Shown: positions 1-64,000 of the stretch, in pieces | Position numbering within the stretch: position 1 is the first letter of the stretch | Layout: each line of letters opens with the position of its first letter | Source of the DNA: Spirochaetota bacterium | Lineage (GTDB): Bacteria > Spirochaetota > Spirochaetia > Sphaerochaetales > Sphaerochaetaceae | Length of the DNA stretch: 64,000 nucleotides | Reading direction: 5' to 3' | Assembly (NCBI GenBank): GCA_918298275.1 | Contig: CAKJZO010000024.1 | Location: 1-64,000, forward strand | Translations under genes and position numbers: made by a program | Notes under the pieces: model-generated | Seen by the model: the letters and a program-made list of their open reading frames with translations, nothing else | Database searches by the model: none | Told to the model about the DNA's origin: nothing

Positions 1-596
1 GGGGTCTTGTGGACGATGATCTCCGAGAATGTGATCTGATCCCTGGTCTCGAAAAGCTCGTTCATCAGGGCGATCTTTTCCTTCTCCGAAACATCCTCAT
101 AGACGTTGAAGACCTTCTCTTCGATGAAGTCGTAGCTCTTCATCATCTCCATGAAAGTCTCCATGAGGTCCTTGGTGGTCACATCCTCCCAAAGCTCCTC
201 GTCGGAGAACGGGAGCTGGAATTCTGATGCCTTGCGCTCGATGTTGAAGTTGTCGGAGCCTTCGTTGCCCATAAGCAGTTCCGAGTATTTCTTGAACTTG
301 GAATACTCAAGAAGTCTTTCTACAAGCTCTTCCCTGGGGTCGGCATATTCGTCACCGAACTCGAGGTCCTTGATGGGCAGCATCATCTGGCTCTTGATCC
401 AGATCAGCTCAGCTGCCATCTTGTAGAACTCCGAGAGGTCCCCCAACCCTATTTCCTTGGCATGATGCAGATACTCCAGGAACTGGTCGGTGATCTCCGA
501 TATGGGGATATCGTAGATGTTGACCTCGGCCTTTTGTATCAGAGCCAGAAGCAGATCGAGAGGACCTTCGAATTTTTCGGTCTTGAAAGCAACCAT
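1..596 (-). CDS. scpA: Segregation and condensation protein A (3' truncated by window start)
   Basis: Minus-strand reading frame from ATG at 596: MVAFKTEKFEGPLDLLLALIQKAEVNIYDIPISEITDQFLEYL..., a classic ScpA N-terminus; runs off the window so it is absent from the ORF track. Confidence 0.93.
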   Translation of the reverse strand, partial: MVAFKTEKFEGPLDLLLALIQKAEVNIYDIPISEITDQFLEYLHHAKEIGLGDLSEFYKMAAELIWIKSQMMLPIKDLEFGDEYADPREELVERLLEYSKFKKYSELLMGNEGSDNFNIERKASEFQLPFSDEELWEDVTTKDLMETFMEMMKSYDFIEEKVFNVYEDVSEKEKIALMNELFETRDQITFSEIIVHKT

Positions 597-598
597 TA

Positions 599-1684
599 TC
601 AGATTTCCGTCAATTCAGCAGCATCGGCAGAAGGAACGCCCTTTGCCACGCCGTTTCCGAACATGGCCTGTCTGAGCTTACCGTCGAGCTCTGCAAGGAC
701 ATCCGGATTCTGCTTGAGGAAGTTCAGGGTGTTGTCACGGCCCTGACCGATCTTCTCTCCGTTGAACGAATACCATGAGCCCATCTTGTCGATGAATCCG
801 TAACGCAGGGCGCCGTCGAGGATTCCGCCGGCATAGGAGATGCCTTCGTCGAACATCAGGTCAAGCTCGACCTTCCTGAAAGGAGGTGCAACCTTGTTCT
901 TGACGATCTTTACCCTGACGCGGTTTCCCACGAACTCGTCGGAACCCTTGCTGATTGTCTCGATCTTCCTTACATCCATTCTGATGGAGCTGTAGAACTT
1001 GAGTGCATTTCCGCCTGTGGTAGTCTCGGGATTGCCGAACATGACGCCAATCTTCATTCTGATCTGGTTGATGAAGATGATGGTCGTCTTGCTCTTTGCA
1101 AGGATGGCCGTCAGCTTTCTGAGAGCCTGGCTCATGAGGCGGGCCTGGAGACCCATGTGGGAGTCTCCCATGTCGCCTTCGATCTCGGCCTGAGGCGTGA
1201 GGGCTGCAACGGAGTCGACGATGATGATATCGACGGCACCGCTTCTGACAAGGGATTCGGCAACTTCAAGAGCCTGCTCACCGCTGTCCGGCTGGGAGAT
1301 CCACAGTTCATCCGTGTTGACTCCGAGTTTCTTTGCATAAGTCGGGTCCAGGGCATGCTCGGCATCGATGAAGGCGGCAATTCCGCCGGCCTTCTGGGCT
1401 TCTGCAACGGCGTGGAGGGCCAATGTTGTCTTACCTGAGGACTCGGGTCCGTAGATCTCGATGACTCTTCCGCGGGGATAACCGCCCACACCGAGAGCTT
1501 CGTCGAGAAGAATGGAACCGGAAGGAATGACATCGATGTTGGCAGCAACGGGATTATCACCCAGTTTCATCAGCGAGCCCTTGCCGAACTCCTTGTCAAT
1601 CTGGGCCCTTGCAGCCTCGAGAGCTTCGAGTTTCTGCTTCTTCACATCGATAACTTTAGTCTCTGCAACCTTTTCCTTAGCCAT
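599..1684 (-). CDS. recA: Recombinase RecA
   Basis: 361 aa, [21 protein letters not shown] Walker [27 protein letters not shown]. Confidence 0.99.
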
Positions 1685-1716
1685 ATCAATCTCCTGTATA
1701 TATCACCCTTTTACCA

Positions 1717-2172
1717 TTATCTGACAAACAGCCGGTCGGAATCCATCAGAATCGTCACAGGACCGTCATTTTCATAGCAGACGTGCATGTGAGCTCCGAA
1801 CTGCCCGTGTGCAACCTCAAGACCCAGCTCCCTGAGATCCTTCATGAAAACCTCATAGAGCCTCTCTGCAAGCTCGGGATTGCCTGCTTCATCGAAGGAA
1901 GGCCTGTTTCCCCTCTTCATGCTGGCATAGAGCGTGAACTGGCTTACGACCAATACCTTCCCGCCGACATCCGAGACGCTGAGGTTCATCTTCCCGTTCT
2001 CATCCTGGAATATCCGCATCCTTGCAATCTTGGATGCCATCTTTTCACAGGTCTCTTCCGTATCCGAATCACAGACACCAAGATAGACGAGAAGCCCGAG
2101 ACCGATACCTCCTGTAACGGTTCCGTCAACTGTCACACTGGCATCTCTGACGCGCTGGACAACGGCTCTCAT
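1717..2172 (-). CDS. dtd: D-aminoacyl-tRNA deacylase
   Basis: [17 protein letters not shown]... VVSQFTLYA, typical DTD motifs. Confidence 0.97.
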
Positions 2173-2834
2173 GCGTTCTCCCCCTGGCCTTTGGACATCT
2201 TCCTGACAAAAAGGGTCTTGTCCGGGGCGTTGAAGTACGCAGAACCGGCTACAGCCACGTCGACTCCGCTTTCTGCAACAGCAGAGATGGTCTTGAGATT
2301 CACGCCGCCGTCAATGGATATGAGATAGCGTCTCGAACCTCTTACCTCTTTCAGCCACCGCACCTTTTCAAGAGTCTCGGGAATGAGGCCCTGACCTCCG
2401 AATCCCGGATTCACGCTCATTATAAGCACGAGATCCAGATCATCGAGGTACTTCTCCATATCAGTCACAGGAGTATCCGGCTTAACGGTAAGACCGCATT
2501 TGATGCCGTAGCTTCTGATCAGATCCAGAGTAGCCTTTATGTCCCTGCATGCCTCCGTATGGACAGTGATGCAGTCACAACCGGCCTTAGCAAATTCCTC
2601 AATGAATCTTGATGGTTCCTCAACCATCAGATGGGCATCGAAGAACAGGCCTGTGCACGGGCGTATATCCTTTATGAATTTTGCACCGAATGTGATGTTT
2701 GGCACGAACATGCCGTCCATGACATCCAGATGTACCCAGGAGGTACCGCTGTGCTCAATCTGTGACAATGCACCTCTGATGTCCGAGAAATCAGCGGACA
2801 GTACCGAAGGGGCGATTATGATGCTTCTTTCCAT
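2169..2834 (-). CDS. rpe: Ribulose-phosphate 3-epimerase
   Basis: [39 protein letters not shown]; internal ATG chosen over ORF start at 2861. Confidence 0.97.
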
Positions 2835-2962
2835 GGCCCAATAGTAGCATAGCTGAGACATCTTTAAAAGATATTTGAGGCTGTTTTAAGTGAAATTCCT
2901 TAACATTTTGCAAGTATTATTAGGCTGCAAATAACAAATTTTGCATCAAAAAGACAAAATTT

Positions 2963-2988
2963 AAGCGCTGCCCGTAAGAACAGCGCTT
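2963..2988 (-). terminator. Intrinsic-terminator-like hairpin downstream of RpiR-family gene
   Basis: AAGCGCTG / CAGCGCTT perfect 8-bp arms followed on minus strand by AAATTTT. Confidence 0.6.
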
Positions 2989-3008
2989 CAATCGTATTAA
3001 CGAGAAAA

Positions 3009-3869
3009 TCAGCTGTGGGTAACGCTGAAGTTCCACCTTCTCAGGACTGCGGTCTTCTCTTCCTCCGTCATCTTTCCGAGGACAGCACTGTACAGAACGT
3101 CGGTTACGAAGATCTGCAGGATTCTGGTAAGGGTTGATCCTGTTCTGAACTCATATCCTGAAGCAGGAATCTGAAGCTTCACATCTGCAAGTCTTGAAAG
3201 GTGGTTGTGACCGATCTTGGTAAGTGTGATGAGCTTACCGCCGGATTCCTTTACAGCCTTTGCAGCCTGGTTGACCAGCTGGTCCTCACCGAAGTAGGAA
3301 ATGCCGAATGCAACCATATCATCCGTAAGAGAATAAGACTGTGCGATCTGGAGGTTGACATCCTTGGAATAGATGACGTTCTTTCCGAGTCTGGCAAGCT
3401 TGTACTGAAGGTCGCTCAGGATAACTTCAGCTGAACCCTGACCGAGCAGGAGAACCGTCTTTGCCTTGTTGATGACCTCTGCGGCAGCATCAACGGTCTT
3501 CGGATCAAGAACTGATTCGAGGTTACTGAGGTTCTTGCTGGTGAATTTGATGTACTGGACAATCAGGTCCCTGGTGCTCAGACCGCTGTCATAGAAGTTC
3601 TCCATGACCTGCTCCGGCTCCTCATCCTTGCCCTCATTTGAGAATACCTCTCTTGAAAGGCGGATCTTGAAGTCCGAGTATCCGTCTACGTTCAGTCTCT
3701 TGCACAGTCTGACGACGATGGCCGGGCTGGATCCTGCTGCGGCAGAAAGCTCTGTCATTGTCATGAAAAGCGGTGCCGAGGGGTTCTGGAGAACGTAGTC
3801 AGCGATTTTTCTCTCGGAAGCCGGGAGTTCCTTTTCTATCTGTTCAATTAAAGTTAAAAAGCTCTGCAT
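3009..3869 (-). CDS. MurR/RpiR family transcriptional regulator (HTH + SIS domain)
   Basis: N-terminal HTH_6 (LPASERKIADYVLQNP...) and SIS domain (VLLLGQGSAEVILSDLQYKLARLGK). Confidence 0.92.
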   Translation of the reverse strand: MQSFLTLIEQIEKELPASERKIADYVLQNPSAPLFMTMTELSAAAGSSPAIVVRLCKRLNVDGYSDFKIRLSREVFSNEGKDEEPEQVMENFYDSGLSTRDLIVQYIKFTSKNLSNLESVLDPKTVDAAAEVINKAKTVLLLGQGSAEVILSDLQYKLARLGKNVIYSKDVNLQIAQSYSLTDDMVAFGISYFGEDQLVNQAAKAVKESGGKLITLTKIGHNHLSRLADVKLQIPASGYEFRTGSTLTRILQIFVTDVLYSAVLGKMTEEEKTAVLRRWNFSVTHS

Positions 3870-3997
3870 ATCATAAATATACTACTATTCGGGTCCGTTG
3901 TAAAGAATTTTTCAATATTGAAAACAAATTTCAGATATGAAAAAGTGAAAAATTAATCCATGCCCGGATAATAAGATAAATACAACTGAGTAAGCTA

Positions 3998-6799
3998 TTA
4001 TCCTTTGAGGGTATCGTGCTCCTTTGCAATATCCTCGATATCCTCGAGTCTGTACCCTATCATCTTGGAAACGCCTGGCTCCTGCTGGGTTACGCCCAGA
4101 AGGCAGTCGGATCCCATTACGGTACCCTTGTTATGGGTGATGATGATGAACTGGCTCTTGTCCTCGAACTTGTCCAGAACGCGCATGAAGGCTCCGACGT
4201 TTCTGGCATCGAGGGCGGCATCGATCTCATCGAGGATACAGAACGGCGAAGGCTTGACCATATATGTGGCAAAGAGAAGAGCTACGGCTGTCATGGAGCG
4301 TTCTCCACCGGAGAGAAGACCCAGCTGCAGCATCTTCTTTCCCGGCGGCTGGGCCTTGATGTCGATACCTGATTCAAGGATGTTCTCCTCATCGGTAAGC
4401 ACAAGCTCTGCCTTTCCGCCTCCGAAGAGCGTTGTGAACATCTCCTGGAAATTGACTGATATCTGTCCGTAGGTCTCGAGGAACATCTCCTCGCTTCTTC
4501 TCCTGATTTCGGTGATGACTTCTTCAAGATCGTTCTTGGCCTTTGTAAGGTCTTCGAGGTTCTTGCTGTAGAAGTCATAGTTCTTCTTTGCCTCGTTGAA
4601 TTCCTCTTCGGCCATATAGTTGATGAATCCGAGTCCCTCTATCCTCTTCTTGACGGAATCGAGCTCTGCCTTGAGTTCCTCGTCGGAAGCAGTGATCTCA
4701 TGGTCGTTGAACTCCTTGAGGCTCTTCTGATAGTTGTCGAAGAAGTCGGTGAAGATCTTCTGGATGCTTTCCTGGACGCCCTTGATGTTCTCTCTGGCAG
4801 TAGCTATCTCGACAGCCAATTCCTGCTTGCGCTGGAACTTGCCCTGGAACTCGGTATTGTTCTGGGTCATCTCCTGGGTCTTCTGCTCTATCGTCAGGTT
4901 CAGGGCTGAAAGCTCTTCCTTGAGGCTCCTGATCATATCGAGCGTATCGGCCTTGCTGTTCTTGAGTTCATCGATCTTCTCGAGAATCTCGTTGACCTTG
5001 CTTTCCTCGGCCTGGACTGCTGTATTTGCATCCGTGAAATCGAATTCCATCTGCTGCAGGCTTGCCTTGAGCTCTGATATGGAAGACTTGAGGGAGTCGA
5101 TGCGGGCCTTGAACTGGACTTCGTCAAGCTCCAGGTCACGCTGGTCGGATTCCTTGAGGATAAGAAGCCTTGAAAGTCTTTCGTTCTCGGCCTGCAGATC
5201 CGCTATCTTGTTGCGGTTCTCGGCTTCCTTCTCATATGAAGCGGCAAGTGCCTCGTCGAGCTTGCGCTTTGTTTCAAGGGTACCTTCCGGTGATGTGAAT
5301 TCATCAAGGAAGGTTGGAATAGTACCGCTGTATTCCTGGAAAAGTCCCTTGATTTCATCAATCTGTTCAAGGATTGCTTCCTCTGTCTGATCAACAGCTT
5401 CCTGGAAAACGCTCTTGTCGAAGTCTACGGAAGAAATGTCGCGCAGGAAAGAGACCTTCTGCTGAAGGATATTTCGTGTCTTTGTAAATTCTGCAAGAAG
5501 GGCCTTTTCTGCTTTAGCCCTCTGGGTCGAGCTGTATCCACTACCCTTTATGTTCTCTTCAAGTTTGTTGGCGATGTCATTGGCAAGGTCACTAATCTGT
5601 GCCGTGATCTGAATTCTCTCAGCGGAGATTCCTTCATTCAGCTCATTCAGTTCATCGATATCGACCTGGTGCATTACACGGTCGCTCTTGATCTTGAGTA
5701 TCTCTTCCTTTGCCTTTTCGATGCTCTCCTGCGTCAGTCTCAGGTTCTCGGTGGTATTCTCCATGTCACTGATCTTCTCTTCCAGACGGATCTTGTCATG
5801 GTCCATTCTTTCCTGAACTTGGAGAGCCTTGTCCTTGGCCTGTTTTGAACGTTGGGAGATATCGCTGAATCTTTCGTTGAAGATCTCGATCGAGTAATTG
5901 AAGGAATTGACCTTTTCATCAAGGGCACGGACCTTTCCCGAAAGATCCTCCCTTGTGGTCCTCATTTCCTCAAGTAACTGCTGCTGCTTGTCCAGATCCT
6001 CGCGGGCATTGGAAAGCGTGGCTTCAATTGTGCTTGATTCGATTTCCAGCTTATCGAGTTCATTCTGCCTGAAGTCCTTGAGTTTTGTCAGTGACTGTAC
6101 ATATGAAAGCTGAAGGTCTACCTCAAGCTTTTCCCTCTGGGCTGTAAGTTCACGATGCTTGAGAACCTTGTCAAGCTGGACCTTTCTGGAGTTGTACTGG
6201 CGCTCGGCTTCCTTGAACAGAAGCTCGACCTGGGCCATGTTCTCATCGGTTTTCTGAAGCTTGCGGGCAGCTTCCTCACTCTGCTGCTTGAATCTGCTTA
6301 TACCGGAGGCTTCCTCGAAGATATAGCGTCTGTCTTCCGGTTTCATGAGCAGTATCTGGTCGATCTTACCCTGCTCCAGAATGCTGTATGCCGCTTTTCC
6401 TACACCGGTATCAAGGAATAGTTCCCTGATGTTTCTGAGCAGGCACTTTTCACGGTTGATGAAGTACTCGTTGTCGCCGTTTCTGAAGGCACGTCTCTTT
6501 ATCTCAACTTCCGTTGCATTGATATTGAGGATTCCGGTCTCGTTGTTGAGTGTGAGAATGACCTCACACATAGGCATGGGCTTTCTCTTGTCTGTACCGT
6601 TGAATATGACATCCTCACGCTTGCTGGCTCTGATTGTGCTCAGCGCCTGTGTTCCGAGAACCCACTTCACGGAGTCGACGACATTGCTCTTTCCGGAGCC
6701 GTTTGGGCCCAGAAGAGATGTAATACCATCTGAGAACTCGAATTTTGTCCTATCTGCAAAGGATTTGAAGCCAAAGAGCTCAACTGATTTCAGAAACAT
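3998..6799 (-). CDS. smc: Chromosome segregation ATPase SMC (about 933 aa, short)
   Basis: MFLKSVELFGFKSFADRTKFEFSDGITSLLGPNGSGKSNVVDSVKWVLG at N-term; LLSGGERSMTAVALLFA and FCILDEIDAALD at C-term; start reassigned from ORF start 7186 to ATG at 6799. Confidence 0.95.
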   Translation of the reverse strand: MFLKSVELFGFKSFADRTKFEFSDGITSLLGPNGSGKSNVVDSVKWVLGTQALSTIRASKREDVIFNGTDKRKPMPMCEVILTLNNETGILNINATEVEIKRRAFRNGDNEYFINREKCLLRNIRELFLDTGVGKAAYSILEQGKIDQILLMKPEDRRYIFEEASGISRFKQQSEEAARKLQKTDENMAQVELLFKEAERQYNSRKVQLDKVLKHRELTAQREKLEVDLQLSYVQSLTKLKDFRQNELDKLEIESSTIEATLSNAREDLDKQQQLLEEMRTTREDLSGKVRALDEKVNSFNYSIEIFNERFSDISQRSKQAKDKALQVQERMDHDKIRLEEKISDMENTTENLRLTQESIEKAKEEILKIKSDRVMHQVDIDELNELNEGISAERIQITAQISDLANDIANKLEENIKGSGYSSTQRAKAEKALLAEFTKTRNILQQKVSFLRDISSVDFDKSVFQEAVDQTEEAILEQIDEIKGLFQEYSGTIPTFLDEFTSPEGTLETKRKLDEALAASYEKEAENRNKIADLQAENERLSRLLILKESDQRDLELDEVQFKARIDSLKSSISELKASLQQMEFDFTDANTAVQAEESKVNEILEKIDELKNSKADTLDMIRSLKEELSALNLTIEQKTQEMTQNNTEFQGKFQRKQELAVEIATARENIKGVQESIQKIFTDFFDNYQKSLKEFNDHEITASDEELKAELDSVKKRIEGLGFINYMAEEEFNEAKKNYDFYSKNLEDLTKAKNDLEEVITEIRRRSEEMFLETYGQISVNFQEMFTTLFGGGKAELVLTDEENILESGIDIKAQPPGKKMLQLGLLSGGERSMTAVALLFATYMVKPSPFCILDEIDAALDARNVGAFMRVLDKFEDKSQFIIITHNKGTVMGSDCLLGVTQQEPGVSKMIGYRLEDIEDIAKEHDTLKG

Positions 6800-6871
6800 A
6801 TGTTTTTTATAGCATAAATCACAGTATTTTTCCACAATGACAAAGCATTGGATTTGCATTAAAATCAAGGC

Positions 6872-7474
6872 ATGGAAAGCCAGTTGTCGTTGTTCGAAGA
6901 ACCTGTCTACAACATAGTCATCGGAGCCGATGAAGCGGGTCGCGGTCCGCTGGCAGGTCCCGTATGCGCAGCCGCAGTAGTTCTTCCCACTGACTTCCCC
7001 ACGGAAATCCTGGCAGATTCCAAAGCCCTGTCCGAAAAGAAGCGCAACCTGGCAGAACCAATCATCAAGGAAAAGGCCATCGCCTGGGCAGTAGCCTGGG
7101 GTACTCCGGCAGAGATCGATACCATCAACATCCTCCAGGCCTCGCTTCTTGCCATGAAACGCGCATATCTTCTTGTAAAACAACAACTTGAAACCAAAAG
7201 CATTAAGGCAGACATCCTTCTTGTCGACGGCAACAAGCGCCCCGATGTCGATATCCTGTGCAAAGCCATTGTAAAGGGCGATGCCACCGAGCCTGCGATA
7301 ATGGCGGCATCAATCCTCGCCAAGAACACCAGAGACCGTTTCATGCTCTGTGCTGCAAAACGTTGGCCCCAGTATGGCTTTGAAAAACATAAGGGCTACC
7401 CGTGTGCTTCACACAAGGCAGCCCTCCGTCAGTTCGGACCATGTCCGATACATAGATTGACCTTCAGATATTAG
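6872..7474 (+). CDS. rnhB: Ribonuclease HII
   Basis: IGADEAGRGPLAGPVCAAAVVLP, KGYPCASHKAAL. Confidence 0.97.
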   Translation: MESQLSLFEEPVYNIVIGADEAGRGPLAGPVCAAAVVLPTDFPTEILADSKALSEKKRNLAEPIIKEKAIAWAVAWGTPAEIDTINILQASLLAMKRAYLLVKQQLETKSIKADILLVDGNKRPDVDILCKAIVKGDATEPAIMAASILAKNTRDRFMLCAAKRWPQYGFEKHKGYPCASHKAALRQFGPCPIHRLTFRY

Positions 7475-7725
7475 TTTTCGCTTTCCTTCTTGCTTGCGTT
7501 GATCTTCATGAAGTCAACAGCCTTCTGGAACTCGCGGATGAACTGTCCCAGATCCTCGGGATAGACAATCACGCTCTGGCGCACATAGCGGCCCTCATCG
7601 GCTGTACCCTTGCTCTCAACGATGTTGAGGAACATGTCCCCCTTGTAGTTCTCCTTGACATTGAAGAAATACGTTCTGTCATTGGTAACGAACCTTGTTG
7701 AAAAAACCTCACCTCTCTGACCCAT
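7471..7725 (-). CDS. PUR-alpha-like / DUF3276 family small protein
   Basis: MGQRGEVFSTRFVTNDRTYFFNVKENYKGDMFLNIVESK pattern; ATG at 7725 with GGAG Shine-Dalgarno. Confidence 0.75.
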   Translation of the reverse strand: MGQRGEVFSTRFVTNDRTYFFNVKENYKGDMFLNIVESKGTADEGRYVRQSVIVYPEDLGQFIREFQKAVDFMKINASKKESEN

Positions 7726-7750
7726 GGGGACATCTCCTTCGCTTTGATAT

Positions 7751-7774
7751 AAAAAAACCACGCATGGCGTGGTC
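7751..7774 (-). terminator. Rho-independent terminator after tRNA-Gly
   Basis: ACCACGC-CAT-GCGTGGT hairpin followed by T7 on minus strand. Confidence 0.85.
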
Positions 7775-7778
7775 ACTT

Positions 7779-7849
7779 AGCGCCCGACGGGAGTCGAACC
7801 CGCGTCTTCAGCTTGGAGGGCTGAGGTAATACCGTTATACCACAAGCGC
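7779..7849 (-). tRNA. tRNA-Gly (TCC)
   Basis: GCGCTTG acceptor pairs with CGGGCGC, discriminator T; anticodon arm TCAGC-CCTCCAA-GCTGA; T-loop TTCGACT. Confidence 0.95.
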
Positions 7850-7895
7850 ACGTACTCTGTACTTATATTCAAAAACCCGAAATACGTCAAGTACA

Positions 7896-8831
7896 TCACA
7901 GAACGATTCTGGTTCCTGTTTCTCCGTTAAGGGCCTGCAGGGCCTTGTCCAGCGATGTAATCAGGGCGACCCTGCCCTTCTTGCTCTCTGCGAACTGCAC
8001 ACACGCATTTACCTTCGGAAGCATGCTTCCCGGAGCGAACTGCCCCTGAGCAGCATACTCTTCGGCTTCCGCTACAGTCATTTCGGTGAGCCATTTCTCA
8101 TCGGGAGTCTTGAAGTTGATGGCAACCTTCTCAACTGCAGTAAGTATGATAAGAATATCGGCATCCACCAGTTCGGCAAGCTTCTCGGAAGCATAATCCT
8201 TATCAATTACGGCAGGAGTCCCGTAAAGAAGCCCGTCTTCTCGCCTGACAACAGGGATTCCGCCTCCGCCTACTGTAATAACAACATTACCTGCAGCAAT
8301 AAGTCGTTCTACGGTCTTCTTCTCAATCACATCGATCGGTTTAGGTGACGGGACAACGCGCCTGTAACCGCGTCCGGCATCCTCGACCATCGTGTAGCCC
8401 TTTTCGCGCATGAGCTTTGCAGCAGCTTCCTTGTCGTAGAATCCTCCCACAGGCTTGGTTGGGTTCTGGAAAGCCGGATCGTTCTCGTCTACAAGCACCT
8501 GGGTTACTATGGTGCTTACTTCCTTATCTATTCCCCTCTGCTTGAGCTCGTTTCCGATGGCATTCTGAAGATGATAGCCGATATATCCCTGACTCATAGC
8601 TCCGCACTCCGGAAACGGCATATCGCTTTTGATTGCACCGGAACGTGAAGCAGTGGCAAGTCCCAAGTTGATCATTCCTACCTGAGGTCCGTTGCCATGG
8701 GCGATTATTACCTCATTGCCTTCCTGAATAAGGTCGACAATGGGCTTTGCTGTCTCACGCACGAGCTCCAACTGTTCATACGGTGTATTTCCAAGCGCAT
8801 TACCGCCGAGTGCAATGACTATCTTCTTCAT
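7896..8831 (-). CDS. arcC: Carbamate kinase
   Basis: MKKIVIALGGNALG..., AHGNGPQVG, TVGGGGIPVV. Confidence 0.96.
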   Translation of the reverse strand: MKKIVIALGGNALGNTPYEQLELVRETAKPIVDLIQEGNEVIIAHGNGPQVGMINLGLATASRSGAIKSDMPFPECGAMSQGYIGYHLQNAIGNELKQRGIDKEVSTIVTQVLVDENDPAFQNPTKPVGGFYDKEAAAKLMREKGYTMVEDAGRGYRRVVPSPKPIDVIEKKTVERLIAAGNVVITVGGGGIPVVRREDGLLYGTPAVIDKDYASEKLAELVDADILIILTAVEKVAINFKTPDEKWLTEMTVAEAEEYAAQGQFAPGSMLPKVNACVQFAESKKGRVALITSLDKALQALNGETGTRIVL

Positions 8832-8902
8832 TCATGAACCTCAAGACAAGATTTGCTAAATGAAGTATAGCCCCCTCTGCAACAAAACGCAACAATATTG
8901 AA

Positions 8903-10216
8903 TCAGATATATGTTACAACATGTACATATATATTTCCGGAGTACATGCCACCGGCAAGGTTTTCAGGAGTATTGTTGAATGTTTGTTCAGATGCCTGTG
9001 GAATAGTAATGGATATAGTACCCGAATCAAACCAACGGACATATTTATCATTCTGTTTGTCTATCATCGATTCACCGCTGATTACGAGATAATTGGTTCT
9101 TAAAATCGGAGTGTCTTTCATCCATCCGTCTGTTCCGTCATATGCAATCGTCACTCCGGTAGCACCAGGACCATCGGAGTACTTATAACCTCGTTCTGAA
9201 TTCAGATACGCAATGAAATTGATGCTGTTTGAGGCCGAATCAATTTCACTGATACCTCCCGTATTAGGGTCAGTATAACGTAAAGTGAATTTGTTTATGG
9301 AGGCTCCGGTTGTTGTCTGCCCGGTCGGGGAGCTGGACAGGTAAATATATACAAGTCCGTCTGAGTTACCGTTCATAACTGAATTTGTTGTGTATCCATA
9401 ATCGGCGACATCAATCGGCAGTCTTGTCTCATATAATTGTGCAATGTCAAAGGATGTTGCAGCAGCAAGACGTGAAACGCTCATTATGGATGTCATGCTT
9501 GAATCCGGTTTGTTGTTCGGTTTATAAGTGCCTGCCAGATGAAGATCATACTGTTGCTCGGTACCGTCTGAACAAGAGATTGTAAACCGAATAGTAGCTG
9601 TATAGTACTCGTCAGTTGGAATCAGACGATAAATCGTTCCACCATACTCGACCTGATCATTGACGGTATCTACAGGAAGATCCATTACAAGCGCAACGTC
9701 CCACCAAATTGAATCGTAATTCTTTGCAATATTGGCAGGAACAGTGATTGAATCGGTACCCGAACTTGAATGAGGCTGGTTTCCCATGTGCCATGAGTAA
9801 TTAGCTACATCGACATCAGACGAGCCATTTCTTCCTCGGCAAAAGAGATCAATACCGAAAGGACGTTTATAATCCTCATTCCCGATAAGCGTATAGCACC
9901 ATTCGGAAGAAATAAGCTCAGCACTCAGAGTAATGTCACCATAAGCAACATACTGACCATCTACTTTATGCCTAATCTCAGTAATTCCCACAACCGCAAG
10001 ATTCTGAGGCCAGTAATACTTGCCTGTATCTCTCAGGTTCGATGCATCAGTTGAACTGTTGCCTGTAAAGCTGGATCTTGTAGTGTGCGAGAGAAAGGCA
10101 TTGGACGCGAGATCGACAACTGTACATCTGTCATTCTGACGCATATATGGCTGCAATGCAGAGCATGAAAGCAAAACGAGGAACAGGAATAAAACTGATG
10201 TCAGAACTTTTCTCAT
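8903..10216 (-). CDS. Secreted hypothetical protein (beta-rich, surface/pilin-like array member 4)
   Basis: Signal peptide MRKVLTSVLFLFLVLLSCSA; internal ATG at 10216; C-terminal GNIYVHVVTYI strand. Confidence 0.75.
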   Translation of the reverse strand: MRKVLTSVLFLFLVLLSCSALQPYMRQNDRCTVVDLASNAFLSHTTRSSFTGNSSTDASNLRDTGKYYWPQNLAVVGITEIRHKVDGQYVAYGDITLSAELISSEWCYTLIGNEDYKRPFGIDLFCRGRNGSSDVDVANYSWHMGNQPHSSSGTDSITVPANIAKNYDSIWWDVALVMDLPVDTVNDQVEYGGTIYRLIPTDEYYTATIRFTISCSDGTEQQYDLHLAGTYKPNNKPDSSMTSIMSVSRLAAATSFDIAQLYETRLPIDVADYGYTTNSVMNGNSDGLVYIYLSSSPTGQTTTGASINKFTLRYTDPNTGGISEIDSASNSINFIAYLNSERGYKYSDGPGATGVTIAYDGTDGWMKDTPILRTNYLVISGESMIDKQNDKYVRWFDSGTISITIPQASEQTFNNTPENLAGGMYSGNIYVHVVTYI

Positions 10217-10217
10217 A

Positions 10218-10832
10218 TCAGATTCCCTCCAGAAGGAAAGTAACCGTTGCATTATATGTGCCGTCAGGAACCAAAGTATCATTGTTCTTGTTTGCATCTG
10301 TGGTTTCATCAAGCATGAACAGTACATACTGGTTTTCTTCCGTAGAAATCAAGGGAGTATTTAAACCTGTCAAATACGAAATGTTTTCCAGGTTGAATGT
10401 CGTATTCTCTCCACTGTGGACGGTTATGAATTCGGTTCTTGTAGAAAACGATCCGTCGCTGTTCTCTCCCGCATAGGAAAGACGGAATTTGAGATAATAG
10501 CCGATGGAACTGTTTCCGTTGACAAGGTCGGTTGCAGAAATCTGCAGTGATCTTGTCTGATAATTAGTTGCGATAATCCAAGTCGCAATGACTCTTCCCT
10601 GAAGAGGATTGGTACTGTATGCTACATCGTTTCCCAAAAGGTCAAACGGGAAGCCTATTGAACCGCTTCCTTCGGCCAGGATAGGAAATACATTCACGAT
10701 ACAGTACTTCTTGATGAAACCGCGAAGAACGAGTTCTTTAGAATTGTTCGCGATCTTTTTTTCAGTCGGATCAGCACAGATACTGAACAGAAGAACCATC
10801 AAGAGGGTCAAGATAATCAACACACGTTTCAT
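10218..10832 (-). CDS. Secreted hypothetical protein (array member 3)
   Basis: Signal peptide MKRVLIILTLLMVLLFSICADP; C-terminal YNATVTFLLEGI. Confidence 0.75.
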   Translation of the reverse strand: MKRVLIILTLLMVLLFSICADPTEKKIANNSKELVLRGFIKKYCIVNVFPILAEGSGSIGFPFDLLGNDVAYSTNPLQGRVIATWIIATNYQTRSLQISATDLVNGNSSIGYYLKFRLSYAGENSDGSFSTRTEFITVHSGENTTFNLENISYLTGLNTPLISTEENQYVLFMLDETTDANKNNDTLVPDGTYNATVTFLLEGI

Positions 10833-10843
10833 TTCCAGCCCCC

Positions 10844-11563
10844 TCATACCGATGATATGACCAGCCTTACCCTGGCAACATATTTCATGTTTGCTTCAGG
10901 AGTGCGAGCCGGACTCCCGAAATAAATATTCATACTAAAGGAGATTGAGTTTTCTATAAACTGATCTTCTGTTAAACCACGGATTACTCCATTCTGACTG
11001 GGAATGTCGGTATTGTTTACCCATGAACCGTTCTTTTTTTTCTCACTTGTAATCTTGCTGGTGATTACACCTCTGATTCCGGAAGCCGTGAGCGGTTTAA
11101 TTGAATAATTTGATCCACTGGTAGTGAATCCGCTCAATGTCCATTTGCCTTTATAACGATAATCGACGGAATTATATTCGCATGTAACGGTATTCGTACT
11201 CATTCTTGAATTTGAAGTCGTATAAGTAGCAGTAAAAAAATCGGTAGGATCATATTCATTTATGAAAGGATAGAACCAGAGTTCAACAGCTATGTCATTC
11301 TTCAGATTCGTAGAAATCTTAACTGTAAGAGCGTTATTGAGAGTTTGGTTGTAATTGTTAAGTCCGTATTCCTGAGTAGTACCTGTGATGTCGGTATCAT
11401 AGTTGTTTGATATAGTTATCGTGTATCTCAAAGGCGGAAGTTCCGGATTCTTGTAGGCAGAGAACACAAGTGATGAATTTGCGGTGGAGACATCTCCTCC
11501 ATCACAGAAAACAACTGAGATTATGATAAGAAGCAGTAATGAAACAACAATCAGTCTTCTCAT
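10844..11563 (-). CDS. Secreted hypothetical protein (array member 2)
   Basis: Signal peptide MRRLIVVSLLLLIIISVVFCDG; C-terminal KYVARVRLVISSV. Confidence 0.8.
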   Translation of the reverse strand: MRRLIVVSLLLLIIISVVFCDGGDVSTANSSLVFSAYKNPELPPLRYTITISNNYDTDITGTTQEYGLNNYNQTLNNALTVKISTNLKNDIAVELWFYPFINEYDPTDFFTATYTTSNSRMSTNTVTCEYNSVDYRYKGKWTLSGFTTSGSNYSIKPLTASGIRGVITSKITSEKKKNGSWVNNTDIPSQNGVIRGLTEDQFIENSISFSMNIYFGSPARTPEANMKYVARVRLVISSV

Positions 11564-12126
11564 GTTGCGGCCGCCTCGATAAGAACAGTTCCTTTATATG
11601 AACCATCTGCATATGAATCAAGATAAGGTTCAAAATTAAAGGAAATCGGATAATAACAGGTGACGGAAATATCATTCGATGGTGAATAGTCTCCTGTAAA
11701 TGTAGTGGAGTAAGTATTTGACGGATTGCTGCTCACTGTAACAGTTCCGTCGGTAATATCCGTATACTCTTCATTGACCAATCTGTAGACTTTTGCCTGA
11801 TACTCTCCCCAGAATGATGGAGATGGATCATATTTCAGAGTCAAAGGTGTAAAAGACAATGTGATAGTATATGGATTTTTCGTAGTCTTGTTGGTATAAA
11901 CAGCAGCGAATACCTGTGGATGCGAAAGATCAGAACTCAAATCAATGTCATAAGAAGAGATTCTGTTCTTATTAATATCAGTAAAATACATGTCAGAAAT
12001 AGTGTCTGCAACAATACGCTTGAAGAAGTACTTGAATTCCACAACACCTGTTTCAGCAAAAACGGAAAAGATAGATATAGAGAGAACAATCAAAATAGCA
12101 ATGATTCTAGTGCTGTATCTCTTCAT
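11560..12126 (-). CDS. Secreted hypothetical protein (array member 1)
   Basis: Signal peptide MKRYSTRIIAILIVLSISIFSVFAETG; C-terminal YKGTVLIEAAAT; stop overlaps next start. Confidence 0.78.
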   Translation of the reverse strand: MKRYSTRIIAILIVLSISIFSVFAETGVVEFKYFFKRIVADTISDMYFTDINKNRISSYDIDLSSDLSHPQVFAAVYTNKTTKNPYTITLSFTPLTLKYDPSPSFWGEYQAKVYRLVNEEYTDITDGTVTVSSNPSNTYSTTFTGDYSPSNDISVTCYYPISFNFEPYLDSYADGSYKGTVLIEAAAT

Positions 12127-12142
12127 TTCTAACCTCAACTAA

Positions 12143-12172
12143 ATAATACTAAAGGTTTAGTTTAGCTGTCAA
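12143..12172 (-). promoter_or_regulatory. Sigma70-type promoter with inverted repeat in spacer
   Basis: Minus strand TTGACA-18 nt-TATTAT; spacer region contains ACTAAA-GG-TTTAGT (12148-12161). Confidence 0.7.
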
Positions 12173-12234
12173 CAAAATTGGAAAAGATTTTTCAAAAAAA
12201 CTTAAAAAGTTATGAAAAATATTTTCTTCGATGT

Positions 12235-12265
12235 AACAAAAAAGGACACCCTTTCGGATGTCCTT
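12235..12265 (-). terminator. Rho-independent terminator of rpsU
   Basis: AAGGACATCC-GAAA-GGGTGTCCTTTTTT on minus strand. Confidence 0.85.
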
Positions 12266-12291
12266 GTGTGCAATACGGCACTGGCTGAGAA

Positions 12292-12501
12292 TTAATAAGC
12301 CTTGGAATTGCGCATCTTCTTGACTTTCAGCATCTGCTTGCGGGCAAGTGCCTTCTTCTTTCTGTGCTCAATTGCGGAGGGCTTCTCGAAGTACTCGCGC
12401 ATCTTGAACTCGCGGATCACGCCTTCCTTCTCAACCATTCTCTTGAAACGCTTGATAGCTTTCTCAAGTGGTTCAGTCTCATCGACTTTCACGTATGCCA
12501 T
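12292..12501 (-). CDS. rpsU: 30S ribosomal protein S21
   Basis: [42 protein letters not shown]. Confidence 0.97.
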
Positions 12502-12601
12502 ATAACTCACCCCCTCTGCCCCTCGGCTCAAGAATCCTTTGCAATCTATCATTACGTGAGAACTTTGTCCACACCAATTCGTAATTATTTCACGAAATAT
12601 T

Positions 12602-13645
12602 TCATTCCGTGAAAAGGCCGTCCGTCATCAGTTTCAGGCCGATACCCCTGATATCGGTCGCCTCGACATCACAGTCGGACGGAAGAACGCACCTGAGAGT
12701 ATACAGACTTGTATTGAAGAACTCCGGCAGTTCCTCCTCAGTAGATGGGAGAATACGAAGTGCATCAGTCACAGCACCGCCGAGGTTTACGATTATCTCG
12801 TTGTCCATAAGCGAGATGTAACCTACCCTCTTCAGGTTTTCGTCGAAAGAAAGAAGCCTGTCGAGCTCCGGGCTCTGACTATGTGATCTCAGATAGCCGT
12901 CCTCGAATTCAAAACGAACCTTCTGACGCTTTCCGAACACTTCCACATCTGCAGTGAAGAAACCGCCTGCAGACTTCCTGTCTGCAAGGAAGCTGAGCCT
13001 GTCGAAATCCATGCTGCTCAGAAATTGCCTTCCGGATGCAAGCTCATGGTTTCCGCCGTAGAACAGGGTCTCTTCCGGGACATCGAAAGAGAAGTCAGTT
13101 CCCTCTCCGGCAATCCTCATGCTGACTATTTCGCTTTCATTGAGACGCTGCGTCCTGTATTCGGAAACAAGTCCCAGATTTGCGATATTGTAGCTTATCT
13201 TGCGCTCAAGAGCCTGCCAAGCCTCTAAATCATCCTCGTCGAAGACATCCACGACGCACCATGGAACGGCAATCCTGCGGCCTAGCACCACAGGTTCAGC
13301 AAGATGCCCTAGCTTCTGGATCGCTCCCATGTCAGTTGGTTCGACGACGATATCTAGGATCTTGCCTTCAAGATTGCGTCTTCCCTTATGTGAAAGCCTG
13401 AGCATGGCATATCCGGTAGGAAGATGTGCAGGAGGCTGCGGATCGAATTCAAGGACCTGAACGGGTTTGCCCTTCTCTATTACAACGATCTTTACGGTGA
13501 CATCGGTAACGGCAAGTGCTATTCTGGCGATTGTCTTTGCGAAGTCGACATCCTTCTCGTCAGTATTGATGGAAAGGGCATCGCCTACTCTCAGCGCGAG
13601 AAGGTCCCTGATGATTGTATTTGCGTAGTTTTCGTATTTGTCCAT
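12602..13645 (-). CDS. M29-aminopeptidase-like protein, probably degenerate
   Basis: N-terminal [29 protein letters not shown] and [27 protein letters not shown] resemble M29; C-terminal metal-ligand region not recognisable. Confidence 0.5.
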
Positions 13646-13647
13646 AA

Positions 13648-14397
13648 TCAGCTGTTCAAAAGACAGGCTATCCTTGCACCTTCAAGCGTAAAGCCTACAT
13701 CGGCCCTGTTGACGTAGATGGCGCCCTCAAGATAGCGGGAGAAGCCTCCGGTGGCAACGACAATGACCTTGTGTCCTACTTCCTTCTCGATCTGGTCAAC
13801 AATACCTTTGAGCTGGCCTATGAAGCCGTAGATTACGCCTGCGCGGATCGATGCTACGGTATCACGGCCCAGCACGGTTTCCGGAATATCGAGCCATATT
13901 TCAGGAAGCTGGGCTGCATTCTCGAACAGTGCCTTGACGGAAGTCATCATTCCGGGACCGATCGTTACGCCAAGGACTTTTCCTTCCGGTGATACGGTCT
14001 CAGTCGTGAAGGCGGTACCGAAATCAGCGACGGTCACATACTCATTCGGGTAGATCCTGTGGGCAGCGATGAGATTGCAGAGGATATCGGAACCGAGCTC
14101 TTCGGGAATCGATTCCCTTACTAGGCCCGTCTCAATAAATCTGGAGATGACAAGAGGTTCTAAGCCGACGACAGTTCTGACTGCTTCTATGATTGAACCC
14201 GTCAGATTTGGAACGACGCTGCTGAGAACTGCTTTGTCGCACTTGATTCCGTTGAGGATTGCGCGTACTTCCGGTACGGCCTTCTTGCTCTTTGTCTTGA
14301 CTCTTTTTTCTGCAGACCAGGACTGTCCGTCATGAATCGAGATGGAAATGTTGGTGTTACCAATGTCTATACCCAATATGCGATCGTTCATCTTCAT
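13648..14397 (-). CDS. coaX: Type III pantothenate kinase
   Basis: ILGIDIGNTNISISI..., VADFGTAFTTETVSPEGKVLGVTIGPGM. Confidence 0.95.
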   Translation of the reverse strand: MKMNDRILGIDIGNTNISISIHDGQSWSAEKRVKTKSKKAVPEVRAILNGIKCDKAVLSSVVPNLTGSIIEAVRTVVGLEPLVISRFIETGLVRESIPEELGSDILCNLIAAHRIYPNEYVTVADFGTAFTTETVSPEGKVLGVTIGPGMMTSVKALFENAAQLPEIWLDIPETVLGRDTVASIRAGVIYGFIGQLKGIVDQIEKEVGHKVIVVATGGFSRYLEGAIYVNRADVGFTLEGARIACLLNS

Positions 14398-14399
14398 CC

Positions 14400-16034
14400 T
14401 CAGAGTGCAACAGCATTCTTGGAGCCGTACATCTCCATTCTAAGAGCCTTGATGGCAGGATCAGACATGTAGTCATCGAACTTCATGTAGCGGTCGATAA
14501 GTCCCTTCGGAGTGAACTCGATGATCCTGTTTGCAATCGAATCGACGAACTGGTGGTCATGCGAGTTGAAAAGCACCACACCGTTGAAATCGATGAGGCC
14601 GTTGTTGAGGCTCTGGATTGCCTCGAGGTCAAGATGGCTTGTCGGCTCATCAAAGATGAGACAGTTGGCGCCTTCGAGCATGAGCTTGGCCAGAACACAG
14701 CGGACTTTCTCTCCTCCGGAAAGGACCTTGCAGCTCTTGAGTGCCTCATCTCCTGAGAAGAGCATTCTGCCGAGGAATGATCTGAGGTATGTCTCATCGG
14801 CATCCTCTACGAACTGTCCGAGCCAATCGGTTATGCTCATGTCTTCCATGAACAGTGCATCGTTGTTCTTCGGAAAATAGCCCTGGCTTGTCGTGACACC
14901 CCAGAGATACTCTCCGCTGTCCGGCTGCATGTTGCCTGTGATGATCTCGAAGAGAACGGATTTCGCAAAGTGGTTGGGACCTACGAATGCAATCTTATCT
15001 CCATTGTTAACAAGGAGATTGAGGTTGTCCAGGACCTTCTGACCGTCGATGACCTTTGTAATTCCCTTGATCTCGAGGATGTTCTTTCCGCACTCACGGT
15101 TCGGCTTGAATGCAACATACGGGAAGCGTCTGCTGGACGGCTGGATATCGTCGATGGTCAGCTTGTCGATGAGCTTCTTTCTGCTTGTTGCCTGGCGTGC
15201 CTTGGCGACGTTGCTTGAGAAGCGGAGGATGAACTCCTTGAGCTCGGCGATCTTCTCTTCCCTTCTCTTTTTCTCATCCTTCATCTGCTTGGCGATCAGC
15301 TGGCTGGACATGTACCAGAAGTCGTAGTTTCCGACATAAAGCTGGATTTTGCCGAAATCGATATCCGCTATATGGGTACAAACCGTATTCAAAAAGTGTC
15401 TGTCGTGCGATACGACGATGACGGTATTGTTGAACGTGCTCAGAAAGTCCTCGAGCCAATGGATGGACTCAAGATCCAGGTGGTTGGTCGGCTCGTCCAG
15501 AAGCAGGATGTCCGGGTTTCCGAAAAGCGCCTGTGCAAGAAGAACGCGGACCTTCACGTTGTCCTCGACGTCCTTCATCAGCTTTTCATGCATGGGAACG
15601 GGAATTCCGAGACCGTCAAGAAGCACTCCGGCATCGGCTTCTGCTTCCCATCCGCCGAGTTCGGCGAACTCACCCTCAAGTTCTGCTGCCCTGATTCCGT
15701 CTTCCTCGGAGAATTCCTCCTTGGAATAGATTTCATCACGTTCCTTTCTGACATCGTAAAGCTTTTTATAGCCCATAATTACGGTATCGAGAATGCTGTA
15801 ATCGTTGAATGCGAAGTGATCCTGCCTGAGGACAGCCATTCTCTGTCCGCTGGTAATGATGACCTCACCTGTATCAGGCTCTATCTCTCCGGAGAGAATC
15901 TTGAGGAATGTAGACTTTCCTGCACCGTTTGCTCCGATGATGCCGTAGCAGTTGCCCGGTGTGAACTTTATGTTCACATGTTTGAACAGCACCTGGGTTC
16001 CGAAAGAAAGAGAAATGTCAGAAGCAGTGATCAT
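14400..16034 (-). CDS. ABC-F family ATPase, YbiT-like
   Basis: Two ABC domains; first signature degenerate (MKDVEDNVKVRVLLAQALF), second LSGGEKVRCVLAKLML; LLLDEPTNHLD. Confidence 0.92.
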   Translation of the reverse strand: MITASDISLSFGTQVLFKHVNIKFTPGNCYGIIGANGAGKSTFLKILSGEIEPDTGEVIITSGQRMAVLRQDHFAFNDYSILDTVIMGYKKLYDVRKERDEIYSKEEFSEEDGIRAAELEGEFAELGGWEAEADAGVLLDGLGIPVPMHEKLMKDVEDNVKVRVLLAQALFGNPDILLLDEPTNHLDLESIHWLEDFLSTFNNTVIVVSHDRHFLNTVCTHIADIDFGKIQLYVGNYDFWYMSSQLIAKQMKDEKKRREEKIAELKEFILRFSSNVAKARQATSRKKLIDKLTIDDIQPSSRRFPYVAFKPNRECGKNILEIKGITKVIDGQKVLDNLNLLVNNGDKIAFVGPNHFAKSVLFEIITGNMQPDSGEYLWGVTTSQGYFPKNNDALFMEDMSITDWLGQFVEDADETYLRSFLGRMLFSGDEALKSCKVLSGGEKVRCVLAKLMLEGANCLIFDEPTSHLDLEAIQSLNNGLIDFNGVVLFNSHDHQFVDSIANRIIEFTPKGLIDRYMKFDDYMSDPAIKALRMEMYGSKNAVAL

Positions 16035-16048
16035 TGCGCACTCCTATT

Positions 16049-16075
16049 GAAAAAAAAGGCTGTCCTAAGACAGCC
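16049..16075 (-). terminator. Rho-independent terminator after tRNA-Glu
   Basis: GGCTGTC-TTAG-GACAGCC then T8 on minus strand. Confidence 0.88.
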
Positions 16076-16082
16076 CATTGAA

Positions 16083-16154
16083 TAGTTCCAAGGGGAATCG
16101 AACCCCTGTTTAGAGACTGAGAATCTCCCGTCCTAACCCCTAGACGATGGAACC
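16083..16154 (-). tRNA. tRNA-Glu (CTC)
   Basis: GGTTCCA/TGGAACT acceptor, anticodon loop TTCTCAG, T-arm AGGGG-TTCGATT-CCCCT. Confidence 0.95.
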
Positions 16155-16173
16155 ATCTAGTTTTTCGGTTCTA

Positions 16174-16244
16174 CTGGGATGGAGGGATTCGAACCCCCAA
16201 AGGCAGAACCAGAATCTGCAGTGTTACCATTACACTACATCCCA
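16174..16244 (-). tRNA. tRNA-Gln (CTG)
   Basis: TGGGATG/CATCCCA acceptor, anticodon arm GCAGA-TTCTGGT-TCTGC. Confidence 0.95.
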
Positions 16245-16311
16245 AAAAACAAAGAACATTTGGAGATTACAAGAAACCCTCTGTTCTGTCAATAGCTTTA
16301 AGAAAAACAAA

Positions 16312-17322
16312 TCAGCTCTTCTTGAAGGCGCTTACACGGGCGCTTGCAGACAGATCCATGCCCGATCTTACCCCATCAGCTATATATCTATAGCCCAGTC
16401 CTGCAACCATGGCGCCGTTGTCCGTGCAGAGCTTCAGACTCGGGAAGCTGACTTCGTATCCTTTCTGCTCGAAGGCCTTCAGTGAGCTTCTGACAAGCGA
16501 ATTGGCAGCAACGCCGCCACCGGCTGAAATACGCTTCAGGCCTGTGTCCTTCAGTGCCTTCTCCACCCTCTTGATCAGCATGCCGACTGCAACGCGCTGG
16601 AAGCTTGCTGCGATGTTCTCCGGCGTGGCAGGCTTTCCCGTAGAGAAGATATCCAACTGATTGATGACGGCGGTCTTCAGTCCGGAATAAGAAATATCAT
16701 ATGGATGATAGCTGCTGTCCATCTTGGGCCCGGAGAACTTGAATGCAAACGGATCACCCTTCTGTGCCAGTCTGTCGATCATGACTCCGCCCGGATAACC
16801 CAGACCGTAGTGCTTGGCAACCTTGTCGAAAGCCTCACCGATTGCATCATCCACAGTCGTTCCGAGAACCTCGATGCTATCGTAGCTGTCAACGCGGCAG
16901 ATGACCGTGTGACCGCCGGAAAGAAGGACTCCGAGATAAGGATACTCCAGAGGATGCTCAATCTGAGGTGCATAAAGATGGGCTCTGATATGGTCTATTC
17001 CGATAAAAGGCACATCAAGAACCGCAGCCATTCCTTTGGCAAAATTCAAGCCCACCAAGAGCGATCCCAGCAATCCCGGCCTAGCAGTTGCGGCAATTGC
17101 CCCGATCTGGGATTTCTCGATCCCGGCCTGCAGCACTGCAGCATTTACAACCTGTGATATCCATTCGGTATGCAGTCTGGAAGCAAGTTCGGGAACAACT
17201 CCGTCAAACGGTCGATGAAGCTCGATCTGTGTTGCTATTACGTTGGAAAGTATGTTTCTGCCATCTTCAACGACGGCAGCTGAACACTCATCGCATGAGG
17301 TCTCTATGCCAAGGACGTACAT
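16312..17322 (-). CDS. tsaD: tRNA N6-threonylcarbamoyladenosine synthase TsaD
   Basis: MYVLGIETSCDECSAAVVEDG, GGHTVI, ISAGGGVAANSLVR. Confidence 0.97.
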   Translation of the reverse strand: MYVLGIETSCDECSAAVVEDGRNILSNVIATQIELHRPFDGVVPELASRLHTEWISQVVNAAVLQAGIEKSQIGAIAATARPGLLGSLLVGLNFAKGMAAVLDVPFIGIDHIRAHLYAPQIEHPLEYPYLGVLLSGGHTVICRVDSYDSIEVLGTTVDDAIGEAFDKVAKHYGLGYPGGVMIDRLAQKGDPFAFKFSGPKMDSSYHPYDISYSGLKTAVINQLDIFSTGKPATPENIAASFQRVAVGMLIKRVEKALKDTGLKRISAGGGVAANSLVRSSLKAFEQKGYEVSFPSLKLCTDNGAMVAGLGYRYIADGVRSGMDLSASARVSAFKKS

Positions 17323-17585
17323 CAGATATCTCCGTCTTTGAAGAAGTCATCCTCGTCTTCTAATTCATCATCAAGATCATCGTAATCGTGGGCTACCTGA
17401 ATCGGCGAGAACTTGCCTGCGAAGAACATGTCAATAAGTCTCTGCTGATTGGCCTGAGGTGCTGCATCATCTATATAGGAAACAATCTCCTTGGAAAGAG
17501 GCATCCCATAGACCTTTGCACCGCGCCTGGACTTCTTCTGAGGCATGAGTTCATCATTGTTTGGAACAATCACGATTTTATTCAT
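17322..17585 (-). CDS. Hypothetical protein, acidic C-terminus
   Basis: 87 aa ORF, adjoins tsaD; DYDDLDDELEDEDDFFKDGDI tail. Confidence 0.6.
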   Translation of the reverse strand: MNKIVIVPNNDELMPQKKSRRGAKVYGMPLSKEIVSYIDDAAPQANQQRLIDMFFAGKFSPIQVAHDYDDLDDELEDEDDFFKDGDI

Positions 17586-17640
17586 GTATCAAAAGTACAA
17601 TCGCACTCACAAATAGTCAACAGTACTTAACAAAAAAACA

Positions 17641-17824
17641 GACAGCTACGACAGCGGAGATAGCTGGCCAATCAAGATTATCTAGAACAGCTAAGAACGC
17701 TGAAACAACGAAGACTGCCAACAACAGCGAATCCTATATGAAAGACAATTCGCTGTTGATCGCTGACCTAGCTCAGCTAGTTGTGTCAGCTGTGATAGCT
17801 ATATTCGCTATACTCGCTATAAGT
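17641..17824. repeat. Inverted-repeat element with degenerate 9-nt units on both arms
   Basis: Right arm GCTGTGATA GCTATATTC GCTATACTC GCTATAAGT (17789-17824); left arm in inverse orientation GCTATCTCC GCTGTCGTA GCTGTC (17641-17664); central perfect 11-bp hairpin CAACAGCGAAT...ATTCGCTGTTG (17722-17758). Confidence 0.6.
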
Positions 17825-17826
17825 GT

Positions 17827-17843
17827 GCCAGAAAAGGGAATCG
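17827..17843 (-). repeat. 17-bp exact duplicate of tRNA-Thr 3' end (att-like)
   Basis: gccagaaaagggaatcg identical to 17982-17998 inside tRNA-Thr. Confidence 0.8.
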
Positions 17844-17947
17844 CTTTTGCCTACCGGTAGTCCTGCAAAAGCCGGCTCCGCTGCAGTATCCTGCGCAAGC
17901 TCGGATCCTGCCCTACGCTCCGCTTCAATTCCCTACGTCCATATACA

Positions 17948-17977
17948 AACAAGACCCCACGGATGTGAGGTCTTGTT
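17948..17977 (-). terminator. Hairpin downstream of tRNA-Thr (probable terminator)
   Basis: AACAAGACC / GGTCTTGTT 9-bp arms immediately 3' of tRNA. Confidence 0.6.
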
Positions 17978-17980
17978 TTC

Positions 17981-18052
17981 AGCCAGAAAAGGGAATCGAA
18001 CCCTTGACCTGCTCATTACGAGTGAGCTGCTCTACCCCTGAGCTAATCTGGC
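17981..18052 (-). tRNA. tRNA-Thr (CGT)
   Basis: GCCAGAT...TTCTGGC acceptor, anticodon arm GCTCA-CTCGTAA-TGAGC, T-loop TTCGATT. Confidence 0.94.
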
Positions 18053-18101
18053 GTGCGATGATTAGATTAAACAATAACGGTTCGTTTGTAAATAGAAAAG
18101 A

Positions 18102-18132
18102 AAAACAATGGAGCCCCAAAAGGAGCTCCATT
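18102..18132 (-). terminator. Rho-independent terminator of ppdK
   Basis: AATGGAGCTCC-TTTT-GGGGCTCCATT then GTTTTTC on minus strand. Confidence 0.8.
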
Positions 18133-18152
18133 CAAATAGAAAACCAGTAAGA

Positions 18153-20849
18153 TTAGTTGATTGCAGCCTGTGCAGCGGCCAGTCTTGCGATTGGCACTCT
18201 GTACGGTGAGCAGGAGACATAATTCAGGCCGACTGTCTGGCAGAAGGCGATTGTCTTCGGATCACCACCGTGCTCGCCGCAGATACCGAGTCTGATGTCC
18301 GGTCTGACGGAACGGCCGAGCTTTGCAGCTGTCTGCATGAGCTTACCTACTCCATCCTGATCGATTGTTGCGAACGGATCGTACTCGTAGAACTGCTTGT
18401 CGGTGTCATTGACATAGTGTCCGAGGAAGCTTGCTGCATCATCTCTTGAGAATCCGCAGGTCATCTGAGTGAGGTCGTTTGTACCGAAGCTGAAGAACTC
18501 TGCTTCCTGAGCGATCTCGTCAGCTGTGATGGCAGCTCTCGGAACCTCGATCATAGTACCGATCTCATAGTCGATCTTCTCTTTTCTCTCTTCGAAAATC
18601 TGAGCGATGACTTCTTCTGCGTGCTTCTTGCAGAACTCGAACTCCTTGTGGTTGCCGACAAGAGGAATCATGATCTCAGGATAGACGTTGATGCCTTCCT
18701 TCTTCACGTTCATGGCAGCCTCGATGATTGCGCGGACCTGCATTCTGAGAATCTCAGGATAGATGATTGCAAGACGGCAGCCTCTGAAACCGAGCATCGG
18801 GTTGAACTCGTGCAGGGATGCAGCCTTTCTGGCAACCTCTTCCTGGCTGATGCCGAGGGCCTGAGCCATCTCATGTCTGGTTGTGCTGTCGTTGGGCAGG
18901 AATTCGTGAAGCGGCGGATCCAGCAGTCTGATGTTTGCCGGAAGTCCCTTCAGCTCGCGGAACATTGCCTCGAAGTCGCCTCTCTGCATCGGAAGGAGCT
19001 CGGCAAGAGCAGCTTCACGCTCGATGAGGTTGTTTGCAAGGATCATCTTTCTCATGGAGACGATTCTGCTTCCGCCGAAGAACATGTGCTCGGTTCTGCA
19101 CAGACCGATACCTTCTGCACCGAGCATGACAGCCATGTGGGTATCCTTCGGTGTATCGGCATTGGTTCTGACGCCCATTGTCTTGATTTCATCGACATAG
19201 CTCATGAACTTCTTGTAGTTCTGGAACAGGTTGGAATCCTTCTCCTTCATTGTTCCCTCGAGAACCTGAACGATCTCGGAAGGCTTGACCTGGATCTTTG
19301 CGTTGTAGACAGCGCCGTTGAAGCCGTCGATGGAGATGAAGTCACCTTCCTTGACGACGACACCGTTGACCTCGAATGTCTTGGTGGGAAGATCGACATG
19401 GATCTCACCTGCACCGGAAACACACGGGCAACCCATACCTCTGGCGACGACTGCAGCGTGGCTGGTCATACCGCCGCGGCATGTGACAACACCCTTGGAA
19501 ACTGCCATTCCGCCGATATCCTCGGGAGAAGTCTCTGTTCTGACAAGAATTACATCCTTTCCGAGCTCATGCCATGCCTCTGCATCCTCAGCAGAGAAAA
19601 CAACCTGTCCGCATGCTCCTCCGGGAGATGCATTGAGGCCGTTGGTAAGCGGCTTGATTCCGTCGGCCTTGATCTGTGCCTGGTCGAGAATCGGAGCAAA
19701 GAGCTTGTTGAACTCGCCTGCCGGAACTCTGGAAACAGCTGTCTTCTTGTCGATGAGGCCTTCCTCGACCATCTCGACCTGGGATCTGAGCCAGCTGAAG
19801 ATCGTTCTCTTTCCGTTTCTGGTCTGCAGCATGTAGAGCTTTCCTTCCTGGATTGTGAACTCCATATCCTGCATGTCGTGATAGTGCTTCTCGAGTGTTT
19901 CTCTGATCTTGCAGAGCTGATCGTAGACATCGGGATTGACCTTGCAGAGGGTCTCGATGGACTGCGGTGTTCTGATACCGGCAACGACGTCCTCGCCCTG
20001 AGCGTTCATGAGATACTCGCCGTAGAAGTGGTTGTCTCCAGTGGCGGGGTCACGTGTGAATGCAACACCTGTACCGGATGTCTCACCCATGTTACCGAAG
20101 ACCATGCACTGGACGTTGACTGCTGTTCCGAGAAGTCCGCGGATGTCATTCATCTGTCTGTACTTGATGGCTCTGGCGTTGTTCCATGAGCGGAAAACTG
20201 CATTGATAGCCTTGAAAAGCTGATCATAGGGATCAACGGGGAACTCCTCGCCTGTTGTTCTCTTGTAGATTCTCTTGTATCTCTTTACGAGGTTCTTGAG
20301 CATCTCCGTGGTGAGCTCATAGTCATATGTGAGGCCTTCCTCGTCCTTGACGTCCTGGATGGCTTCCTCGAACTTGTCGTGGGGAACTCCCATGACGACA
20401 TCACCGAACATCTGGATGAAACGTCTGTAGCTGTCCCATGCAAAACGCTCGTTGCCTGTCTTCTTGGTAAGAGCATCGACTGAATCCGGATTGAGACCGA
20501 GGTTGAGGACTGTATCCATCATACCGGGCATTGACTGTGCAGCACCGCTTCTGACTGAAACAAGAAGAGGATTCTTGTTGTCGCCGAGCTTTGCACCCAT
20601 GGTGCTCTCGAGCTGCTTGAGGTTCATGAGGACCTCGTCCTTCATTCCCTGGGGATACTCTCCGTTGTGCTTTGAGAAGTAATCACAGGCTTCTGTGCTG
20701 ATGGTGAATCCGGGAGGTACCGGAAGACCGATATTAGTCATTTCTGCGAGGTTTGCACCCTTTCCACCCAAAAGATCCTTCATGCCGGAAGTGCCTTCTG
20801 CCTTTCCATTGCCGAAGAAGTAAACCCATTTGGTAACTTTCTTTGCCAT
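18153..20849 (-). CDS. ppdK: Pyruvate, phosphate dikinase
   Basis: VYFFGNGKAEGTSGMKDLLGGKGANLAEM, CRGGMTSHAAVVARGMGCPCVSGAG; internal ATG MAKKVTKW used. Confidence 0.98.
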   Translation of the reverse strand: MAKKVTKWVYFFGNGKAEGTSGMKDLLGGKGANLAEMTNIGLPVPPGFTISTEACDYFSKHNGEYPQGMKDEVLMNLKQLESTMGAKLGDNKNPLLVSVRSGAAQSMPGMMDTVLNLGLNPDSVDALTKKTGNERFAWDSYRRFIQMFGDVVMGVPHDKFEEAIQDVKDEEGLTYDYELTTEMLKNLVKRYKRIYKRTTGEEFPVDPYDQLFKAINAVFRSWNNARAIKYRQMNDIRGLLGTAVNVQCMVFGNMGETSGTGVAFTRDPATGDNHFYGEYLMNAQGEDVVAGIRTPQSIETLCKVNPDVYDQLCKIRETLEKHYHDMQDMEFTIQEGKLYMLQTRNGKRTIFSWLRSQVEMVEEGLIDKKTAVSRVPAGEFNKLFAPILDQAQIKADGIKPLTNGLNASPGGACGQVVFSAEDAEAWHELGKDVILVRTETSPEDIGGMAVSKGVVTCRGGMTSHAAVVARGMGCPCVSGAGEIHVDLPTKTFEVNGVVVKEGDFISIDGFNGAVYNAKIQVKPSEIVQVLEGTMKEKDSNLFQNYKKFMSYVDEIKTMGVRTNADTPKDTHMAVMLGAEGIGLCRTEHMFFGGSRIVSMRKMILANNLIEREAALAELLPMQRGDFEAMFRELKGLPANIRLLDPPLHEFLPNDSTTRHEMAQALGISQEEVARKAASLHEFNPMLGFRGCRLAIIYPEILRMQVRAIIEAAMNVKKEGINVYPEIMIPLVGNHKEFEFCKKHAEEVIAQIFEERKEKIDYEIGTMIEVPRAAITADEIAQEAEFFSFGTNDLTQMTCGFSRDDAASFLGHYVNDTDKQFYEYDPFATIDQDGVGKLMQTAAKLGRSVRPDIRLGICGEHGGDPKTIAFCQTVGLNYVSCSPYRVPIARLAAAQAAIN

Positions 20850-20963
20850 TTCCACATTCCTTATAAAAAAAGATTTCTGATTAACATGACAATTTTTCAC
20901 AAACGTAACACTTCTTGTCAACCATGAACGGTATTATACTGTTTTTATTGCTGAGATACAAAC

Positions 20964-20999
20964 AAAAAAGCCGAAAAATCATAAATTTCCCGGCTTTTT
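20964..20999. terminator. Bidirectional hairpin with poly-A/T flanks
   Basis: AAAAAGCCG...CGGCTTTTT between sigma factor gene and ppdK. Confidence 0.75.
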
Positions 21000-21029
21000 C
21001 TCAAACGTTTGCGTTTAGTTAATCCGAAA

Positions 21030-21878
21030 TCAGGCGATGTAGGCCTTCAGTTCCTTTACTTCCTGATTCTCGGCAAGGCTTGTAAGTACCTTCTTTTCAA
21101 TCTGACGGATGCGCTCCTTCGTCAGGTGATAGATCTCTCCGACTTCCTTGAGACTCATTGCATCCTGGTTGTCCAGTCCGAAGCGGAGCTTGATAATTCC
21201 TCTCTCCTTCTCGGAAAGTGTATCGAGGATCCTGCTGACTGACGCCTTCAGGGCTTCTGTCATGACAATCTCATCCGGTCTGGGCTTGTCACACTCGATG
21301 AAGTCGCCGTAACTTGTATCTTCACCTGCACTTACAGGTGCATCAAGACTTGATACGTCGCGGGCGATCTGCATGATTTCAAGAACATCGTTCCTATCCA
21401 TTCCGCACTCAAGGGCAATGTCGTCGAGACTTACGTCATCCATGCCGCTCTTCTCGAGATTGGTCTTTGCCTGGAGAATCTGGATCAGGTCAGCACTCTT
21501 GTTCATCGGAAGTCTGATCATGCGTGACTTCTCGCCGATTGCCTTGAGGATTGCCTGTCTGATCCACCACACAGCATAGCTGATGAAATGGTAGCCCTTC
21601 TCCGGCTCGAACTTGTCGATTGCAGTGAGCAGTCCGATGTTGCCTTCGCTGATAAGGTCGATAAGAGGAAGACCTCTGTTCTGATACTGCTTGGCGATGC
21701 TGACTACAAAGCGCAGGTTGCCGTTGACCAGGCGCTCACGTGCATAGGAGTCGCCTGCCTTGGCTTTAAGCGCAAGCTCGTATTCCTCATCCCTTGTGAT
21801 GAGGGGAATCTTCTCGATGTCCCTGAGGTAGAGGGTGAGAGCTGAATTCTCATTGGTGTTTGCGTTGATGTTTGCCAT
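21030..21878 (-). CDS. RNA polymerase sigma factor, sigma70 family (RpoD/RpoS-like group)
   Basis: LVNGNLRFVVSIAKQYQNRGLPLIDLISEGNIGLLTAIDKFEPEKGYHFISYAVWWIRQAI; sigma4 MSLKEVGEIYHLTKERIRQIE. Confidence 0.95.
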   Translation of the reverse strand: MANINANTNENSALTLYLRDIEKIPLITRDEEYELALKAKAGDSYARERLVNGNLRFVVSIAKQYQNRGLPLIDLISEGNIGLLTAIDKFEPEKGYHFISYAVWWIRQAILKAIGEKSRMIRLPMNKSADLIQILQAKTNLEKSGMDDVSLDDIALECGMDRNDVLEIMQIARDVSSLDAPVSAGEDTSYGDFIECDKPRPDEIVMTEALKASVSRILDTLSEKERGIIKLRFGLDNQDAMSLKEVGEIYHLTKERIRQIEKKVLTSLAENQEVKELKAYIA

Positions 21879-22011
21879 AGGTTTCTCCTGTACAAATTAA
21901 CAAGCAAGGTCTGTGCCAATGAGTAATGCATTTTGATTAAGTTCTTTATAGTAAAGTAATTAAAATGAATAAATTGATGTTTTATTCAATGGTAATTTGC
22001 TATTATATATG

Positions 22012-22036
22012 AAAAAACTGTGTCACTTTGACACAG
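22012..22036 (-). terminator. Terminator overlapping the stop codon of the 22.0-kb gene
   Basis: CTGTGTC-AAAGT-GACACAG then T6 on minus strand; TGA stop lies inside the hairpin. Confidence 0.75.
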
Positions 22037-22463
22037 CCTTGGAGGTATCGTCCTTATTTGTACCTTTTTGACCCACAGATGGACTGAAATAGTAGATTTT
22101 CTGGTGGAAGAAGGAGCATTTTTCGTCGAAAGGATCTACCGGGAAGTCTATGCGGATTGTCTTGAACCATTGGTCGACGTTTGAAATCGGCCCGAACTGG
22201 GAAGTCTCGATCTCGTCCTTGAGGCTCTGCCATGTATCGCGGATGAGGTCGTGAACCATATCGCCTTCGGGTGCGGAGACTTCAAGATTTCGTTTGGAAA
22301 TGAGGTAGGAGCTCATCTGGATGCTGTAGAAGCGTTTCCAAAGGGGGTCTTCGTCGTTGTCCTTAGCCCTGGCGAGGAAGCAGTCGCAGAGTGTGAGCAA
22401 GGCATCGCGCATGGTCTTCATGCACCTTATCACATCCTTGTCCATACCAGAGCTGCTTTCCAT
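22023..22463 (-). CDS. Hypothetical protein
   Basis: ORF with internal start MESSSGMDKDVIRC; no recognised domain. Confidence 0.6.
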   Translation of the reverse strand: MESSSGMDKDVIRCMKTMRDALLTLCDCFLARAKDNDEDPLWKRFYSIQMSSYLISKRNLEVSAPEGDMVHDLIRDTWQSLKDEIETSQFGPISNVDQWFKTIRIDFPVDPFDEKCSFFHQKIYYFSPSVGQKGTNKDDTSKAVSK

Positions 22464-22570
22464 AGTTTTTTCCCTCGACAACAGGTAAGATAATAACGGA
22501 TCTGGAAATCGGAAAGACAAAGAGGGAAAAAAGTTAAGCATATTAAGTCAAAACATGGTAATATTCAGCT

Positions 22571-23812
22571 ATGCCAAGTGAAAATGTTCCAGAAAAATCA
22601 AAGAAAGCAAAAAAACAGCCGGTTTTGCAGAAGCGTCCCAATGCGCTTCTCTATTTCCTTGGAGCCAGAATCTATGCTCCGTTGATGTGCAGAAGAAAGT
22701 TCAATCTAGTAAGCAGCGGCGAACGCGTGAAAGGCCCTGCCCTTATCATCAGCAACCATACTTCCAACCATGATTACAAATTCATCGGCTGTGCTGTCAA
22801 ACCGGCTCGCATCTCCTTTCTGGTAACATATCATTTCTTTACATTCAAGAAATTTGCTTTCTGGCTTAAGGCAATCGGTGCTATACCCAAATACCAGTTC
22901 ACAACCGATCTCGAGGCCATGCGTAAGATCCAGTACGTTGTCCAGAAGCAGAAAGGCACCGTCTACATCGCTCCCGAAGGAACCGTCTATGCCAGCGGGC
23001 ATCTCGGCTTCATCTCCCCTGCCATCGCCAAGATGGTCAGGTTCCTGAAAGTCCCCGTTTATGCCTGTAAGATCGAGGGAGCCGGTCTCGGCAACGCAAA
23101 ATGGTCCACCCATACCCATAAGGGCAAAGTAAGCATAGAGACTCATAAGATCATCGATGCCGAAGAGTCAACATCCCTCTCGAAAGATGAAATCATGGAC
23201 AGGATCATTACTGCCCTCACCTACAGCGAATTCGAATTCCAGAAACGCGAGCACGTTCTTGTGGAAGGCAATGACAAGGCCCTCGGCTTCGAGACGATGT
23301 TCTACAAATGCCCGTGCTGCGGATCCGAGTTCACTCTCTCGACCGAAGGCAACGACGTAAGATGTTCTAAGTGCGGAACAATCGCTACCTTCCAGGATGA
23401 CTTTACGTTCAAGTGGAACACGGAGAAGCAGTATTTCGAGAACTACAGCCAGTGGTATGACTGGCAGTACGAGAAGATTCTGGAGGAAGTAAAGAAGCCT
23501 GATTTCAAGCTTGAGGATGAGGTTGATTACGAGATTGACGAGCCGGGCGTGGACCAGTATGTCAAGGTCGGGCATGGAGTTATGACCTTCAGTCATGACG
23601 GTTGGGACTACAAGGGCACCTACCGTGACCGTGAGTTCGAGGAGCATGATGATCCACGAACCGTCTTCATAGCTACGCTTACCGTCGGTAAGCACTTCCA
23701 GCTTCCGAACCGCGACGGTCATTCCAGGGCATATGCTCCTGCAAACCCGCTTACTTCAATGAAGTGGCACCTTGCATCCAGAGCCATGTCCGAGTTTCTG
23801 CAGAATCAGTGA
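22571..23812 (+). CDS. PlsC-like lysophospholipid acyltransferase with C-terminal zinc ribbon extension
   Basis: NHTSNHD (HX4D), YIAPEGTVYASG; then CPCCGSEF...VRCSKCGTI. Confidence 0.85.
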   Translation: MPSENVPEKSKKAKKQPVLQKRPNALLYFLGARIYAPLMCRRKFNLVSSGERVKGPALIISNHTSNHDYKFIGCAVKPARISFLVTYHFFTFKKFAFWLKAIGAIPKYQFTTDLEAMRKIQYVVQKQKGTVYIAPEGTVYASGHLGFISPAIAKMVRFLKVPVYACKIEGAGLGNAKWSTHTHKGKVSIETHKIIDAEESTSLSKDEIMDRIITALTYSEFEFQKREHVLVEGNDKALGFETMFYKCPCCGSEFTLSTEGNDVRCSKCGTIATFQDDFTFKWNTEKQYFENYSQWYDWQYEKILEEVKKPDFKLEDEVDYEIDEPGVDQYVKVGHGVMTFSHDGWDYKGTYRDREFEEHDDPRTVFIATLTVGKHFQLPNRDGHSRAYAPANPLTSMKWHLASRAMSEFLQNQ

Positions 23813-24934
23813 TTATTCTTCCTTTCCCGTCTCGTTGAGCTTTGCAAGCTTTTCCATATAGGAAGGGATGTCTATGTTCTGTGGGCAATGCTCCCTGCAG
23901 GAACCGCATCCGACGCAGTTTGAGGGCTGCTTGGCCTCCTCCACATCCTTGAGGTTGTTCTCCCACCTTCTGTTGTACTTGTAATCGTTATAGGTCTTGA
24001 GAAGGCTCGGGATATCAAGCTCCATGGGACAGTTCGGCGTGCAATATCTGCATGCAGTACAGGGAACTGTAAATCCTTCCTTGAAACGGTGTGCAATATC
24101 TATCAGAAAGTCGCTCTGCTCTTTCGTAAGGGCATTGTCCTTCTCGAAGGTCTTGAGGTTATCCACAACCTGATTCATCGTGGACATGCCGCTCAGCATA
24201 ACAATCACATTGTCATGGGTCATCAACCACCTGAAGGCCCAGGACGATACCGACCAGGTCGGCTGTGCCTGTCTGAGTTCCTCATCCAACTGTGGTGTAA
24301 GGCTTGAAAGGCGGCCTCCACGAACCGATTCCATGACGATTACAGGAATGTTGCGCTCAGTCAGTATATTGTATTCTTCCTCGGTTGTGCTGAATTCCCA
24401 GTCAAGGTAGTTCATCTGGATCTGTGCGAAATCCCAATCATGGGCATCGGCAAAACGCCTGAGAGTTTCGGGCTGAGCATGGGAGGAGAAACCGAAATAA
24501 GTGATCTTGCCCTCTTTCTTCATCTGCTCGAAGTACTCGATGCAACCGCAGCTCAGATAGCTGTCGATGTTTCTTTCGGTCATGCAGTGAAGAAGATAGA
24601 AGTCTATATGGTCGGTCTGGAGTCTTCTCAGCTGCTCCTCGAACACAGCCTTGTAGTCGGGATTCGCCCTATAGTTGAACTTGGTTGCGATATAGAAGCT
24701 GTCGCGGGGAAATGCCTTCATTCCCTCGCCGACGCAACGCTCGGAGTCCCCGTTCTGATATACATATGCGGTATCGAAATAGTTGACACCGCCCTTGAGG
24801 GCAGCTTCCATCATCCTGTGGGATTCCGGATAATCGATCGGCGAATTCCATTTGTCATCACCGAGGGACGGAAGCCTCATGTTTCCCATTCCCAGTCGTG
24901 ACAGCTTTATACCCTTGAATTCCTTGTAGATCAT
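23813..24934 (-). CDS. Aldo/keto reductase with C-terminal 4Fe-4S domain
   Basis: AKR N-terminus LGMGNMRLPSLG...; C-terminal CTACRYCTPNCP and CVGCGSCREHCPQNI. Confidence 0.93.
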   Translation of the reverse strand: MIYKEFKGIKLSRLGMGNMRLPSLGDDKWNSPIDYPESHRMMEAALKGGVNYFDTAYVYQNGDSERCVGEGMKAFPRDSFYIATKFNYRANPDYKAVFEEQLRRLQTDHIDFYLLHCMTERNIDSYLSCGCIEYFEQMKKEGKITYFGFSSHAQPETLRRFADAHDWDFAQIQMNYLDWEFSTTEEEYNILTERNIPVIVMESVRGGRLSSLTPQLDEELRQAQPTWSVSSWAFRWLMTHDNVIVMLSGMSTMNQVVDNLKTFEKDNALTKEQSDFLIDIAHRFKEGFTVPCTACRYCTPNCPMELDIPSLLKTYNDYKYNRRWENNLKDVEEAKQPSNCVGCGSCREHCPQNIDIPSYMEKLAKLNETGKEE

Positions 24935-24980
24935 GGCGGACCTCCCCTTTCTTCAACGAATTATATTATGCAAAAAATGT

Positions 24981-25013
24981 AAAAAAAAGCCATCGAGAGT
25001 AACACCCGATGGC
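24981..25013 (-). terminator. Rho-independent terminator of gpmA
   Basis: GCCATCG...CGATGGC followed by T8 on minus strand. Confidence 0.85.
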
Positions 25014-25032
25014 AGATAATCACATTGACAGA

Positions 25033-25776
25033 TTACTTGGCCTTTCCCTGGTTTGCAACGGCAGCCATCTTTGCGGCAAGTGCTTCCTGATCGCCCAGAT
25101 AGTACTTCTTGGTGACCTTGAAGTTGTCGTCGAACTCATAGACAAGTGGAACACCGGTCGGGATGTTGACGCCGAGGATCTCTTCTTTGCTCATGTTGTC
25201 GAAATACTTCACAAGGGCTCTGAGTGAGTTTCCGTGGGCAGCGATGATGACACGCTTTCCGGCCTTCATGTCCTTCTTGATCACGTTCTCGAAATAAGGA
25301 ACGACTCTCTCGATAGTTGTCTCAAGGCTCTCTGTAAGCGGGAGCTCCTTGGGATCAACAGATGCATAGATTGCCTGGTTGGCGGGATTTCTCTCGTCTG
25401 TGGCCTCGAGCATCGGCGGCTTGACATCGAAGGATCTTCTCCAGATCTTGACCTGTTCTTCACCATACTTCTCTGCGGTCTCGGACTTGTTGAGACCCTG
25501 AAGAGCGCCGTAATGTCTCTCGTTGAGCTTCCATGTCTTTGTTACGGGCAGCCATACGCGGTCCATTTCGTCAAGGATATGGTTGAGGGTATGGATTGCT
25601 CTCTTCAGATATGAAGTGTAGCAGACGTCGAAGTCATAGCCTTCAGCCTTCAGCAGTCTTCCTGCGGCAGCAGCCTCTTCGTGGCCCTTCTCGCTCAGAT
25701 CGACATCAGTCCAACCAGTGAACAGGTTGAGCTTGTTCCATTCGCTCTCACCGTGTCTAACCAACACAAGCTTCAT
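25033..25776 (-). CDS. gpmA: 2,3-bisphosphoglycerate-dependent phosphoglycerate mutase
   Basis: [44 protein letters not shown]. Confidence 0.98.
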
Positions 25777-26012
25777 CATTTATGTACCTCCAGAAGGAAA
25801 AAAATTAGTTAGGTTCAAAACCAATTTATATTCTCACAAAGACAGATTGATGTCTAGTCAGATTAGTTCTTCAAGCATGTCAGTGCAGCCTTGCATGATT
25901 GTCAATGCATTTGTTCCCGTGAGAGTCAATTAACCCGGTTTTTCATTGACTTTACTTTTTTGATGTAGTTTCCATTGCAATGCCTTATAATGGCTTGCAT
26001 GGGAGAGTCCAT

Positions 26013-26834
26013 ATGAAAAAGTTTTTTCTATTGTCGGCGCTGGCATGCATTGTGTTTTCATTATGCTGTTGCGCTGAAAAAGAAATTGATGATGACGGTA
26101 CAATATCATTCAATGGCAAGAAATACATATGCACTTTCTCTGATGAGTTCGAATCCGAAAAACTAGATACAAACAACTGGAGATATTGTCCTCAGCAGCA
26201 GCGTCAGGATGCAGGCGGCTGGTGGAGCAATAAATGCAGTACTTTTGAAAACGGAAACTATGTCATAACATGTACCACCAGAGAAGACGGGACACCGATA
26301 AGCGGAGGAATAAGAAGCCGTGGAAAATTCGAACAGACTTACGGACTCTACAACATACGCTTCAAGGCTGAAAAAGCGGAAGGTCTCTGGTATGCATTCT
26401 GGCTCATGACTGACAAAATGAGTGATGCTACCGCAGGAAACGGCGCAGTTGACGGAGCTGAAATAGATATAATTGAAATAGTACCGCATGAGAAAGCCTA
26501 TTACACGACGATCCACTGGGACGGATACGGTGATAACCTTAAGAGCAAACATCCTGACGGAAAGACGATCAAAGACAGCTTTTACGGAACATACCATGAC
26601 CTATGGTTCCTGTGGGACGAAAACGGATACAAGCTTTACATGGATGGAACCGATAGTGCGCATCTCATCTATAACATGCCGGGAAAGCAGTATGGCGATG
26701 GAACATGTCAGGTTCCGTGTTATCTTAAGATAACGGCTGAATACGGAACATGGGCCGGTTCAATCGTACCGGAGCAGCTCCCGGCTCATTTTTATGTTGA
26801 TTATGTAAAAGTTTATAAGGAAACGGAGGATTAA
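26013..26834 (+). CDS. Glycoside hydrolase family 16 lipoprotein (laminarinase/lichenase-like)
   Basis: Lipoprotein signal peptide (FSLCCCAEKE), GAEIDIIEIVP matches GH16 E-[ILV]-D-x-x-E catalytic motif. Confidence 0.88.
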   Translation: MKKFFLLSALACIVFSLCCCAEKEIDDDGTISFNGKKYICTFSDEFESEKLDTNNWRYCPQQQRQDAGGWWSNKCSTFENGNYVITCTTREDGTPISGGIRSRGKFEQTYGLYNIRFKAEKAEGLWYAFWLMTDKMSDATAGNGAVDGAEIDIIEIVPHEKAYYTTIHWDGYGDNLKSKHPDGKTIKDSFYGTYHDLWFLWDENGYKLYMDGTDSAHLIYNMPGKQYGDGTCQVPCYLKITAEYGTWAGSIVPEQLPAHFYVDYVKVYKETED

Positions 26835-26835
26835 T

Positions 26836-28431
26836 ATGAGACAATTGCTTAAGAACGCCAGAATCTATGACGGAACCGGTTCGGAACCCTATGTATCCGA
26901 TATTCTCGTTGAGGATGACCGCATTGCAAAGATTGCAGCGAATATCGAGGATCCGGCGGACAACGTAATCGACCTGACCGGAAAATCAATTGCATCAGGC
27001 TTCATCGATGCCCATTCGCACAACGACTGGTTTGCAATCAGAAAGGATCCTCTCCCCTATTTCAGCCCATTCATCAAACAAGGAATAACTTCTTTCATAA
27101 CAGGAAACTGCGGAATCTCTGCAATCGGCTTTGACAAGGACAATCCTTATACCGATAAGCTGGGAGGCGGAATCTTCGGCTTCAGGGACACCACCGGCAG
27201 ATACGGAATGCCGGATGAGTATTTCAAGGCAACCGACAAGAATATGCCCTGTAACATCGCAATCCTTGCAGGCCATTGTTCGGCACGAGCAGCTGCAGGC
27301 GGCAATGAGAACAGACCCCTCACTCCTGAAGAGGAAAAGCACATGCTCGCCATCCTTGAGGAGTCTCTCCAGAAAGGAGCAGCAGGTCTCTCCCTCGGCC
27401 TCATGTACACTCCTGGTCTCTATGCCGATACCGAGGAGCTCAAGAAGGTTGCTGCGCTGTGTGTCAAATACAACAAGCCGCTTACAGTCCACGCCCGTGC
27501 ACTTGGAAAGGTATCAATGGCCTATCCTGAGATATTCGGAAGACCTCACCTTCTCAGGGCAATGGATGAGCTGGTGGAGATTGCAAAGGGCACTCCGCTG
27601 AAGCTCCAGTATTCTCATGTCATCTTCATCGGAACCAAGAGCTTCAAGTGTAAGGATGAGCTCATGAAGATGTTCGATGACCTCAAGGCCAGCGGCGTTG
27701 ACCTGATGTTCGATATCTACCACGAGTGTGTAGGAACCACATCAATCCCCGTCATCCTTCCTGCATGGTATCAGGGAATGGATCCTAAGCAGCGCAAGAG
27801 CTTGATCTCAAGGCTGAAGCTCGCTGTCATCAAGGCCTCAGGCATCCTGCTCGGATTCACATTCAACGATATCCTCGTTGCATACATGGGACCCGGTATG
27901 GAGCATTATGAGGGCAAGACCGTCCATCAGATCGCAAAGGAGGAAGGACTTTCAGATCTGAATGCATACCTGATGCTCTGTGAGAAGAGCAACTTCGCCG
28001 GCCGTGCGAACATGGGTCCCTATTCTACTCCCGAGATCATCAGGGATCTTGAGCACAAGGAGAACGTCCTCTACATGACCGATGCCTGGGTTGAGGACTT
28101 CGGAGTCCAGAATCCGGCCATCTATGACTGTTTCCCCAAGTTCCTGCAGGATGCTGTCACAGGCCTCGGAGACACGTTGCCCAATACCGTCCGCAAGATG
28201 ACGGGAGCTGTAGCAGACAGATTCATGATCAAGGAACGCGGATACCTGAAGGAAGGCTATTATGCAGACCTTACGGTCTTCGATGAGGAAAAGGTAAGAA
28301 ACGGAATCCCCGATCAGGAGAAGGCTTTCGGCATTGAAAAGGTCTTCATCAACGGACAGCTGGTCATGGACGAGGACAAGCTGGACGAGAAGGCCCTGAA
28401 GACAACAGGCCGCGCAATCTCAATCATCTGA
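26836..28431 (+). CDS. N-acyl-D-amino-acid deacylase / amidohydrolase family
   Basis: GFIDAHSHND, ITGNCGISAIGF, LSLGLMYTPGLYADTEEL. Confidence 0.88.
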   Translation: MRQLLKNARIYDGTGSEPYVSDILVEDDRIAKIAANIEDPADNVIDLTGKSIASGFIDAHSHNDWFAIRKDPLPYFSPFIKQGITSFITGNCGISAIGFDKDNPYTDKLGGGIFGFRDTTGRYGMPDEYFKATDKNMPCNIAILAGHCSARAAAGGNENRPLTPEEEKHMLAILEESLQKGAAGLSLGLMYTPGLYADTEELKKVAALCVKYNKPLTVHARALGKVSMAYPEIFGRPHLLRAMDELVEIAKGTPLKLQYSHVIFIGTKSFKCKDELMKMFDDLKASGVDLMFDIYHECVGTTSIPVILPAWYQGMDPKQRKSLISRLKLAVIKASGILLGFTFNDILVAYMGPGMEHYEGKTVHQIAKEEGLSDLNAYLMLCEKSNFAGRANMGPYSTPEIIRDLEHKENVLYMTDAWVEDFGVQNPAIYDCFPKFLQDAVTGLGDTLPNTVRKMTGAVADRFMIKERGYLKEGYYADLTVFDEEKVRNGIPDQEKAFGIEKVFINGQLVMDEDKLDEKALKTTGRAISII

Positions 28432-28487
28432 TTCCGCAGAACATCAGTCACATTTACTACGTCTCGATAATGGATAAGCAACAGGAT

Positions 28488-28802
28488 TTACCGATTGTAT
28501 TTTATTCCTGCAGTTATCAGAAGTACTAACCCGGCAACAAAACAAGCAGCAAAACAAAAGAAACTATAAGGCGAACTTGTAAGCCAGAGAATTGCAGCTG
28601 ATATCAATAAACCGATGCCTATCAAAACAAGGCCGATTCCGGAAAGCTTACAGAAGGCAGCTTTGTTTTCTTCTGAGACTTTTTCCACATGATAATCATG
28701 CATCAAAGTAATCTTTTGCTTTTTCCATATGAGCCATCCCAGAATCGAAATGGTAATACCAACTACTGCAAAAATCAGTATTCCGAAAATTTCCCCAATC
28801 AT
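28488..28802 (-). CDS. Small membrane protein, DUF3784-like
   Basis: Three predicted TM segments; ILGWLIWKKQKITLMHDYHVEKVSEENKAAFCKLSGIGL pattern. Confidence 0.65.
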   Translation of the reverse strand: MIGEIFGILIFAVVGITISILGWLIWKKQKITLMHDYHVEKVSEENKAAFCKLSGIGLVLIGIGLLISAAILWLTSSPYSFFCFAACFVAGLVLLITAGIKYNR

Positions 28803-28847
28803 TTTTAACCTCAATCTTCATTTATCATTATTACAGACAAATCATAT

Positions 28848-30629
28848 TTAAAGTGTTACTGTAAAGACATTAATGCCAAGAGTAAGCTGATATTCGGTCT
28901 CTTTGACTATACCCATGAACACACGGATGCTGAGGCTCTTCGGAGAGTCATCCTGCGGGTTGACGAGTTCCGAACGCTCCTTCGGGTTGAAGGGTTTGCA
29001 GTCGTCCTTCAGGCTGATGAAGATCTTCTCTCCCTTGTGCACTACATGGACCTCTATCCTATGCTTCTTCCTATCAGCCTCGAATCTGTCCTTGATGATC
29101 CCGAGGCACAGTTCCTCAACGGCAAGTGCGGAATACGTGGCCTTCTTCTTATCGATGTTACGCTCCTCGCAGAACTTCTGAATTTCCATGGATGTGTTGA
29201 CTGCTTCATCCAAGTTGTGAATGGTGACATCCAGGCATTCATCCTCCGATGCCCCGAAGTCTGCAGGAATGGTTACCCATTCCCGCAATGTCCTAGGCAT
29301 TCGTTTCCAGTAGAAAAGAGCATAGACCGGACCGACAAGAGCAACAATAGCATATCCGATAACCAGTGAAAGCAATACACCGTCGAGACCCATCTTCGGA
29401 ATAAGAAGCAGTCCGAGCGGAACCATGACGGCAACTCCTTCCATAACTGACATCACATTGACAAGGATGTTTCTGCCGATTGACTGGAAATAGTTGGAGA
29501 AAACTTGTGTTATGGTCTCGAAAACGAGGACTGCTGCTCCGAATTTCAGCGCCCTAGCCGTCAGTCTGTATACTTCCAAATCAGGATTCGGATAGAAGAA
29601 TCTCGGGACGTATGGTGAAATCAGGAAGACCAGAAGTGCAGCGCCGAAAGCTATTGGAAGACCTTTTGTGAAAACGGTTTTCATGATGGTGGTAATGGAA
29701 TGTGCATCCTCTTCCCCGTAGCTGACACTGGAAAGGATTCTTCCTGCAGATGCAACTCCTTTTCCGATGGATTCGAAGATCATCATGACAATTATGTATG
29801 TTGAAATGGCAGCGACGGAAATCATCGTCGGATCATAGGAAGCCAGAAGATTGTTGAAGACGCTGCTTCTGATTGAAGTAAGGAAAAACACCAGTGCATT
29901 TGGAAATCCTATTTTTACAAGAGGCCATAATTCTTTCCAATTGATTGACTTAAAGGAGAATTTGAGAGATGCCTTTTTCGTCAGGAAGAATACTGCTGTT
30001 GTGCCCATATAGATCCACTGACTAATGGATGTGGCAAGGCCGACACCCGCAATGCCTTTCTTGAGCACGGCGGCAAACAATAAGTCAAGGACAGTATTTG
30101 TTGCCAGCAACAGGGCCGTTGCATAATAATTGTATCTGTCCTGTCCTTCAAGGGAAAGGAATGTAGAGAACTGTGCACCGAGCACCATCGGAAGAAGACC
30201 TACCCCACGACCGATGATATATCCGGAGAGATCCCCGACAGCTTCCTGTGTAGCACCGAGTATAAGAGCTATCCGCGTGGAAAGTAGAAAGCTTATCAAT
30301 GCAGCACAGACCATCACCAGGAAAGTAAGGACGATGTTGAGAGAAAATACTCCTCTTGTTTTCTGGAGGTTACCGGAACCCATGTACCTTGCACAGAGAA
30401 CCTGTGAGCCTACCATCATTACGGCGGAGACTGCCAGCCAGATCATCGAAAACGGAGAATACAGGCCTATTACGCCCATGGCGCCTGCACCGATGAAGTT
30501 ACTGCTGACAAGGCCGTCGATCAGATTGTTGACTCCGGCAAGAAACATCATGAATATCTGGGCAGGAAGAACCCTGAAATAAAGATTGGATAGAAAACGT
30601 CCGTCCGACTGCAGGTTTGTCTTTTGCAT
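28848..30629 (-). CDS. MATE-family transporter with C-terminal RsbW/HATPase-like domain
   Basis: 12-TM MATE core; last about 135 aa soluble: KKKATYSALAVEELCLGIIKDRF...VHKGEKIFISLKDDCKPFNP... Confidence 0.82.
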   Translation of the reverse strand: MQKTNLQSDGRFLSNLYFRVLPAQIFMMFLAGVNNLIDGLVSSNFIGAGAMGVIGLYSPFSMIWLAVSAVMMVGSQVLCARYMGSGNLQKTRGVFSLNIVLTFLVMVCAALISFLLSTRIALILGATQEAVGDLSGYIIGRGVGLLPMVLGAQFSTFLSLEGQDRYNYYATALLLATNTVLDLLFAAVLKKGIAGVGLATSISQWIYMGTTAVFFLTKKASLKFSFKSINWKELWPLVKIGFPNALVFFLTSIRSSVFNNLLASYDPTMISVAAISTYIIVMMIFESIGKGVASAGRILSSVSYGEEDAHSITTIMKTVFTKGLPIAFGAALLVFLISPYVPRFFYPNPDLEVYRLTARALKFGAAVLVFETITQVFSNYFQSIGRNILVNVMSVMEGVAVMVPLGLLLIPKMGLDGVLLSLVIGYAIVALVGPVYALFYWKRMPRTLREWVTIPADFGASEDECLDVTIHNLDEAVNTSMEIQKFCEERNIDKKKATYSALAVEELCLGIIKDRFEADRKKHRIEVHVVHKGEKIFISLKDDCKPFNPKERSELVNPQDDSPKSLSIRVFMGIVKETEYQLTLGINVFTVTL

Positions 30630-30691
30630 GAATATGTCTCCTCACCCCTAGATTTGTGCAGTATTGCTGATACTGTACAATGTCTGTGTGG

Positions 30692-32287
30692 TCATCTCTG
30701 TCTGAGACGGTTTAAATCTATTTTATTGAATGAATTGCCCAGCAGAGCAATCTGGCACTGTAGGCAATAGTTGTTGACTGCAACCGTCAGGAATTCCAGG
30801 ATTGCATTGATCGAGATGATTATTGAAAGGGCTTCAGCCCTGATACCCAGCTGGGAAAAGAGGATCGAGAAGCAGACCGTCGTACCACCTATGACGGGCG
30901 GTGTTGCAACCGAAAGGATGAATGAAAGAATGAATGCGGCAAACAGCCAGCCCCATGTTACCTCTATTCCGACAAGATTCGCTGAAAAGAGGCTGCATGC
31001 GGTAAACACTATGCAGTATCCGGGACGGAACAGTATTCCTCCGAGGTTGTAAGAAAGCGGAGCGAAGTTATCGTCTACTCCCATGTCCCCTATCAGCGTG
31101 TTGATAGACGTAACGAAAGCAGCACCCACGCTGGCGCTCGAAAGTGAAATCATGAACGACGGAAGCAGTTTGTGTATGAAGGTACGGGCATTGACCTTCA
31201 GCTTGATGCAGACAACCATAGTATAGGCAAGCAGGATGACAGCCTCACCTATTGCGACTATGAGTATCAGCTTAGCATATCCGAGGATCAATGAACTCGG
31301 GGAAGACAGTACCTGCGTACAGATCATGAGTCCGACATATACGGGAATGAAACGGTTGAGATAGCCGTTGGAAAGAATCGCAACGGTATTAACCTCATCG
31401 AAGATTTCGGTAAGCCGGTCTGCTTTATTGCCCATCTTCAGCATGGCAATGCCGAACATAAGGCCGATTATAATTATATGTACGGAATTGAACTCAAGAA
31501 TCGGAGAAAGTATATTATTCGGCACGAAATCTATGATGATATTCCAGAAATCATAGAAATCTATCGACATGCTGGAAGACATGCCGAAGGTCATTCCTGG
31601 TACAAGCCATGCAGTGTTCAGCAATGTAAGTATAAAAGCTACAAGCAAAAAAGAACGAATCATCTTCTTGCCTATAGTGCTGAAGGTGGAAATATCGCCC
31701 AAACGAACGATTCCTAACGTTATAGATCCGAAACACATCAGGGTTGCCATGACGCATAGCAGTCCCGTGAAGGCATTGGCAACCGGCATGAGAAACTTTC
31801 CGGAAATATCAATTGCATAACTGGGTGCAAAGGCATTTATCAAAAGACCGATTACTGCACCGCTCACGATTCCTATGAGTATTGAGAGAATCTGACTGAT
31901 TTTCTGCTGTTTTGCAATCGTGAATGTTACGAGATTCGCACCGCCACGATATCGCCAGTCCATGTTCAGGGTTTCGGAATTGGCCATCAGCGAACCCATT
32001 ACCGAGAGGTCGGACTCATCCTTCTGTGCAAACGGATCGAGGCTTTCCCCTCGGACGCGCAGGGAAACCCGGAATGTGCCGAAGTAACTGGAAATCCTCA
32101 GAGAAGCCAGGGCATTTTCCGAAAGGAAATCCCTGTACTTGAGCATTGTCTCTTCAAGGAATAGACGAAGACGAAGAGCATCCTTCGAATCGATTTTTAC
32201 CTTTGACAGGATTTTTTCGGTTTCCTCGATAGCTTGGTTGATCGATTGAGTATCCAGAGAAAACTTTTCCCGCAATACCTTATCCAT
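30692..32287 (-). CDS. SLC1/DAACS-type symporter with N-terminal RsbW/HATPase-like domain
   Basis: N-terminal soluble DALRLRLFLEETMLKYRDFL...FRVSLRVRGESLDPFA...GANLVTFTI, then SLC1-like multi-TM core (ATPPVIGGTTVCFSILFSQLGI). Confidence 0.8.
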   Translation of the reverse strand: MDKVLREKFSLDTQSINQAIEETEKILSKVKIDSKDALRLRLFLEETMLKYRDFLSENALASLRISSYFGTFRVSLRVRGESLDPFAQKDESDLSVMGSLMANSETLNMDWRYRGGANLVTFTIAKQQKISQILSILIGIVSGAVIGLLINAFAPSYAIDISGKFLMPVANAFTGLLCVMATLMCFGSITLGIVRLGDISTFSTIGKKMIRSFLLVAFILTLLNTAWLVPGMTFGMSSSMSIDFYDFWNIIIDFVPNNILSPILEFNSVHIIIIGLMFGIAMLKMGNKADRLTEIFDEVNTVAILSNGYLNRFIPVYVGLMICTQVLSSPSSLILGYAKLILIVAIGEAVILLAYTMVVCIKLKVNARTFIHKLLPSFMISLSSASVGAAFVTSINTLIGDMGVDDNFAPLSYNLGGILFRPGYCIVFTACSLFSANLVGIEVTWGWLFAAFILSFILSVATPPVIGGTTVCFSILFSQLGIRAEALSIIISINAILEFLTVAVNNYCLQCQIALLGNSFNKIDLNRLRQR

Positions 32288-32304
32288 TCAGCTCTGCTCC
32301 TTGT

Positions 32305-33021
32305 CTATTTCTCGTTCCTGAGTTTGTCCATGAAACCTGCGGTAATGATACCGGCAGGAAGCGCTATAACTGCAATTCCGAACAGCGATGACAGCATTGT
32401 TATTATACGTCCTGCAGTTGATACAGGATATATATCTCCGTATCCTACTGTTGTCAGGCTGACAGTCGCCCAGTAAATGGCATCGAAGAAATTACCGAAG
32501 GTATCGGGCTCAACGTTGAAGACTACAAGAGCCGAGATGATTATATAGGAGACAGCCAGGACACAAACTGCAATCAGCGGGGATTTCTGTTCCTTCACCA
32601 CATCGGAAATAAGGACGATGCTCTTGGAATACCTGAGCATCTTGGCGGCCCTGAGGACCCTGAATGCCCTCATCAGCCTGAGGACCTTGAACAACTTGAA
32701 GCTGGATGACAATGCGGTGAAAGACGGCAGAATGCACACAAGATCAAGCAATGCCATCAGTGTGAAAGGATACAATATGAATGATGCCCACCGTTTCTTC
32801 AGTTTGAAATCAGCAGTAATCAGCCTGAAAAAGTAATCGATGATGAAGATCACAACCGAAGCCCATTCCATCACATTGAAGAACGGATAGGTCTTCTTGA
32901 ATGCCAACGGGAGAAGACTCATGGCAATCACTGCCATCATGAAATAGTCGTAGATGGAACTGGCCAGATCTTCTCCTGTGGATGCTTCGATTATCTCAAA
33001 CAATCTTTTCCTGAACTTCAT
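32305..33021 (-). CDS. Voltage-gated-like potassium channel
   Basis: S4-like KVLRLMRAFRVLRAAKMLRY and selectivity filter TVSLTTVGYGDIYP. Confidence 0.93.
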   Translation of the reverse strand: MKFRKRLFEIIEASTGEDLASSIYDYFMMAVIAMSLLPLAFKKTYPFFNVMEWASVVIFIIDYFFRLITADFKLKKRWASFILYPFTLMALLDLVCILPSFTALSSSFKLFKVLRLMRAFRVLRAAKMLRYSKSIVLISDVVKEQKSPLIAVCVLAVSYIIISALVVFNVEPDTFGNFFDAIYWATVSLTTVGYGDIYPVSTAGRIITMLSSLFGIAVIALPAGIITAGFMDKLRNEK

Positions 33022-33121
33022 CTATAAACTCCAACTACTGAATCTGCTGATTATTTTACTGAATACTTCTTAAAATTGAAATCCTATTATAATATAATCC
33101 AATCACAGGAGACTCCGTTTC

Positions 33122-36100
33122 ATGACCCGCCTGAAAAACAAAAAAGCATTGATCATCATTATCTGGCTGCTCTTCATGGCAGTTGCAAATGTCATATTCT
33201 TTTCAGTCGAGAACAGACTCAGCCTGTCCAAAGCCAAGGTAGAACTTAAGGAACAGGCCGACAGTATCCTCAAACAGATACCGAGCATCCTCGACAATGA
33301 GAAGTACTGCCTGGAAGAGTCGTCAAGGGTCATTACGGCGAAAACCAGGACAATGGCTTTCGAGTTGGAAAACTATGAGACTATCGAGGAGGCAACTCCA
33401 TTCATAGAGAGTTATATCGGAGTTTCAGGTTTGTCCAAGGTCTCTATCTATGACAGGGATGGAAATCTCATTTACGGAGATCCTGAGCAATCAATCCTGT
33501 CGGCAGAAGAGAGACAATTGGTCGGAATAATCCTTGATTCCAGATTATACAGCGGAGCGGTATCCTTCGATCACTATTATCGCGACAGCAACTCATTGCT
33601 TGATTCATTCATGCAGTACAGCGATGTGTTTACTTCAAATGTGGAGAACACTTACTGGGGAGTAGGAAACAGATGGCTTGTGATGGTGGAGACGGCCAAG
33701 AATGATTATCAGGAAGACATCGAGTCCTATTTTGACTGGAGAAACATCTTCTCGAGAATGAAGGTCGGAAAGGGAGGTTCCATCATAGTTATTTCCGCTG
33801 CAACAGAGGCTGTTGATTCCACTGCCATCAGCGAACTTGCCGGACTTGAGGTCTCCGAACTCGGGATCAAGTCAAAGGACGGCAAAGGTATTTCCGACTA
33901 TTCCGGCCTCAAGACCATGCTCGAGCAGAACGAAGATGTGATACAGCTGACAATTGCGGGAAAGAAATACTATACGATTCAGGTAGGAACCGGCAAAACC
34001 CTGATTCTTGCAATTCTTCCGGTGTCAGAAGTGCGGGCTGAGGTTACCAGCGCAACGGTCATCCTCGAGATGCTTCTGCTTCTCGTAACCGGTATCGGCA
34101 CCCTCTATGCCCTATTCTATTCAAAATCTGATGTCATCGCTGAGGAATCTGCGGTTGAAACGGATGAGGACATCGTAAAGAGCAAGAGGAATCCCAACAG
34201 GCAATGGAACCGCCAGCTTGCAAACAAGATCAAGCTAATCGGAATGATTTCCATCATCGGAGTCCTTGGACTCGGAATATACCTGGAAGCCCTCTCCTCC
34301 TATTCCGATACCTTTGACTACAGCAGGACAAAGGTCAACAATGTAGTTGATCTTCTTGACAACAACGATGTAGCCATCGAAAAGCTGAAAAGCTGGTTCA
34401 ACGAGGAATACCTCACCAGGGCCAAGATGGCGGAATGCGTCCTCTCCCATACCGACCAAGAGGTTGTCGATAAGGATTTCCTGAATAAGCTTGCGGATGT
34501 ACTTGCAGTCAAGGACCTCTACATTTTCGATAAGGACGGCAAGGAAGTCCTTACCAATTCGGAATACGACAAGCGTACTATAGATGAGTCTTCCGACATG
34601 CGTGTCGTTCTTGAAGGAAGACCCTACTACGTTTCAGAACCGCAGTATGACAGCGTTTCCGGTGAGGTTCTCCAGATGGTCGGAATCCGGCTGAAGGATA
34701 AGAACGGCATAAGCGGAGGAATGCTTGTTCTTGTTGCCGATTCGAGGGAACTCAATGCAATAAGCGACAAACTCGGATACAAGACCATTTTCGAGCAGAT
34801 AAGCCTTTCAAACGATTCCTTTGTCATGGTTATCAACGAGGACATGACGATCGAGTACATGGCAAACATCGTTGACGGAGAGTATATACATAGCTTCGAT
34901 ATGTTCAATTACACCGGAATGAGCGTTTCCTTGCTCGGTGTAGACGAAGATAAGCTCCGGGACAACTACAACGGCAATATGTTTGTTCTGAAGAACGAGT
35001 ACTTTGCTTCCGTCAAGAGAGACGGCAATTCATTCTTCCTTGTCATGCGGCCTCAGATCGGAATCGGTGGAAGCAATATTCTTCCCATAATCTATGCCAC
35101 AATCGTCACAGGTCTTTTCATGGCAGTGCTGGTCTGGATAGTAAGTGTGGACAAGGAAGGCGAAAACAAGAAAGCTCCGCGGAAAAGGAAGCATGCCGAA
35201 AGCTCTGTCGACACCGATGATGTAAGGGCGATGATGGGCAGCCTTCTCTACAAGAAAAAGCCGTATTTCGAGGAAAGGTGGCCCAACGAGTGCCGCAAAT
35301 GGCGTGAGAAGACACCTTCCGAAAAGTTCCAGACCGCTTGCGGATTCCTGCTTGTGATCATGTTGATTGCAATCTTCCTTCATGCCGTAATCGCCGGTAG
35401 GAATTCAATCTGGTACTACTGCATCAACGGTGAATGGGATTCGGGTATAAATCTTTACTCCATCACTACATGCGTGATTGCTACCTTTGCCCTTATCATG
35501 GCCAAGATCATCATCCACAAGCTTTTGTTCTACATTGCCAGGGCTGCAAGCCAGAGAGGTGAAACGATCTGTGATCTGCTTGACAGCTTCACTGCATATG
35601 CCCTGTTCATCATAGGTATCGTCATCTTCCTTGCCAATTTCGGAATCAACCTGAGAACCATAACCCTTACGGGCGGAGCAATCGGAGTCATCTTCGGTAT
35701 TGCGTGCAAGAATGTGTTCGATGATATTCTGTCGGGAATAATCATGACTCTTGAAGGAGTTGTCCATGACGGCGACCTTGTCGTCTATCAGGGCAGCTGG
35801 GGTGTTGTTCTCAGCATCGGTGTCAGGACTACAAGACTCAAGTGGTTCAATGACATTACCGTTGTCAGGAACAATGACTTCAAGAACTACATAACAAAGA
35901 AGCAGGAAGAAACAGCCAGGATCACGACTACCATAACCATTGACCTGAACGAGTCTCTTGAGCGTGTTGAATCAATTATTGCCAGGGAAATACCTGATAT
36001 CTCCAGGAAGCTGAGTAAATCGATTGAAGGCAACATCGAAATCCAGTACAGAGGTGTTGAGAACATCAATCTGAACGGTGTAGACCTATCCTTCGCCGTA

Positions 36101-36262
36101 CTTGTTCCTGGAATGTACTTCGGAGTCTTCCGCCAGTTCAACGTGGAGCTTAAGCTCATGTGCGAACGCAACGGTATCAACCTTGCGATGCAGCAGGTCG
36201 TAGTCAACAAACCGGTTGAGTACCCTTCCCTTGTTGTTGAACCAGAGAAGGCCGAGAACTGA
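33122..36262 (+). CDS. MscS-family channel with large N-terminal tandem Cache-like sensor region
   Basis: MscS core GINLRTITLTGGAIGVIFGIACKNVFDDILSGIIMTLEGVVHDGDLVVYQGSWGVV; two extracytoplasmic regions each bounded by TM helices. Confidence 0.85.
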   Translation: MTRLKNKKALIIIIWLLFMAVANVIFFSVENRLSLSKAKVELKEQADSILKQIPSILDNEKYCLEESSRVITAKTRTMAFELENYETIEEATPFIESYIGVSGLSKVSIYDRDGNLIYGDPEQSILSAEERQLVGIILDSRLYSGAVSFDHYYRDSNSLLDSFMQYSDVFTSNVENTYWGVGNRWLVMVETAKNDYQEDIESYFDWRNIFSRMKVGKGGSIIVISAATEAVDSTAISELAGLEVSELGIKSKDGKGISDYSGLKTMLEQNEDVIQLTIAGKKYYTIQVGTGKTLILAILPVSEVRAEVTSATVILEMLLLLVTGIGTLYALFYSKSDVIAEESAVETDEDIVKSKRNPNRQWNRQLANKIKLIGMISIIGVLGLGIYLEALSSYSDTFDYSRTKVNNVVDLLDNNDVAIEKLKSWFNEEYLTRAKMAECVLSHTDQEVVDKDFLNKLADVLAVKDLYIFDKDGKEVLTNSEYDKRTIDESSDMRVVLEGRPYYVSEPQYDSVSGEVLQMVGIRLKDKNGISGGMLVLVADSRELNAISDKLGYKTIFEQISLSNDSFVMVINEDMTIEYMANIVDGEYIHSFDMFNYTGMSVSLLGVDEDKLRDNYNGNMFVLKNEYFASVKRDGNSFFLVMRPQIGIGGSNILPIIYATIVTGLFMAVLVWIVSVDKEGENKKAPRKRKHAESSVDTDDVRAMMGSLLYKKKPYFEERWPNECRKWREKTPSEKFQTACGFLLVIMLIAIFLHAVIAGRNSIWYYCINGEWDSGINLYSITTCVIATFALIMAKIIIHKLLFYIARAASQRGETICDLLDSFTAYALFIIGIVIFLANFGINLRTITLTGGAIGVIFGIACKNVFDDILSGIIMTLEGVVHDGDLVVYQGSWGVVLSIGVRTTRLKWFNDITVVRNNDFKNYITKKQEETARITTTITIDLNESLERVESIIAREIPDISRKLSKSIEGNIEIQYRGVENINLNGVDLSFAVLVPGMYFGVFRQFNVELKLMCERNGINLAMQQVVVNKPVEYPSLVVEPEKAEN

Positions 36263-36282
36263 CTAAATATGTTATATTATAA

Positions 36283-36936
36283 TCAGATATCACCTGATTC
36301 TGATTCATTTTCCTTCATCTGATACTTCTTGAGGTCAACCCTGCCTTCAGCTACCTCTATGCCTTCGGCTTCAAGCAGTCTTGCCTGAGCCCCGGCACCG
36401 CCGAAAGCGAATTCACCTGCAAGCTCGCCTTTTGAATTCACGACACGGAAACACGGGATATTGTCAGGATCCGGATTCCTATGCAGTGCATTGCCCACTG
36501 CCCTGGCCATCTTCCTGTCCCCTGCCATTTCTGCAACCTGGGCATATGTGGCAACATGTCCGTAAGGGATTCTCTTTACGGCTTCATAGATTCTCTTAGA
36601 CGGATTGTCCGTTACCAGTCTGTAGCTGTCACGGATCATCAGTTTGATATCCTTATCAGGAATGGAGCCGTCCAGGATTATGGTATTCCAATGCTCCTTG
36701 TTCTGATGGTATCCGGCAGTCACGGAGGCATAGGCATCGCGCCAGAAGAAAGCCTTGTCGGGGTCAACTTTGACGTTCAGATTGATATAACCATTGCGCT
36801 CATAAGTCCAGAGGAAAGCCTTGTCGTTTCCGGAAAACCGCACCAGTTGCCAGTTGTTGTCATGAAAAGGCGCATCAAGATAGGTATCCGGAAACGATAA
36901 ACCGTATTTCAGTGCTTGTTCTCGAGTTTTAATCAT
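36283..36936 (-). CDS. YjbR/MmcQ domain fused to MGMT-like (alkyltransferase) DNA-binding domain
   Basis: N-term KYGLSFPDTYLDAPFHDNNWQLVR; C-term IPYGHVATYAQVAEMAG...RAVGNALHRNPDPDNIPCFRVVNSKGEL. Confidence 0.88.
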   Translation of the reverse strand: MIKTREQALKYGLSFPDTYLDAPFHDNNWQLVRFSGNDKAFLWTYERNGYINLNVKVDPDKAFFWRDAYASVTAGYHQNKEHWNTIILDGSIPDKDIKLMIRDSYRLVTDNPSKRIYEAVKRIPYGHVATYAQVAEMAGDRKMARAVGNALHRNPDPDNIPCFRVVNSKGELAGEFAFGGAGAQARLLEAEGIEVAEGRVDLKKYQMKENESESGDI

Positions 36937-36962
36937 GCTTTGATTCTAGCACATCTTCGGTT

Positions 36963-38582
36963 TTACTGAAGGTCCTCAATGATTTTCATGACATCCTTGA
37001 GGGTGAAGTCAACCCAGATGATACCGATGTCGTTGGATACATGGCGGTTCTCGCATTCTGCAATGATAGCTTCACCGAGGTCCTTTGCAGGATTATCCAT
37101 CGTACTCCAAAGGTTTTCGTCTGCCTCATAGCCGATCTGGAACATTACCGGACAAGGATTATACATCTCGGCCCAGTCGGCGAATTCACTGCAGATTCGG
37201 CTCAGGCTTCCTCGGAATCCCTGGCTGTCATTGACATAGATCAGTCCGGTTGTAGGCTCAGGGAGATAATCCTCGTCCCAGTGCTTCACGAAAATCGTAT
37301 AGTCCTTGTTAATTGCCTGAACTGCCTTGAGGACTTTCTTGGCTTCCGAGGTTTCAAGTACATCACCCAAGTTTCTAAGCCTCTTACCGCTTTTGCCCTC
37401 AATTTCCCTGGTTCTCCACTTATACCACTCAACATCAATTCCCAGACCCTTTACGCTCGGATGATGCTTGTAGTGATTAAGAACTTCCTTGGCAAGCTCC
37501 ACGAGATCTGCTTCTGCCGGCTCAACCTGAAGCCAAACCGAGTAACCGGCATTGTCCATTGCAGTGAGATAATCCTCGTACATGTCGACATCAGATCCGA
37601 TTACATGCTCGATTTCCTTCGAAAGCGGGAAATCAACCATGCAGTATCCGCCGTTCTGGTTGTTCAGTGTCTCCTCACTTACTCCGCCGATTGTACCGAC
37701 TATGAGGATATATGCACCGGTACTTCCGGGATAGCAGCTTTCCATCTTTGCTCCGAAATCAATCATCGTATCCACATCAGGATAGCGTCCGAAGCTATCA
37801 ATCATTCCATAGGTCGATGCCCTTACGCCCGCCCATTTTGCACTTCCGATGCAGGCAAGATCCTCTGTCTTCTCAAGACCGCAGCTGCTGCATGCATACT
37901 TGCGGAATCCGGTTTCGGTCTTGGTAGGCTCCTTCATTTCAACGAGCTCGAAGTTGTGGGTTTTTACAAGCTGGAAATCATTGATGCTGAGATTTGAATT
38001 CTCATTGACAGTCTTGTTGATAGAAAGCTTTCCGGAAAAACAACCGCCCTTGGCATCGATTTCCTTGTACTGCCCTACTTTTGTCTTGATACTGTAGTTT
38101 CCGTTGGAATCGGTAGTACCGGAATACTTTCTGATATTGGTTCCGATGACTGTTACGGTGGCACCGGCAAGAGGATTGCCGACATCATCCAGAACCTTTC
38201 CCTTTACGAAACCATACTTGAAAGTAAGATTAATTGTTCCGATCTGCGTAGCTGAACCTGCCGAAACGGTTACATCTGCTTTTGAAACCGAGTTATAAGA
38301 TTCCTTGGATATGGTTACCTGATATGTCCCTGCAGGCAAATCGGTGATTTCGAAGTTTCCGTGGGAATCTGGAAGAGCTTTATATGAAGTCTCACCGTCA
38401 GATGTTGCTATGATTGAAAGACCAGCAAGCGAGGCGCCGTCCTCAAGGGTCACGGTTCCCGATATCTTTCCGGGACTTGTGGAAGCTCCCGGAAAGGCAT
38501 CACATGATATCAATACTGATGAAATAAGAATTACTACGATTAATGAGATAATGGAATAAATGAGCGATTTCTGTCTGTTCAT
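36963..38582 (-). CDS. Lipoprotein with carboxypeptidase-regulatory-like repeats and C-terminal TIM-barrel-like domain
   Basis: LISSVLISCDAF lipobox; two G.V.....L.GA.V...........T.G.Y modules; HNFE...ETGFRKYACSSCG zinc-ribbon-like motif. Confidence 0.7.
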   Translation of the reverse strand: MNRQKSLIYSIISLIVVILISSVLISCDAFPGASTSPGKISGTVTLEDGASLAGLSIIATSDGETSYKALPDSHGNFEITDLPAGTYQVTISKESYNSVSKADVTVSAGSATQIGTINLTFKYGFVKGKVLDDVGNPLAGATVTVIGTNIRKYSGTTDSNGNYSIKTKVGQYKEIDAKGGCFSGKLSINKTVNENSNLSINDFQLVKTHNFELVEMKEPTKTETGFRKYACSSCGLEKTEDLACIGSAKWAGVRASTYGMIDSFGRYPDVDTMIDFGAKMESCYPGSTGAYILIVGTIGGVSEETLNNQNGGYCMVDFPLSKEIEHVIGSDVDMYEDYLTAMDNAGYSVWLQVEPAEADLVELAKEVLNHYKHHPSVKGLGIDVEWYKWRTREIEGKSGKRLRNLGDVLETSEAKKVLKAVQAINKDYTIFVKHWDEDYLPEPTTGLIYVNDSQGFRGSLSRICSEFADWAEMYNPCPVMFQIGYEADENLWSTMDNPAKDLGEAIIAECENRHVSNDIGIIWVDFTLKDVMKIIEDLQ

Positions 38583-38639
38583 ACTGCAATCCCCCTATCT
38601 TATAATCGGATAATAACATACTATTTTTCAGTTGGCTAG

Positions 38640-38653
38640 TTTTAACGTTAAAA
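38640..38653. promoter_or_regulatory. 14-bp perfect palindrome upstream of lipoprotein gene
   Basis: TTTTAACGTTAAAA. Confidence 0.45.
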
Positions 38654-38692
38654 TTGTTACGATTAATTTGCTATTGTATTTTTCAGCAGTAA

Positions 38693-40174
38693 TTACAGGT
38701 AATCAGCTATTACAAGCATTACTCCGGCATAAAGCTTCAAAGCACCCGTATCATGAGTGAGATCCCTTGTATAGCAGACCGAGATATCCATTCCGATTCC
38801 AGGCTGAGGATAGTAGCAGAAATCAGAACCGATGCTCAGAACAGTAGTCACATCACCGGGGAGCTTCAGAGGATCGTACTTGGCCTTGTATTCATCGTCA
38901 TAGGGACTGTCGATATAGTAGCTTCCTCTCTGAAGGAGAGATGCATTGAAATCAATCTTGTATTCCGTTGACTCATAGCTTAGAGACAACAGATGCAAAA
39001 CCGATCCGGGACCATACTTGAAGCCGAGAAAGAATGCATCATCGTCATAGAACTTCTTGGGTCCGGCGTTGGAATTGATCTGGAAATCAGATGTATACTT
39101 GCCTGCACTGACAGCACGGTTATACATGTAGGTACTGCAGTAGTAGAATTCATAGGAAACATTCAGACCTCCGGGGACATGGAGAGTGTCGTCCTTGATG
39201 GCATATCGGTTGTTGCTGAATTCTTTTCCCCAGAAGGGGTTGCCGGATATTACATTGCACTCAACACCTGCAGAGGCCCCTATGGCCGTCGGATTTGTGC
39301 TGGGCTCCTCTGCAAGCCTGAAATCATCCATTGCCAGACTTCCGAAGAGTCGTACAGGACCGAATTTGGCTTCCACTGACATATCTACCATGACGTTGGA
39401 ACAGTCATCCTGGTAGTTGTTGTGCCAAAGTGCAATCGGCGTCCAGTCCAAGAAAGACGGAACCTTGCCGTAGATGTTGTTCATCTCGGTAAACGATACC
39501 CTGAATCGGCTGCCATGGAAGGAAAAGCGATGGGCAAACGTTGTCTGGGGAGCTCCTTCGGCTTCGACTCCACTATCGAAATAGTGTTTGAATGCAAGGG
39601 CGACAAGGTCGTAGCTGAACTTCCAATTAGTTGATATGTCAGTATTTATTTTGAAATAGATATTGTCGAGATAAGGCTGGGAATCAGAAAGAGCCATGCC
39701 GTAATTACCAGGACCCCATTTGATCTGACGTCGTCCGACTGAGAGATAGATAAGCTGCTCTTCTGAGGTGTAATCTATATACCCGACTCTCGGAAAAGAT
39801 AGATCCAAATTGGCATTATTTAGAAACGGAATATTAGTGTAAAGCTTATTTCGGTCGCGAATCTGGACGAAGATATCCTGCAGGACATCTACAAGAACAA
39901 CCATATCGATTTTGTCGGTATCAAGCTCAAATCCCAGATTCAGAAACGCAGGTTTTTCGAAAGCATCATACCAGTAGTCCTGCTTTGTTTCCCACCATTG
40001 AGTGTCCTGGATTCCGGACGGGGATTTCCAATCCAAGCCTTCGATTCCTGCCGTAGTATTGTCAAAAGTAAAGTACGAAGTGAAATCCAGAACAGGTGTC
40101 AGCTTTGCGAACAGTGAAAGAGACAGTATCAACAAAACTGCAGTCAGAACAAGAGTTTTCTTCATAAGCTTCAT
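38693..40174 (-). CDS. Outer-membrane beta-barrel protein (capsule-assembly/porin-like)
   Basis: Signal peptide LTAVLLILSLSLFAK; aromatic-rich alternating strands; YLSVGRRQIKWGPGNYGMALSDSQPYLDNIYF. Confidence 0.7.
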   Translation of the reverse strand: MKLMKKTLVLTAVLLILSLSLFAKLTPVLDFTSYFTFDNTTAGIEGLDWKSPSGIQDTQWWETKQDYWYDAFEKPAFLNLGFELDTDKIDMVVLVDVLQDIFVQIRDRNKLYTNIPFLNNANLDLSFPRVGYIDYTSEEQLIYLSVGRRQIKWGPGNYGMALSDSQPYLDNIYFKINTDISTNWKFSYDLVALAFKHYFDSGVEAEGAPQTTFAHRFSFHGSRFRVSFTEMNNIYGKVPSFLDWTPIALWHNNYQDDCSNVMVDMSVEAKFGPVRLFGSLAMDDFRLAEEPSTNPTAIGASAGVECNVISGNPFWGKEFSNNRYAIKDDTLHVPGGLNVSYEFYYCSTYMYNRAVSAGKYTSDFQINSNAGPKKFYDDDAFFLGFKYGPGSVLHLLSLSYESTEYKIDFNASLLQRGSYYIDSPYDDEYKAKYDPLKLPGDVTTVLSIGSDFCYYPQPGIGMDISVCYTRDLTHDTGALKLYAGVMLVIADYL

Positions 40175-41373
40175 CTTCCCAGGAAGTCTTCAATTTCAGC
40201 TCTGTGGCGGCCGTAGAATACGATATGATGGTTGCCGCAGGGAGCTTTGAGAAGATCTCCTGCATCGTAAGGATCATCAAGTCTGACTTCTATCTGTGTT
40301 CTGCAGAGAGTGCTTTCATGTAGGTTTCCGATGATCTGTCCCTCTGCAATCCAGTAGGTCTTCAGGTCCTTTGCAAGCCTCAGGATTGTAATAGGCTGCT
40401 CTCTAAGTTCACCCTTCACTGCTACTCCGATTCCCGATTCGAAGTGAGTATCGTAGGTATAGGATTCGGCCATGTCATAAGGCATGGTGCAATGTGCCAG
40501 AACAACTAAGTTTTCATTTACATCAATTCTTGAAGGATTGGCTTGGAATGAAGACTGACCTGTCACCTTTCTTACGATTGCCATACTCAGCATGCTCATT
40601 ACATCACCTTCGCATGTTCCGATGAAGCCTTCAGTATTCAGTTGTGCAAGAGAAAGGCAACCTGTTGTATGGATGGAGTCCAGAAGATCGAAACATCTTA
40701 CGGTAAGTCCGTCGAGTTTGTTCATTTCCCTCAGCCTGAGCATTGCCCTTACAAGGCGTCTGGAAGAACCGAAGTCAAGATTATCCGTGATTTCCTCTTC
40801 ATAATCGGCAGATTCGTAATTGCCAAGCAGCTCTTCCATGGGAATCTGAACAAGATCGGTTCCGAATACCTGTTTTACCTTATCCGTTTCAGGAACAGAG
40901 GCAATCAGCCAATCAGATGGCTTTCCGACTACCCCATATCTTCCGCCTAGGTTCACATTTCCCTTGATATGAAGGTTTCTTGCCTCTGCGGCTGCGGATT
41001 GTTCATTCGCGCCTTTCAGAAGTTTCCTGATCCTATCGGCTATGTACTTAGGACTTCCGTGCAGTATCTCCCCTTCATAACCTTCACAGTTGAGGTATGT
41101 AAGAATCTCAATTGAGGCTGCAAGGCTGTTGTCGGTCCCACTTGTAAGAAGGTAATAAGGAGCCTTCATCTCGGGGAAATGCTTGAGAAATATACCTTCA
41201 CTGCCTCCGGAGGATATGAAGACAAGCTTCAGGTCAGCATCATAGTCATCTATGGGCGAGACTTCTATCTGCTCTCCGAGCTCCGCTTCGATTGAAGCAA
41301 GAAATGATGCATGTCGCTGGGCGAGCAGGTCCTGTCTATGAAGATCTGAATGGAAACTCGATACTTTAATCAT
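40171..41373 (-). CDS. L-fucose/L-arabinose isomerase-related protein
   Basis: FIGTCEGDVMSMLSMAIVRKVTGQSSFQANPSRID resembles the FucI/AraA C-terminal region. Confidence 0.65.
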   Translation of the reverse strand: MIKVSSFHSDLHRQDLLAQRHASFLASIEAELGEQIEVSPIDDYDADLKLVFISSGGSEGIFLKHFPEMKAPYYLLTSGTDNSLAASIEILTYLNCEGYEGEILHGSPKYIADRIRKLLKGANEQSAAAEARNLHIKGNVNLGGRYGVVGKPSDWLIASVPETDKVKQVFGTDLVQIPMEELLGNYESADYEEEITDNLDFGSSRRLVRAMLRLREMNKLDGLTVRCFDLLDSIHTTGCLSLAQLNTEGFIGTCEGDVMSMLSMAIVRKVTGQSSFQANPSRIDVNENLVVLAHCTMPYDMAESYTYDTHFESGIGVAVKGELREQPITILRLAKDLKTYWIAEGQIIGNLHESTLCRTQIEVRLDDPYDAGDLLKAPCGNHHIVFYGRHRAEIEDFLGR

Positions 41374-41388
41374 GATAATTCCTTGTAT

Positions 41389-42306
41389 TTACGGTAATTC
41401 GTTGCCGGCAGCAGTATAAAGGGAATACCACTCTTCTCTTGAAAGAGTTATATCGGCAGCCTTTGCAGCCGATTTGATGTGTTCGGGATTCATGGTACCT
41501 GCAATGACCTGCATCCTTGCCGGATATCTGAGTAGCCAGGCGTACGCAATTGTATCGGCCTGTACATTGTACTTGTCTGCCAGTCTGTTGAGTTCAGCGT
41601 TGAGCTTCTCATATTCCGGATCTCCAAGGAAGCATCCGTCGAAGAAGCCCTTCTGAAGCGGTGACCACGTCTGGACAATAATGCCTTTCAGGCGGCAGTA
41701 CTCAAGTGTTCCGGATGACCTTGTCACTGCCCCGTTGAACATTGTGTTGACGTTGATGCCCTCGTCAATCATCGGACTGTGGGCAATGCTCATCTGAAGC
41801 TGGTCTGCAACAATCGGAAAGGAAACACCGCTCTGAAGAAGCTCAAGCTGGAAGCGGTTCATGTTTGAAACACCGAACGATTGAACCTTCCCTTCTTCAT
41901 GAAGTCTGGAGAATGCCTGCTGAACCTCATCAAGGTCCATAAGTGCATCCGGCCTGTGAAGAAGCAGGCAGTCAAGATGGTCCGTCCCGAGGCGGGAAAG
42001 TATTCCGTCAACCGATCGCAGGATATAATCGCGGGAGAAATCGTACAGTCCGTCACGGATAGCGCATTTGGACTGGATGAAGATATTGTCCCTGAGATCC
42101 GGGTCTTTCTTCAGAACCGTGGCAAAAAGCTTCTCGCACTCCCCGTCACCGTAGATATCTGCATGGTCGAAGAAATTGATTCCGGCATCGATTGAAGTCT
42201 TGACGACCCTGTCTACCTGCGTGGGATTCAGCTCGTCCATTCGCATGCATCCCAATCCGATCACCGATACTTTGCGCTTGGTGCATCCGAAATCGAAGTA
42301 TTTCAT
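41389..42306 (-). CDS. Aldo/keto reductase
   Basis: VIGLGCMRMDEL, FFDHADIYGDGECEKLF, QSKCAIRDG. Confidence 0.93.
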   Translation of the reverse strand: MKYFDFGCTKRKVSVIGLGCMRMDELNPTQVDRVVKTSIDAGINFFDHADIYGDGECEKLFATVLKKDPDLRDNIFIQSKCAIRDGLYDFSRDYILRSVDGILSRLGTDHLDCLLLHRPDALMDLDEVQQAFSRLHEEGKVQSFGVSNMNRFQLELLQSGVSFPIVADQLQMSIAHSPMIDEGINVNTMFNGAVTRSSGTLEYCRLKGIIVQTWSPLQKGFFDGCFLGDPEYEKLNAELNRLADKYNVQADTIAYAWLLRYPARMQVIAGTMNPEHIKSAAKAADITLSREEWYSLYTAAGNELP

Positions 42307-42884
42307 CAGCTTTCCTCCAGTTTCTTCCACTGTTCGCTTACATCCGTGCTGGTTCCGAGATGGGAATGCCTGTAGACGGAATAGCTTCCAGGTTTTCCGG
42401 TATCGGAGGTACCGATCAGGAAATCCCTTACATGGATTCTGCTTGGAAGCGGAATGGTTCTGATCATCTCGAATGCAGGACCCAGCTTGGAATCCTCATC
42501 GAAAAACAATGTGGCATGATATATGAATGAAAGATCAAATTCATGCGGCTTGACACCGAAAGATGACATCATCAGTTCATCCAGATGGGAGTGTATCTCT
42601 TTAAGTTTGTCGGTTTCCTTCATTCGCACCCAAACTACGCCCGGGGCATGCTCATAGCAATCAGTCTCAACGTTGAATGGACCGAGAGAAGAGAAATACT
42701 TGCATAGAACGGAAACGCATTCATCCAAACGGCTGTCGTCGATTTCAAATGAAATCTTGAGCGAAATATGAAGCGGCAGAATCGTCAACGGACACTTGAC
42801 ACCGAGTTCTTCCCCAATTCCGATTGCCCTATCTCTGAGCTCCTCCAATTCATCCTCGATGTAAAGTGCTGTCCAGACGTTCAT
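42306..42884 (-). CDS. 2H phosphoesterase / 2'-5' RNA ligase-like protein
   Basis: Two HxT/S-like motifs: HISLKISF and HATLFF. Confidence 0.7.
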   Translation of the reverse strand: MNVWTALYIEDELEELRDRAIGIGEELGVKCPLTILPLHISLKISFEIDDSRLDECVSVLCKYFSSLGPFNVETDCYEHAPGVVWVRMKETDKLKEIHSHLDELMMSSFGVKPHEFDLSFIYHATLFFDEDSKLGPAFEMIRTIPLPSRIHVRDFLIGTSDTGKPGSYSVYRHSHLGTSTDVSEQWKKLEES

Positions 42885-43405
42885 CCTTTCCCCTTGTTAA
42901 GAGCTCTTACGGCCTTGAACTGTCCAAGTGATACATGGCAGTAGCCGCCCGGATTCTTTATCAGGTAATCCTGATGATAATCCTCTGCATTATAGAATAC
43001 ACTCAAAGGCTTGAGTTCGGTGAAGAATTTGTCATATTTGAGCTTTTCTTCTGAAAAAGCCCTATTCAAATCATCAAACAGAGTCATGGGGAAATCAGAA
43101 GGATAATAGATCCCGGTACGGTACTGATCACCTATGTCATGTGCCTGCCCGTCATCCTGTGTCGGATCGATGATGAGAAAGAAAGCCTTAAGGAGAGTTT
43201 CTACGGAAACGATATCAGGATTGAAGCAAACCTCGACGGTTTCACGATAGCCTGTATCTCCTTGTTTGACCTGAGAATAAGTAGGATTATCAATATGGCC
43301 GTTGGCGTAGCCCACAGTTGTGGAGACTACGCCGTCGAGCTGTCTGAATGCATGCTCGGTGCCCCAGAAACATCCGCCTGCAAAGTAGAGTCTGGCTTCT
43401 GTCAT
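42881..43405 (-). CDS. msrA: Peptide-methionine (S)-S-oxide reductase MsrA
   Basis: YFAGGCFWGTEHAFRQLDGVVSTTVGYANG, YHQDYLIKNP. Confidence 0.97.
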   Translation of the reverse strand: MTEARLYFAGGCFWGTEHAFRQLDGVVSTTVGYANGHIDNPTYSQVKQGDTGYRETVEVCFNPDIVSVETLLKAFFLIIDPTQDDGQAHDIGDQYRTGIYYPSDFPMTLFDDLNRAFSEEKLKYDKFFTELKPLSVFYNAEDYHQDYLIKNPGGYCHVSLGQFKAVRALNKGKG

Positions 43406-44484
43406 TTCCTGGTTATATATCCGAGGTCACACAGCATCTCTGCTGCTTCAACTCCGCCGCCTGCAGCTCCGCGCAAGGTATTGTGGGAAAGACCGACGAA
43501 CTTCCAGTCGTAGATCGAGTCCTCGCGAAGACGTCCGATTGAGATGCCCATTCCGTTCTCGTAATTGACATCAAGAGAAACCTGAGGCCTGTTATCGTCC
43601 TCGAGATACTGGATGAACTGCTTGGGTGCTGAAGGCAGATTGTGCTCCTGCGGCAATCCCTTATAGGATCGGAGTTTCTCGATGAGGACTTCCTTTGTTA
43701 CTTTCTTTCGGAACTTGACGAATACCGTTGCAGTATGACCGTTGAGGACAGGCACTCTGATGCACTGGCTGGTGATCCTGATGCTGTCGTCCGGCACTAT
43801 CTGATTACCTTCGATATGACCGAAAACCCTAAGAGGCTCCTTTTCGGACTTCTCCTCCTCTCCTCCGATGTACGGAATGATGTTTCCGATCATTTCCGGC
43901 CAGGATTCGAAGTTCTTTCCGGCTCCGGAGATTGCCTGATAAGTTGATACGACAGCCTCAAATGGCTCGAACTCGCGCCAGGCAGCAAAAGCAGGAGTAT
44001 AGGACTGGATGGAACAATTGGGCTTTACGGCAATGAAACCGCGCTTTGTTCCGAGTCTCTTCTTCTGTGCTTCAATGATCCTGTAGTGATCGACATTGAT
44101 TTCGGGAATGACCATCGGAACATCCGGTGTCCATCTGTGTGCCGAATTGTTGGATACTACAGGGACTTCTGCACGCGCATATTCCTCTTCGATGGCCTTA
44201 ATCTCTTCCTTCTTCATGTCGACGGCAGAGAAAACGAAATCGACCTTATCAGCGATTTCCTTGACACAGGAAACATCCATGACAATGATGTTCTTCACGT
44301 TTTCGGGCATCGGGACATCTATTCTCCACTTGCCTTCTACCGCTTCTTCATATGTCTTTCCGGCTGACCTTGGACTTGCTGCCAGAACAACAATCTCAAA
44401 CCATGGGTGATTGGCAAGAAGCGTTACGAAACGCTGCCCGACCATACCTGTTGCTCCAAGTACTCCGACTTTATATTTTTCCAT
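43402..44484 (-). CDS. asd: Aspartate-semialdehyde dehydrogenase
   Basis: VGVLGATGMVGQRFVTLLANHPWF, VKPNCSIQSYTPA. Confidence 0.96.
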   Translation of the reverse strand: MEKYKVGVLGATGMVGQRFVTLLANHPWFEIVVLAASPRSAGKTYEEAVEGKWRIDVPMPENVKNIIVMDVSCVKEIADKVDFVFSAVDMKKEEIKAIEEEYARAEVPVVSNNSAHRWTPDVPMVIPEINVDHYRIIEAQKKRLGTKRGFIAVKPNCSIQSYTPAFAAWREFEPFEAVVSTYQAISGAGKNFESWPEMIGNIIPYIGGEEEKSEKEPLRVFGHIEGNQIVPDDSIRITSQCIRVPVLNGHTATVFVKFRKKVTKEVLIEKLRSYKGLPQEHNLPSAPKQFIQYLEDDNRPQVSLDVNYENGMGISIGRLREDSIYDWKFVGLSHNTLRGAAGGGVEAAEMLCDLGYITRK

Positions 44485-44572
44485 CTTTCAGCCTCCTGTA
44501 ACAAGTTATCTGCATCAATCTGTTACTATATACAAAAACATTGTAGCAATTATGCAGTCTTTGGTAAACCTG

Positions 44573-44974
44573 TCAGTAGAGCTCGATGGTTCCCGTAAGG
44601 TTGCCTGACACGACAATACGGGCATTCTTGACTTCATAGATCTCATTTTCAGCCCATGCATGACCATACTTGAGATTCACGTTGGCAGTACCCTCTTTAA
44701 GGCACTTGAATTCAAAGGTCTCCTTCCCGCCGACTCCTGAAAGGGCGACATCTCCAGGACCGTCGACCTTGTTCTGGACATATGTTGAACCGACGTATTC
44801 GGCTACGCCGCTGTCATCCATCTTGATCATCCAGGTGCAACCTGTTGTAGGATTGGAATCAAGGGTAAGGAATACACGGTCCGTGGCAACGTTCTTGGGT
44901 GAACTTTCCTTTCCGCAGGAAACCAAGGCAAACATCAGCATTAATGCAGGCACGACAATTAAAAGCTTCTTCAT
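44573..44974 (-). CDS. Chagasin-like (I42) protease-inhibitor lipoprotein
   Basis: Lipobox ALVSCGK; NPTTGCTW and GVGGKETFEFKCLKEGTANVNLKYGHAW. Confidence 0.75.
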   Translation of the reverse strand: MKKLLIVVPALMLMFALVSCGKESSPKNVATDRVFLTLDSNPTTGCTWMIKMDDSGVAEYVGSTYVQNKVDGPGDVALSGVGGKETFEFKCLKEGTANVNLKYGHAWAENEIYEVKNARIVVSGNLTGTIELY

Positions 44975-44987
44975 ATGAAACCCCTGT

Positions 44988-45905
44988 TCAATTGTTGATT
45001 ATCAGATTTCCGCTGGTGGTTGTGATATCCATATCGCATCCGCCGGCACCGTAGACTATCTTCTTGTTCTTGACCATATAACTGTCGGCTTTAAGCTCTC
45101 CGCTGGTATGGTCAAATTCGATTGAAGCACCATTTGATGGCAACCTGGAAATATTGATGTTTCCACTTGTACATGCAATCTTGAAGCTTTCGCAGTAATC
45201 AAAGCCCAAAACAGTGTTTCCGCTTGTTGCTCCGCCCTTTAGCTCCGTAGCATGAATCCTATCCATGGTAGTATTACCGGATGTAGAACCGAATTTTATT
45301 GACTTTGACCGGATCAAAGAGACGTTCGTGTTTCCGGAAGTGGAACCGAATTCGGCACTGTCTGCATATAAGGCATCGATTGAAATCGAGCCGGATGTGG
45401 CTCCAAACTCGAATTTCCCTGCTCTGGCCGACTTCACATGATAATCGCCGCTAGTGGCACCGAAGTAAGCATTCTTTACCTCAAGATCCGTTGCAAAGGA
45501 AACATCTCCGCTCGTAACTCCGATTTCCAGATCGATACCGTATGGAATCTCGACAGAAATCTTCTTGGAATTGTTCGGAAAAGATCCGTTGTAACCGCTT
45601 TTGCAGAATTGGATCCTTAGCGTATGTCCGTCAAGGTACCAGTGCATCTTCTGGTCATCCGAGAGACCCTTTTCGTTTTCCTCGACTATGAGGGAGTTGT
45701 TCCTGCTTTGGACAACCGTGACATCTCCCGAAACATAATCGATGCAGACCTTATTCACATCGCCTGCTCTATAGGAAAAGCTTCCAATGCTGTATTTGTT
45801 TGCATCGGGATACGTGTGTCCGCTTATCTTGACGATACCTATCCTGTTGCAGCTGCAAAGGAGAAGAGCAATCAAGACAAAAAATAAAAAAAGGGTTTTC
45901 TTCAT
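44988..45905 (-). CDS. DUF4097-like repeat lipoprotein (TSGN solenoid)
   Basis: Lipobox LLLCSCNR; recurrent TSG[ND] every about 18-21 aa. Confidence 0.78.
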   Translation of the reverse strand: MKKTLFLFFVLIALLLCSCNRIGIVKISGHTYPDANKYSIGSFSYRAGDVNKVCIDYVSGDVTVVQSRNNSLIVEENEKGLSDDQKMHWYLDGHTLRIQFCKSGYNGSFPNNSKKISVEIPYGIDLEIGVTSGDVSFATDLEVKNAYFGATSGDYHVKSARAGKFEFGATSGSISIDALYADSAEFGSTSGNTNVSLIRSKSIKFGSTSGNTTMDRIHATELKGGATSGNTVLGFDYCESFKIACTSGNINISRLPSNGASIEFDHTSGELKADSYMVKNKKIVYGAGGCDMDITTTSGNLIINN

Positions 45906-45932
45906 TGTAAACCTCTGAAATACAAATACTGA

Positions 45933-47099
45933 TCAGCTACCGTAGTGCTGTTTCAAAACATCCTCATACATCTGAATGAGTTTGTCAATCGACTTGTGGA
46001 TGTCATACTCCTTCCCCATTCCCAGGTACTTTCTGGCTTCAGTTCTGCGTTCCTGATCATGCTCGAGCCACCAGTCTATTCTGCTTGCAAGTTCCCTTTC
46101 ATTGCGGGCTCTGTACCTGCTTCTGTCGGAAAGGGCAAACTGGGAAGTTGCAGTATACTTGCCAGTGGCGATTATCGGAACAAGACCCAGCTCTATTGCT
46201 TCCATGCATGAAAGCCCCTCGACCTCGATGGTTGCACAGTGGATGTAGAGATCTGACTTGCGATAAATGGCTTCCAGTTCATCGAGATCATGGAATCCGA
46301 ATTCAACCGGATAACTGATGATTCCTTTTCTATAAAGGGCATCGGCTTTCTTTTTCAATGTTTTTTCTATCGGCCCTCGACCTGCGATTATAAGCCTGAT
46401 TCTTTTTGCAAACTTGGAATACCTCATTGCCTTAAGTAGAGTAACCTGATCCTTTTCAACTGAGTATCTTCCGGTTGAGACTATGGTAAAGGTTCCCTCG
46501 GGATCATCCGAAGCACAGATCGGAGAATTCGAATCAAGACCCTCATGAGGGATCATTCCGTTTGAAATCACACGAATCTCGGGCTTAAAATGCCACCTGA
46601 GCATGTTTTCCTTGGCATTTTCCGTAGGAACCTGCAGCATATCGCACTTGTTATAGACGCCGTTGCGCCACAGTATCATGCAAGCCGCATTGATAAGCTT
46701 GTCCCAAGTCAGATGTATTGAATGGAACAGATTCTGGGTGTGCAGATGGTATGTTGCCGTCATAGGTTTTCCGACTTTTTTTACATAGCTGGCAAGGTTT
46801 CGCTCAAGCTGAAACGGCTCTTCCATGTGGATTATATCGGCCCAATCTACTGCCTCTCTGAAGACTTCATAATCACTGGCAAAGAAAGAATACCCTTGCC
46901 TGTGGATCAGCCCGTCGAAGATGGGGAATTTCCATGGCTTGAGTTTGTATTCAGGAACAGTATCTACAGTGGGTTCAACGCCTGAAAGAACTCTGACATC
47001 AATGCCGGCTTCTTTCAGATAGGCAATAGTCCTCTGTGCAGCGGCAGACAGACCGTTCCCCTTAACATAGCAGTTGTTCACCACATAGAGAATCTTCAT
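45933..47099 (-). CDS. Glycosyltransferase family 4 protein
   Basis: GNGLSAAAQRTIAYLKEAGIDV, STGRYSVEKDQVTLLKAM, GLSCMEAIELGLVPI. Confidence 0.88.
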   Translation of the reverse strand: MKILYVVNNCYVKGNGLSAAAQRTIAYLKEAGIDVRVLSGVEPTVDTVPEYKLKPWKFPIFDGLIHRQGYSFFASDYEVFREAVDWADIIHMEEPFQLERNLASYVKKVGKPMTATYHLHTQNLFHSIHLTWDKLINAACMILWRNGVYNKCDMLQVPTENAKENMLRWHFKPEIRVISNGMIPHEGLDSNSPICASDDPEGTFTIVSTGRYSVEKDQVTLLKAMRYSKFAKRIRLIIAGRGPIEKTLKKKADALYRKGIISYPVEFGFHDLDELEAIYRKSDLYIHCATIEVEGLSCMEAIELGLVPIIATGKYTATSQFALSDRSRYRARNERELASRIDWWLEHDQERRTEARKYLGMGKEYDIHKSIDKLIQMYEDVLKQHYGS

Positions 47100-47117
47100 G
47101 TTTTCTTTATAGTTTAA

Positions 47118-47534
47118 TTATCTGCCCTTTTCAAGGCAGTTGCGGCAAACACCATAGATGATTGAGTTCTTGCACTGAATCTGAAAACCATGCTCAATAT
47201 TGACATGTTCCGCAATCTCATCCATGAAGGAGCAATCGAGGTGAATGATAGCCCCGCATTTCGTACACTGAAGGTGAAGATGTTCCTCGCAGTGATGCTC
47301 ATGATCCACATACTGGTAGACAGCTCGGGTTCCATTCTCGGCAACATATTTCATCACCTGGCCGCATTCAGTAAGTTTATCAAGATAACGGTATATAGTC
47401 GTAATATTTACTTCATTTCCGCCTTCATTGAGAACCTTGAAGATATCATTTGCATTGACAGTCCTGTCCCTGTTTTCCTTCAGTATCCCGAGTATCCTGC
47501 TTCTTGCAGCAGTATTGTAACCATTAGCCGACAT
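47118..47534 (-). CDS. Fur-family metalloregulator
   Basis: VNITTIYRYLDKLTECGQV, HHCEEHLHLQCTKCGAIIHLDC, CRNCL. Confidence 0.95.
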   Translation of the reverse strand: MSANGYNTAARSRILGILKENRDRTVNANDIFKVLNEGGNEVNITTIYRYLDKLTECGQVMKYVAENGTRAVYQYVDHEHHCEEHLHLQCTKCGAIIHLDCSFMDEIAEHVNIEHGFQIQCKNSIIYGVCRNCLEKGR

Positions 47535-47543
47535 CCAACCTCC

Positions 47544-48395
47544 TCAGAAAACCATTCCGACAAGACTGATCATTACTCCCCAGAACAGCCCGATACCGTA
47601 AAGCAAAGCCAGTATAGCTGAACTGGTCCTGATATTCCTGTTTGTTCGGAATAATACGAGTGTACCTACTCCCGCATTAACCAGTAGTCCGGCAAAAAGT
47701 GGACCTGCACCGATGATACCGTCGATATACAGTTGCGTGATGATTACGGAAGATGCACAGTTAGGTATTAGACCTACAAGAGCAGCAATCATCTCTCCTA
47801 CAACCGGCAGGGAATTGAGAAGACCGGCAAGCCTATCTTCTCCTACAAGTCCTATAATCACGTTCAGAACAAATGAAAATACAAAAACATACAGGAATAT
47901 CTCAGCTGTATGCCTGAGAGCGGAATGGAATATATTGCAATGACAATGGAAGCTACCGAATGCATCTTCTGCTTCATTTCTGGCTTCAACATCGACAACA
48001 GCTTTCTTTCTAAACACAAGGTCTACAAGATAGCCGCTTACAAGTGCTATCAGTATCTTCAGACCGACTATCTTGAGTATACGAATCACAGGAACGGCTT
48101 CCGAAATCAGAATCGGGAGCATTTCATCAGATGAAGAGAGAAAAACTGCAACAAGAGTTCCGAGAGTAATGACTTTTCCTGAGTAAAGGCTGGCACTGGC
48201 CGCTGCAAGCCCGCATTGAGGAACAGCTCCGATGAATGCTCCTGCAAGAGGCCCTACTCCTTTTGTTTTTCCGATCAGCTTAGGAAATCTGTTGCCAGCC
48301 TTATGTTCCAGAAACTCTATCAGCAGATAGATCAGATAGAGAAAGGGAATCATCTTCAGGCTGTCAATCAGTGCATCCAGAAACCAGTCAAGCAT
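47544..48395 (-). CDS. Putative metal (manganese-type) / ArsP-like permease
   Basis: Multi-TM; GPLAGAFIGAVPQCGLAAASASLYSGKVITLGTLVAVFLSSSDEMLPILISE; internal ATG MLDWFLD; in operon with fur. Confidence 0.78.
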   Translation of the reverse strand: MLDWFLDALIDSLKMIPFLYLIYLLIEFLEHKAGNRFPKLIGKTKGVGPLAGAFIGAVPQCGLAAASASLYSGKVITLGTLVAVFLSSSDEMLPILISEAVPVIRILKIVGLKILIALVSGYLVDLVFRKKAVVDVEARNEAEDAFGSFHCHCNIFHSALRHTAEIFLYVFVFSFVLNVIIGLVGEDRLAGLLNSLPVVGEMIAALVGLIPNCASSVIITQLYIDGIIGAGPLFAGLLVNAGVGTLVLFRTNRNIRTSSAILALLYGIGLFWGVMISLVGMVF

Positions 48396-48410
48396 CAGAA
48401 CCTCAAAAAA

Positions 48411-48442
48411 TGCAAACGACTTGCAATTGCAAATCGTTTGCA
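48411..48442 (-). promoter_or_regulatory. 32-bp near-perfect palindromic Fur-family-like operator
   Basis: TGCAAACGACTTGCAATTGCAAATCGTTTGCA, 15/16 positions symmetrical; contains two overlapping TTGCAA-type boxes. Confidence 0.75.
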
Positions 48443-48471
48443 AATTTATCTGATATGGAGTTGATTGTCAA
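48443..48471 (-). promoter_or_regulatory. Sigma70-type promoter abutting the operator
   Basis: Minus strand TTGACA (48466-48471), 17-nt spacer, TAAATT (48443-48448). Confidence 0.6.
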
Positions 48472-48915
48472 TCAGTTCGAAGAATTAAAACCGCCGATTA
48501 CTTTGTAAAGAAGATAATAGAGCGTTTTTGCCTCCTGTTCGTCAAGCTTGACATTGCACCCGACTTTTGCCGGAACATCCTTGAGTTTTTCCCTGAGCTC
48601 CCATCCTGCTTCAGTAGGGCTGACCAGGACGCATCGTTCATCATCGGCTTTTCTCTCTCGACATACATAGCCGTGAGTCTCAAGCTTTTTCAGAACAGGT
48701 GTAAGTGTTCCGGAGTCCAGAAGCAATCTTTTTCCAAGCTCCGATACGGTAACACTGCCCTTTTCCCATATCACTATCATGGCAATATAGTGGGTATAGG
48801 TCAGATTATAGGGCTCCAGAAGCGGTGCGTAGCGGCGCACCAGCTCCTTGGAACACGCATAAAGCGGAAAACAGATCTGATTCTCCAGCTTGAGCTGGGG
48901 AAAATCATTATTCAT
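48472..48915 (-). CDS. ohrR: MarR/OhrR-family regulator
   Basis: LENQICFPLYACSKELVRRYAPLLEPYNLTYTHYIAMIVIWE, conserved N-terminal Cys. Confidence 0.9.
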   Translation of the reverse strand: MNNDFPQLKLENQICFPLYACSKELVRRYAPLLEPYNLTYTHYIAMIVIWEKGSVTVSELGKRLLLDSGTLTPVLKKLETHGYVCRERKADDERCVLVSPTEAGWELREKLKDVPAKVGCNVKLDEQEAKTLYYLLYKVIGGFNSSN

Positions 48916-48920
48916 GTTCT

Positions 48921-49472
48921 TCAACCTTCCTTGACGAGTTTTTCGACAAAAGCTCTTACATTCTTCATGTCAGCGGTCGGCTCGAAACGTGCGACAACAT
49001 TGCCGTTCCTGTCGACGATGAACTTCGTGAAGTTCCATTTGATCTCACTGTTGTTCTTGTAGTCCTTATCGATTGTCTTGAGAAGCATGCTCATGGCAAG
49101 GGCCTTAGGTCCCTTTCCGAATCCCTCAAATCCTTTCTGGCTCTTGAGATACTTGAAGAGTTCTATAGCATTCTCACCGTTTACGTCACTCTTCTTCATC
49201 TGCGGGAACTGAGTATGATACTTCAGAGTGCAGAAATCATGGATTTCTTCATCGGTACCGGGAGTCTGTCCAGCGAACTGGTTGCAGGGAACATCGATTA
49301 CCTCGAATCCGAGCTCATGGAAATCCTCGTACATCTTCTCGATAGGCTCATAGTGCGGTGTGAATCCGCAACCGGTAGCCGTATTTACAACCATGATGAC
49401 TTTTCCCTGATAATCGCTGAGGCTTACCTCACTTCCGTCTCTTGCTGTTACTTTAAGATCATAGATGCTCAT
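48921..49472 (-). CDS. Glutathione peroxidase (Cys type)
   Basis: VVNTATGCGFTPHYEPIEKMY, DVPCNQFAGQTPGTDEEI, KWNFTKFIVDRNG. Confidence 0.95.
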   Translation of the reverse strand: MSIYDLKVTARDGSEVSLSDYQGKVIMVVNTATGCGFTPHYEPIEKMYEDFHELGFEVIDVPCNQFAGQTPGTDEEIHDFCTLKYHTQFPQMKKSDVNGENAIELFKYLKSQKGFEGFGKGPKALAMSMLLKTIDKDYKNNSEIKWNFTKFIVDRNGNVVARFEPTADMKNVRAFVEKLVKEG

Positions 49473-49517
49473 TGTACTCCCCTTTCCAGTTTTAACCGGT
49501 GTATGTTTTAGATTTCT

Positions 49518-49532
49518 TACAATTAGATTGTA
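49518..49532. promoter_or_regulatory. OhrR-box
   Basis: TACAATTAGATTGTA: perfect TACAAT-N3-ATTGTA inverted repeat overlapping the -10. Confidence 0.85.
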
Positions 49533-49555
49533 CGCAATTTAATTTCATAAGTCAA
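49527..49555 (-). promoter_or_regulatory. Promoter of gpx-ohrR operon
   Basis: Minus strand TTGACT (49550-49555), 17-nt spacer, TACAAT (49527-49532). Confidence 0.75.
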
Positions 49556-49616
49556 GCTGATTCCGATATTTTTGTTTTTTCTTTTCAAACACGATTATTT
49601 GATGCATGATTCAAGC

Positions 49617-50489
49617 ATGGAAAACAGCGGTGGGAAACTAAAGATAACAATCACTATGATTATCTTCGGGACTATAGGAGTTGTCCGCAGATATATACCA
49701 TATTCATCCGCTATGATTTCCTTCTTCCGCGGCTTTCTAGCTGCACTGATTCTACTTATTCTGAGACTTATAAGTAAAAAGGAATCCGATAAGGAAGATC
49801 TCAGAAGAAATCTATTCCCGTTGATTGCTTCTGGCGCCATGATCGGCGTCAACTGGATTCTTCTGTTCGAAGCATATAGATTCACAACAATTGCAGTTGC
49901 AACAATAAGTTACTATATGGCTCCAGTATTCACAATCATTGCCTCTACATTCATTCTCAAGGAAAGAATGACAATAAGGAAAGCAATCTGTGTTGCCGTA
50001 GCGCTTCTAGGCATGGTTTTCGTTTCAGGCGTAATCGAAACCGGAATCACTGGAATCCGCGGTGTTCTCCTGGGTCTTGGTGCAGCCATACTGTATAGCG
50101 GGGATGTCATAATCAACAAGAAAATCAAAGGCGTAGACGGAACAGACCGCACAGTCATACAGATGGCAGCCGCTGCGCTGACCGTACTGCCCTATTGGCT
50201 CTTGACCGATGATTTCTCTGCTCTGGTCCTCGGAGGCCGGGACATAGCCCTGCTTCTTGTTGCATGCATAGTCTGCACCGCACTTCCATACAGCCTCTAT
50301 TTCAGTGCGATTCAGGTAGTAAAAGCACAGACTGCAGCCCTTCTGAGCTACATAGACCCGATCGTTGCCGTGCTTCTCTCAGCCTTGTTCCTCAAGGAAA
50401 AAATGAGCACGCTGACATTGATAGGAATCATCTTGGTTATAGGATCTGCTCTAATAAGCGAAACATCAAAGGAAAACGGGAATGAATAG
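49617..50489 (+). CDS. EamA/DMT-superfamily transporter
   Basis: 10-TM, two EamA repeats; internal start MENSGGKLK. Confidence 0.9.
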   Translation: MENSGGKLKITITMIIFGTIGVVRRYIPYSSAMISFFRGFLAALILLILRLISKKESDKEDLRRNLFPLIASGAMIGVNWILLFEAYRFTTIAVATISYYMAPVFTIIASTFILKERMTIRKAICVAVALLGMVFVSGVIETGITGIRGVLLGLGAAILYSGDVIINKKIKGVDGTDRTVIQMAAAALTVLPYWLLTDDFSALVLGGRDIALLLVACIVCTALPYSLYFSAIQVVKAQTAALLSYIDPIVAVLLSALFLKEKMSTLTLIGIILVIGSALISETSKENGNE

Positions 50490-51999
50490 AATCAGAAACA
50501 TCCTGGCATTGACTTTTACCGTACTGCTTCTTTCCGTATCATGCGCGGTAACATCGAAATCAAGCTATGTGCCGCCCAAGAAAAACGTAACTGTTTCACT
50601 CGGGCAATCCACGCTTATAATGCGTCCCGGTGAATCAAGAACATTCAACCCCACGTTCAAGAACGCAGAAACTCCTCCCGAATTGATTTGGACATCAAGT
50701 GATGAAAGCGTCATCAGCATCAGTCAGGACGGAACCGTCATCGCCCACAACGATACCTCCGGAAGCCTGTCGGCGCAGATCACCGCTGCAATTGCAGATA
50801 ATCCGAACATGAGGTCAGTCTGCACCATTACCGTCCTCTCACCATCGCAGGTCCACTTCCTCACCGCCGGTCCCGGAGAAGATGCCTCAACCCAGGCAGT
50901 CATTTCCTGGCACTCTGTTCGCCCGACTTCTACGCTTGTCTATGCCGATACCGCCGATCCTGAAGATATCAAGATGCTTCCCCTGGAAGGAGAACCCACT
51001 TCATCAGAATGGGCAGACCTATCTTTCATATACCGATACAAGACTGTTCTTTCAGACTTAACTCCTGATTCAACATATAGTTATTATATACTTGACGAAG
51101 ACGGTAATACTTCCGAGAAGTCCTTCTTCAAGACTGCAGGAACTGACGGCACTTTCAGCTTCGCATGGCTCAGCGATGTCCATGCAAGTACGGCAGACAG
51201 CATGAAAAACACCATTACTCTGCTTGATTATATGAAGGCCAGAAGCGATATATCTTTCTGTCTTTACACTGGAGACTATGTCAATCAGGGCCAGAGATAC
51301 AGATATTGGGAAAGCTGGACGGACAGCGGACTGCTTTCTGAAATGAGCTATTCCTTCCTTATCGGAAACCACGAATACTATCCCAACAATACACCAGAGT
51401 CCGCGACTCCCTCCTATTACCTGGATTTCGCTGCCATACCCGACAACCACGGCAACAGTGCACCTGCAGACTACTGGTTCCTCTATGACAATGTCCTTTT
51501 CATCTGCCTTGACAGCATGGCGGCAGACTTCGCCGAAGGAAACAGAATCAGAGACCGGCAGCTTGGCCTGATCAAAACGGCAATCTCTGAAGCCTGGGGT
51601 GATTTTACATACATTATCGTCGCGCAGCACTATGCATTCCTTGACGGAGATGCTGACGGTACCGGAAAGTATTCCTACTGGTATCAGGCATTCGATAATG
51701 TGGGCATAGACCTCGCCCTCTCATCCGATACACATGCCTATTCCAGATCCAAAACCTTGTTCAACGATCATGAAGACATATTCGGAACCGTGTATGTCAC
51801 AAGCCCCAAGACCGACGGCAATGAGCTTTCCGAAATTGTCAGCGATGATGAACAGCTGGGCATCAGAAGCGCTTTCAACAGCGCAGCAACAGTAACAGGC
51901 GGATGCTATATCGATGTTACGCCCGAAAAGATGACTTTGCATCTCATCAGCAAAGACGGAATTGAATACGATAGCGTTGTAATTCCTGCCCGGAGATAA
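50482..51999 (+). CDS. Metallophosphoesterase lipoprotein with N-terminal BIG2-like and purple-acid-phosphatase-type domains
   Basis: LSVSCAVTSK lipobox; IWTSSDESVISISQDGTVIA; LSDVHAS..., YTGDYVNQG, LIGNHEYY, SDTHAYSRS. Confidence 0.9.
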   Translation: MNRIRNILALTFTVLLLSVSCAVTSKSSYVPPKKNVTVSLGQSTLIMRPGESRTFNPTFKNAETPPELIWTSSDESVISISQDGTVIAHNDTSGSLSAQITAAIADNPNMRSVCTITVLSPSQVHFLTAGPGEDASTQAVISWHSVRPTSTLVYADTADPEDIKMLPLEGEPTSSEWADLSFIYRYKTVLSDLTPDSTYSYYILDEDGNTSEKSFFKTAGTDGTFSFAWLSDVHASTADSMKNTITLLDYMKARSDISFCLYTGDYVNQGQRYRYWESWTDSGLLSEMSYSFLIGNHEYYPNNTPESATPSYYLDFAAIPDNHGNSAPADYWFLYDNVLFICLDSMAADFAEGNRIRDRQLGLIKTAISEAWGDFTYIIVAQHYAFLDGDADGTGKYSYWYQAFDNVGIDLALSSDTHAYSRSKTLFNDHEDIFGTVYVTSPKTDGNELSEIVSDDEQLGIRSAFNSAATVTGGCYIDVTPEKMTLHLISKDGIEYDSVVIPARR

Positions 52000-52003
52000 A
52001 AAT

Positions 52004-52025
52004 ACCTCCGGCCGGAACCGGAGGT
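52004..52025. terminator. Bidirectional terminator hairpin between convergent genes
   Basis: ACCTCCGG-CCGGAA-CCGGAGGT. Confidence 0.6.
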
Positions 52026-52046
52026 AAATTATTCGACGACAACTGA

Positions 52047-52556
52047 TCAGATTGCAGGAACGAATCCATCGAGAGGAATACCTGCCTTGATGGCTTCGTC
52101 GATAGCGGGCTGGACATCCTCGTCATCATCGAACTGAACCTTGATGTCGTTTGCATCCGGCTTGAATGAAAGCTCGTTGGGAAGTCTTCCGTCGGAATCA
52201 GCCTTGAGGAGCTCGATGTCGGAGATGATCATCTCTGTTCCGTCCTCGAAGACAAGCTTTACTTCATATGTATCTGCAATAGGTCTTGTTACGAATCCCT
52301 TCGGATAAACCTTGACCTTACCTGCTGCCCACTTTCCGTCCATGCCGAAACCGTCGACGATGTTGGGATAAAGCTCAGCGGATCCTGCCGGATAGAGATA
52401 CAGGCCGACAACTGTCTTCTCGGTCTTGTTCTTGAACTCAAGTCCGAAATCCATGTACTCGACTGCGGGCTCCTGAGCCTTGGTCTGGCAGCTTGTAAGT
52501 ACTGCACATGCAGCAACTACCATAACGATGAGCAAAATCAATGCACTCTTCTTCAT
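52047..52556 (-). CDS. Hypothetical lipoprotein
   Basis: Lipobox VLTSCQTK; no recognised family. Confidence 0.7.
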   Translation of the reverse strand: MKKSALILLIVMVVAACAVLTSCQTKAQEPAVEYMDFGLEFKNKTEKTVVGLYLYPAGSAELYPNIVDGFGMDGKWAAGKVKVYPKGFVTRPIADTYEVKLVFEDGTEMIISDIELLKADSDGRLPNELSFKPDANDIKVQFDDDEDVQPAIDEAIKAGIPLDGFVPAI

Positions 52557-52615
52557 TTCTCTCTCCTTTTGTCTGCAGGACTGGCCTGCATGTATTCATT
52601 GTATCATATGTTCCG

Positions 52616-53143
52616 TCAACGACGAGAACCATATTTCTCCAATCTCGCTTCCTTTGAAGCTCTCCGCCTGCGGAAGATGATCTGGGATGAAACCGTCCCG
52701 ATAAGGGAACAGATGATCATCGGTGCTCCGGCAATAGCCAGAAACAGCATGTACTCTGTCTTCCAGTCGGATCTGTCGACTATGAATATCATCGTCACGA
52801 CGACAATCAGGGTGATGATGCTCATCCAGGTGAATGCTGCCGGAACGATATTCATCTTCTCGCGGAAGGCGAATGAAAGCGCCACGCACGGTATGCATGC
52901 GGCTATTGCCGGAATGCTGTACTCAATGATATTCCTGACTGCGACACTGCTGTTTCTGAATGCCATCTCCAACGGTTCCAGAAGCAGCAGGTAGGAAACA
53001 AGCACTACCGCGATGAACAGCAGGGACAGTGAGAACGAATAGACCAGTGTCGGGCTCTTCGGTTTTCCCTCTTCCGTAAGGAAAACAGCCTTGCAGATGC
53101 GGTCAATCTTCTCGGATAGTCTGCTTTTCTCCTTCCCTGCCAT
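52616..53143 (-). CDS. Hypothetical membrane protein, last gene of ABC operon
   Basis: 4 TM segments; internal start MAGKEKSR at 53143. Confidence 0.65.
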   Translation of the reverse strand: MAGKEKSRLSEKIDRICKAVFLTEEGKPKSPTLVYSFSLSLLFIAVVLVSYLLLLEPLEMAFRNSSVAVRNIIEYSIPAIAACIPCVALSFAFREKMNIVPAAFTWMSIITLIVVVTMIFIVDRSDWKTEYMLFLAIAGAPMIICSLIGTVSSQIIFRRRRASKEARLEKYGSRR

Positions 53144-53157
53144 CAATCTATCCCCGT

Positions 53158-54417
53158 TTACTTGGCCTTGCTTCTCCAATACTTGAAGTATGCAGTGACG
53201 TTCGGATACATGGCGTAGATCTTGTCGAAATCAGGCTCGGTGAGAATGACTTCCTCAACTGTCTTGCCGTTCTTGAAGTATTCGACATCATCACGGATCG
53301 ACCATGAACCCCTCTTGTCAAATGCAGTGTAGCATCCGCTCTGACCGTCATCTCCGCCCATGCAGTACATGATGTAGAGTCTGGATCCGGCAGGATTGTC
53401 CGAACCGTTGACAAGATAGGAATAGGAACAGGACTGGAATGCAGTATAGGGCTCCAGGCCGATTACCCAAGCAACGTTCATGCCCATATCGGCATTGTCG
53501 AGCTTGCTGGCTGATGCAAGTCCGAGAGTCGGTCCGTTGATGCTCTGGTCAACAGCATCGACAACTCCGTCACCGTCGTTGAGCTCAGTCATCTTCATCT
53601 GGCTGAAGCGGTAGAAAAGCTCTACACCGGCATTGTCTTTGGGGAACTCCATTACGCCGGGCATGTTGTTCAGCTTGTCGTTGTAGGTGTACTCGAGCTT
53701 CTTTCCGTACTGCTTCTCATACTGCTGCTCCAGCTTGTCGGCATCGATGATAAGCTGGCAGAACAGGCTTGCATAGGACGGACCGTTGATGTCCTTGGTA
53801 TAGATTGTCCAGAACTGATGGTTGACTCCGGAAGCATCATAGTAGGATCCGGTTGAAGTATCATAACCCTCAACGATGTCCCACCAGCTCTTGAGAGGCA
53901 CTCCGTCGGGATACATCTTAGTGTTGTAATACCACGGATTGAATGTGGAATAAAGCGGAAGACCGAACTCCAGAAGATCCTCGCTGATATGCTTTGTCAC
54001 AGATTCGGGTCTGTAGATTGAGATATAGTCGTATAGAACCAGCTCATGGTAGATTTCACCGCTGTTGTCCTTGACCTGCATGACATCGGCATTGATGTTG
54101 CCTGTCTCGCTCTCCATCTCGATCTTGGAAGCAACCGTATCGTTGTCACATGAGATGTACTCGATCTTGTCCTTGAGATCAGGATAGTCGCTCTTGAATC
54201 TCCTGATGGCTGAAGATGCATCCGTGGTGGTTGCATAAACCTTGATTACACCGCTCTCCTGCTTTGCAAGCTCATAGAGTTCAGCCATGGAAAGGGAATC
54301 ATAGTCGATGTCGGAAGCAACAGCCTTGCCGCCCTTCTCGTCCTCTCCGCCGGCAAACACTGCGAAAGTGAATACCAGCATCATCAACAAAATGGAAACC
54401 AACAGTTTTCTTTTCAT
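53158..54417 (-). CDS. ABC transporter extracellular solute-binding protein
   Basis: Signal peptide FTFAVFAGG; AKQESGVIKVYATTTDASSAIRRFKSDYPD typical of Fe3+/phosphate-ester/AEP binding proteins. Confidence 0.88.
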   Translation of the reverse strand: MKRKLLVSILLMMLVFTFAVFAGGEDEKGGKAVASDIDYDSLSMAELYELAKQESGVIKVYATTTDASSAIRRFKSDYPDLKDKIEYISCDNDTVASKIEMESETGNINADVMQVKDNSGEIYHELVLYDYISIYRPESVTKHISEDLLEFGLPLYSTFNPWYYNTKMYPDGVPLKSWWDIVEGYDTSTGSYYDASGVNHQFWTIYTKDINGPSYASLFCQLIIDADKLEQQYEKQYGKKLEYTYNDKLNNMPGVMEFPKDNAGVELFYRFSQMKMTELNDGDGVVDAVDQSINGPTLGLASASKLDNADMGMNVAWVIGLEPYTAFQSCSYSYLVNGSDNPAGSRLYIMYCMGGDDGQSGCYTAFDKRGSWSIRDDVEYFKNGKTVEEVILTEPDFDKIYAMYPNVTAYFKYWRSKAK

Positions 54418-54434
54418 TCACTATCCTCCCGGGA

Positions 54435-55592
54435 TCAGTCGTCAATGCCTGCGTGATGCTTGACCTTGGCGAACTTGATGAGTCTTCCTGTTTCTTTATT
54501 ATATACGTTCATTCTCGATGGATGAAGTACAACATAGACCTTCTGGTTCATATCATACTCGACAAGGCCAATCTGCTTGGCCAGGAAGTCAATTCCGTTG
54601 ACTGTAAGCGTAACAAGCGATTCGGAACCGGCAGGCTGGGATGCATAGACCTCGGCGAGAATTGTGTTCTTGTGCTGGGGATCTTCCGTGAAGATATCGA
54701 CCAGCTCCGGTCTCAGACCCAATACGACATCGAATTCCCTGTCCTGCGGAATCTCCTCGTCAAGCTTCATCTTATCCTTGGCAAAGTCATAATCCCCTAT
54801 CGGGCTCTTCACCGTGAGCTTCTCACCGTCAAAGGTTGCCTTGGCATCAATGAAGTTGATTCTCGGGTTTCCGATGAAGTCAGCGGCCTGCAGATCTATC
54901 GGATTCGTGTAGATTCCGAGCGGAGTATCGATCTGGCTGATCTCGCCTTCCTTGAACAGAGCAATCCTTGTGGACATTGTAAGGGCCTCGACCTGGTCAT
55001 GCGTGACGTAGATGATTGTAGTCCCGGTTTCCTTGTGAAGCCTCTTGAGCTCGGCTCTCATATCGATCCTCAGTCTGGCATCGAGGTTTGAAAGAGGCTC
55101 GTCAAGAAGAAGGAGCTTGGGGCTGGAGGCAATTGCACGTGCGATTGCAACACGCTGCTGCTGTCCGCCTGAAAGCTCATTGGGGTACCTGTCGCGGTAC
55201 TCTGCGATTCTCATGGTATCCAGAGACCTCATGACGGTCTTCTCGATCTCGTCCTTCTTCATCTTCTTGATTTTCAGACCGAAAGCGACATTGTCGAAGA
55301 CTGTCATGTGCGGCCAGAGCGCATAGCTCTGGAATACGAGGTTCAGTCCGCGCTTGGAAGGCTCCTCGTAGAATGCCTCGTCTGCATCGATTATGGTCCT
55401 TTCATCCATGGTCATCTTTCCGCCCTGAGGTTTCTCAAGACCGGAAATGACTCTGAGAGTGGTGGTCTTTCCGCAACCGGAAGGTCCCAGCAGAGTCATG
55501 AAATCCCCGTCCTCGATGGTAAGGTTGATATCCTTGAGAACGTGGTTGTCTCCGTAAAACTTATCAATATGCTCCAAAACTATTCTGCTCAT
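54435..55592 (-). CDS. ABC transporter ATP-binding protein (PotA/FbpC-like)
   Basis: LLGPSGCGKTTTLRVISGLE, LSGGQQQRVAIARAIASSPKLLLLDEPLSNLDA. Confidence 0.95.
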   Translation of the reverse strand: MSRIVLEHIDKFYGDNHVLKDINLTIEDGDFMTLLGPSGCGKTTTLRVISGLEKPQGGKMTMDERTIIDADEAFYEEPSKRGLNLVFQSYALWPHMTVFDNVAFGLKIKKMKKDEIEKTVMRSLDTMRIAEYRDRYPNELSGGQQQRVAIARAIASSPKLLLLDEPLSNLDARLRIDMRAELKRLHKETGTTIIYVTHDQVEALTMSTRIALFKEGEISQIDTPLGIYTNPIDLQAADFIGNPRINFIDAKATFDGEKLTVKSPIGDYDFAKDKMKLDEEIPQDREFDVVLGLRPELVDIFTEDPQHKNTILAEVYASQPAGSESLVTLTVNGIDFLAKQIGLVEYDMNQKVYVVLHPSRMNVYNKETGRLIKFAKVKHHAGIDD

Positions 55593-55602
55593 GTTAACCT
55601 CC

Positions 55603-57447
55603 TCAACCCATGCTCTTGGATACTTCGCCGCCGAGCTTTCCGGCAATCTTGTTGCCGATGAGAATAAACAGGATTATGACTATGCATATTGCATCGGCGA
55701 CCTGCGGCATAGCCTCCTTCGAGTAATCGAACGAAAGGAATGACAGCGTGTAATTGGAAGGAGTCATCAGGAGAGCTATCAAATCCAGCTCCTTGGCTAT
55801 GCTTATGAATGAAAGCAGGAAGCCCGAAACGAATCCGCCCTTTGCAAGAGGAATGACTATCTTTCCGATTCTCTTCCAGAAGCTTGCGCCTGCAAGGTCG
55901 GCTGCCTCTTCCAGCTCGACGCTGATCTGCATCATGTTGGACGATCCCGAACGGCTGGCGAACGGGAAATGCTTTACCACCGAACACAGCAGTATCAGGG
56001 CGAATGTTCCGTACAGCGAAGGAATCAGGCCACCGAGACGCGGTCTGCTGAACATGGCGAAGTAAATGGCGCTGAATGCAACACCTGGCATCAGATAAGG
56101 AATGAAGATCATCTGCTCCGTGCTCTTGCCGTACCACTTTCCGCGGCCTCTGGTCGTGACATATCCGAAGAACTGACCGAATATCGCGGTAATCAGGGAA
56201 CCCAGAACCGAAAGCTTTATTGTATTCCAGGTAGCCCTTCCGAATTCGGAGTTGCGGAACAGTCCGTTCTGTGCGAAAGCCGGGTTCGGTGCGTTTTCTA
56301 TCTTTCCTATCCACGCGTACAGCGAAAGGTTGTTTAGCCCGTATCCCTTACCGGGAACAATCTGGAAGCTCTCCATGACCAGAACGAACAGCGGAAGGAA
56401 CATGGATATGAAAAGGAAGATGATCAGGAACACCATCATCGGTACCTTGGCCTTTCCAAGCGGAATCAGGTTCCTTCTGGTTCCCTTTCCTCCGATCGTC
56501 GCATAGGATTTCCTGGTTCCTATGAGCTTCTGGTTGGCGAATATCGTTCCGCTGGCAAGAAGGATCATCAGGATGCTCATTGCATAGCCGACGCCTTTGG
56601 GGCTGTCGTTGATGAACTCCTTCATTCTTGTGGCAAGAACATAATAATCTATTCTGTTACCGAGGTTTGCAGCAACGCCGTAGGTTCCGATCGACTTCGA
56701 GATCGTCATGATAGTGGCAGAAAGGAACGCAGGCAGAACCAGCGGCAGAGTAATGCTCTTCAGTATCTGGACCTTGTTTGCACCCTGGATTTCTCCCATC
56801 TCCTCAAGCTCAGAGTTGATGGATCTCAACGAACCGGAAACCATGATGTAGGAGAATGCATAGTAGTGCATGCACATGACTATGATTATGGCAAACGGTC
56901 CGTACGCAAGCCAGTCCGGAACAGGTATTCCGTGTCCCGTCAGCAGTCCGTAGCTTCCGGAAAGCTCATTTCGGAACACCGATAGCCAGGATAGCGCCTT
57001 ACACCAGGAAGGTATCATATATGGAATGAGGATCATCGAACTGAGGATCTTCTTTCCGGGTATATCGGTTCTGACCATCAACCATGCTATGATCGATCCC
57101 AACGGCACCGATATGAGAGTGACGAAGATACCGATTATAAGCGAATGGAGCAGCGGCTCCCAGAAAATCGTCTTTGTCAGAGGGCTGGCAAGAAGATATT
57201 TCCAGTAGTACAGCGTATAATCGCCGATCTTTGCCCCGGGGATGCTTCTGAGCTCGGCCTTTGCAACGACGAACGTGTTCTGGACCATGATCAGAAGCGG
57301 AATGATTATCAGCACAAACAGGATTATGAGAGTAAAGAATACAATTACATTGAATGGATTTCCTACGATACCCAGGAATTGGTTCTTTATTCTTGTCCAA
57401 GAGAAATGCCTGTTTTTCTTCAGTTCCTTGACAGATGATACAGCCAT
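55603..57447 (-). CDS. ABC transporter fused permease (two ThiP/FbpB-like halves)
   Basis: 614 aa, EEMGEIQGANKVQILKSITLPLVLPAF and EEAADLAGASFWKRIGKIVIPLAKGGF EAA loops. Confidence 0.93.
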   Translation of the reverse strand: MAVSSVKELKKNRHFSWTRIKNQFLGIVGNPFNVIVFFTLIILFVLIIIPLLIMVQNTFVVAKAELRSIPGAKIGDYTLYYWKYLLASPLTKTIFWEPLLHSLIIGIFVTLISVPLGSIIAWLMVRTDIPGKKILSSMILIPYMIPSWCKALSWLSVFRNELSGSYGLLTGHGIPVPDWLAYGPFAIIIVMCMHYYAFSYIMVSGSLRSINSELEEMGEIQGANKVQILKSITLPLVLPAFLSATIMTISKSIGTYGVAANLGNRIDYYVLATRMKEFINDSPKGVGYAMSILMILLASGTIFANQKLIGTRKSYATIGGKGTRRNLIPLGKAKVPMMVFLIIFLFISMFLPLFVLVMESFQIVPGKGYGLNNLSLYAWIGKIENAPNPAFAQNGLFRNSEFGRATWNTIKLSVLGSLITAIFGQFFGYVTTRGRGKWYGKSTEQMIFIPYLMPGVAFSAIYFAMFSRPRLGGLIPSLYGTFALILLCSVVKHFPFASRSGSSNMMQISVELEEAADLAGASFWKRIGKIVIPLAKGGFVSGFLLSFISIAKELDLIALLMTPSNYTLSFLSFDYSKEAMPQVADAICIVIILFILIGNKIAGKLGGEVSKSMG

Positions 57448-57450
57448 TGC

Positions 57451-58206
57451 CTACTCCCTACCCATTTCTTTCTTGAGGATTTCGTATACCTCATATATAT
57501 CCGTAATCTCATAATCCGGAGCTACATCGAAATGTCCTATGTCCTTCAGCGGTGACAGAAATGAATTGATCTTGAAGATCTTTCCATATCCTACCTTGCG
57601 CGGGCCTACGACATCACGTGAAAGCGTGTCGCCGACAAAGGCACATTCTTCTGGTTTGAATCCGGACTGCTCTATTGCAATTCTGAAGATATTCGGATGC
57701 GGCTTTCTGTAGCTCACGATGCTTGATAGGGTCAGATCATCGAAATACTCGCGTATTCCGTATTTCTTCATCACATCGAAGACCGCAAAAAGGCTACCGG
57801 TATTGCTGACGGCGGCGATATAAAGCCCGAGGTCGTTCTTAAGACCTTCCAGCATTTCCTTTACATGGGGTCTGAGCTTGCGGTCGAATGCGGTAACTTC
57901 CCACATGGCGGCAATCTCCTCGCTGATTTCAACGAGCTTCTCCCTGTCGATTTCGATGCCTTTGAACCCGTAGTCCGGCCAGATTTCCTCGGGCTTGAGC
58001 TCGATCATCGTTTTCTCGGATTGCTTCTTATAGGCAAGAATCTGAGGTCCGACTATGGACCAGAGCTCTTCTGCCGAGTATTTGGTGCTTAAGCCATGGG
58101 CCTTGAGTATCCTGTCAAGCGCCAGAGCAGTTGCCTTTTCATTGCGCTCGTCTGCATACAGGTCCTCTATGGTTCCGCCCATATCGAACATTACGGCTTT
58201 GATCAT
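57451..58206 (-). CDS. HAD-family hydrolase (HAD-1)
   Basis: MIKAVMFDMGGTIED, AVSNTGS, SYRKPHPNIF, FVGDTLSRDVVG. Confidence 0.9.
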   Translation of the reverse strand: MIKAVMFDMGGTIEDLYADERNEKATALALDRILKAHGLSTKYSAEELWSIVGPQILAYKKQSEKTMIELKPEEIWPDYGFKGIEIDREKLVEISEEIAAMWEVTAFDRKLRPHVKEMLEGLKNDLGLYIAAVSNTGSLFAVFDVMKKYGIREYFDDLTLSSIVSYRKPHPNIFRIAIEQSGFKPEECAFVGDTLSRDVVGPRKVGYGKIFKINSFLSPLKDIGHFDVAPDYEITDIYEVYEILKKEMGRE

Positions 58207-58226
58207 GACCACTCCTTTTGCGTTTC

Positions 58227-58240
58227 CGTAAACGTTTTCA
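58227..58240 (-). promoter_or_regulatory. LacI-family operator site 1
   Basis: Minus strand TGAAAACGTTTACG, upstream of HAD-ABC operon. Confidence 0.7.
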
Positions 58241-58293
58241 TAACTTCCTATTTAAACCTTAAACTGTCCAAATTTGGAAGTCAACAAAAAAAG

Positions 58294-59172
58294 TCAGACG
58301 TAGAACTGTTTTATATAATCCAACACATCCTGCCTGGAACCCATGAAAGGACCGGGGGTTTCCATCTTCAGCGAAACAAGGGCAGCTGAGAATGTCAGAG
58401 CCTCCTGAATGGAGGAATTCTGACGTTCGGTGATGTAACCGGCAAACGTGGTATCTCCCCTTCCGGTGCGGCCTGAAAGGTTCCTGGGCTTGAGGGGTGC
58501 ACGGTAGATACGATCCCCGTCATAGGCTATGACTTCGGTATTGTGGGTAATGACGATCTCCTTTGCCCCCCACTCGTACATCTTTCTGGCGGCTGCCTCC
58601 CTGTCCGTAAGTCCGGTAAGCACTTCGGCCTCGGCGGCATCGGTCTTGAGGAATCTTATGTATTTAAGATATTGGGTTTTTTCGGGCCAATCGTGGAGCT
58701 TGAGTGTCTGATCAGGTTCGACATGGCGGAGCATGCACTGGATGTCCATGGCGACATCGCCGCGGCGGGCGCATTCGATTATCACATCCGGCCCTATATC
58801 CCCATAGCACAGACCCGCAAGATGGTAGACGTTTGTCTGATCATCCGGGATATCCTGCGGTGTATATGGGTCTATTACAGCAAGACAGCGTGATCTCCTT
58901 CTCTCACGATCAGGCGTGAAGTATACATTCTCCATCAACGTGCTGTTCTTGCTTGGCTTTGGGAAAACAGTGATTCCGCTTCCTCCGAAAGCCTTTCCAG
59001 CATCTGTCTCCTCCGGATTCCCCTTTGGAACTACGGCAACCTTCTTCCCTATTGAATTGGCTGCATGTCCGGAATAAAGGACCGCACCGCCGAAGCGATG
59101 CTCGGTTCTACCGTCGTAGTCCGTGTTGGTATCAAGACAGACCTGACCTATTATCATCGTATCGAATTTCAT
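58294..59172 (-). CDS. PfkB-family carbohydrate kinase
   Basis: MKFDTMIIGQVCLDTN...FGGAVLYSGHAANSIG; C-terminal GRTGRGDTTFAGY. Confidence 0.88.
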   Translation of the reverse strand: MKFDTMIIGQVCLDTNTDYDGRTEHRFGGAVLYSGHAANSIGKKVAVVPKGNPEETDAGKAFGGSGITVFPKPSKNSTLMENVYFTPDRERRRSRCLAVIDPYTPQDIPDDQTNVYHLAGLCYGDIGPDVIIECARRGDVAMDIQCMLRHVEPDQTLKLHDWPEKTQYLKYIRFLKTDAAEAEVLTGLTDREAAARKMYEWGAKEIVITHNTEVIAYDGDRIYRAPLKPRNLSGRTGRGDTTFAGYITERQNSSIQEALTFSAALVSLKMETPGPFMGSRQDVLDYIKQFYV

Positions 59173-59186
59173 TGCTATCTCCGTTT

Positions 59187-60188
59187 TCAGACAGAACGGC
59201 ATGAGGTTCTGACAACGAGCCTGGGTTCAATGCTGATTGACTGTCTGTTCTCCTCTTCCGAGGATCTGGTTATAAGTTCGAAAGCCGCTCTGGCCATCTC
59301 CAGCTGCGGCTGTTCTATCGTTGTTATTCCTATTCTCGGCAAAGCCGTAAAGGAAATATTGTCGAATCCCATCAGAGAGATATCTTCAGGAATACGAACG
59401 CCATCCTCATCGGCTGCCTGCATAGCGCCCAATGCCAGCGCATCGGTTGCACAGAAGATGGCTGTACAGCCTTCAGGAGAACGGAAGTATTCCTTCGCAA
59501 GCCTGCAACCTGCTTCCATCGAGCTTTTGCCGTCATTGTCGTTATCCTTGAAGACAACTTCCATTCCAAGTTCCCTGCATGCTGCTACGACTCCCTCTGC
59601 CCTGAGTCTATGGGTCAGGCTTCCCTCTCTGCGTCCGAGATACAGGATTTTCCTATGACCGAGGGATTGCAGATAGCTAACTGCCAGCTTTGCGCCTGCA
59701 GCGTTGTCGATAGCAACGAAGAACTGACCTGCATCGGGAATATTCTCGCTTACATAGACAACCGGGATATCGGTTGAATAAGAAGAGAGATTGGCTACGG
59801 TCTCCTTGCCTGCAGGGATTACTATGATACCGTCTACGCGTCGTCCGAGAAGGAGTGAGAACTGTCTTTTCTCTAGTTCGAGATCGTATGCCGAGTTGCA
59901 TACCATGAGGTTGTAGCCGTTTTCCCTTGCGGTGATTTCAATTGCTTCTATGAGCTCGCTCATGAACGGATTGTTTATGCTAGCGGTCACAACGCCAAGG
60001 ATATTCGTTCGCTTCTTGACCATCGAACGTGCGACGGAATCTGGAATATAGTTCATCTCATCGCAGATCCGAAGAATACGCTCACGGGTCGCTTCCCCTA
60101 TTTCCGAACTGCCGGACAGAGCCCTGGATACTGTAGCATAAGAGACATCAGCAACTTTGGCGATGTCCTTGATTGTCACTTTGTCCAA
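59187..60188 (-). CDS. LacI-family transcriptional regulator
   Basis: VTIKDIAKVADVSYATVSRALSGSSEIGEATRERIL; periplasmic-binding-like sensor domain. Confidence 0.96.
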   Translation of the reverse strand: MDKVTIKDIAKVADVSYATVSRALSGSSEIGEATRERILRICDEMNYIPDSVARSMVKKRTNILGVVTASINNPFMSELIEAIEITARENGYNLMVCNSAYDLELEKRQFSLLLGRRVDGIIVIPAGKETVANLSSYSTDIPVVYVSENIPDAGQFFVAIDNAAGAKLAVSYLQSLGHRKILYLGRREGSLTHRLRAEGVVAACRELGMEVVFKDNDNDGKSSMEAGCRLAKEYFRSPEGCTAIFCATDALALGAMQAADEDGVRIPEDISLMGFDNISFTALPRIGITTIEQPQLEMARAAFELITRSSEEENRQSISIEPRLVVRTSCRSV

Positions 60189-60201
60189 AGTTTTCCTCCA
60201 A

Positions 60202-60215
60202 TGAAAACGTTTGCA
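60202..60215. promoter_or_regulatory. LacI-family operator site 2 (autoregulatory)
   Basis: TGAAAACGTTTGCA; just downstream of minus-strand TTGACA-18-TACAAT promoter (60222-60251). Confidence 0.75.
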
Positions 60216-60256
60216 TTATCCATTGTACGGGCCTGAATCTGCATTTGTCAAATATT

Positions 60257-60286
60257 TTGACATAAGAGGTAAATTGCGCGTATTAT
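60257..60286 (+). promoter_or_regulatory. Sigma70-type promoter for the YwaF-like gene
   Basis: TTGACA (60257-60262), 18-nt spacer, TATTAT (60281-60286). Confidence 0.65.
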
Positions 60287-60324
60287 ATGTGGGTAAACAT
60301 AATTTCCTTGAAGGGAGAATCACC

Positions 60325-61107
60325 GTGCCGAAAGAGAGTTTCTGGATCATTAGACCATTCAATGCCGTATACCTTTGTACTTTCGGTTTCTTCATCGCCC
60401 TTCTTGTCATTTCGTCGATTCTTCTCCGCAATAAGGAAGAAAAGACCAGACGCAATGTTCTAGCCATCGCCTGCATCATTACGGCCATAGGATTCTTCGT
60501 TTACAAATATTTCCTTTCCATCGACGTGGAATACGATACCGTTGCCTATGCATCCATGGGTGGATTCAACTGGTGGGGAGAACTCCCGCTGCATATGTGC
60601 AACATAAACATGATTCTCATTCCTATCGGAGTATGGCGCAAAAACCGGTCCCTGATGAGTTTCAGTTTCTTCACCGGAACACTGGGTGCCGCAATGGCTC
60701 TGGCCATGCCGAGCATGGGTTTTGCGGGATATCCGCTCTACATGCCCAGAATCATCGGTTTCTACGGAACGCATTTCATGGTGTTCATCTCTGCAATCGC
60801 CCTTGTGACATTCGGGTTGTACCGCCCCAGATACAAGGACCTTCCGAAGACAATCCTTACCTTGCTGATAGTTACTTTCTGCATCTTCCTGATAGATGTT
60901 CTCATCAGGACAAGCGGACTCAATCCGAGAGCAAATTACTTCTTCGCAATGGAAACGGAAGGCAATCCGGTGCTGGAGATCTTCCACAAGCTCATTCCGG
61001 TTCCGTTCGTCTATCTGATCCCCTGTCTTCTCGTGCTTATCCCCTACATGAGCCTGATCATCCTCGGCTTCCATATCGCTGACAAGCACCGCAAGCCTGA
61101 CCAGTAA
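60325..61107 (+). CDS. TMEM164/YwaF-family integral membrane protein
   Basis: WWGELPLHMCNINMILIPIGV motif, 7 TM; GTG start at 60325 with AGGGAG Shine-Dalgarno preferred over the 60211 ORF start, which lies upstream of the predicted promoter. Confidence 0.75.
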   Translation: MPKESFWIIRPFNAVYLCTFGFFIALLVISSILLRNKEEKTRRNVLAIACIITAIGFFVYKYFLSIDVEYDTVAYASMGGFNWWGELPLHMCNINMILIPIGVWRKNRSLMSFSFFTGTLGAAMALAMPSMGFAGYPLYMPRIIGFYGTHFMVFISAIALVTFGLYRPRYKDLPKTILTLLIVTFCIFLIDVLIRTSGLNPRANYFFAMETEGNPVLEIFHKLIPVPFVYLIPCLLVLIPYMSLIILGFHIADKHRKPDQ

Positions 61108-61125
61108 TCTTCTTAAACTATTTAT

Positions 61126-61154
61126 TTGACAAACAATCCTGCCTCGTTTAGAAT
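61126..61154 (+). promoter_or_regulatory. Sigma70-type promoter of the HAD array
   Basis: TTGACA (61126-61131), 17-nt spacer, TAGAAT (61149-61154). Confidence 0.75.
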
Positions 61155-61163
61155 CGAATTGAG

Positions 61164-61177
61164 CGCAAACGTTTTCG
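61164..61177 (+). promoter_or_regulatory. LacI-family operator site 3
   Basis: CGCAAACGTTTTCG (minus strand CGAAAACGTTTGCG), over the expected transcription start. Confidence 0.75.
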
Positions 61178-61181
61178 TTGA

Positions 61182-61967
61182 TTGTTGCTCAAGGATTTCC
61201 GGATGATAGATACAGTACTGTTTGACATAGGCGGAACACTGATAAAGCAGAAGCGCAGTGCACAGAGGTCCCTTCTCTATTCCCGCTTCGTCAAGCAGAC
61301 TCTCTCTGAAATCGGCATCGATATCACTCTTGATGATCAGAAATTCTTCGACAGAATCTACTCCAATCAAGAAACCTACAAGCACGAGGGAGAAACGACC
61401 TTCAGGGAACTTCCTCCGATTGAAGTCTGGAGAGACAATATCCTTCGCGAATACGACATCACGATCGATAAGCTTGAGCATGTTGCCGAGAGCCTGTCGT
61501 TCACATATGACTATATCCGCATGGAAAACAGTCCCAGACCCAATCTGAGGCAATCATTGGAGCAGCTCAGGTCCATGGGCCTCAAGCTCGGCATCATCAC
61601 GAATACGATATCAAAGACCTTTGCAGAGCATATTCTCAACGAATACATGGTACTTCCCTACTTTCCGGTAATAGTGAAATCCTGCGAGTTCGGTATCCGG
61701 AAACCTCATCCTGCCATCTTCCAGCATGCAATGAATTTGATAGGAAGCACGAGGGAAACCACCTGCTATGTAGGAGATACGATTTCACGCGATGTCCTGG
61801 GTTCCAGGAATGCCGGCCTTGCAATGGCCATCAAGATCAGAAACAGCTCCATAGCCCACAGGGATACCGCCTTTCAGGGGTCTGATGCCCCGAAGGCGGA
61901 TTTCGAGATAGATGACCTCATCGAAATACCTGAGATTATTGAAACCTTCAACAAGGAGAGAACATGA
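61182..61967 (+). CDS. HAD-family hydrolase (HAD-2)
   Basis: VLFDIGGTLIK, GIITNT, FGIRKPHPAIF, YVGDTISRDVLG; start codon in the ORF track (first in-frame M at 61182). Confidence 0.88.
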   Translation: MLLKDFRMIDTVLFDIGGTLIKQKRSAQRSLLYSRFVKQTLSEIGIDITLDDQKFFDRIYSNQETYKHEGETTFRELPPIEVWRDNILREYDITIDKLEHVAESLSFTYDYIRMENSPRPNLRQSLEQLRSMGLKLGIITNTISKTFAEHILNEYMVLPYFPVIVKSCEFGIRKPHPAIFQHAMNLIGSTRETTCYVGDTISRDVLGSRNAGLAMAIKIRNSSIAHRDTAFQGSDAPKADFEIDDLIEIPEIIETFNKERT

Positions 61968-62686
61968 TAGACACCATTTTCTTTGACGTAGGAAACACAC
62001 TCAGAATCGTCGTTCCTGACAAGGAATTCATAGCCAATGCTGAAGCCGAGCTCATGAAACTCGTACGAACGAAGGAAGACCATGACAGTTTCTTCGCAAA
62101 GCTCGAGGAACGTTGGGTCGCATACCGCAGAACTGCAAAGACTACCCTCCTGGATGCCGGAGAGATGGAACTCTGGCGTGACTGGCTGCTTCCTGACTAC
62201 GATCCTGAGCTGATCAGCGAGAAGGCCGCCCGTCTTACCAGACTCTGGCGTGACCATGACGGTCGCAGAGTGGCCCGTCCCGATGTCAAGACAACCCTTG
62301 AAGAACTGGACAGACGCGGATATACGATGGGAATCATTGCAAATACCATCACGGAAACGGAGATCCCCGACTGGATGTTCGAGGACAAGGTCGCCCGATT
62401 CTTCAAGACCGTCATCCTCTCCTCCAAGGTAAGGATCCGAAAACCTGATCCTGCAATCTATCAGCTTGCCTGCAGGGCAATCAATAAGGAACCTGCAAGC
62501 TGCGCCTATGTAGGAGACAATCCGATCAGGGATGTCCAGGGAACACGTGATGCAGGATTCGGCATGATGATCCGCATAGATGAACCTGACACCATCAAGA
62601 AGGAACCCCAGGAAATCAAGCTCCATCCGGATTACACCATCGAGAGCATCTCGGAATTGCTCAAGATCTTTAAACCTTTATGGTAA
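61964..62686 (+). CDS. HAD-family hydrolase (HAD-3)
   Basis: IFFDVGNTLRI, GIIANT, RIRKPDPAIY, YVGDNPIRDVQG; 4-nt ATGA overlap with the previous gene. Confidence 0.9.
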   Translation: MIDTIFFDVGNTLRIVVPDKEFIANAEAELMKLVRTKEDHDSFFAKLEERWVAYRRTAKTTLLDAGEMELWRDWLLPDYDPELISEKAARLTRLWRDHDGRRVARPDVKTTLEELDRRGYTMGIIANTITETEIPDWMFEDKVARFFKTVILSSKVRIRKPDPAIYQLACRAINKEPASCAYVGDNPIRDVQGTRDAGFGMMIRIDEPDTIKKEPQEIKLHPDYTIESISELLKIFKPLW

Positions 62687-62697
62687 AAGGAGTTGAT

Positions 62698-63462
62698 ATG
62701 GAAAACAGAGAATTCGATGCAATTTTCTACGACCTTGGCGGAACACTGCGCCTTGTTGAACGCGATGCGGCATTCGAGGCTGAAGCCAGAAGAAAGATAG
62801 CGCAGATGTGCGGAGAAAAAGGAGATCCGGATGAATTCTGCAAGTTCCTCGACTACCGCTATGTCGGCTACCGCAAATGGTGCTTCGAAACCATGAAGGA
62901 AGCTCCGGAAGAGGAACTCTGGACCAAGTGGCTTGCCCCGGAATACCCGAGGGATCTCATCAGGAAGAATGCAATAGAGCTTACCATAGAATACAGGAAC
63001 AAGGACGGTCGCCGTGTAGTGGCACCTAACGGAGCCCAGTCCGTCAGGGATATGTATGCACACGGGTATAAGCTCGGAATCATAAGCAACCTCGTCACAT
63101 CCCAGGAGATTCCGCGCTGGCTCAAGGAAGATGACCTTGAGCAGTACTTCGGCGCAGTACTGCTTTCCTGCGTCGAGGGAATAAGGAAACCGGATCCCAG
63201 AATCAGCGACAAGGCCTGCAGGATCCTGGGAGTCACTCCCGAACGCTGTGTCTATATAGGAGACAACCTCGACAGGGATGTGGAAGGCACGCGTCTTGCC
63301 GGCTATGGGATGTTCATCCTCTACACTACTCCTGAGAAGCTTGCAAAGGAGAAGATCACCGATGCAAACAGACCGGATGCCGTCATTTTCGATTTCAATG
63401 AACTGAAAGACATATTCCCGAAGGCCCCTTACGTGGCATGGGATAAGATCAGGAGAGTATGA
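62698..63462 (+). CDS. HAD-family hydrolase (HAD-4)
   Basis: IFYDLGGTLRL, GIISNL, GIRKPDPRI, YIGDNLDRDVEG. Confidence 0.9.
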   Translation: MENREFDAIFYDLGGTLRLVERDAAFEAEARRKIAQMCGEKGDPDEFCKFLDYRYVGYRKWCFETMKEAPEEELWTKWLAPEYPRDLIRKNAIELTIEYRNKDGRRVVAPNGAQSVRDMYAHGYKLGIISNLVTSQEIPRWLKEDDLEQYFGAVLLSCVEGIRKPDPRISDKACRILGVTPERCVYIGDNLDRDVEGTRLAGYGMFILYTTPEKLAKEKITDANRPDAVIFDFNELKDIFPKAPYVAWDKIRRV

Positions 63463-64000
63463 TGAAGGAAAACATCAAAGCCCTGTTTCTGGATCTGGGA
63501 GGCACATTCCGTGAAGTCTACGAGAACAAGCCTTTCTCAGACGATGCAAGAAGAAGAATAGCCGAAATCTGCAAGACGGATATGGATCCGGATTCCTACT
63601 ACGACTTTCTCAACAAGAGATATGACGTCTACCGTGAGTGGGTCCTGCACTTCATGTGCGAACCGCCCGAGCAGTTTCTGTGGTCACGCTGGCTCTGTCC
63701 CGAGCTCGATACCGACTACATCGAATCCCACGCGCAGGAACTCACCTACTACTTCCGCCGTGCAAAAGGAGAGCGCCTGATAGTCCCCGGAGGTCTTGAA
63801 ACCGTCAAGGAGATCAGAAAACGCGGTTATCTCGTAGGTATCATCAGTGATCTGGTAGGTACCCGGGAAATAGACGAGTGGCTGGACAACGACGGAATCA
63901 GGGATTTGTTCTGCACGGTGCAGCAGTCATCCATCACAATGCTCCGCAAACCCCACCCTGCCATCTACTACCTTGCGCTGAAGGAAGCTCATGTCAGACC
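63459..64000 (+). CDS. HAD-family hydrolase (HAD-5), truncated by window end
   Basis: MMKENIKALFLDLGGTFREV, GIISDL, MLRKPHPAIYY; ATGA overlap with previous gene; not in ORF track because open at the edge. Confidence 0.88.
   Translation, partial: MMKENIKALFLDLGGTFREVYENKPFSDDARRRIAEICKTDMDPDSYYDFLNKRYDVYREWVLHFMCEPPEQFLWSRWLCPELDTDYIESHAQELTYYFRRAKGERLIVPGGLETVKEIRKRGYLVGIISDLVGTREIDEWLDNDGIRDLFCTVQQSSITMLRKPHPAIYYLALKEAHVR

Follow-up and report, generated by a model that had tools for sequence, protein, structure and literature searches.

Partner switching is known mainly as a form of transcription control. SpoIIAB and RsbW phosphorylate a STAS protein, a PP2C phosphatase reverses this modification, and the unphosphorylated STAS protein binds the kinase. 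For several STAS outputs, we know of no target. The RsbU/RsbV/RsbW and SpoIIE/SpoIIAA/SpoIIAB systems share with the genes reported here a PP2C phosphatase, a STAS protein with a conserved serine and a GHKL anti-sigma-type kinase, and the folds of SpoIIAB and RsbW are the best matches of the fused domains discussed below. In contrast to these systems, the RsbW-like domains reported here are covalent parts of transporters and in most cases have lost the kinase site; among the ten neighboring genes scanned, no sigma factor was found. The GHKL-STAS phosphoswitches CapK/CapS and VapKSC are similar in having outputs other than sigma factors, namely a repressor and a toxin, but no transporter is involved and their GHKL domain is an active kinase (PMC13373217). 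Proteins of the SLC26/SulP family resemble the present ones in that a secondary transporter carries a domain of the partner-switching type; there, however, it is the C-terminal STAS half, whereas here the complementary RsbW half is carried by MATE, SDF, and ABC proteins. For the MlaB-MlaF pair, we know of no kinase or phosphatase. The STAS protein MlaB binds and controls the ABC ATPase MlaF, and its Ser/Thr site sits in the MlaF interface, where a phosphomimetic weakens binding (PMC7367683). This pair is a precedent for a STAS protein acting directly on a transporter, although MlaB binds the ABC ATPase domain and a short C-terminal extension rather than an RsbW-like domain (PMC7367683).

The DNA analyzed here (64,000 nucleotides, referred to as the window) corresponds to contig C24 in a draft genome of 1.83 Mb. 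On its minus strand, four genes follow one another in the order Kv-type channel, SDF, MATE, and DUF3784, separated by 17, 62, and 33 nt, respectively. The first encodes a voltage-gated-type ion (potassium) channel (32305..33021; Ion_trans 7e-26). It is followed by the gene of an SLC1/SDF-family transporter of 531 amino acids with an N-terminal RsbW/SpoIIAB-like domain (30692..32287) and by that of a MATE-family transporter of 593 amino acids with a C-terminal RsbW/SpoIIAB-like domain (28848..30629). The last gene encodes a small membrane protein of the DUF3784 family (28488..28814; 2e-7). The short intergenic gaps suggest that the four genes are located on one transcript, which is probable for the channel gene directly upstream of the SDF gene on the same strand and possible for the DUF3784 gene downstream of the MATE gene. 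Scans for promoters and terminators around these genes gave scores not above those of shuffled sequences. The order channel/SDF/MATE was not found in relatives, as the channel and DUF3784 genes were unmatched among the neighborhoods fetched. Divergently to this gene cluster, a protein of 1046 amino acids is encoded (33122-36262), which has a long N-terminal part and, close to the C-terminus, a channel domain of the MscS type.

Both transporters were described in the original prediction as carrying a soluble domain of the GHKL anti-sigma type with a degenerate N-box, and each part of this description was borne out. In the MATE protein, MatE was matched over two stretches above the cut-off (7e-21, 75 bits), and the soluble C-terminal region (about residues 450-593) contains a match to HATPase_c_2 (PF13581) at residues 477-588 (7e-5). 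This match lies 4 bits below the cut-off in the Pfam search of the protein (23.2 bits vs. the curated 27.4) and reached 27.5 bits in the genome search. The SDF domain of the neighboring protein (7e-42, 144 bits, above the cut-off) covers residues 134-505 and is preceded by a soluble region (residues 1-128) without any Pfam match, including HATPase_c_2, in the window's protein. Among 55 SDF relatives, the N-domains of 12 matched HATPase_c_2 (best 2e-5), compared with three for the runner-up family, and hhalign aligned 112 columns of the SDF N-domain and the MATE C-domain (P 2e-5). No PDB sequence was matched by the SDF N-domain in a sequence-profile search, even at E 10; the link to solved anti-sigma factors therefore consists of the fold, Pfam, and profile matches.

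The AF2 models of the SDF N-domain (residues 5-131 as modeled, 31895..32275, minus strand; pLDDT 84.9) and the MATE C-domain (residues 450-593, 28851..29282, minus strand; pLDDT 84.0, with the caveat that six of the 15 sequences in its alignment were intact RsbW-like rows) display the same order of elements, strand-helix-helix-strand-strand-(helix)-strand-strand. For both, the top PDB matches were UsfX, RsbW, and SpoIIAB, with a Z-score of 12.0 (UsfX) for the SDF N-domain, where other GHKL proteins reached at most 9.2, and of 14.7 to 12.9 for the MATE C-domain, which also matched SiaB (12.8) and LvrC (11.8) and, with Z-scores of no more than 8.5, phytochromes and histidine kinases. The predicted overall fold of both domains is that of RsbW/SpoIIAB-type GHKL proteins, with the anti-sigma branch ranking ahead of histidine kinases; unrelated folds were not obtained. 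The two domains were assigned from the models together with the PDB matches and motif columns (MATE) or the UsfX match and motifs (SDF). A chance resemblance of the SDF N-domain to RsbW-type proteins is ruled out by fold, profile, and Pfam tallies.

The degeneration of the ATP site was compared in a single alignment, from which the motif counts of all domain classes were taken. The N-box asparagine and the G1 aspartate were present in 19 and 18, respectively, of 21 stand-alone or PP2C-fused domains and in 22 and 24 of 29 MATE-fused domains. The corresponding counts were 1 and 0 of 26 for domains fused to GlnQ-type ABC ATPases and 9 and 0 of 77 for SDF-fused domains. A pair of glutamates preceding the N-box and a C-terminal asparagine are nearly invariant in all classes. 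In the window, the N-box asparagine is replaced by glycine in the MATE domain, which has cysteine instead of the G1 glycine and a degenerate G2 box and has kept the adenine-binding G1 aspartate. In the SDF domain, lysine takes the place of the N-box asparagine and valine that of the adenine-binding aspartate. Because the latter is lost as well, ATP binding by this domain is expected to be negative. Judged by their sequences, the SDF and GlnQ classes are pseudokinases, and the MATE class is mixed, with the copy in the window among the degenerate ones. Three of the four MATE fusions in the genome kept the N-box asparagine, and some of the fusions with this residue may be active kinases rather than passive docks.

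A scan of genome contigs yielded approximately 80 loci with SDF fusions in gut Clostridia (Lachnospiraceae, Oscillospiraceae) and Spirochaetales, the close relatives being labeled Spirochaetales from rumen and gut. Most matches are collinear with the query from about residue 1-10 to 530. In the host family, the SDF fusion was found in 14 genomes; five further genomes contain an ordinary SDF protein, in which the match starts only at residue 125. Three additional MATE fusions are encoded in the window's genome (contigs C81, C87, and C22), and MATE fusions are present in 11 other genomes of the family. A frameshift or assembly artifact, which would have joined separate genes, is ruled out by this recurrence in many genomes and assemblies. 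The two fusions are also found near one another in other genomes. A third class comprises GlnQ-type ABC ATPases of approximately 365-385 amino acids with an extra C-terminal domain resembling the SDF N-domain; in two members, this domain was matched by HATPase_c_2 (8.5e-5 and 5.7e-4). Genes for a GlnQ-type ATPase and a GlnPH-type binding-protein/permease are common in the SDF-fusion loci.

At distances of up to 10 kb from 75 SDF fusions, genes encoding STAS proteins were detected in 24 loci, PP2C phosphatases in 21, RsbW-like HATPases in 12, GlnQ-type ATPases with the extra domain in 25, and MATE-HATPase fusions in seven. In 24 of the 75 loci, some of them on short contigs, none of the scored domains was found within this distance. 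The PP2C genes were mostly located in the nearest 2.5 kb (17/22). Near the SDF fusions, 22 SpoIIE genes were observed compared with 1.17 expected from a density of 1.07 per Mb, an enrichment whose P is nominal because the loci are related to each other. In Lachnospiraceae, 13 MATE-HATPase genes, whose loci were chosen for their nearness to SpoIIE, are arranged in runs of genes for STAS, MATE-HATPase, an enzyme, PP2C, and an RsbW-like protein. By a rough count among the matches listed, approximately 13 of 22 MATE-sized fused open reading frames are located not more than 7 kb from SpoIIE. In the host family, SpoIIE is present in all 14 genomes with an SDF fusion and in 25 of the 125 others (Fisher 2.6e-9), STAS in 14/14 and 52/125 (1.3e-5), and SpoIIE in 12/12 genomes with a MATE fusion and 27/127 others (5.9e-8); these tests ignore phylogeny, and locus and genome counts are phylogenetically nonindependent. 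The STAS proteins match the anti-sigma-antagonist family and retain the S-S-x-G site. The ten neighboring genes scanned included neither a sigma factor nor a transcription factor. That genes for STAS, SpoIIE, and intact RsbW-like proteins repeatedly accompany the fusions, and that the two fusions occur close together in other genomes as well, supports the earlier suggestion that the fused domains may constitute a shared regulatory module.

In the operons of Lachnospiraceae that contain MATE-HATPase genes (L181-L192), a GH3-type amido synthetase or a GNAT enzyme is also encoded, sometimes together with an adenylation-carrier-reductase protein and a phosphopantetheinyl transferase. These enzymes hint at the export of a made product by the MATE protein.

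Neither STAS nor PP2C nor SpoIIE genes were detected inside the window or beside the SDF/MATE pair, which rules out a functional pair in cis within the window. In the same genome, genes encoding STAS, SpoIIE, and a STAS-APH-HATPase protein are located on contig C51 and a second SpoIIE gene on C69. Since the candidate partners are encoded on other contigs, they would act in trans, from contig C51. The STAS-APH-HATPase protein (L009:4917-6488) comprises 523 amino acids and joins an intact HATPase_c_2 domain to a STAS domain and a kinase domain of the APH type; its gene adjoins those of STAS and SpoIIE.

The transport domain of the SDF fusions deviates from that of ordinary SDF sequences, which have the motif NMDG. 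In TM7 of the window's protein, LFRPG replaces NMDG, and NMDG was found in none of the 80 main-clade fusions among the motifs listed. Substrate and coupling may therefore differ in this clade, or the clade may be a sensor. The main-clade fusions (L079-L158) have LFRPG or IFMPG in TM7 and lack the TM8 arginine of ordinary SDF sequences; four more distant fusions of 550 amino acids retain NM[DN]G.

The computations show the fold of the domains, their homology, degeneration, and conservation, and their genomic linkage. We somewhat favor a partner switch with the transporter as output, in which docking of a STAS protein on the pseudo-RsbW domain sets the transport activity. The transporter-borne domains would descend from anti-sigma kinases of the RsbW/SpoIIAB type and would have lost much of the ATP and kinase site, and family topology places them, as we infer, on the cytoplasmic side. 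An intact RsbW-like kinase would phosphorylate the RsbV-like STAS protein at its conserved serine, and a sensor phosphatase of the SpoIIE/PP2C type would remove the phosphate upon a signal. The dephosphorylated STAS protein would then bind the pseudo-RsbW domain, its docking site on the transporter, and alter the transport rate, so that MATE export, SDF import, and polar amino-acid ABC import would be the outputs in place of a sigma factor. Binding of STAS, gating, the direction of the effect, and the substrates are all putative elements of this scheme. Because intact kinases lie beside many fusions and the sites of the SDF and GlnQ classes are dead, the most straightforward interpretation is that the fused domains act as receivers of the STAS protein. 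The lack of STAS and SpoIIE genes in the window and within 10 kb of many SDF fusions speaks against this scheme, as does the N-box asparagine kept by three of the four MATE fusions of this genome.

The transporter could also be the input, with substrate or flux changing the fused domain, which would titrate or phosphorylate STAS and thereby signal transport to a transcriptional or other output elsewhere. The MATE-borne domains, some of which could still be kinases given the retention of the N-box asparagine (22/29) and the aspartate (24/29), are compatible with such a transceptor, and the lack of NMDG in all 80 main-clade SDF fusions could fit a sensor that has ceased to transport. However, the ATP site is lost in the SDF- and GlnQ-borne domains, intact kinases adjoin many fusions, the usual sensor input is already supplied by SpoIIE proteins, and the adjacent genes scanned include neither a sigma nor a transcription factor, which makes this explanation unlikely in our view. 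A still smaller probability is assigned to a domain that acts without a STAS partner, either by binding ATP or ADP or only by a role in stability or oligomerization, and sets the activity according to the energy charge. It would account for the GHKL fold and for the adenine-binding aspartate kept in the MATE domain, but this residue occurs in 0/77 SDF and 0/26 GlnQ domains, and such a domain would offer no explanation for the linkage to STAS and SpoIIE.

SpoIIAB requires its ATP site for sigma binding. A conventional anti-sigma factor anchored to a transporter, which would sequester a sigma factor at the membrane, is suggested by the nearest solved folds, as these belong to sigma-binding anti-sigma factors. 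The ATP site is, however, missing in two of the three transporter classes, no sigma factor gene was present among the neighbors scanned, and the fusions occur in multiple copies per genome, so that we consider a tethered anti-sigma factor very improbable.

With regard to the output reading, in which STAS acts on the transporter, chances appear about even that the fusions represent a widespread class of partner switching in gut Bacillota and Spirochaetota, in which pseudo-RsbW domains on SDF, MATE, and GlnQ-type ABC proteins let STAS and SpoIIE gate import and export directly. The component parts are known; no description of these fusions or of their combination was found in the open-access literature searched, and an earlier description elsewhere is possible. 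If the proposal holds true, a STAS-binding domain in transporters would be a direct post-translational output of partner switching, the sensor phosphatases of abundant gut bacteria would be linked to the uptake of nutrients and to export, and the complementary STAS half carried by SLC26 transporters would be explained.

Some single loci deviate from the common architecture. In several genomes of Lachnospiraceae (L105:7439-9009, L106:12223-13685, L107, and L108), the second of two tandem SDF-fusion copies seems to be broken into pieces. A MATE protein adjoining an SDF fusion (L149:11634-13385) has a C-terminal domain that is nearer to the GlnQ type than to the usual MATE-type module. In another locus, the N-terminal part of a second SDF-like open reading frame next to an SDF fusion (L081:8316-9962) scores as HATPase and not as the usual SDF N-domain.

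Follow-up and report, generated by a model that had tools for sequence, protein, structure and literature searches.

A predicted LacI-controlled gene set linking five DxG-type HAD hydrolases to inositol catabolism in a spirochaete and other gut bacteria

In HAD phosphatases, the Asp two positions after the nucleophile (+2) is the water-activating residue. The window, the whole 64,000-nucleotide stretch of Spirochaetota DNA analyzed here, encodes five HAD hydrolases that lack it, which raises the question of what these proteins do. There is strong support for placing them in an inositol regulon, and we think it fairly probable that they are cytoplasmic phosphatases of a LacI-controlled regulon for inositol-phosphate catabolism; we infer the transported substrate, the phosphatase activity, and the role of an acid in the cap domain. 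Relevant features are listed in Table 1.

Table 1. Coordinates of the HAD genes and associated features
Feature	Position	Strand	Basis or remark
Pyruvate, phosphate dikinase (PPDK; PPi enzyme), putative regulon member	18153..20921	-	
Operator-like site TCTCAAACGTTTGCGT	20999..21014		Upstream of PPDK; in one genome only
Small membrane protein, no family assigned	52616..53179	-	Behind SBP in 70 related loci
ABC substrate-binding protein (SBP)	53158..54417	-	Homology to L072 protein
ABC ATPase	54435..55592	-	ORF, cross-locus orthology
ABC permease, two fused BPD_transp_1 domains	55603..57447	-	Pfam, curated-family scores
HAD1 (DMGGT), C1-cap HAD hydrolase	57451..58206	-	ORF, Pfam, AF2 model
Predicted LacI operator CCGTAAACGTTTTCAT	58226..58241		Upstream of HAD1
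PfkB-family kinase, TM0415 type (pyrophosphate-dependent myo-inositol kinase)	58294..59172	-	TM0415 homology
LacI-family regulator	59187..60188	-	Pfam, curated-family scores
Predicted LacI operator ATGAAAACGTTTGCAT	60201..60216		Upstream of LacI gene
Predicted LacI operator GCGCAAACGTTTTCGT	61163..61178		Upstream of HAD2
HAD2 (DIGGT)	61203..61967	+	ORF, Pfam
HAD3 (DVGNT; motif II Ala-Asn)	61964..62686	+	ORF, Pfam, AF2 model
HAD4 (DLGGT)	62680..63462	+	ORF, Pfam
HAD5 (DLGGT)	63459..64000 within window; 63459-64226 whole in contig	+	ORF, Pfam
Circularly permuted iPGM	64223-65788		Directly after HAD5, contig beyond window

Five orthologous HAD groups with Gly at the +2 position

All five proteins exceeded the PF00702 and PF13419 cut-offs in a Pfam profile search and have the Rossmann core, motifs I to IV, and helical cap between motifs I and II of the C1-cap HAD superfamily; AF2 models of HAD1 (pLDDT 96.4) and HAD3 (pLDDT 92.8) place a helical insert at about 20-105 in both. 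An earlier, sequence-only reading reported that the +2 Asp is missing from all five, and the motif I sequences in Table 1 bear this out. Its statement that motifs II to IV are intact holds for motifs III (RKPHP/RKPDP) and IV (GDxxxRD), but motif II is Ala-Asn in HAD3, where it is invariant among 25 aligned orthologs, and Ser-Asp in HAD5. The five genes were described as one locus; all are indeed present, but HAD1 reads from the minus strand and opens a separate operon, behind its own operator and ahead of the ABC transporter genes, while HAD2 to HAD5 form a single plus-strand operon whose genes overlap or nearly overlap. The real start of HAD4 is probably at 62698 (MENREF). HAD5, truncated by the window edge, is 255 amino acids long in the full contig, and the array does not run on beyond the window as had been supposed: HAD5 is the last HAD, and the next gene encodes a phosphoglycerate mutase.

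All 201 orthologs examined across the five groups have Gly at the +2 position of motif I, residue 10 in HAD1; the count takes in three rows missed by the automatic pattern (DIGGTV/DLGDTY). The DxG motif is thus not a chance feature, and none of the five groups is of the DxD type with Asp at nucleophile +2. In ten other non-P-type HADs detected in the same genome, this residue is Asp (n = 9) or Glu (n = 1). Contrary to the lineage-specific expansion first proposed, Clostridia, Chloroflexi, and Spirochaetes all carry the five orthologs, with gene order kept. By sequence comparison, HAD1 to HAD5 are five orthologous groups held together across gut members of these phyla, with HAD3 the most conserved. 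The proposal of a distinct clade fared less clearly: the five are closer to one another than to the genome's other HADs, but a single clade was neither shown nor excluded by our tree, in which the DxD outgroups sit on long branches and HAD4 is split rather than forming one clade.

L-2-Haloacid dehalogenase, cis-epoxysuccinate hydrolase, and phosphonatase are HADs that hydrolyze C-X, epoxide, and C-P bonds. The HADs studied here might be non-phosphatases that act on such bonds without a +2 acid: all five lack the +2 Asp, and L-2-haloacid dehalogenases and cis-epoxysuccinate hydrolases are among their structural neighbors. We consider this improbable, given the intact, phosphatase-type GDxxxRD of motif IV, a phosphate-rich context (phytase, PPi enzymes, and an organophosphate-type ABC transporter), and scores far below the curated cut-offs of the dehalogenase and phosphonatase families to which the earlier reading had pointed. 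For L-2-haloacid dehalogenase (TIGR01428), the HADs reached at most 47.6 bits versus a cut-off of 125.4; for phosphonoacetaldehyde hydrolase (TIGR01422), HAD2 scored 25.1 bits versus 220, and the other HADs were absent among the matches listed.

Nor is a non-phosphatase role required. A DxG motif is compatible with phosphatase activity, because the glucose-1-phosphatase YihX reads DLGNV, and a cap acid, located seven residues ahead of an invariant Trp and present in every row with a locatable Trp, is a candidate substitute: to judge from the alignments, it may act as general acid/base in place of the missing Asp, with phosphoryl transfer proceeding via the motif I Asp as nucleophile. The candidate residue is E69 in HAD1 and D64 in HAD3. 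Counting against the phosphatase reading, HAD3 also lacks the motif II Ser/Thr. A very improbable variant is that the HADs are inositol-phosphate:phosphate phosphotransferases, in which Pi rather than water attacks the phospho-aspartate to yield pyrophosphate. Were this true, the phosphoester energy of phytate products would be saved as PPi, on which the TM0415-type kinase could draw, as could PPDK to make ATP and the membrane pyrophosphatase to build an ion gradient, and loss of the +2 Asp in all five HADs would be the point of the system.

Linkage to iol genes and a shared predicted operator

The inositol context, which is our main result, was missed by the earlier reading. In the Clostridia locus L180 the genes run iolE-iolB-iolD-iolG-permease-ATPase-SBP-HAD1-MgtC-LacI-HAD2-3-4-5-iPGM-PfkB-mPPase, and the order is similar in the Clostridia loci L166, L171, L179, and L224. 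Representative iolE, iolD, and iolG scored over curated cut-offs. The inositol catabolic cluster IolCatGC has been defined as at least three of iolB, iolC, iolD, and iolE within one determinant; here one operon holds iolE and iolD (both over cut-off) together with an iolB-like gene, which has an ortholog in G003 and reached 85 bits versus a cut-off of 205. The regions searched for iolC, namely this iol operon and the fused Clostridia loci, do not contain it. Co-occurrence points the same way: among 151 Oscillibacter-family genomes, HAD1 is present in four and iolE in the same four; among spirochaetes, iolE and iolD are present in 8/8 genomes with the locus versus 0/5 congeners without it; and iolE was detected in 44 of 50 genomes reached via HAD loci, while the remaining six gave no match at the chosen threshold, either because their assemblies are incomplete or because they use another route.

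A GAAAACGTTTGC-type palindrome precedes the LacI gene, HAD1, and HAD2. In 25 of the 27 homologous loci compared, its core lies no more than 250 bp ahead of HAD2; in the same comparison it never precedes the operon-internal HAD4, HAD5, iPGM, and SBP genes. The palindrome also stands ahead of the iol operon in all five congeners examined, and in this genome the predicted operator is found ahead of the iol operon, the membrane pyrophosphatase (mPPase) gene, and PPDK. A whole-genome search allowing ≤2 mismatches gave 33 matches versus 60 in a reversed control, that is, no enrichment, and the PPDK site in particular is therefore weak; the sites we retained are all near-exact and either recur in relatives or lie at linked genes. 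With the same predicted operator before both and conserved in relatives, one LacI regulon appears to join the HADs and iol genes. The HADs are a conserved component of a mobile gene set of gut bacteria, with one LacI-type repressor as its predicted switch. Among its culturable carriers are Agathobaculum butyriciproducens DSM 100391 and Oscillibacter valericigenes An860, represented by loci L146/L159.

A candidate route for inositol phosphates and a proposed role of pyrophosphate

We propose that the organophosphate-type ABC importer takes up inositol phosphates, probably lower ones left over from phytases; that the five dedicated HADs would then strip phosphates one at a time; and that the freed inositol would enter IolG-IolE-IolD-IolB. 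The SBP had no match in the Pfam profile search (its distant homologue in L072 is an SBP_bac_8 protein) and none to a solved structure in a structure-homologue search, so its ligand is not readable from the SBP, and inositol phosphate is a guess from context. The top curated match of the permease, under cut-off, is the 2-aminoethylphosphonate permease PhnU2. Exported phosphatases occur in two related loci only, as a beta-propeller phytase (PF02333) in L071 and a His_Phos_2 lipoprotein in L072; the flanks of Clostridia loci encode a conserved lipoprotein and large exported proteins without a Pfam family. The L071 locus also contains phosphomannomutase genes.

AfuABC, once annotated as an iron importer, proved to be a hexose/heptose-phosphate importer (PMC4546632). 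On this precedent, and considering the phosphomannomutase genes, the regulon might handle another sugar or polyol phosphate co-imported with inositol, the iol link being one of co-regulation only. This seems quite unlikely, since the module has no conserved gene for hexose-phosphate catabolism and the iol genes co-occur with it almost perfectly.

The PfkB kinase matched TM0415 with E=1e-39, and we compared 32 such kinases at the PPi and inositol signature residues reported for TM0415 (PMC5931981). K171, R229, R232, and M266, which contact PPi, are identical in 32/32; the F221 position is mostly L/V/I, with F in one and Y in one. Among the inositol contacts, D11, Q141, and R145 are present in 32/32 and N78 in 30/32. 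The TM0415 study itself questions whether the real acceptor is inositol (PMC5931981), and we treat acceptor and direction here as presumptive: beside phosphatases, an inositol-phosphorylating kinase would seem to set up a futile cycle, unless the acceptor is another iol intermediate. It is possible, if doubtful, that the transporter takes up inositol itself or a different derivative of it and that the HADs act on intracellular intermediates phosphorylated by this kinase, for example by dephosphorylating by-products or intermediates whose ring has been opened. The sole kinase of the module keeps the inositol contacts, iolC is missing as described above, and the flanks of most loci show no phytase; against this, five dedicated phosphatases seem excessive for internal intermediates, the best permease match is of the organophosphonate type, and two related loci do encode an exported phytase or acid phosphatase.

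If inositol phosphates are the substrates, as we favor, the inositol-derived triose would pass to lower-glycolysis enzymes dedicated to it (type II GAPDH, a second PGK, the circularly permuted iPGM, and PPDK), and pyrophosphate would serve as phosphoryl currency, with the TM0415-type kinase, PPDK, and membrane pyrophosphatase in one regulon. A literature search on circularly permuted cofactor-independent PGM returned nothing relevant.

Phytate is the chief phosphorus store in plant feed and, to our knowledge, use of its partly dephosphorylated products by gut bacteria is largely unknown. According to one review, no specific transporters carry phytate across the gut wall; an inositol-phosphate importer is not described in the bacterial phytate literature examined, and no publication in the library searched combined as many as four of the five elements inositol phosphate, haloacid dehalogenase, ABC transporter, gene cluster, and inositol kinase. 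The module offers a complete candidate route (importer, cytoplasmic phosphatases, and catabolism) that spreads across phyla in the guts of ruminants and other animals. It also places an orphan PPi-dependent inositol kinase within a PPi-centered regulon and provides five conserved DxG families for study of HAD function without the +2 acid.

Relation to known systems

The module shares iolG, iolE, iolD, and iolB with IolCatGC, whose core is iolBCDE; here these genes either adjoin the HAD array or fall under the same predicted control. Unlike IolCatGC, the module has a LacI regulator, an organophosphate-type ABC importer, and five HADs, lacks iolC in the iol operon, and includes mPPase, the PPi kinase, and three enzymes of lower glycolysis (type II GAPDH, a second PGK, and the permuted iPGM). 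In the main text of a large IolCatGC survey (PMC9430895), none of the terms haloacid, pyrophosph-, LacI, Spirochaet-, phosphoglycerate, or ABC transporter occurs.

TIGR02253 (CTE7) is the top-scoring curated family for all five HADs, with full-length matches, but scores of 88-113 bits versus a cut-off of 169.75 exclude membership. Escherichia coli YihX, whose solved structure is annotated as an alpha-D-glucose-1-phosphate phosphatase, shares Gly at +2; however, identity is 28% over 101 residues only, and the PRK09456 family score is far under cut-off. The importer resembles AfuABC and PhnSTUV-type systems in its SBP, fused permease (nearest PhnU2), and ATPase, although all components fall under curated cut-offs and the SBP has no solved homologue. 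Finally, the kinase retains both the inositol contacts and the basic PPi-binding residues of Thermotoga maritima TM0415, whose own F221 is mostly replaced by L/V/I in the module kinases and whose genomic neighborhood is instead the TM0411-TM0416 operon (PMC5931981).

The five HAD proteins and their module

As a sequence-only reading had reported, all five HADs, read in the window and its contig, have Gly two residues after the motif I Asp nucleophile (DxG in place of the phosphatase signature DxD). This +2 residue is Gly in 201 of 201 orthologs of the five groups; 10 other non-P-type HADs read from this genome (a 1.83-Mb assembly, 86% complete, of a Sphaerochaetaceae-like gut spirochaete; the nearest named records are Spirochaetales/Sphaerochaetaceae MAGs from rumen, ruminants, and horse faeces) have Asp (n = 9) or Glu (n = 1). 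The array had been expected to run on past the window end, but it stops at HAD5: the contig contains that gene in full, and directly after it comes one for a 521-aa phosphoglycerate mutase.

Features of the locus and of related loci
Feature	Position	Strand	Remarks
Pyruvate, phosphate dikinase (PPDK)	window 18153-20921
Exported metallophosphatase	window 50482-51999		1.2 kb from SBP gene, convergent
Small membrane protein	window 52616-53179		3' of SBP gene
HAD1	window 57451-58206	minus	flanked by PfkB kinase and ABC permease
TMEM164/YwaF-like membrane protein	window 60211-61107		between LacI and HAD2
HAD2-HAD5	contig 61203-64226	plus	gene ends overlap or nearly overlap
Circularly permuted 2,3-BPG-independent phosphoglycerate mutase (iPGM)	contig 64223-65788 (L010:1224-2789)		just beyond window end
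Ordinary GAPDH, PGK, TPI	window contig, L010:6629-9654
Membrane (Na+/H+) pyrophosphatase (mPPase)	contig C8, L222:3882-6044
Fused DxG HAD, genome G057	L071:11466-13306

All five proteins exceed the Pfam cut-offs for PF00702 and PF13419; their top NCBIfam model, TIGR02253, scores below its cut-off. Membership in the haloacid dehalogenases or phosphonatases was rejected, since NCBIfam scores fell far under the cut-offs of those models. HAD1 and HAD3 were modelled by AlphaFold2 with high confidence (pLDDT 96.4 and 92.8), each with a helical cap that separates motif I from motif II; their Foldseek neighbours are C1-cap HADs, including PH0459 and its engineered derivatives, NANP/HDHD4, HDHD3, haloacid dehalogenases, and cis-epoxysuccinate hydrolases. 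In genome G057, a DxG HAD is fused C-terminal to a domain of 235 aa, the upstream half of which (DVDDT motif) is a separate adjacent frame; beside the fusion are a beta-propeller phytase and three reading frames of the phosphomannomutase type.

Across 84,980 species genomes, the HAD1 family occurs mostly in gut Clostridia (rumen Clostridiales, Christensenellaceae, Oscillibacter, Agathobaculum, Butyricicoccus), and also in Chloroflexi (Flexilinea) and Spirochaetes. When the window proteins were mapped to the loci found, one module proved to be kept across them: SBP, ATPase, permease, HAD1, PfkB, LacI, and HAD2-HAD3-HAD4-HAD5-iPGM. Each HAD pairs with its own counterpart in other phyla (60 to 88% identity for HAD3), so the five are maintained functions. 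A lineage-specific expansion, as the sequence-only reading proposed, is not borne out, the five orthologs recurring in Clostridia, Chloroflexi, and Spirochaetes; in the tree, HAD3 and HAD5 each form a single clade, and one clade of all five is neither shown nor excluded.

Flanks of the ABC/HAD1 unit (L116 to L190) hold conserved genes for a metallo-beta-lactamase-fold protein (∼33 loci), MgtC (∼25), Exo_endo_phos (15), a PHP-domain protein (11), and conserved exported proteins without known family. The TMEM164/YwaF-like gene of this genome is absent from G005, where one short divergent promoter serves both LacI and HAD2.

Links to inositol catabolism

The PfkB kinase matches TM0415 (E=1e-39), for which PPi-dependent myo-inositol kinase activity was shown (PMC5931981). 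Over 32 orthologs, PPi residues K171, R229, R232, and M266 never vary, nor do the inositol contacts D11, Q141, and R145; the contact N78 is kept in 30, and F221 is usually swapped for another hydrophobic residue. Several Clostridia carry the module linked on one strand to iolE, iolB, iolD, and iolG (representatives of iolE, iolD, and iolG score over curated cut-offs); L180 is a near-complete single locus, iolE-iolB-iolD-iolG-permease-ATPase-SBP-HAD1-MgtC-LacI-HAD2-5-iPGM-PfkB-membrane PPase. Among 13 spirochaete genomes, iolE and iolD exceed cut-offs in all 8 with HAD genes of the locus and in none of the 5 congeners without. We also found iolE in 44 of 50 genomes reached via HAD loci and, among 151 genomes of the Oscillibacter family, in exactly the 4 that have HAD1. 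Shared ancestry means that these counts represent fewer independent events; the pattern recurs in two phyla.

A GAAAACGTTTGC-type palindrome, the predicted LacI operator, precedes LacI, HAD1, and HAD2 in the window and occupies equivalent places in relatives and in Clostridia. In 25 of 27 loci, its core stands no more than 250 bp before HAD2; it was never found upstream of operon-internal HAD4, HAD5, iPGM, or SBP. This genome has further near-exact copies: on contig C23, separating iolG from the iol operon (kept in 5 of 5 congeners examined), in front of mPPase (two copies), and in front of PPDK in the window. The last of these is tentative because a loose operator pattern showed no genome-wide enrichment over control; the link to mPPase is supported by the fact that mPPase also adjoins the module in Clostridia. 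The iol operon contains type II GAPDH, a second PGK, iolE, iolB, iolD, and a LarA-like racemase; together with the shared predicted operators, this suggests a regulon in which inositol breakdown is combined with a second lower-glycolysis set and three pyrophosphate enzymes. The type II GAPDH is of archaeal type; it and the extra PGK lie within an iol operon (L205 to L209) although the window contig has ordinary GAPDH, PGK, and TPI genes. The HADs very probably belong to an inositol catabolic regulon.

Importer and permuted phosphoglycerate mutase

The permease belongs to the organophosph(on)ate/polyol type; PhnU2 is its best match (below curated cut-off). AfuABC, a related-looking "iron" system, transports hexose phosphates (PMC4546632). 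Related spirochaete loci carry a beta-propeller phytase and a lipoprotein that is a histidine acid phosphatase. The simplest reading of five phosphatases next to an importer of this kind would be that phosphorylated inositol is imported, and we consider it reasonably likely that the HADs are inositol-phosphate phosphatases.

The small membrane protein, of a family without Pfam match encoded 3' of the SBP gene in 70 loci, is a possible extra importer subunit. The exported metallophosphatase, with weak similarity to the purple-acid-phosphatase N-domain and no operator seen at its gene, may supply the importer.

The permuted iPGM begins with the C-terminal two thirds and ends with the metal/Ser motifs of the N-terminal part (ILDGWG at 316, GNSEAGH at 366); it matches TIGR01307 in two pieces (480 bits). 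With ∼30 orthologs in Clostridia, Chloroflexi, and Spirochaetes, the permutation is not an assembly error. Some relatives (G004, G005) have a conventional 550-aa iPGM too. At L105 and L106 (G004, G023), the permuted form adjoins an ABC transporter and the HAD genes are absent from the locus, which suggests that it can travel with other organophosphate-type importers.

Proposed catalysis without the +2 Asp

The HADs keep the Asp nucleophile, the Lys of motif III, and the acids of motif IV, so a phospho-Asp pathway is expected. HAD3 also lacks the motif II hydroxyl; it may work more slowly, or have the role of a binding or transferase subunit. All five groups have an acid seven residues N-terminal to an invariant cap Trp (Glu in HAD1, -2, -4, and -5; Asp, with one Glu, in HAD3), which we propose as a candidate substitute for the missing +2 Asp as general acid/base. 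A phosphatase precedent for +2 Gly is YihX (motif I FDLGNV), whose structures were solved under the name alpha-D-glucose 1-phosphate phosphatase and which has a Glu in a similar-looking segment, GEISDEAF.
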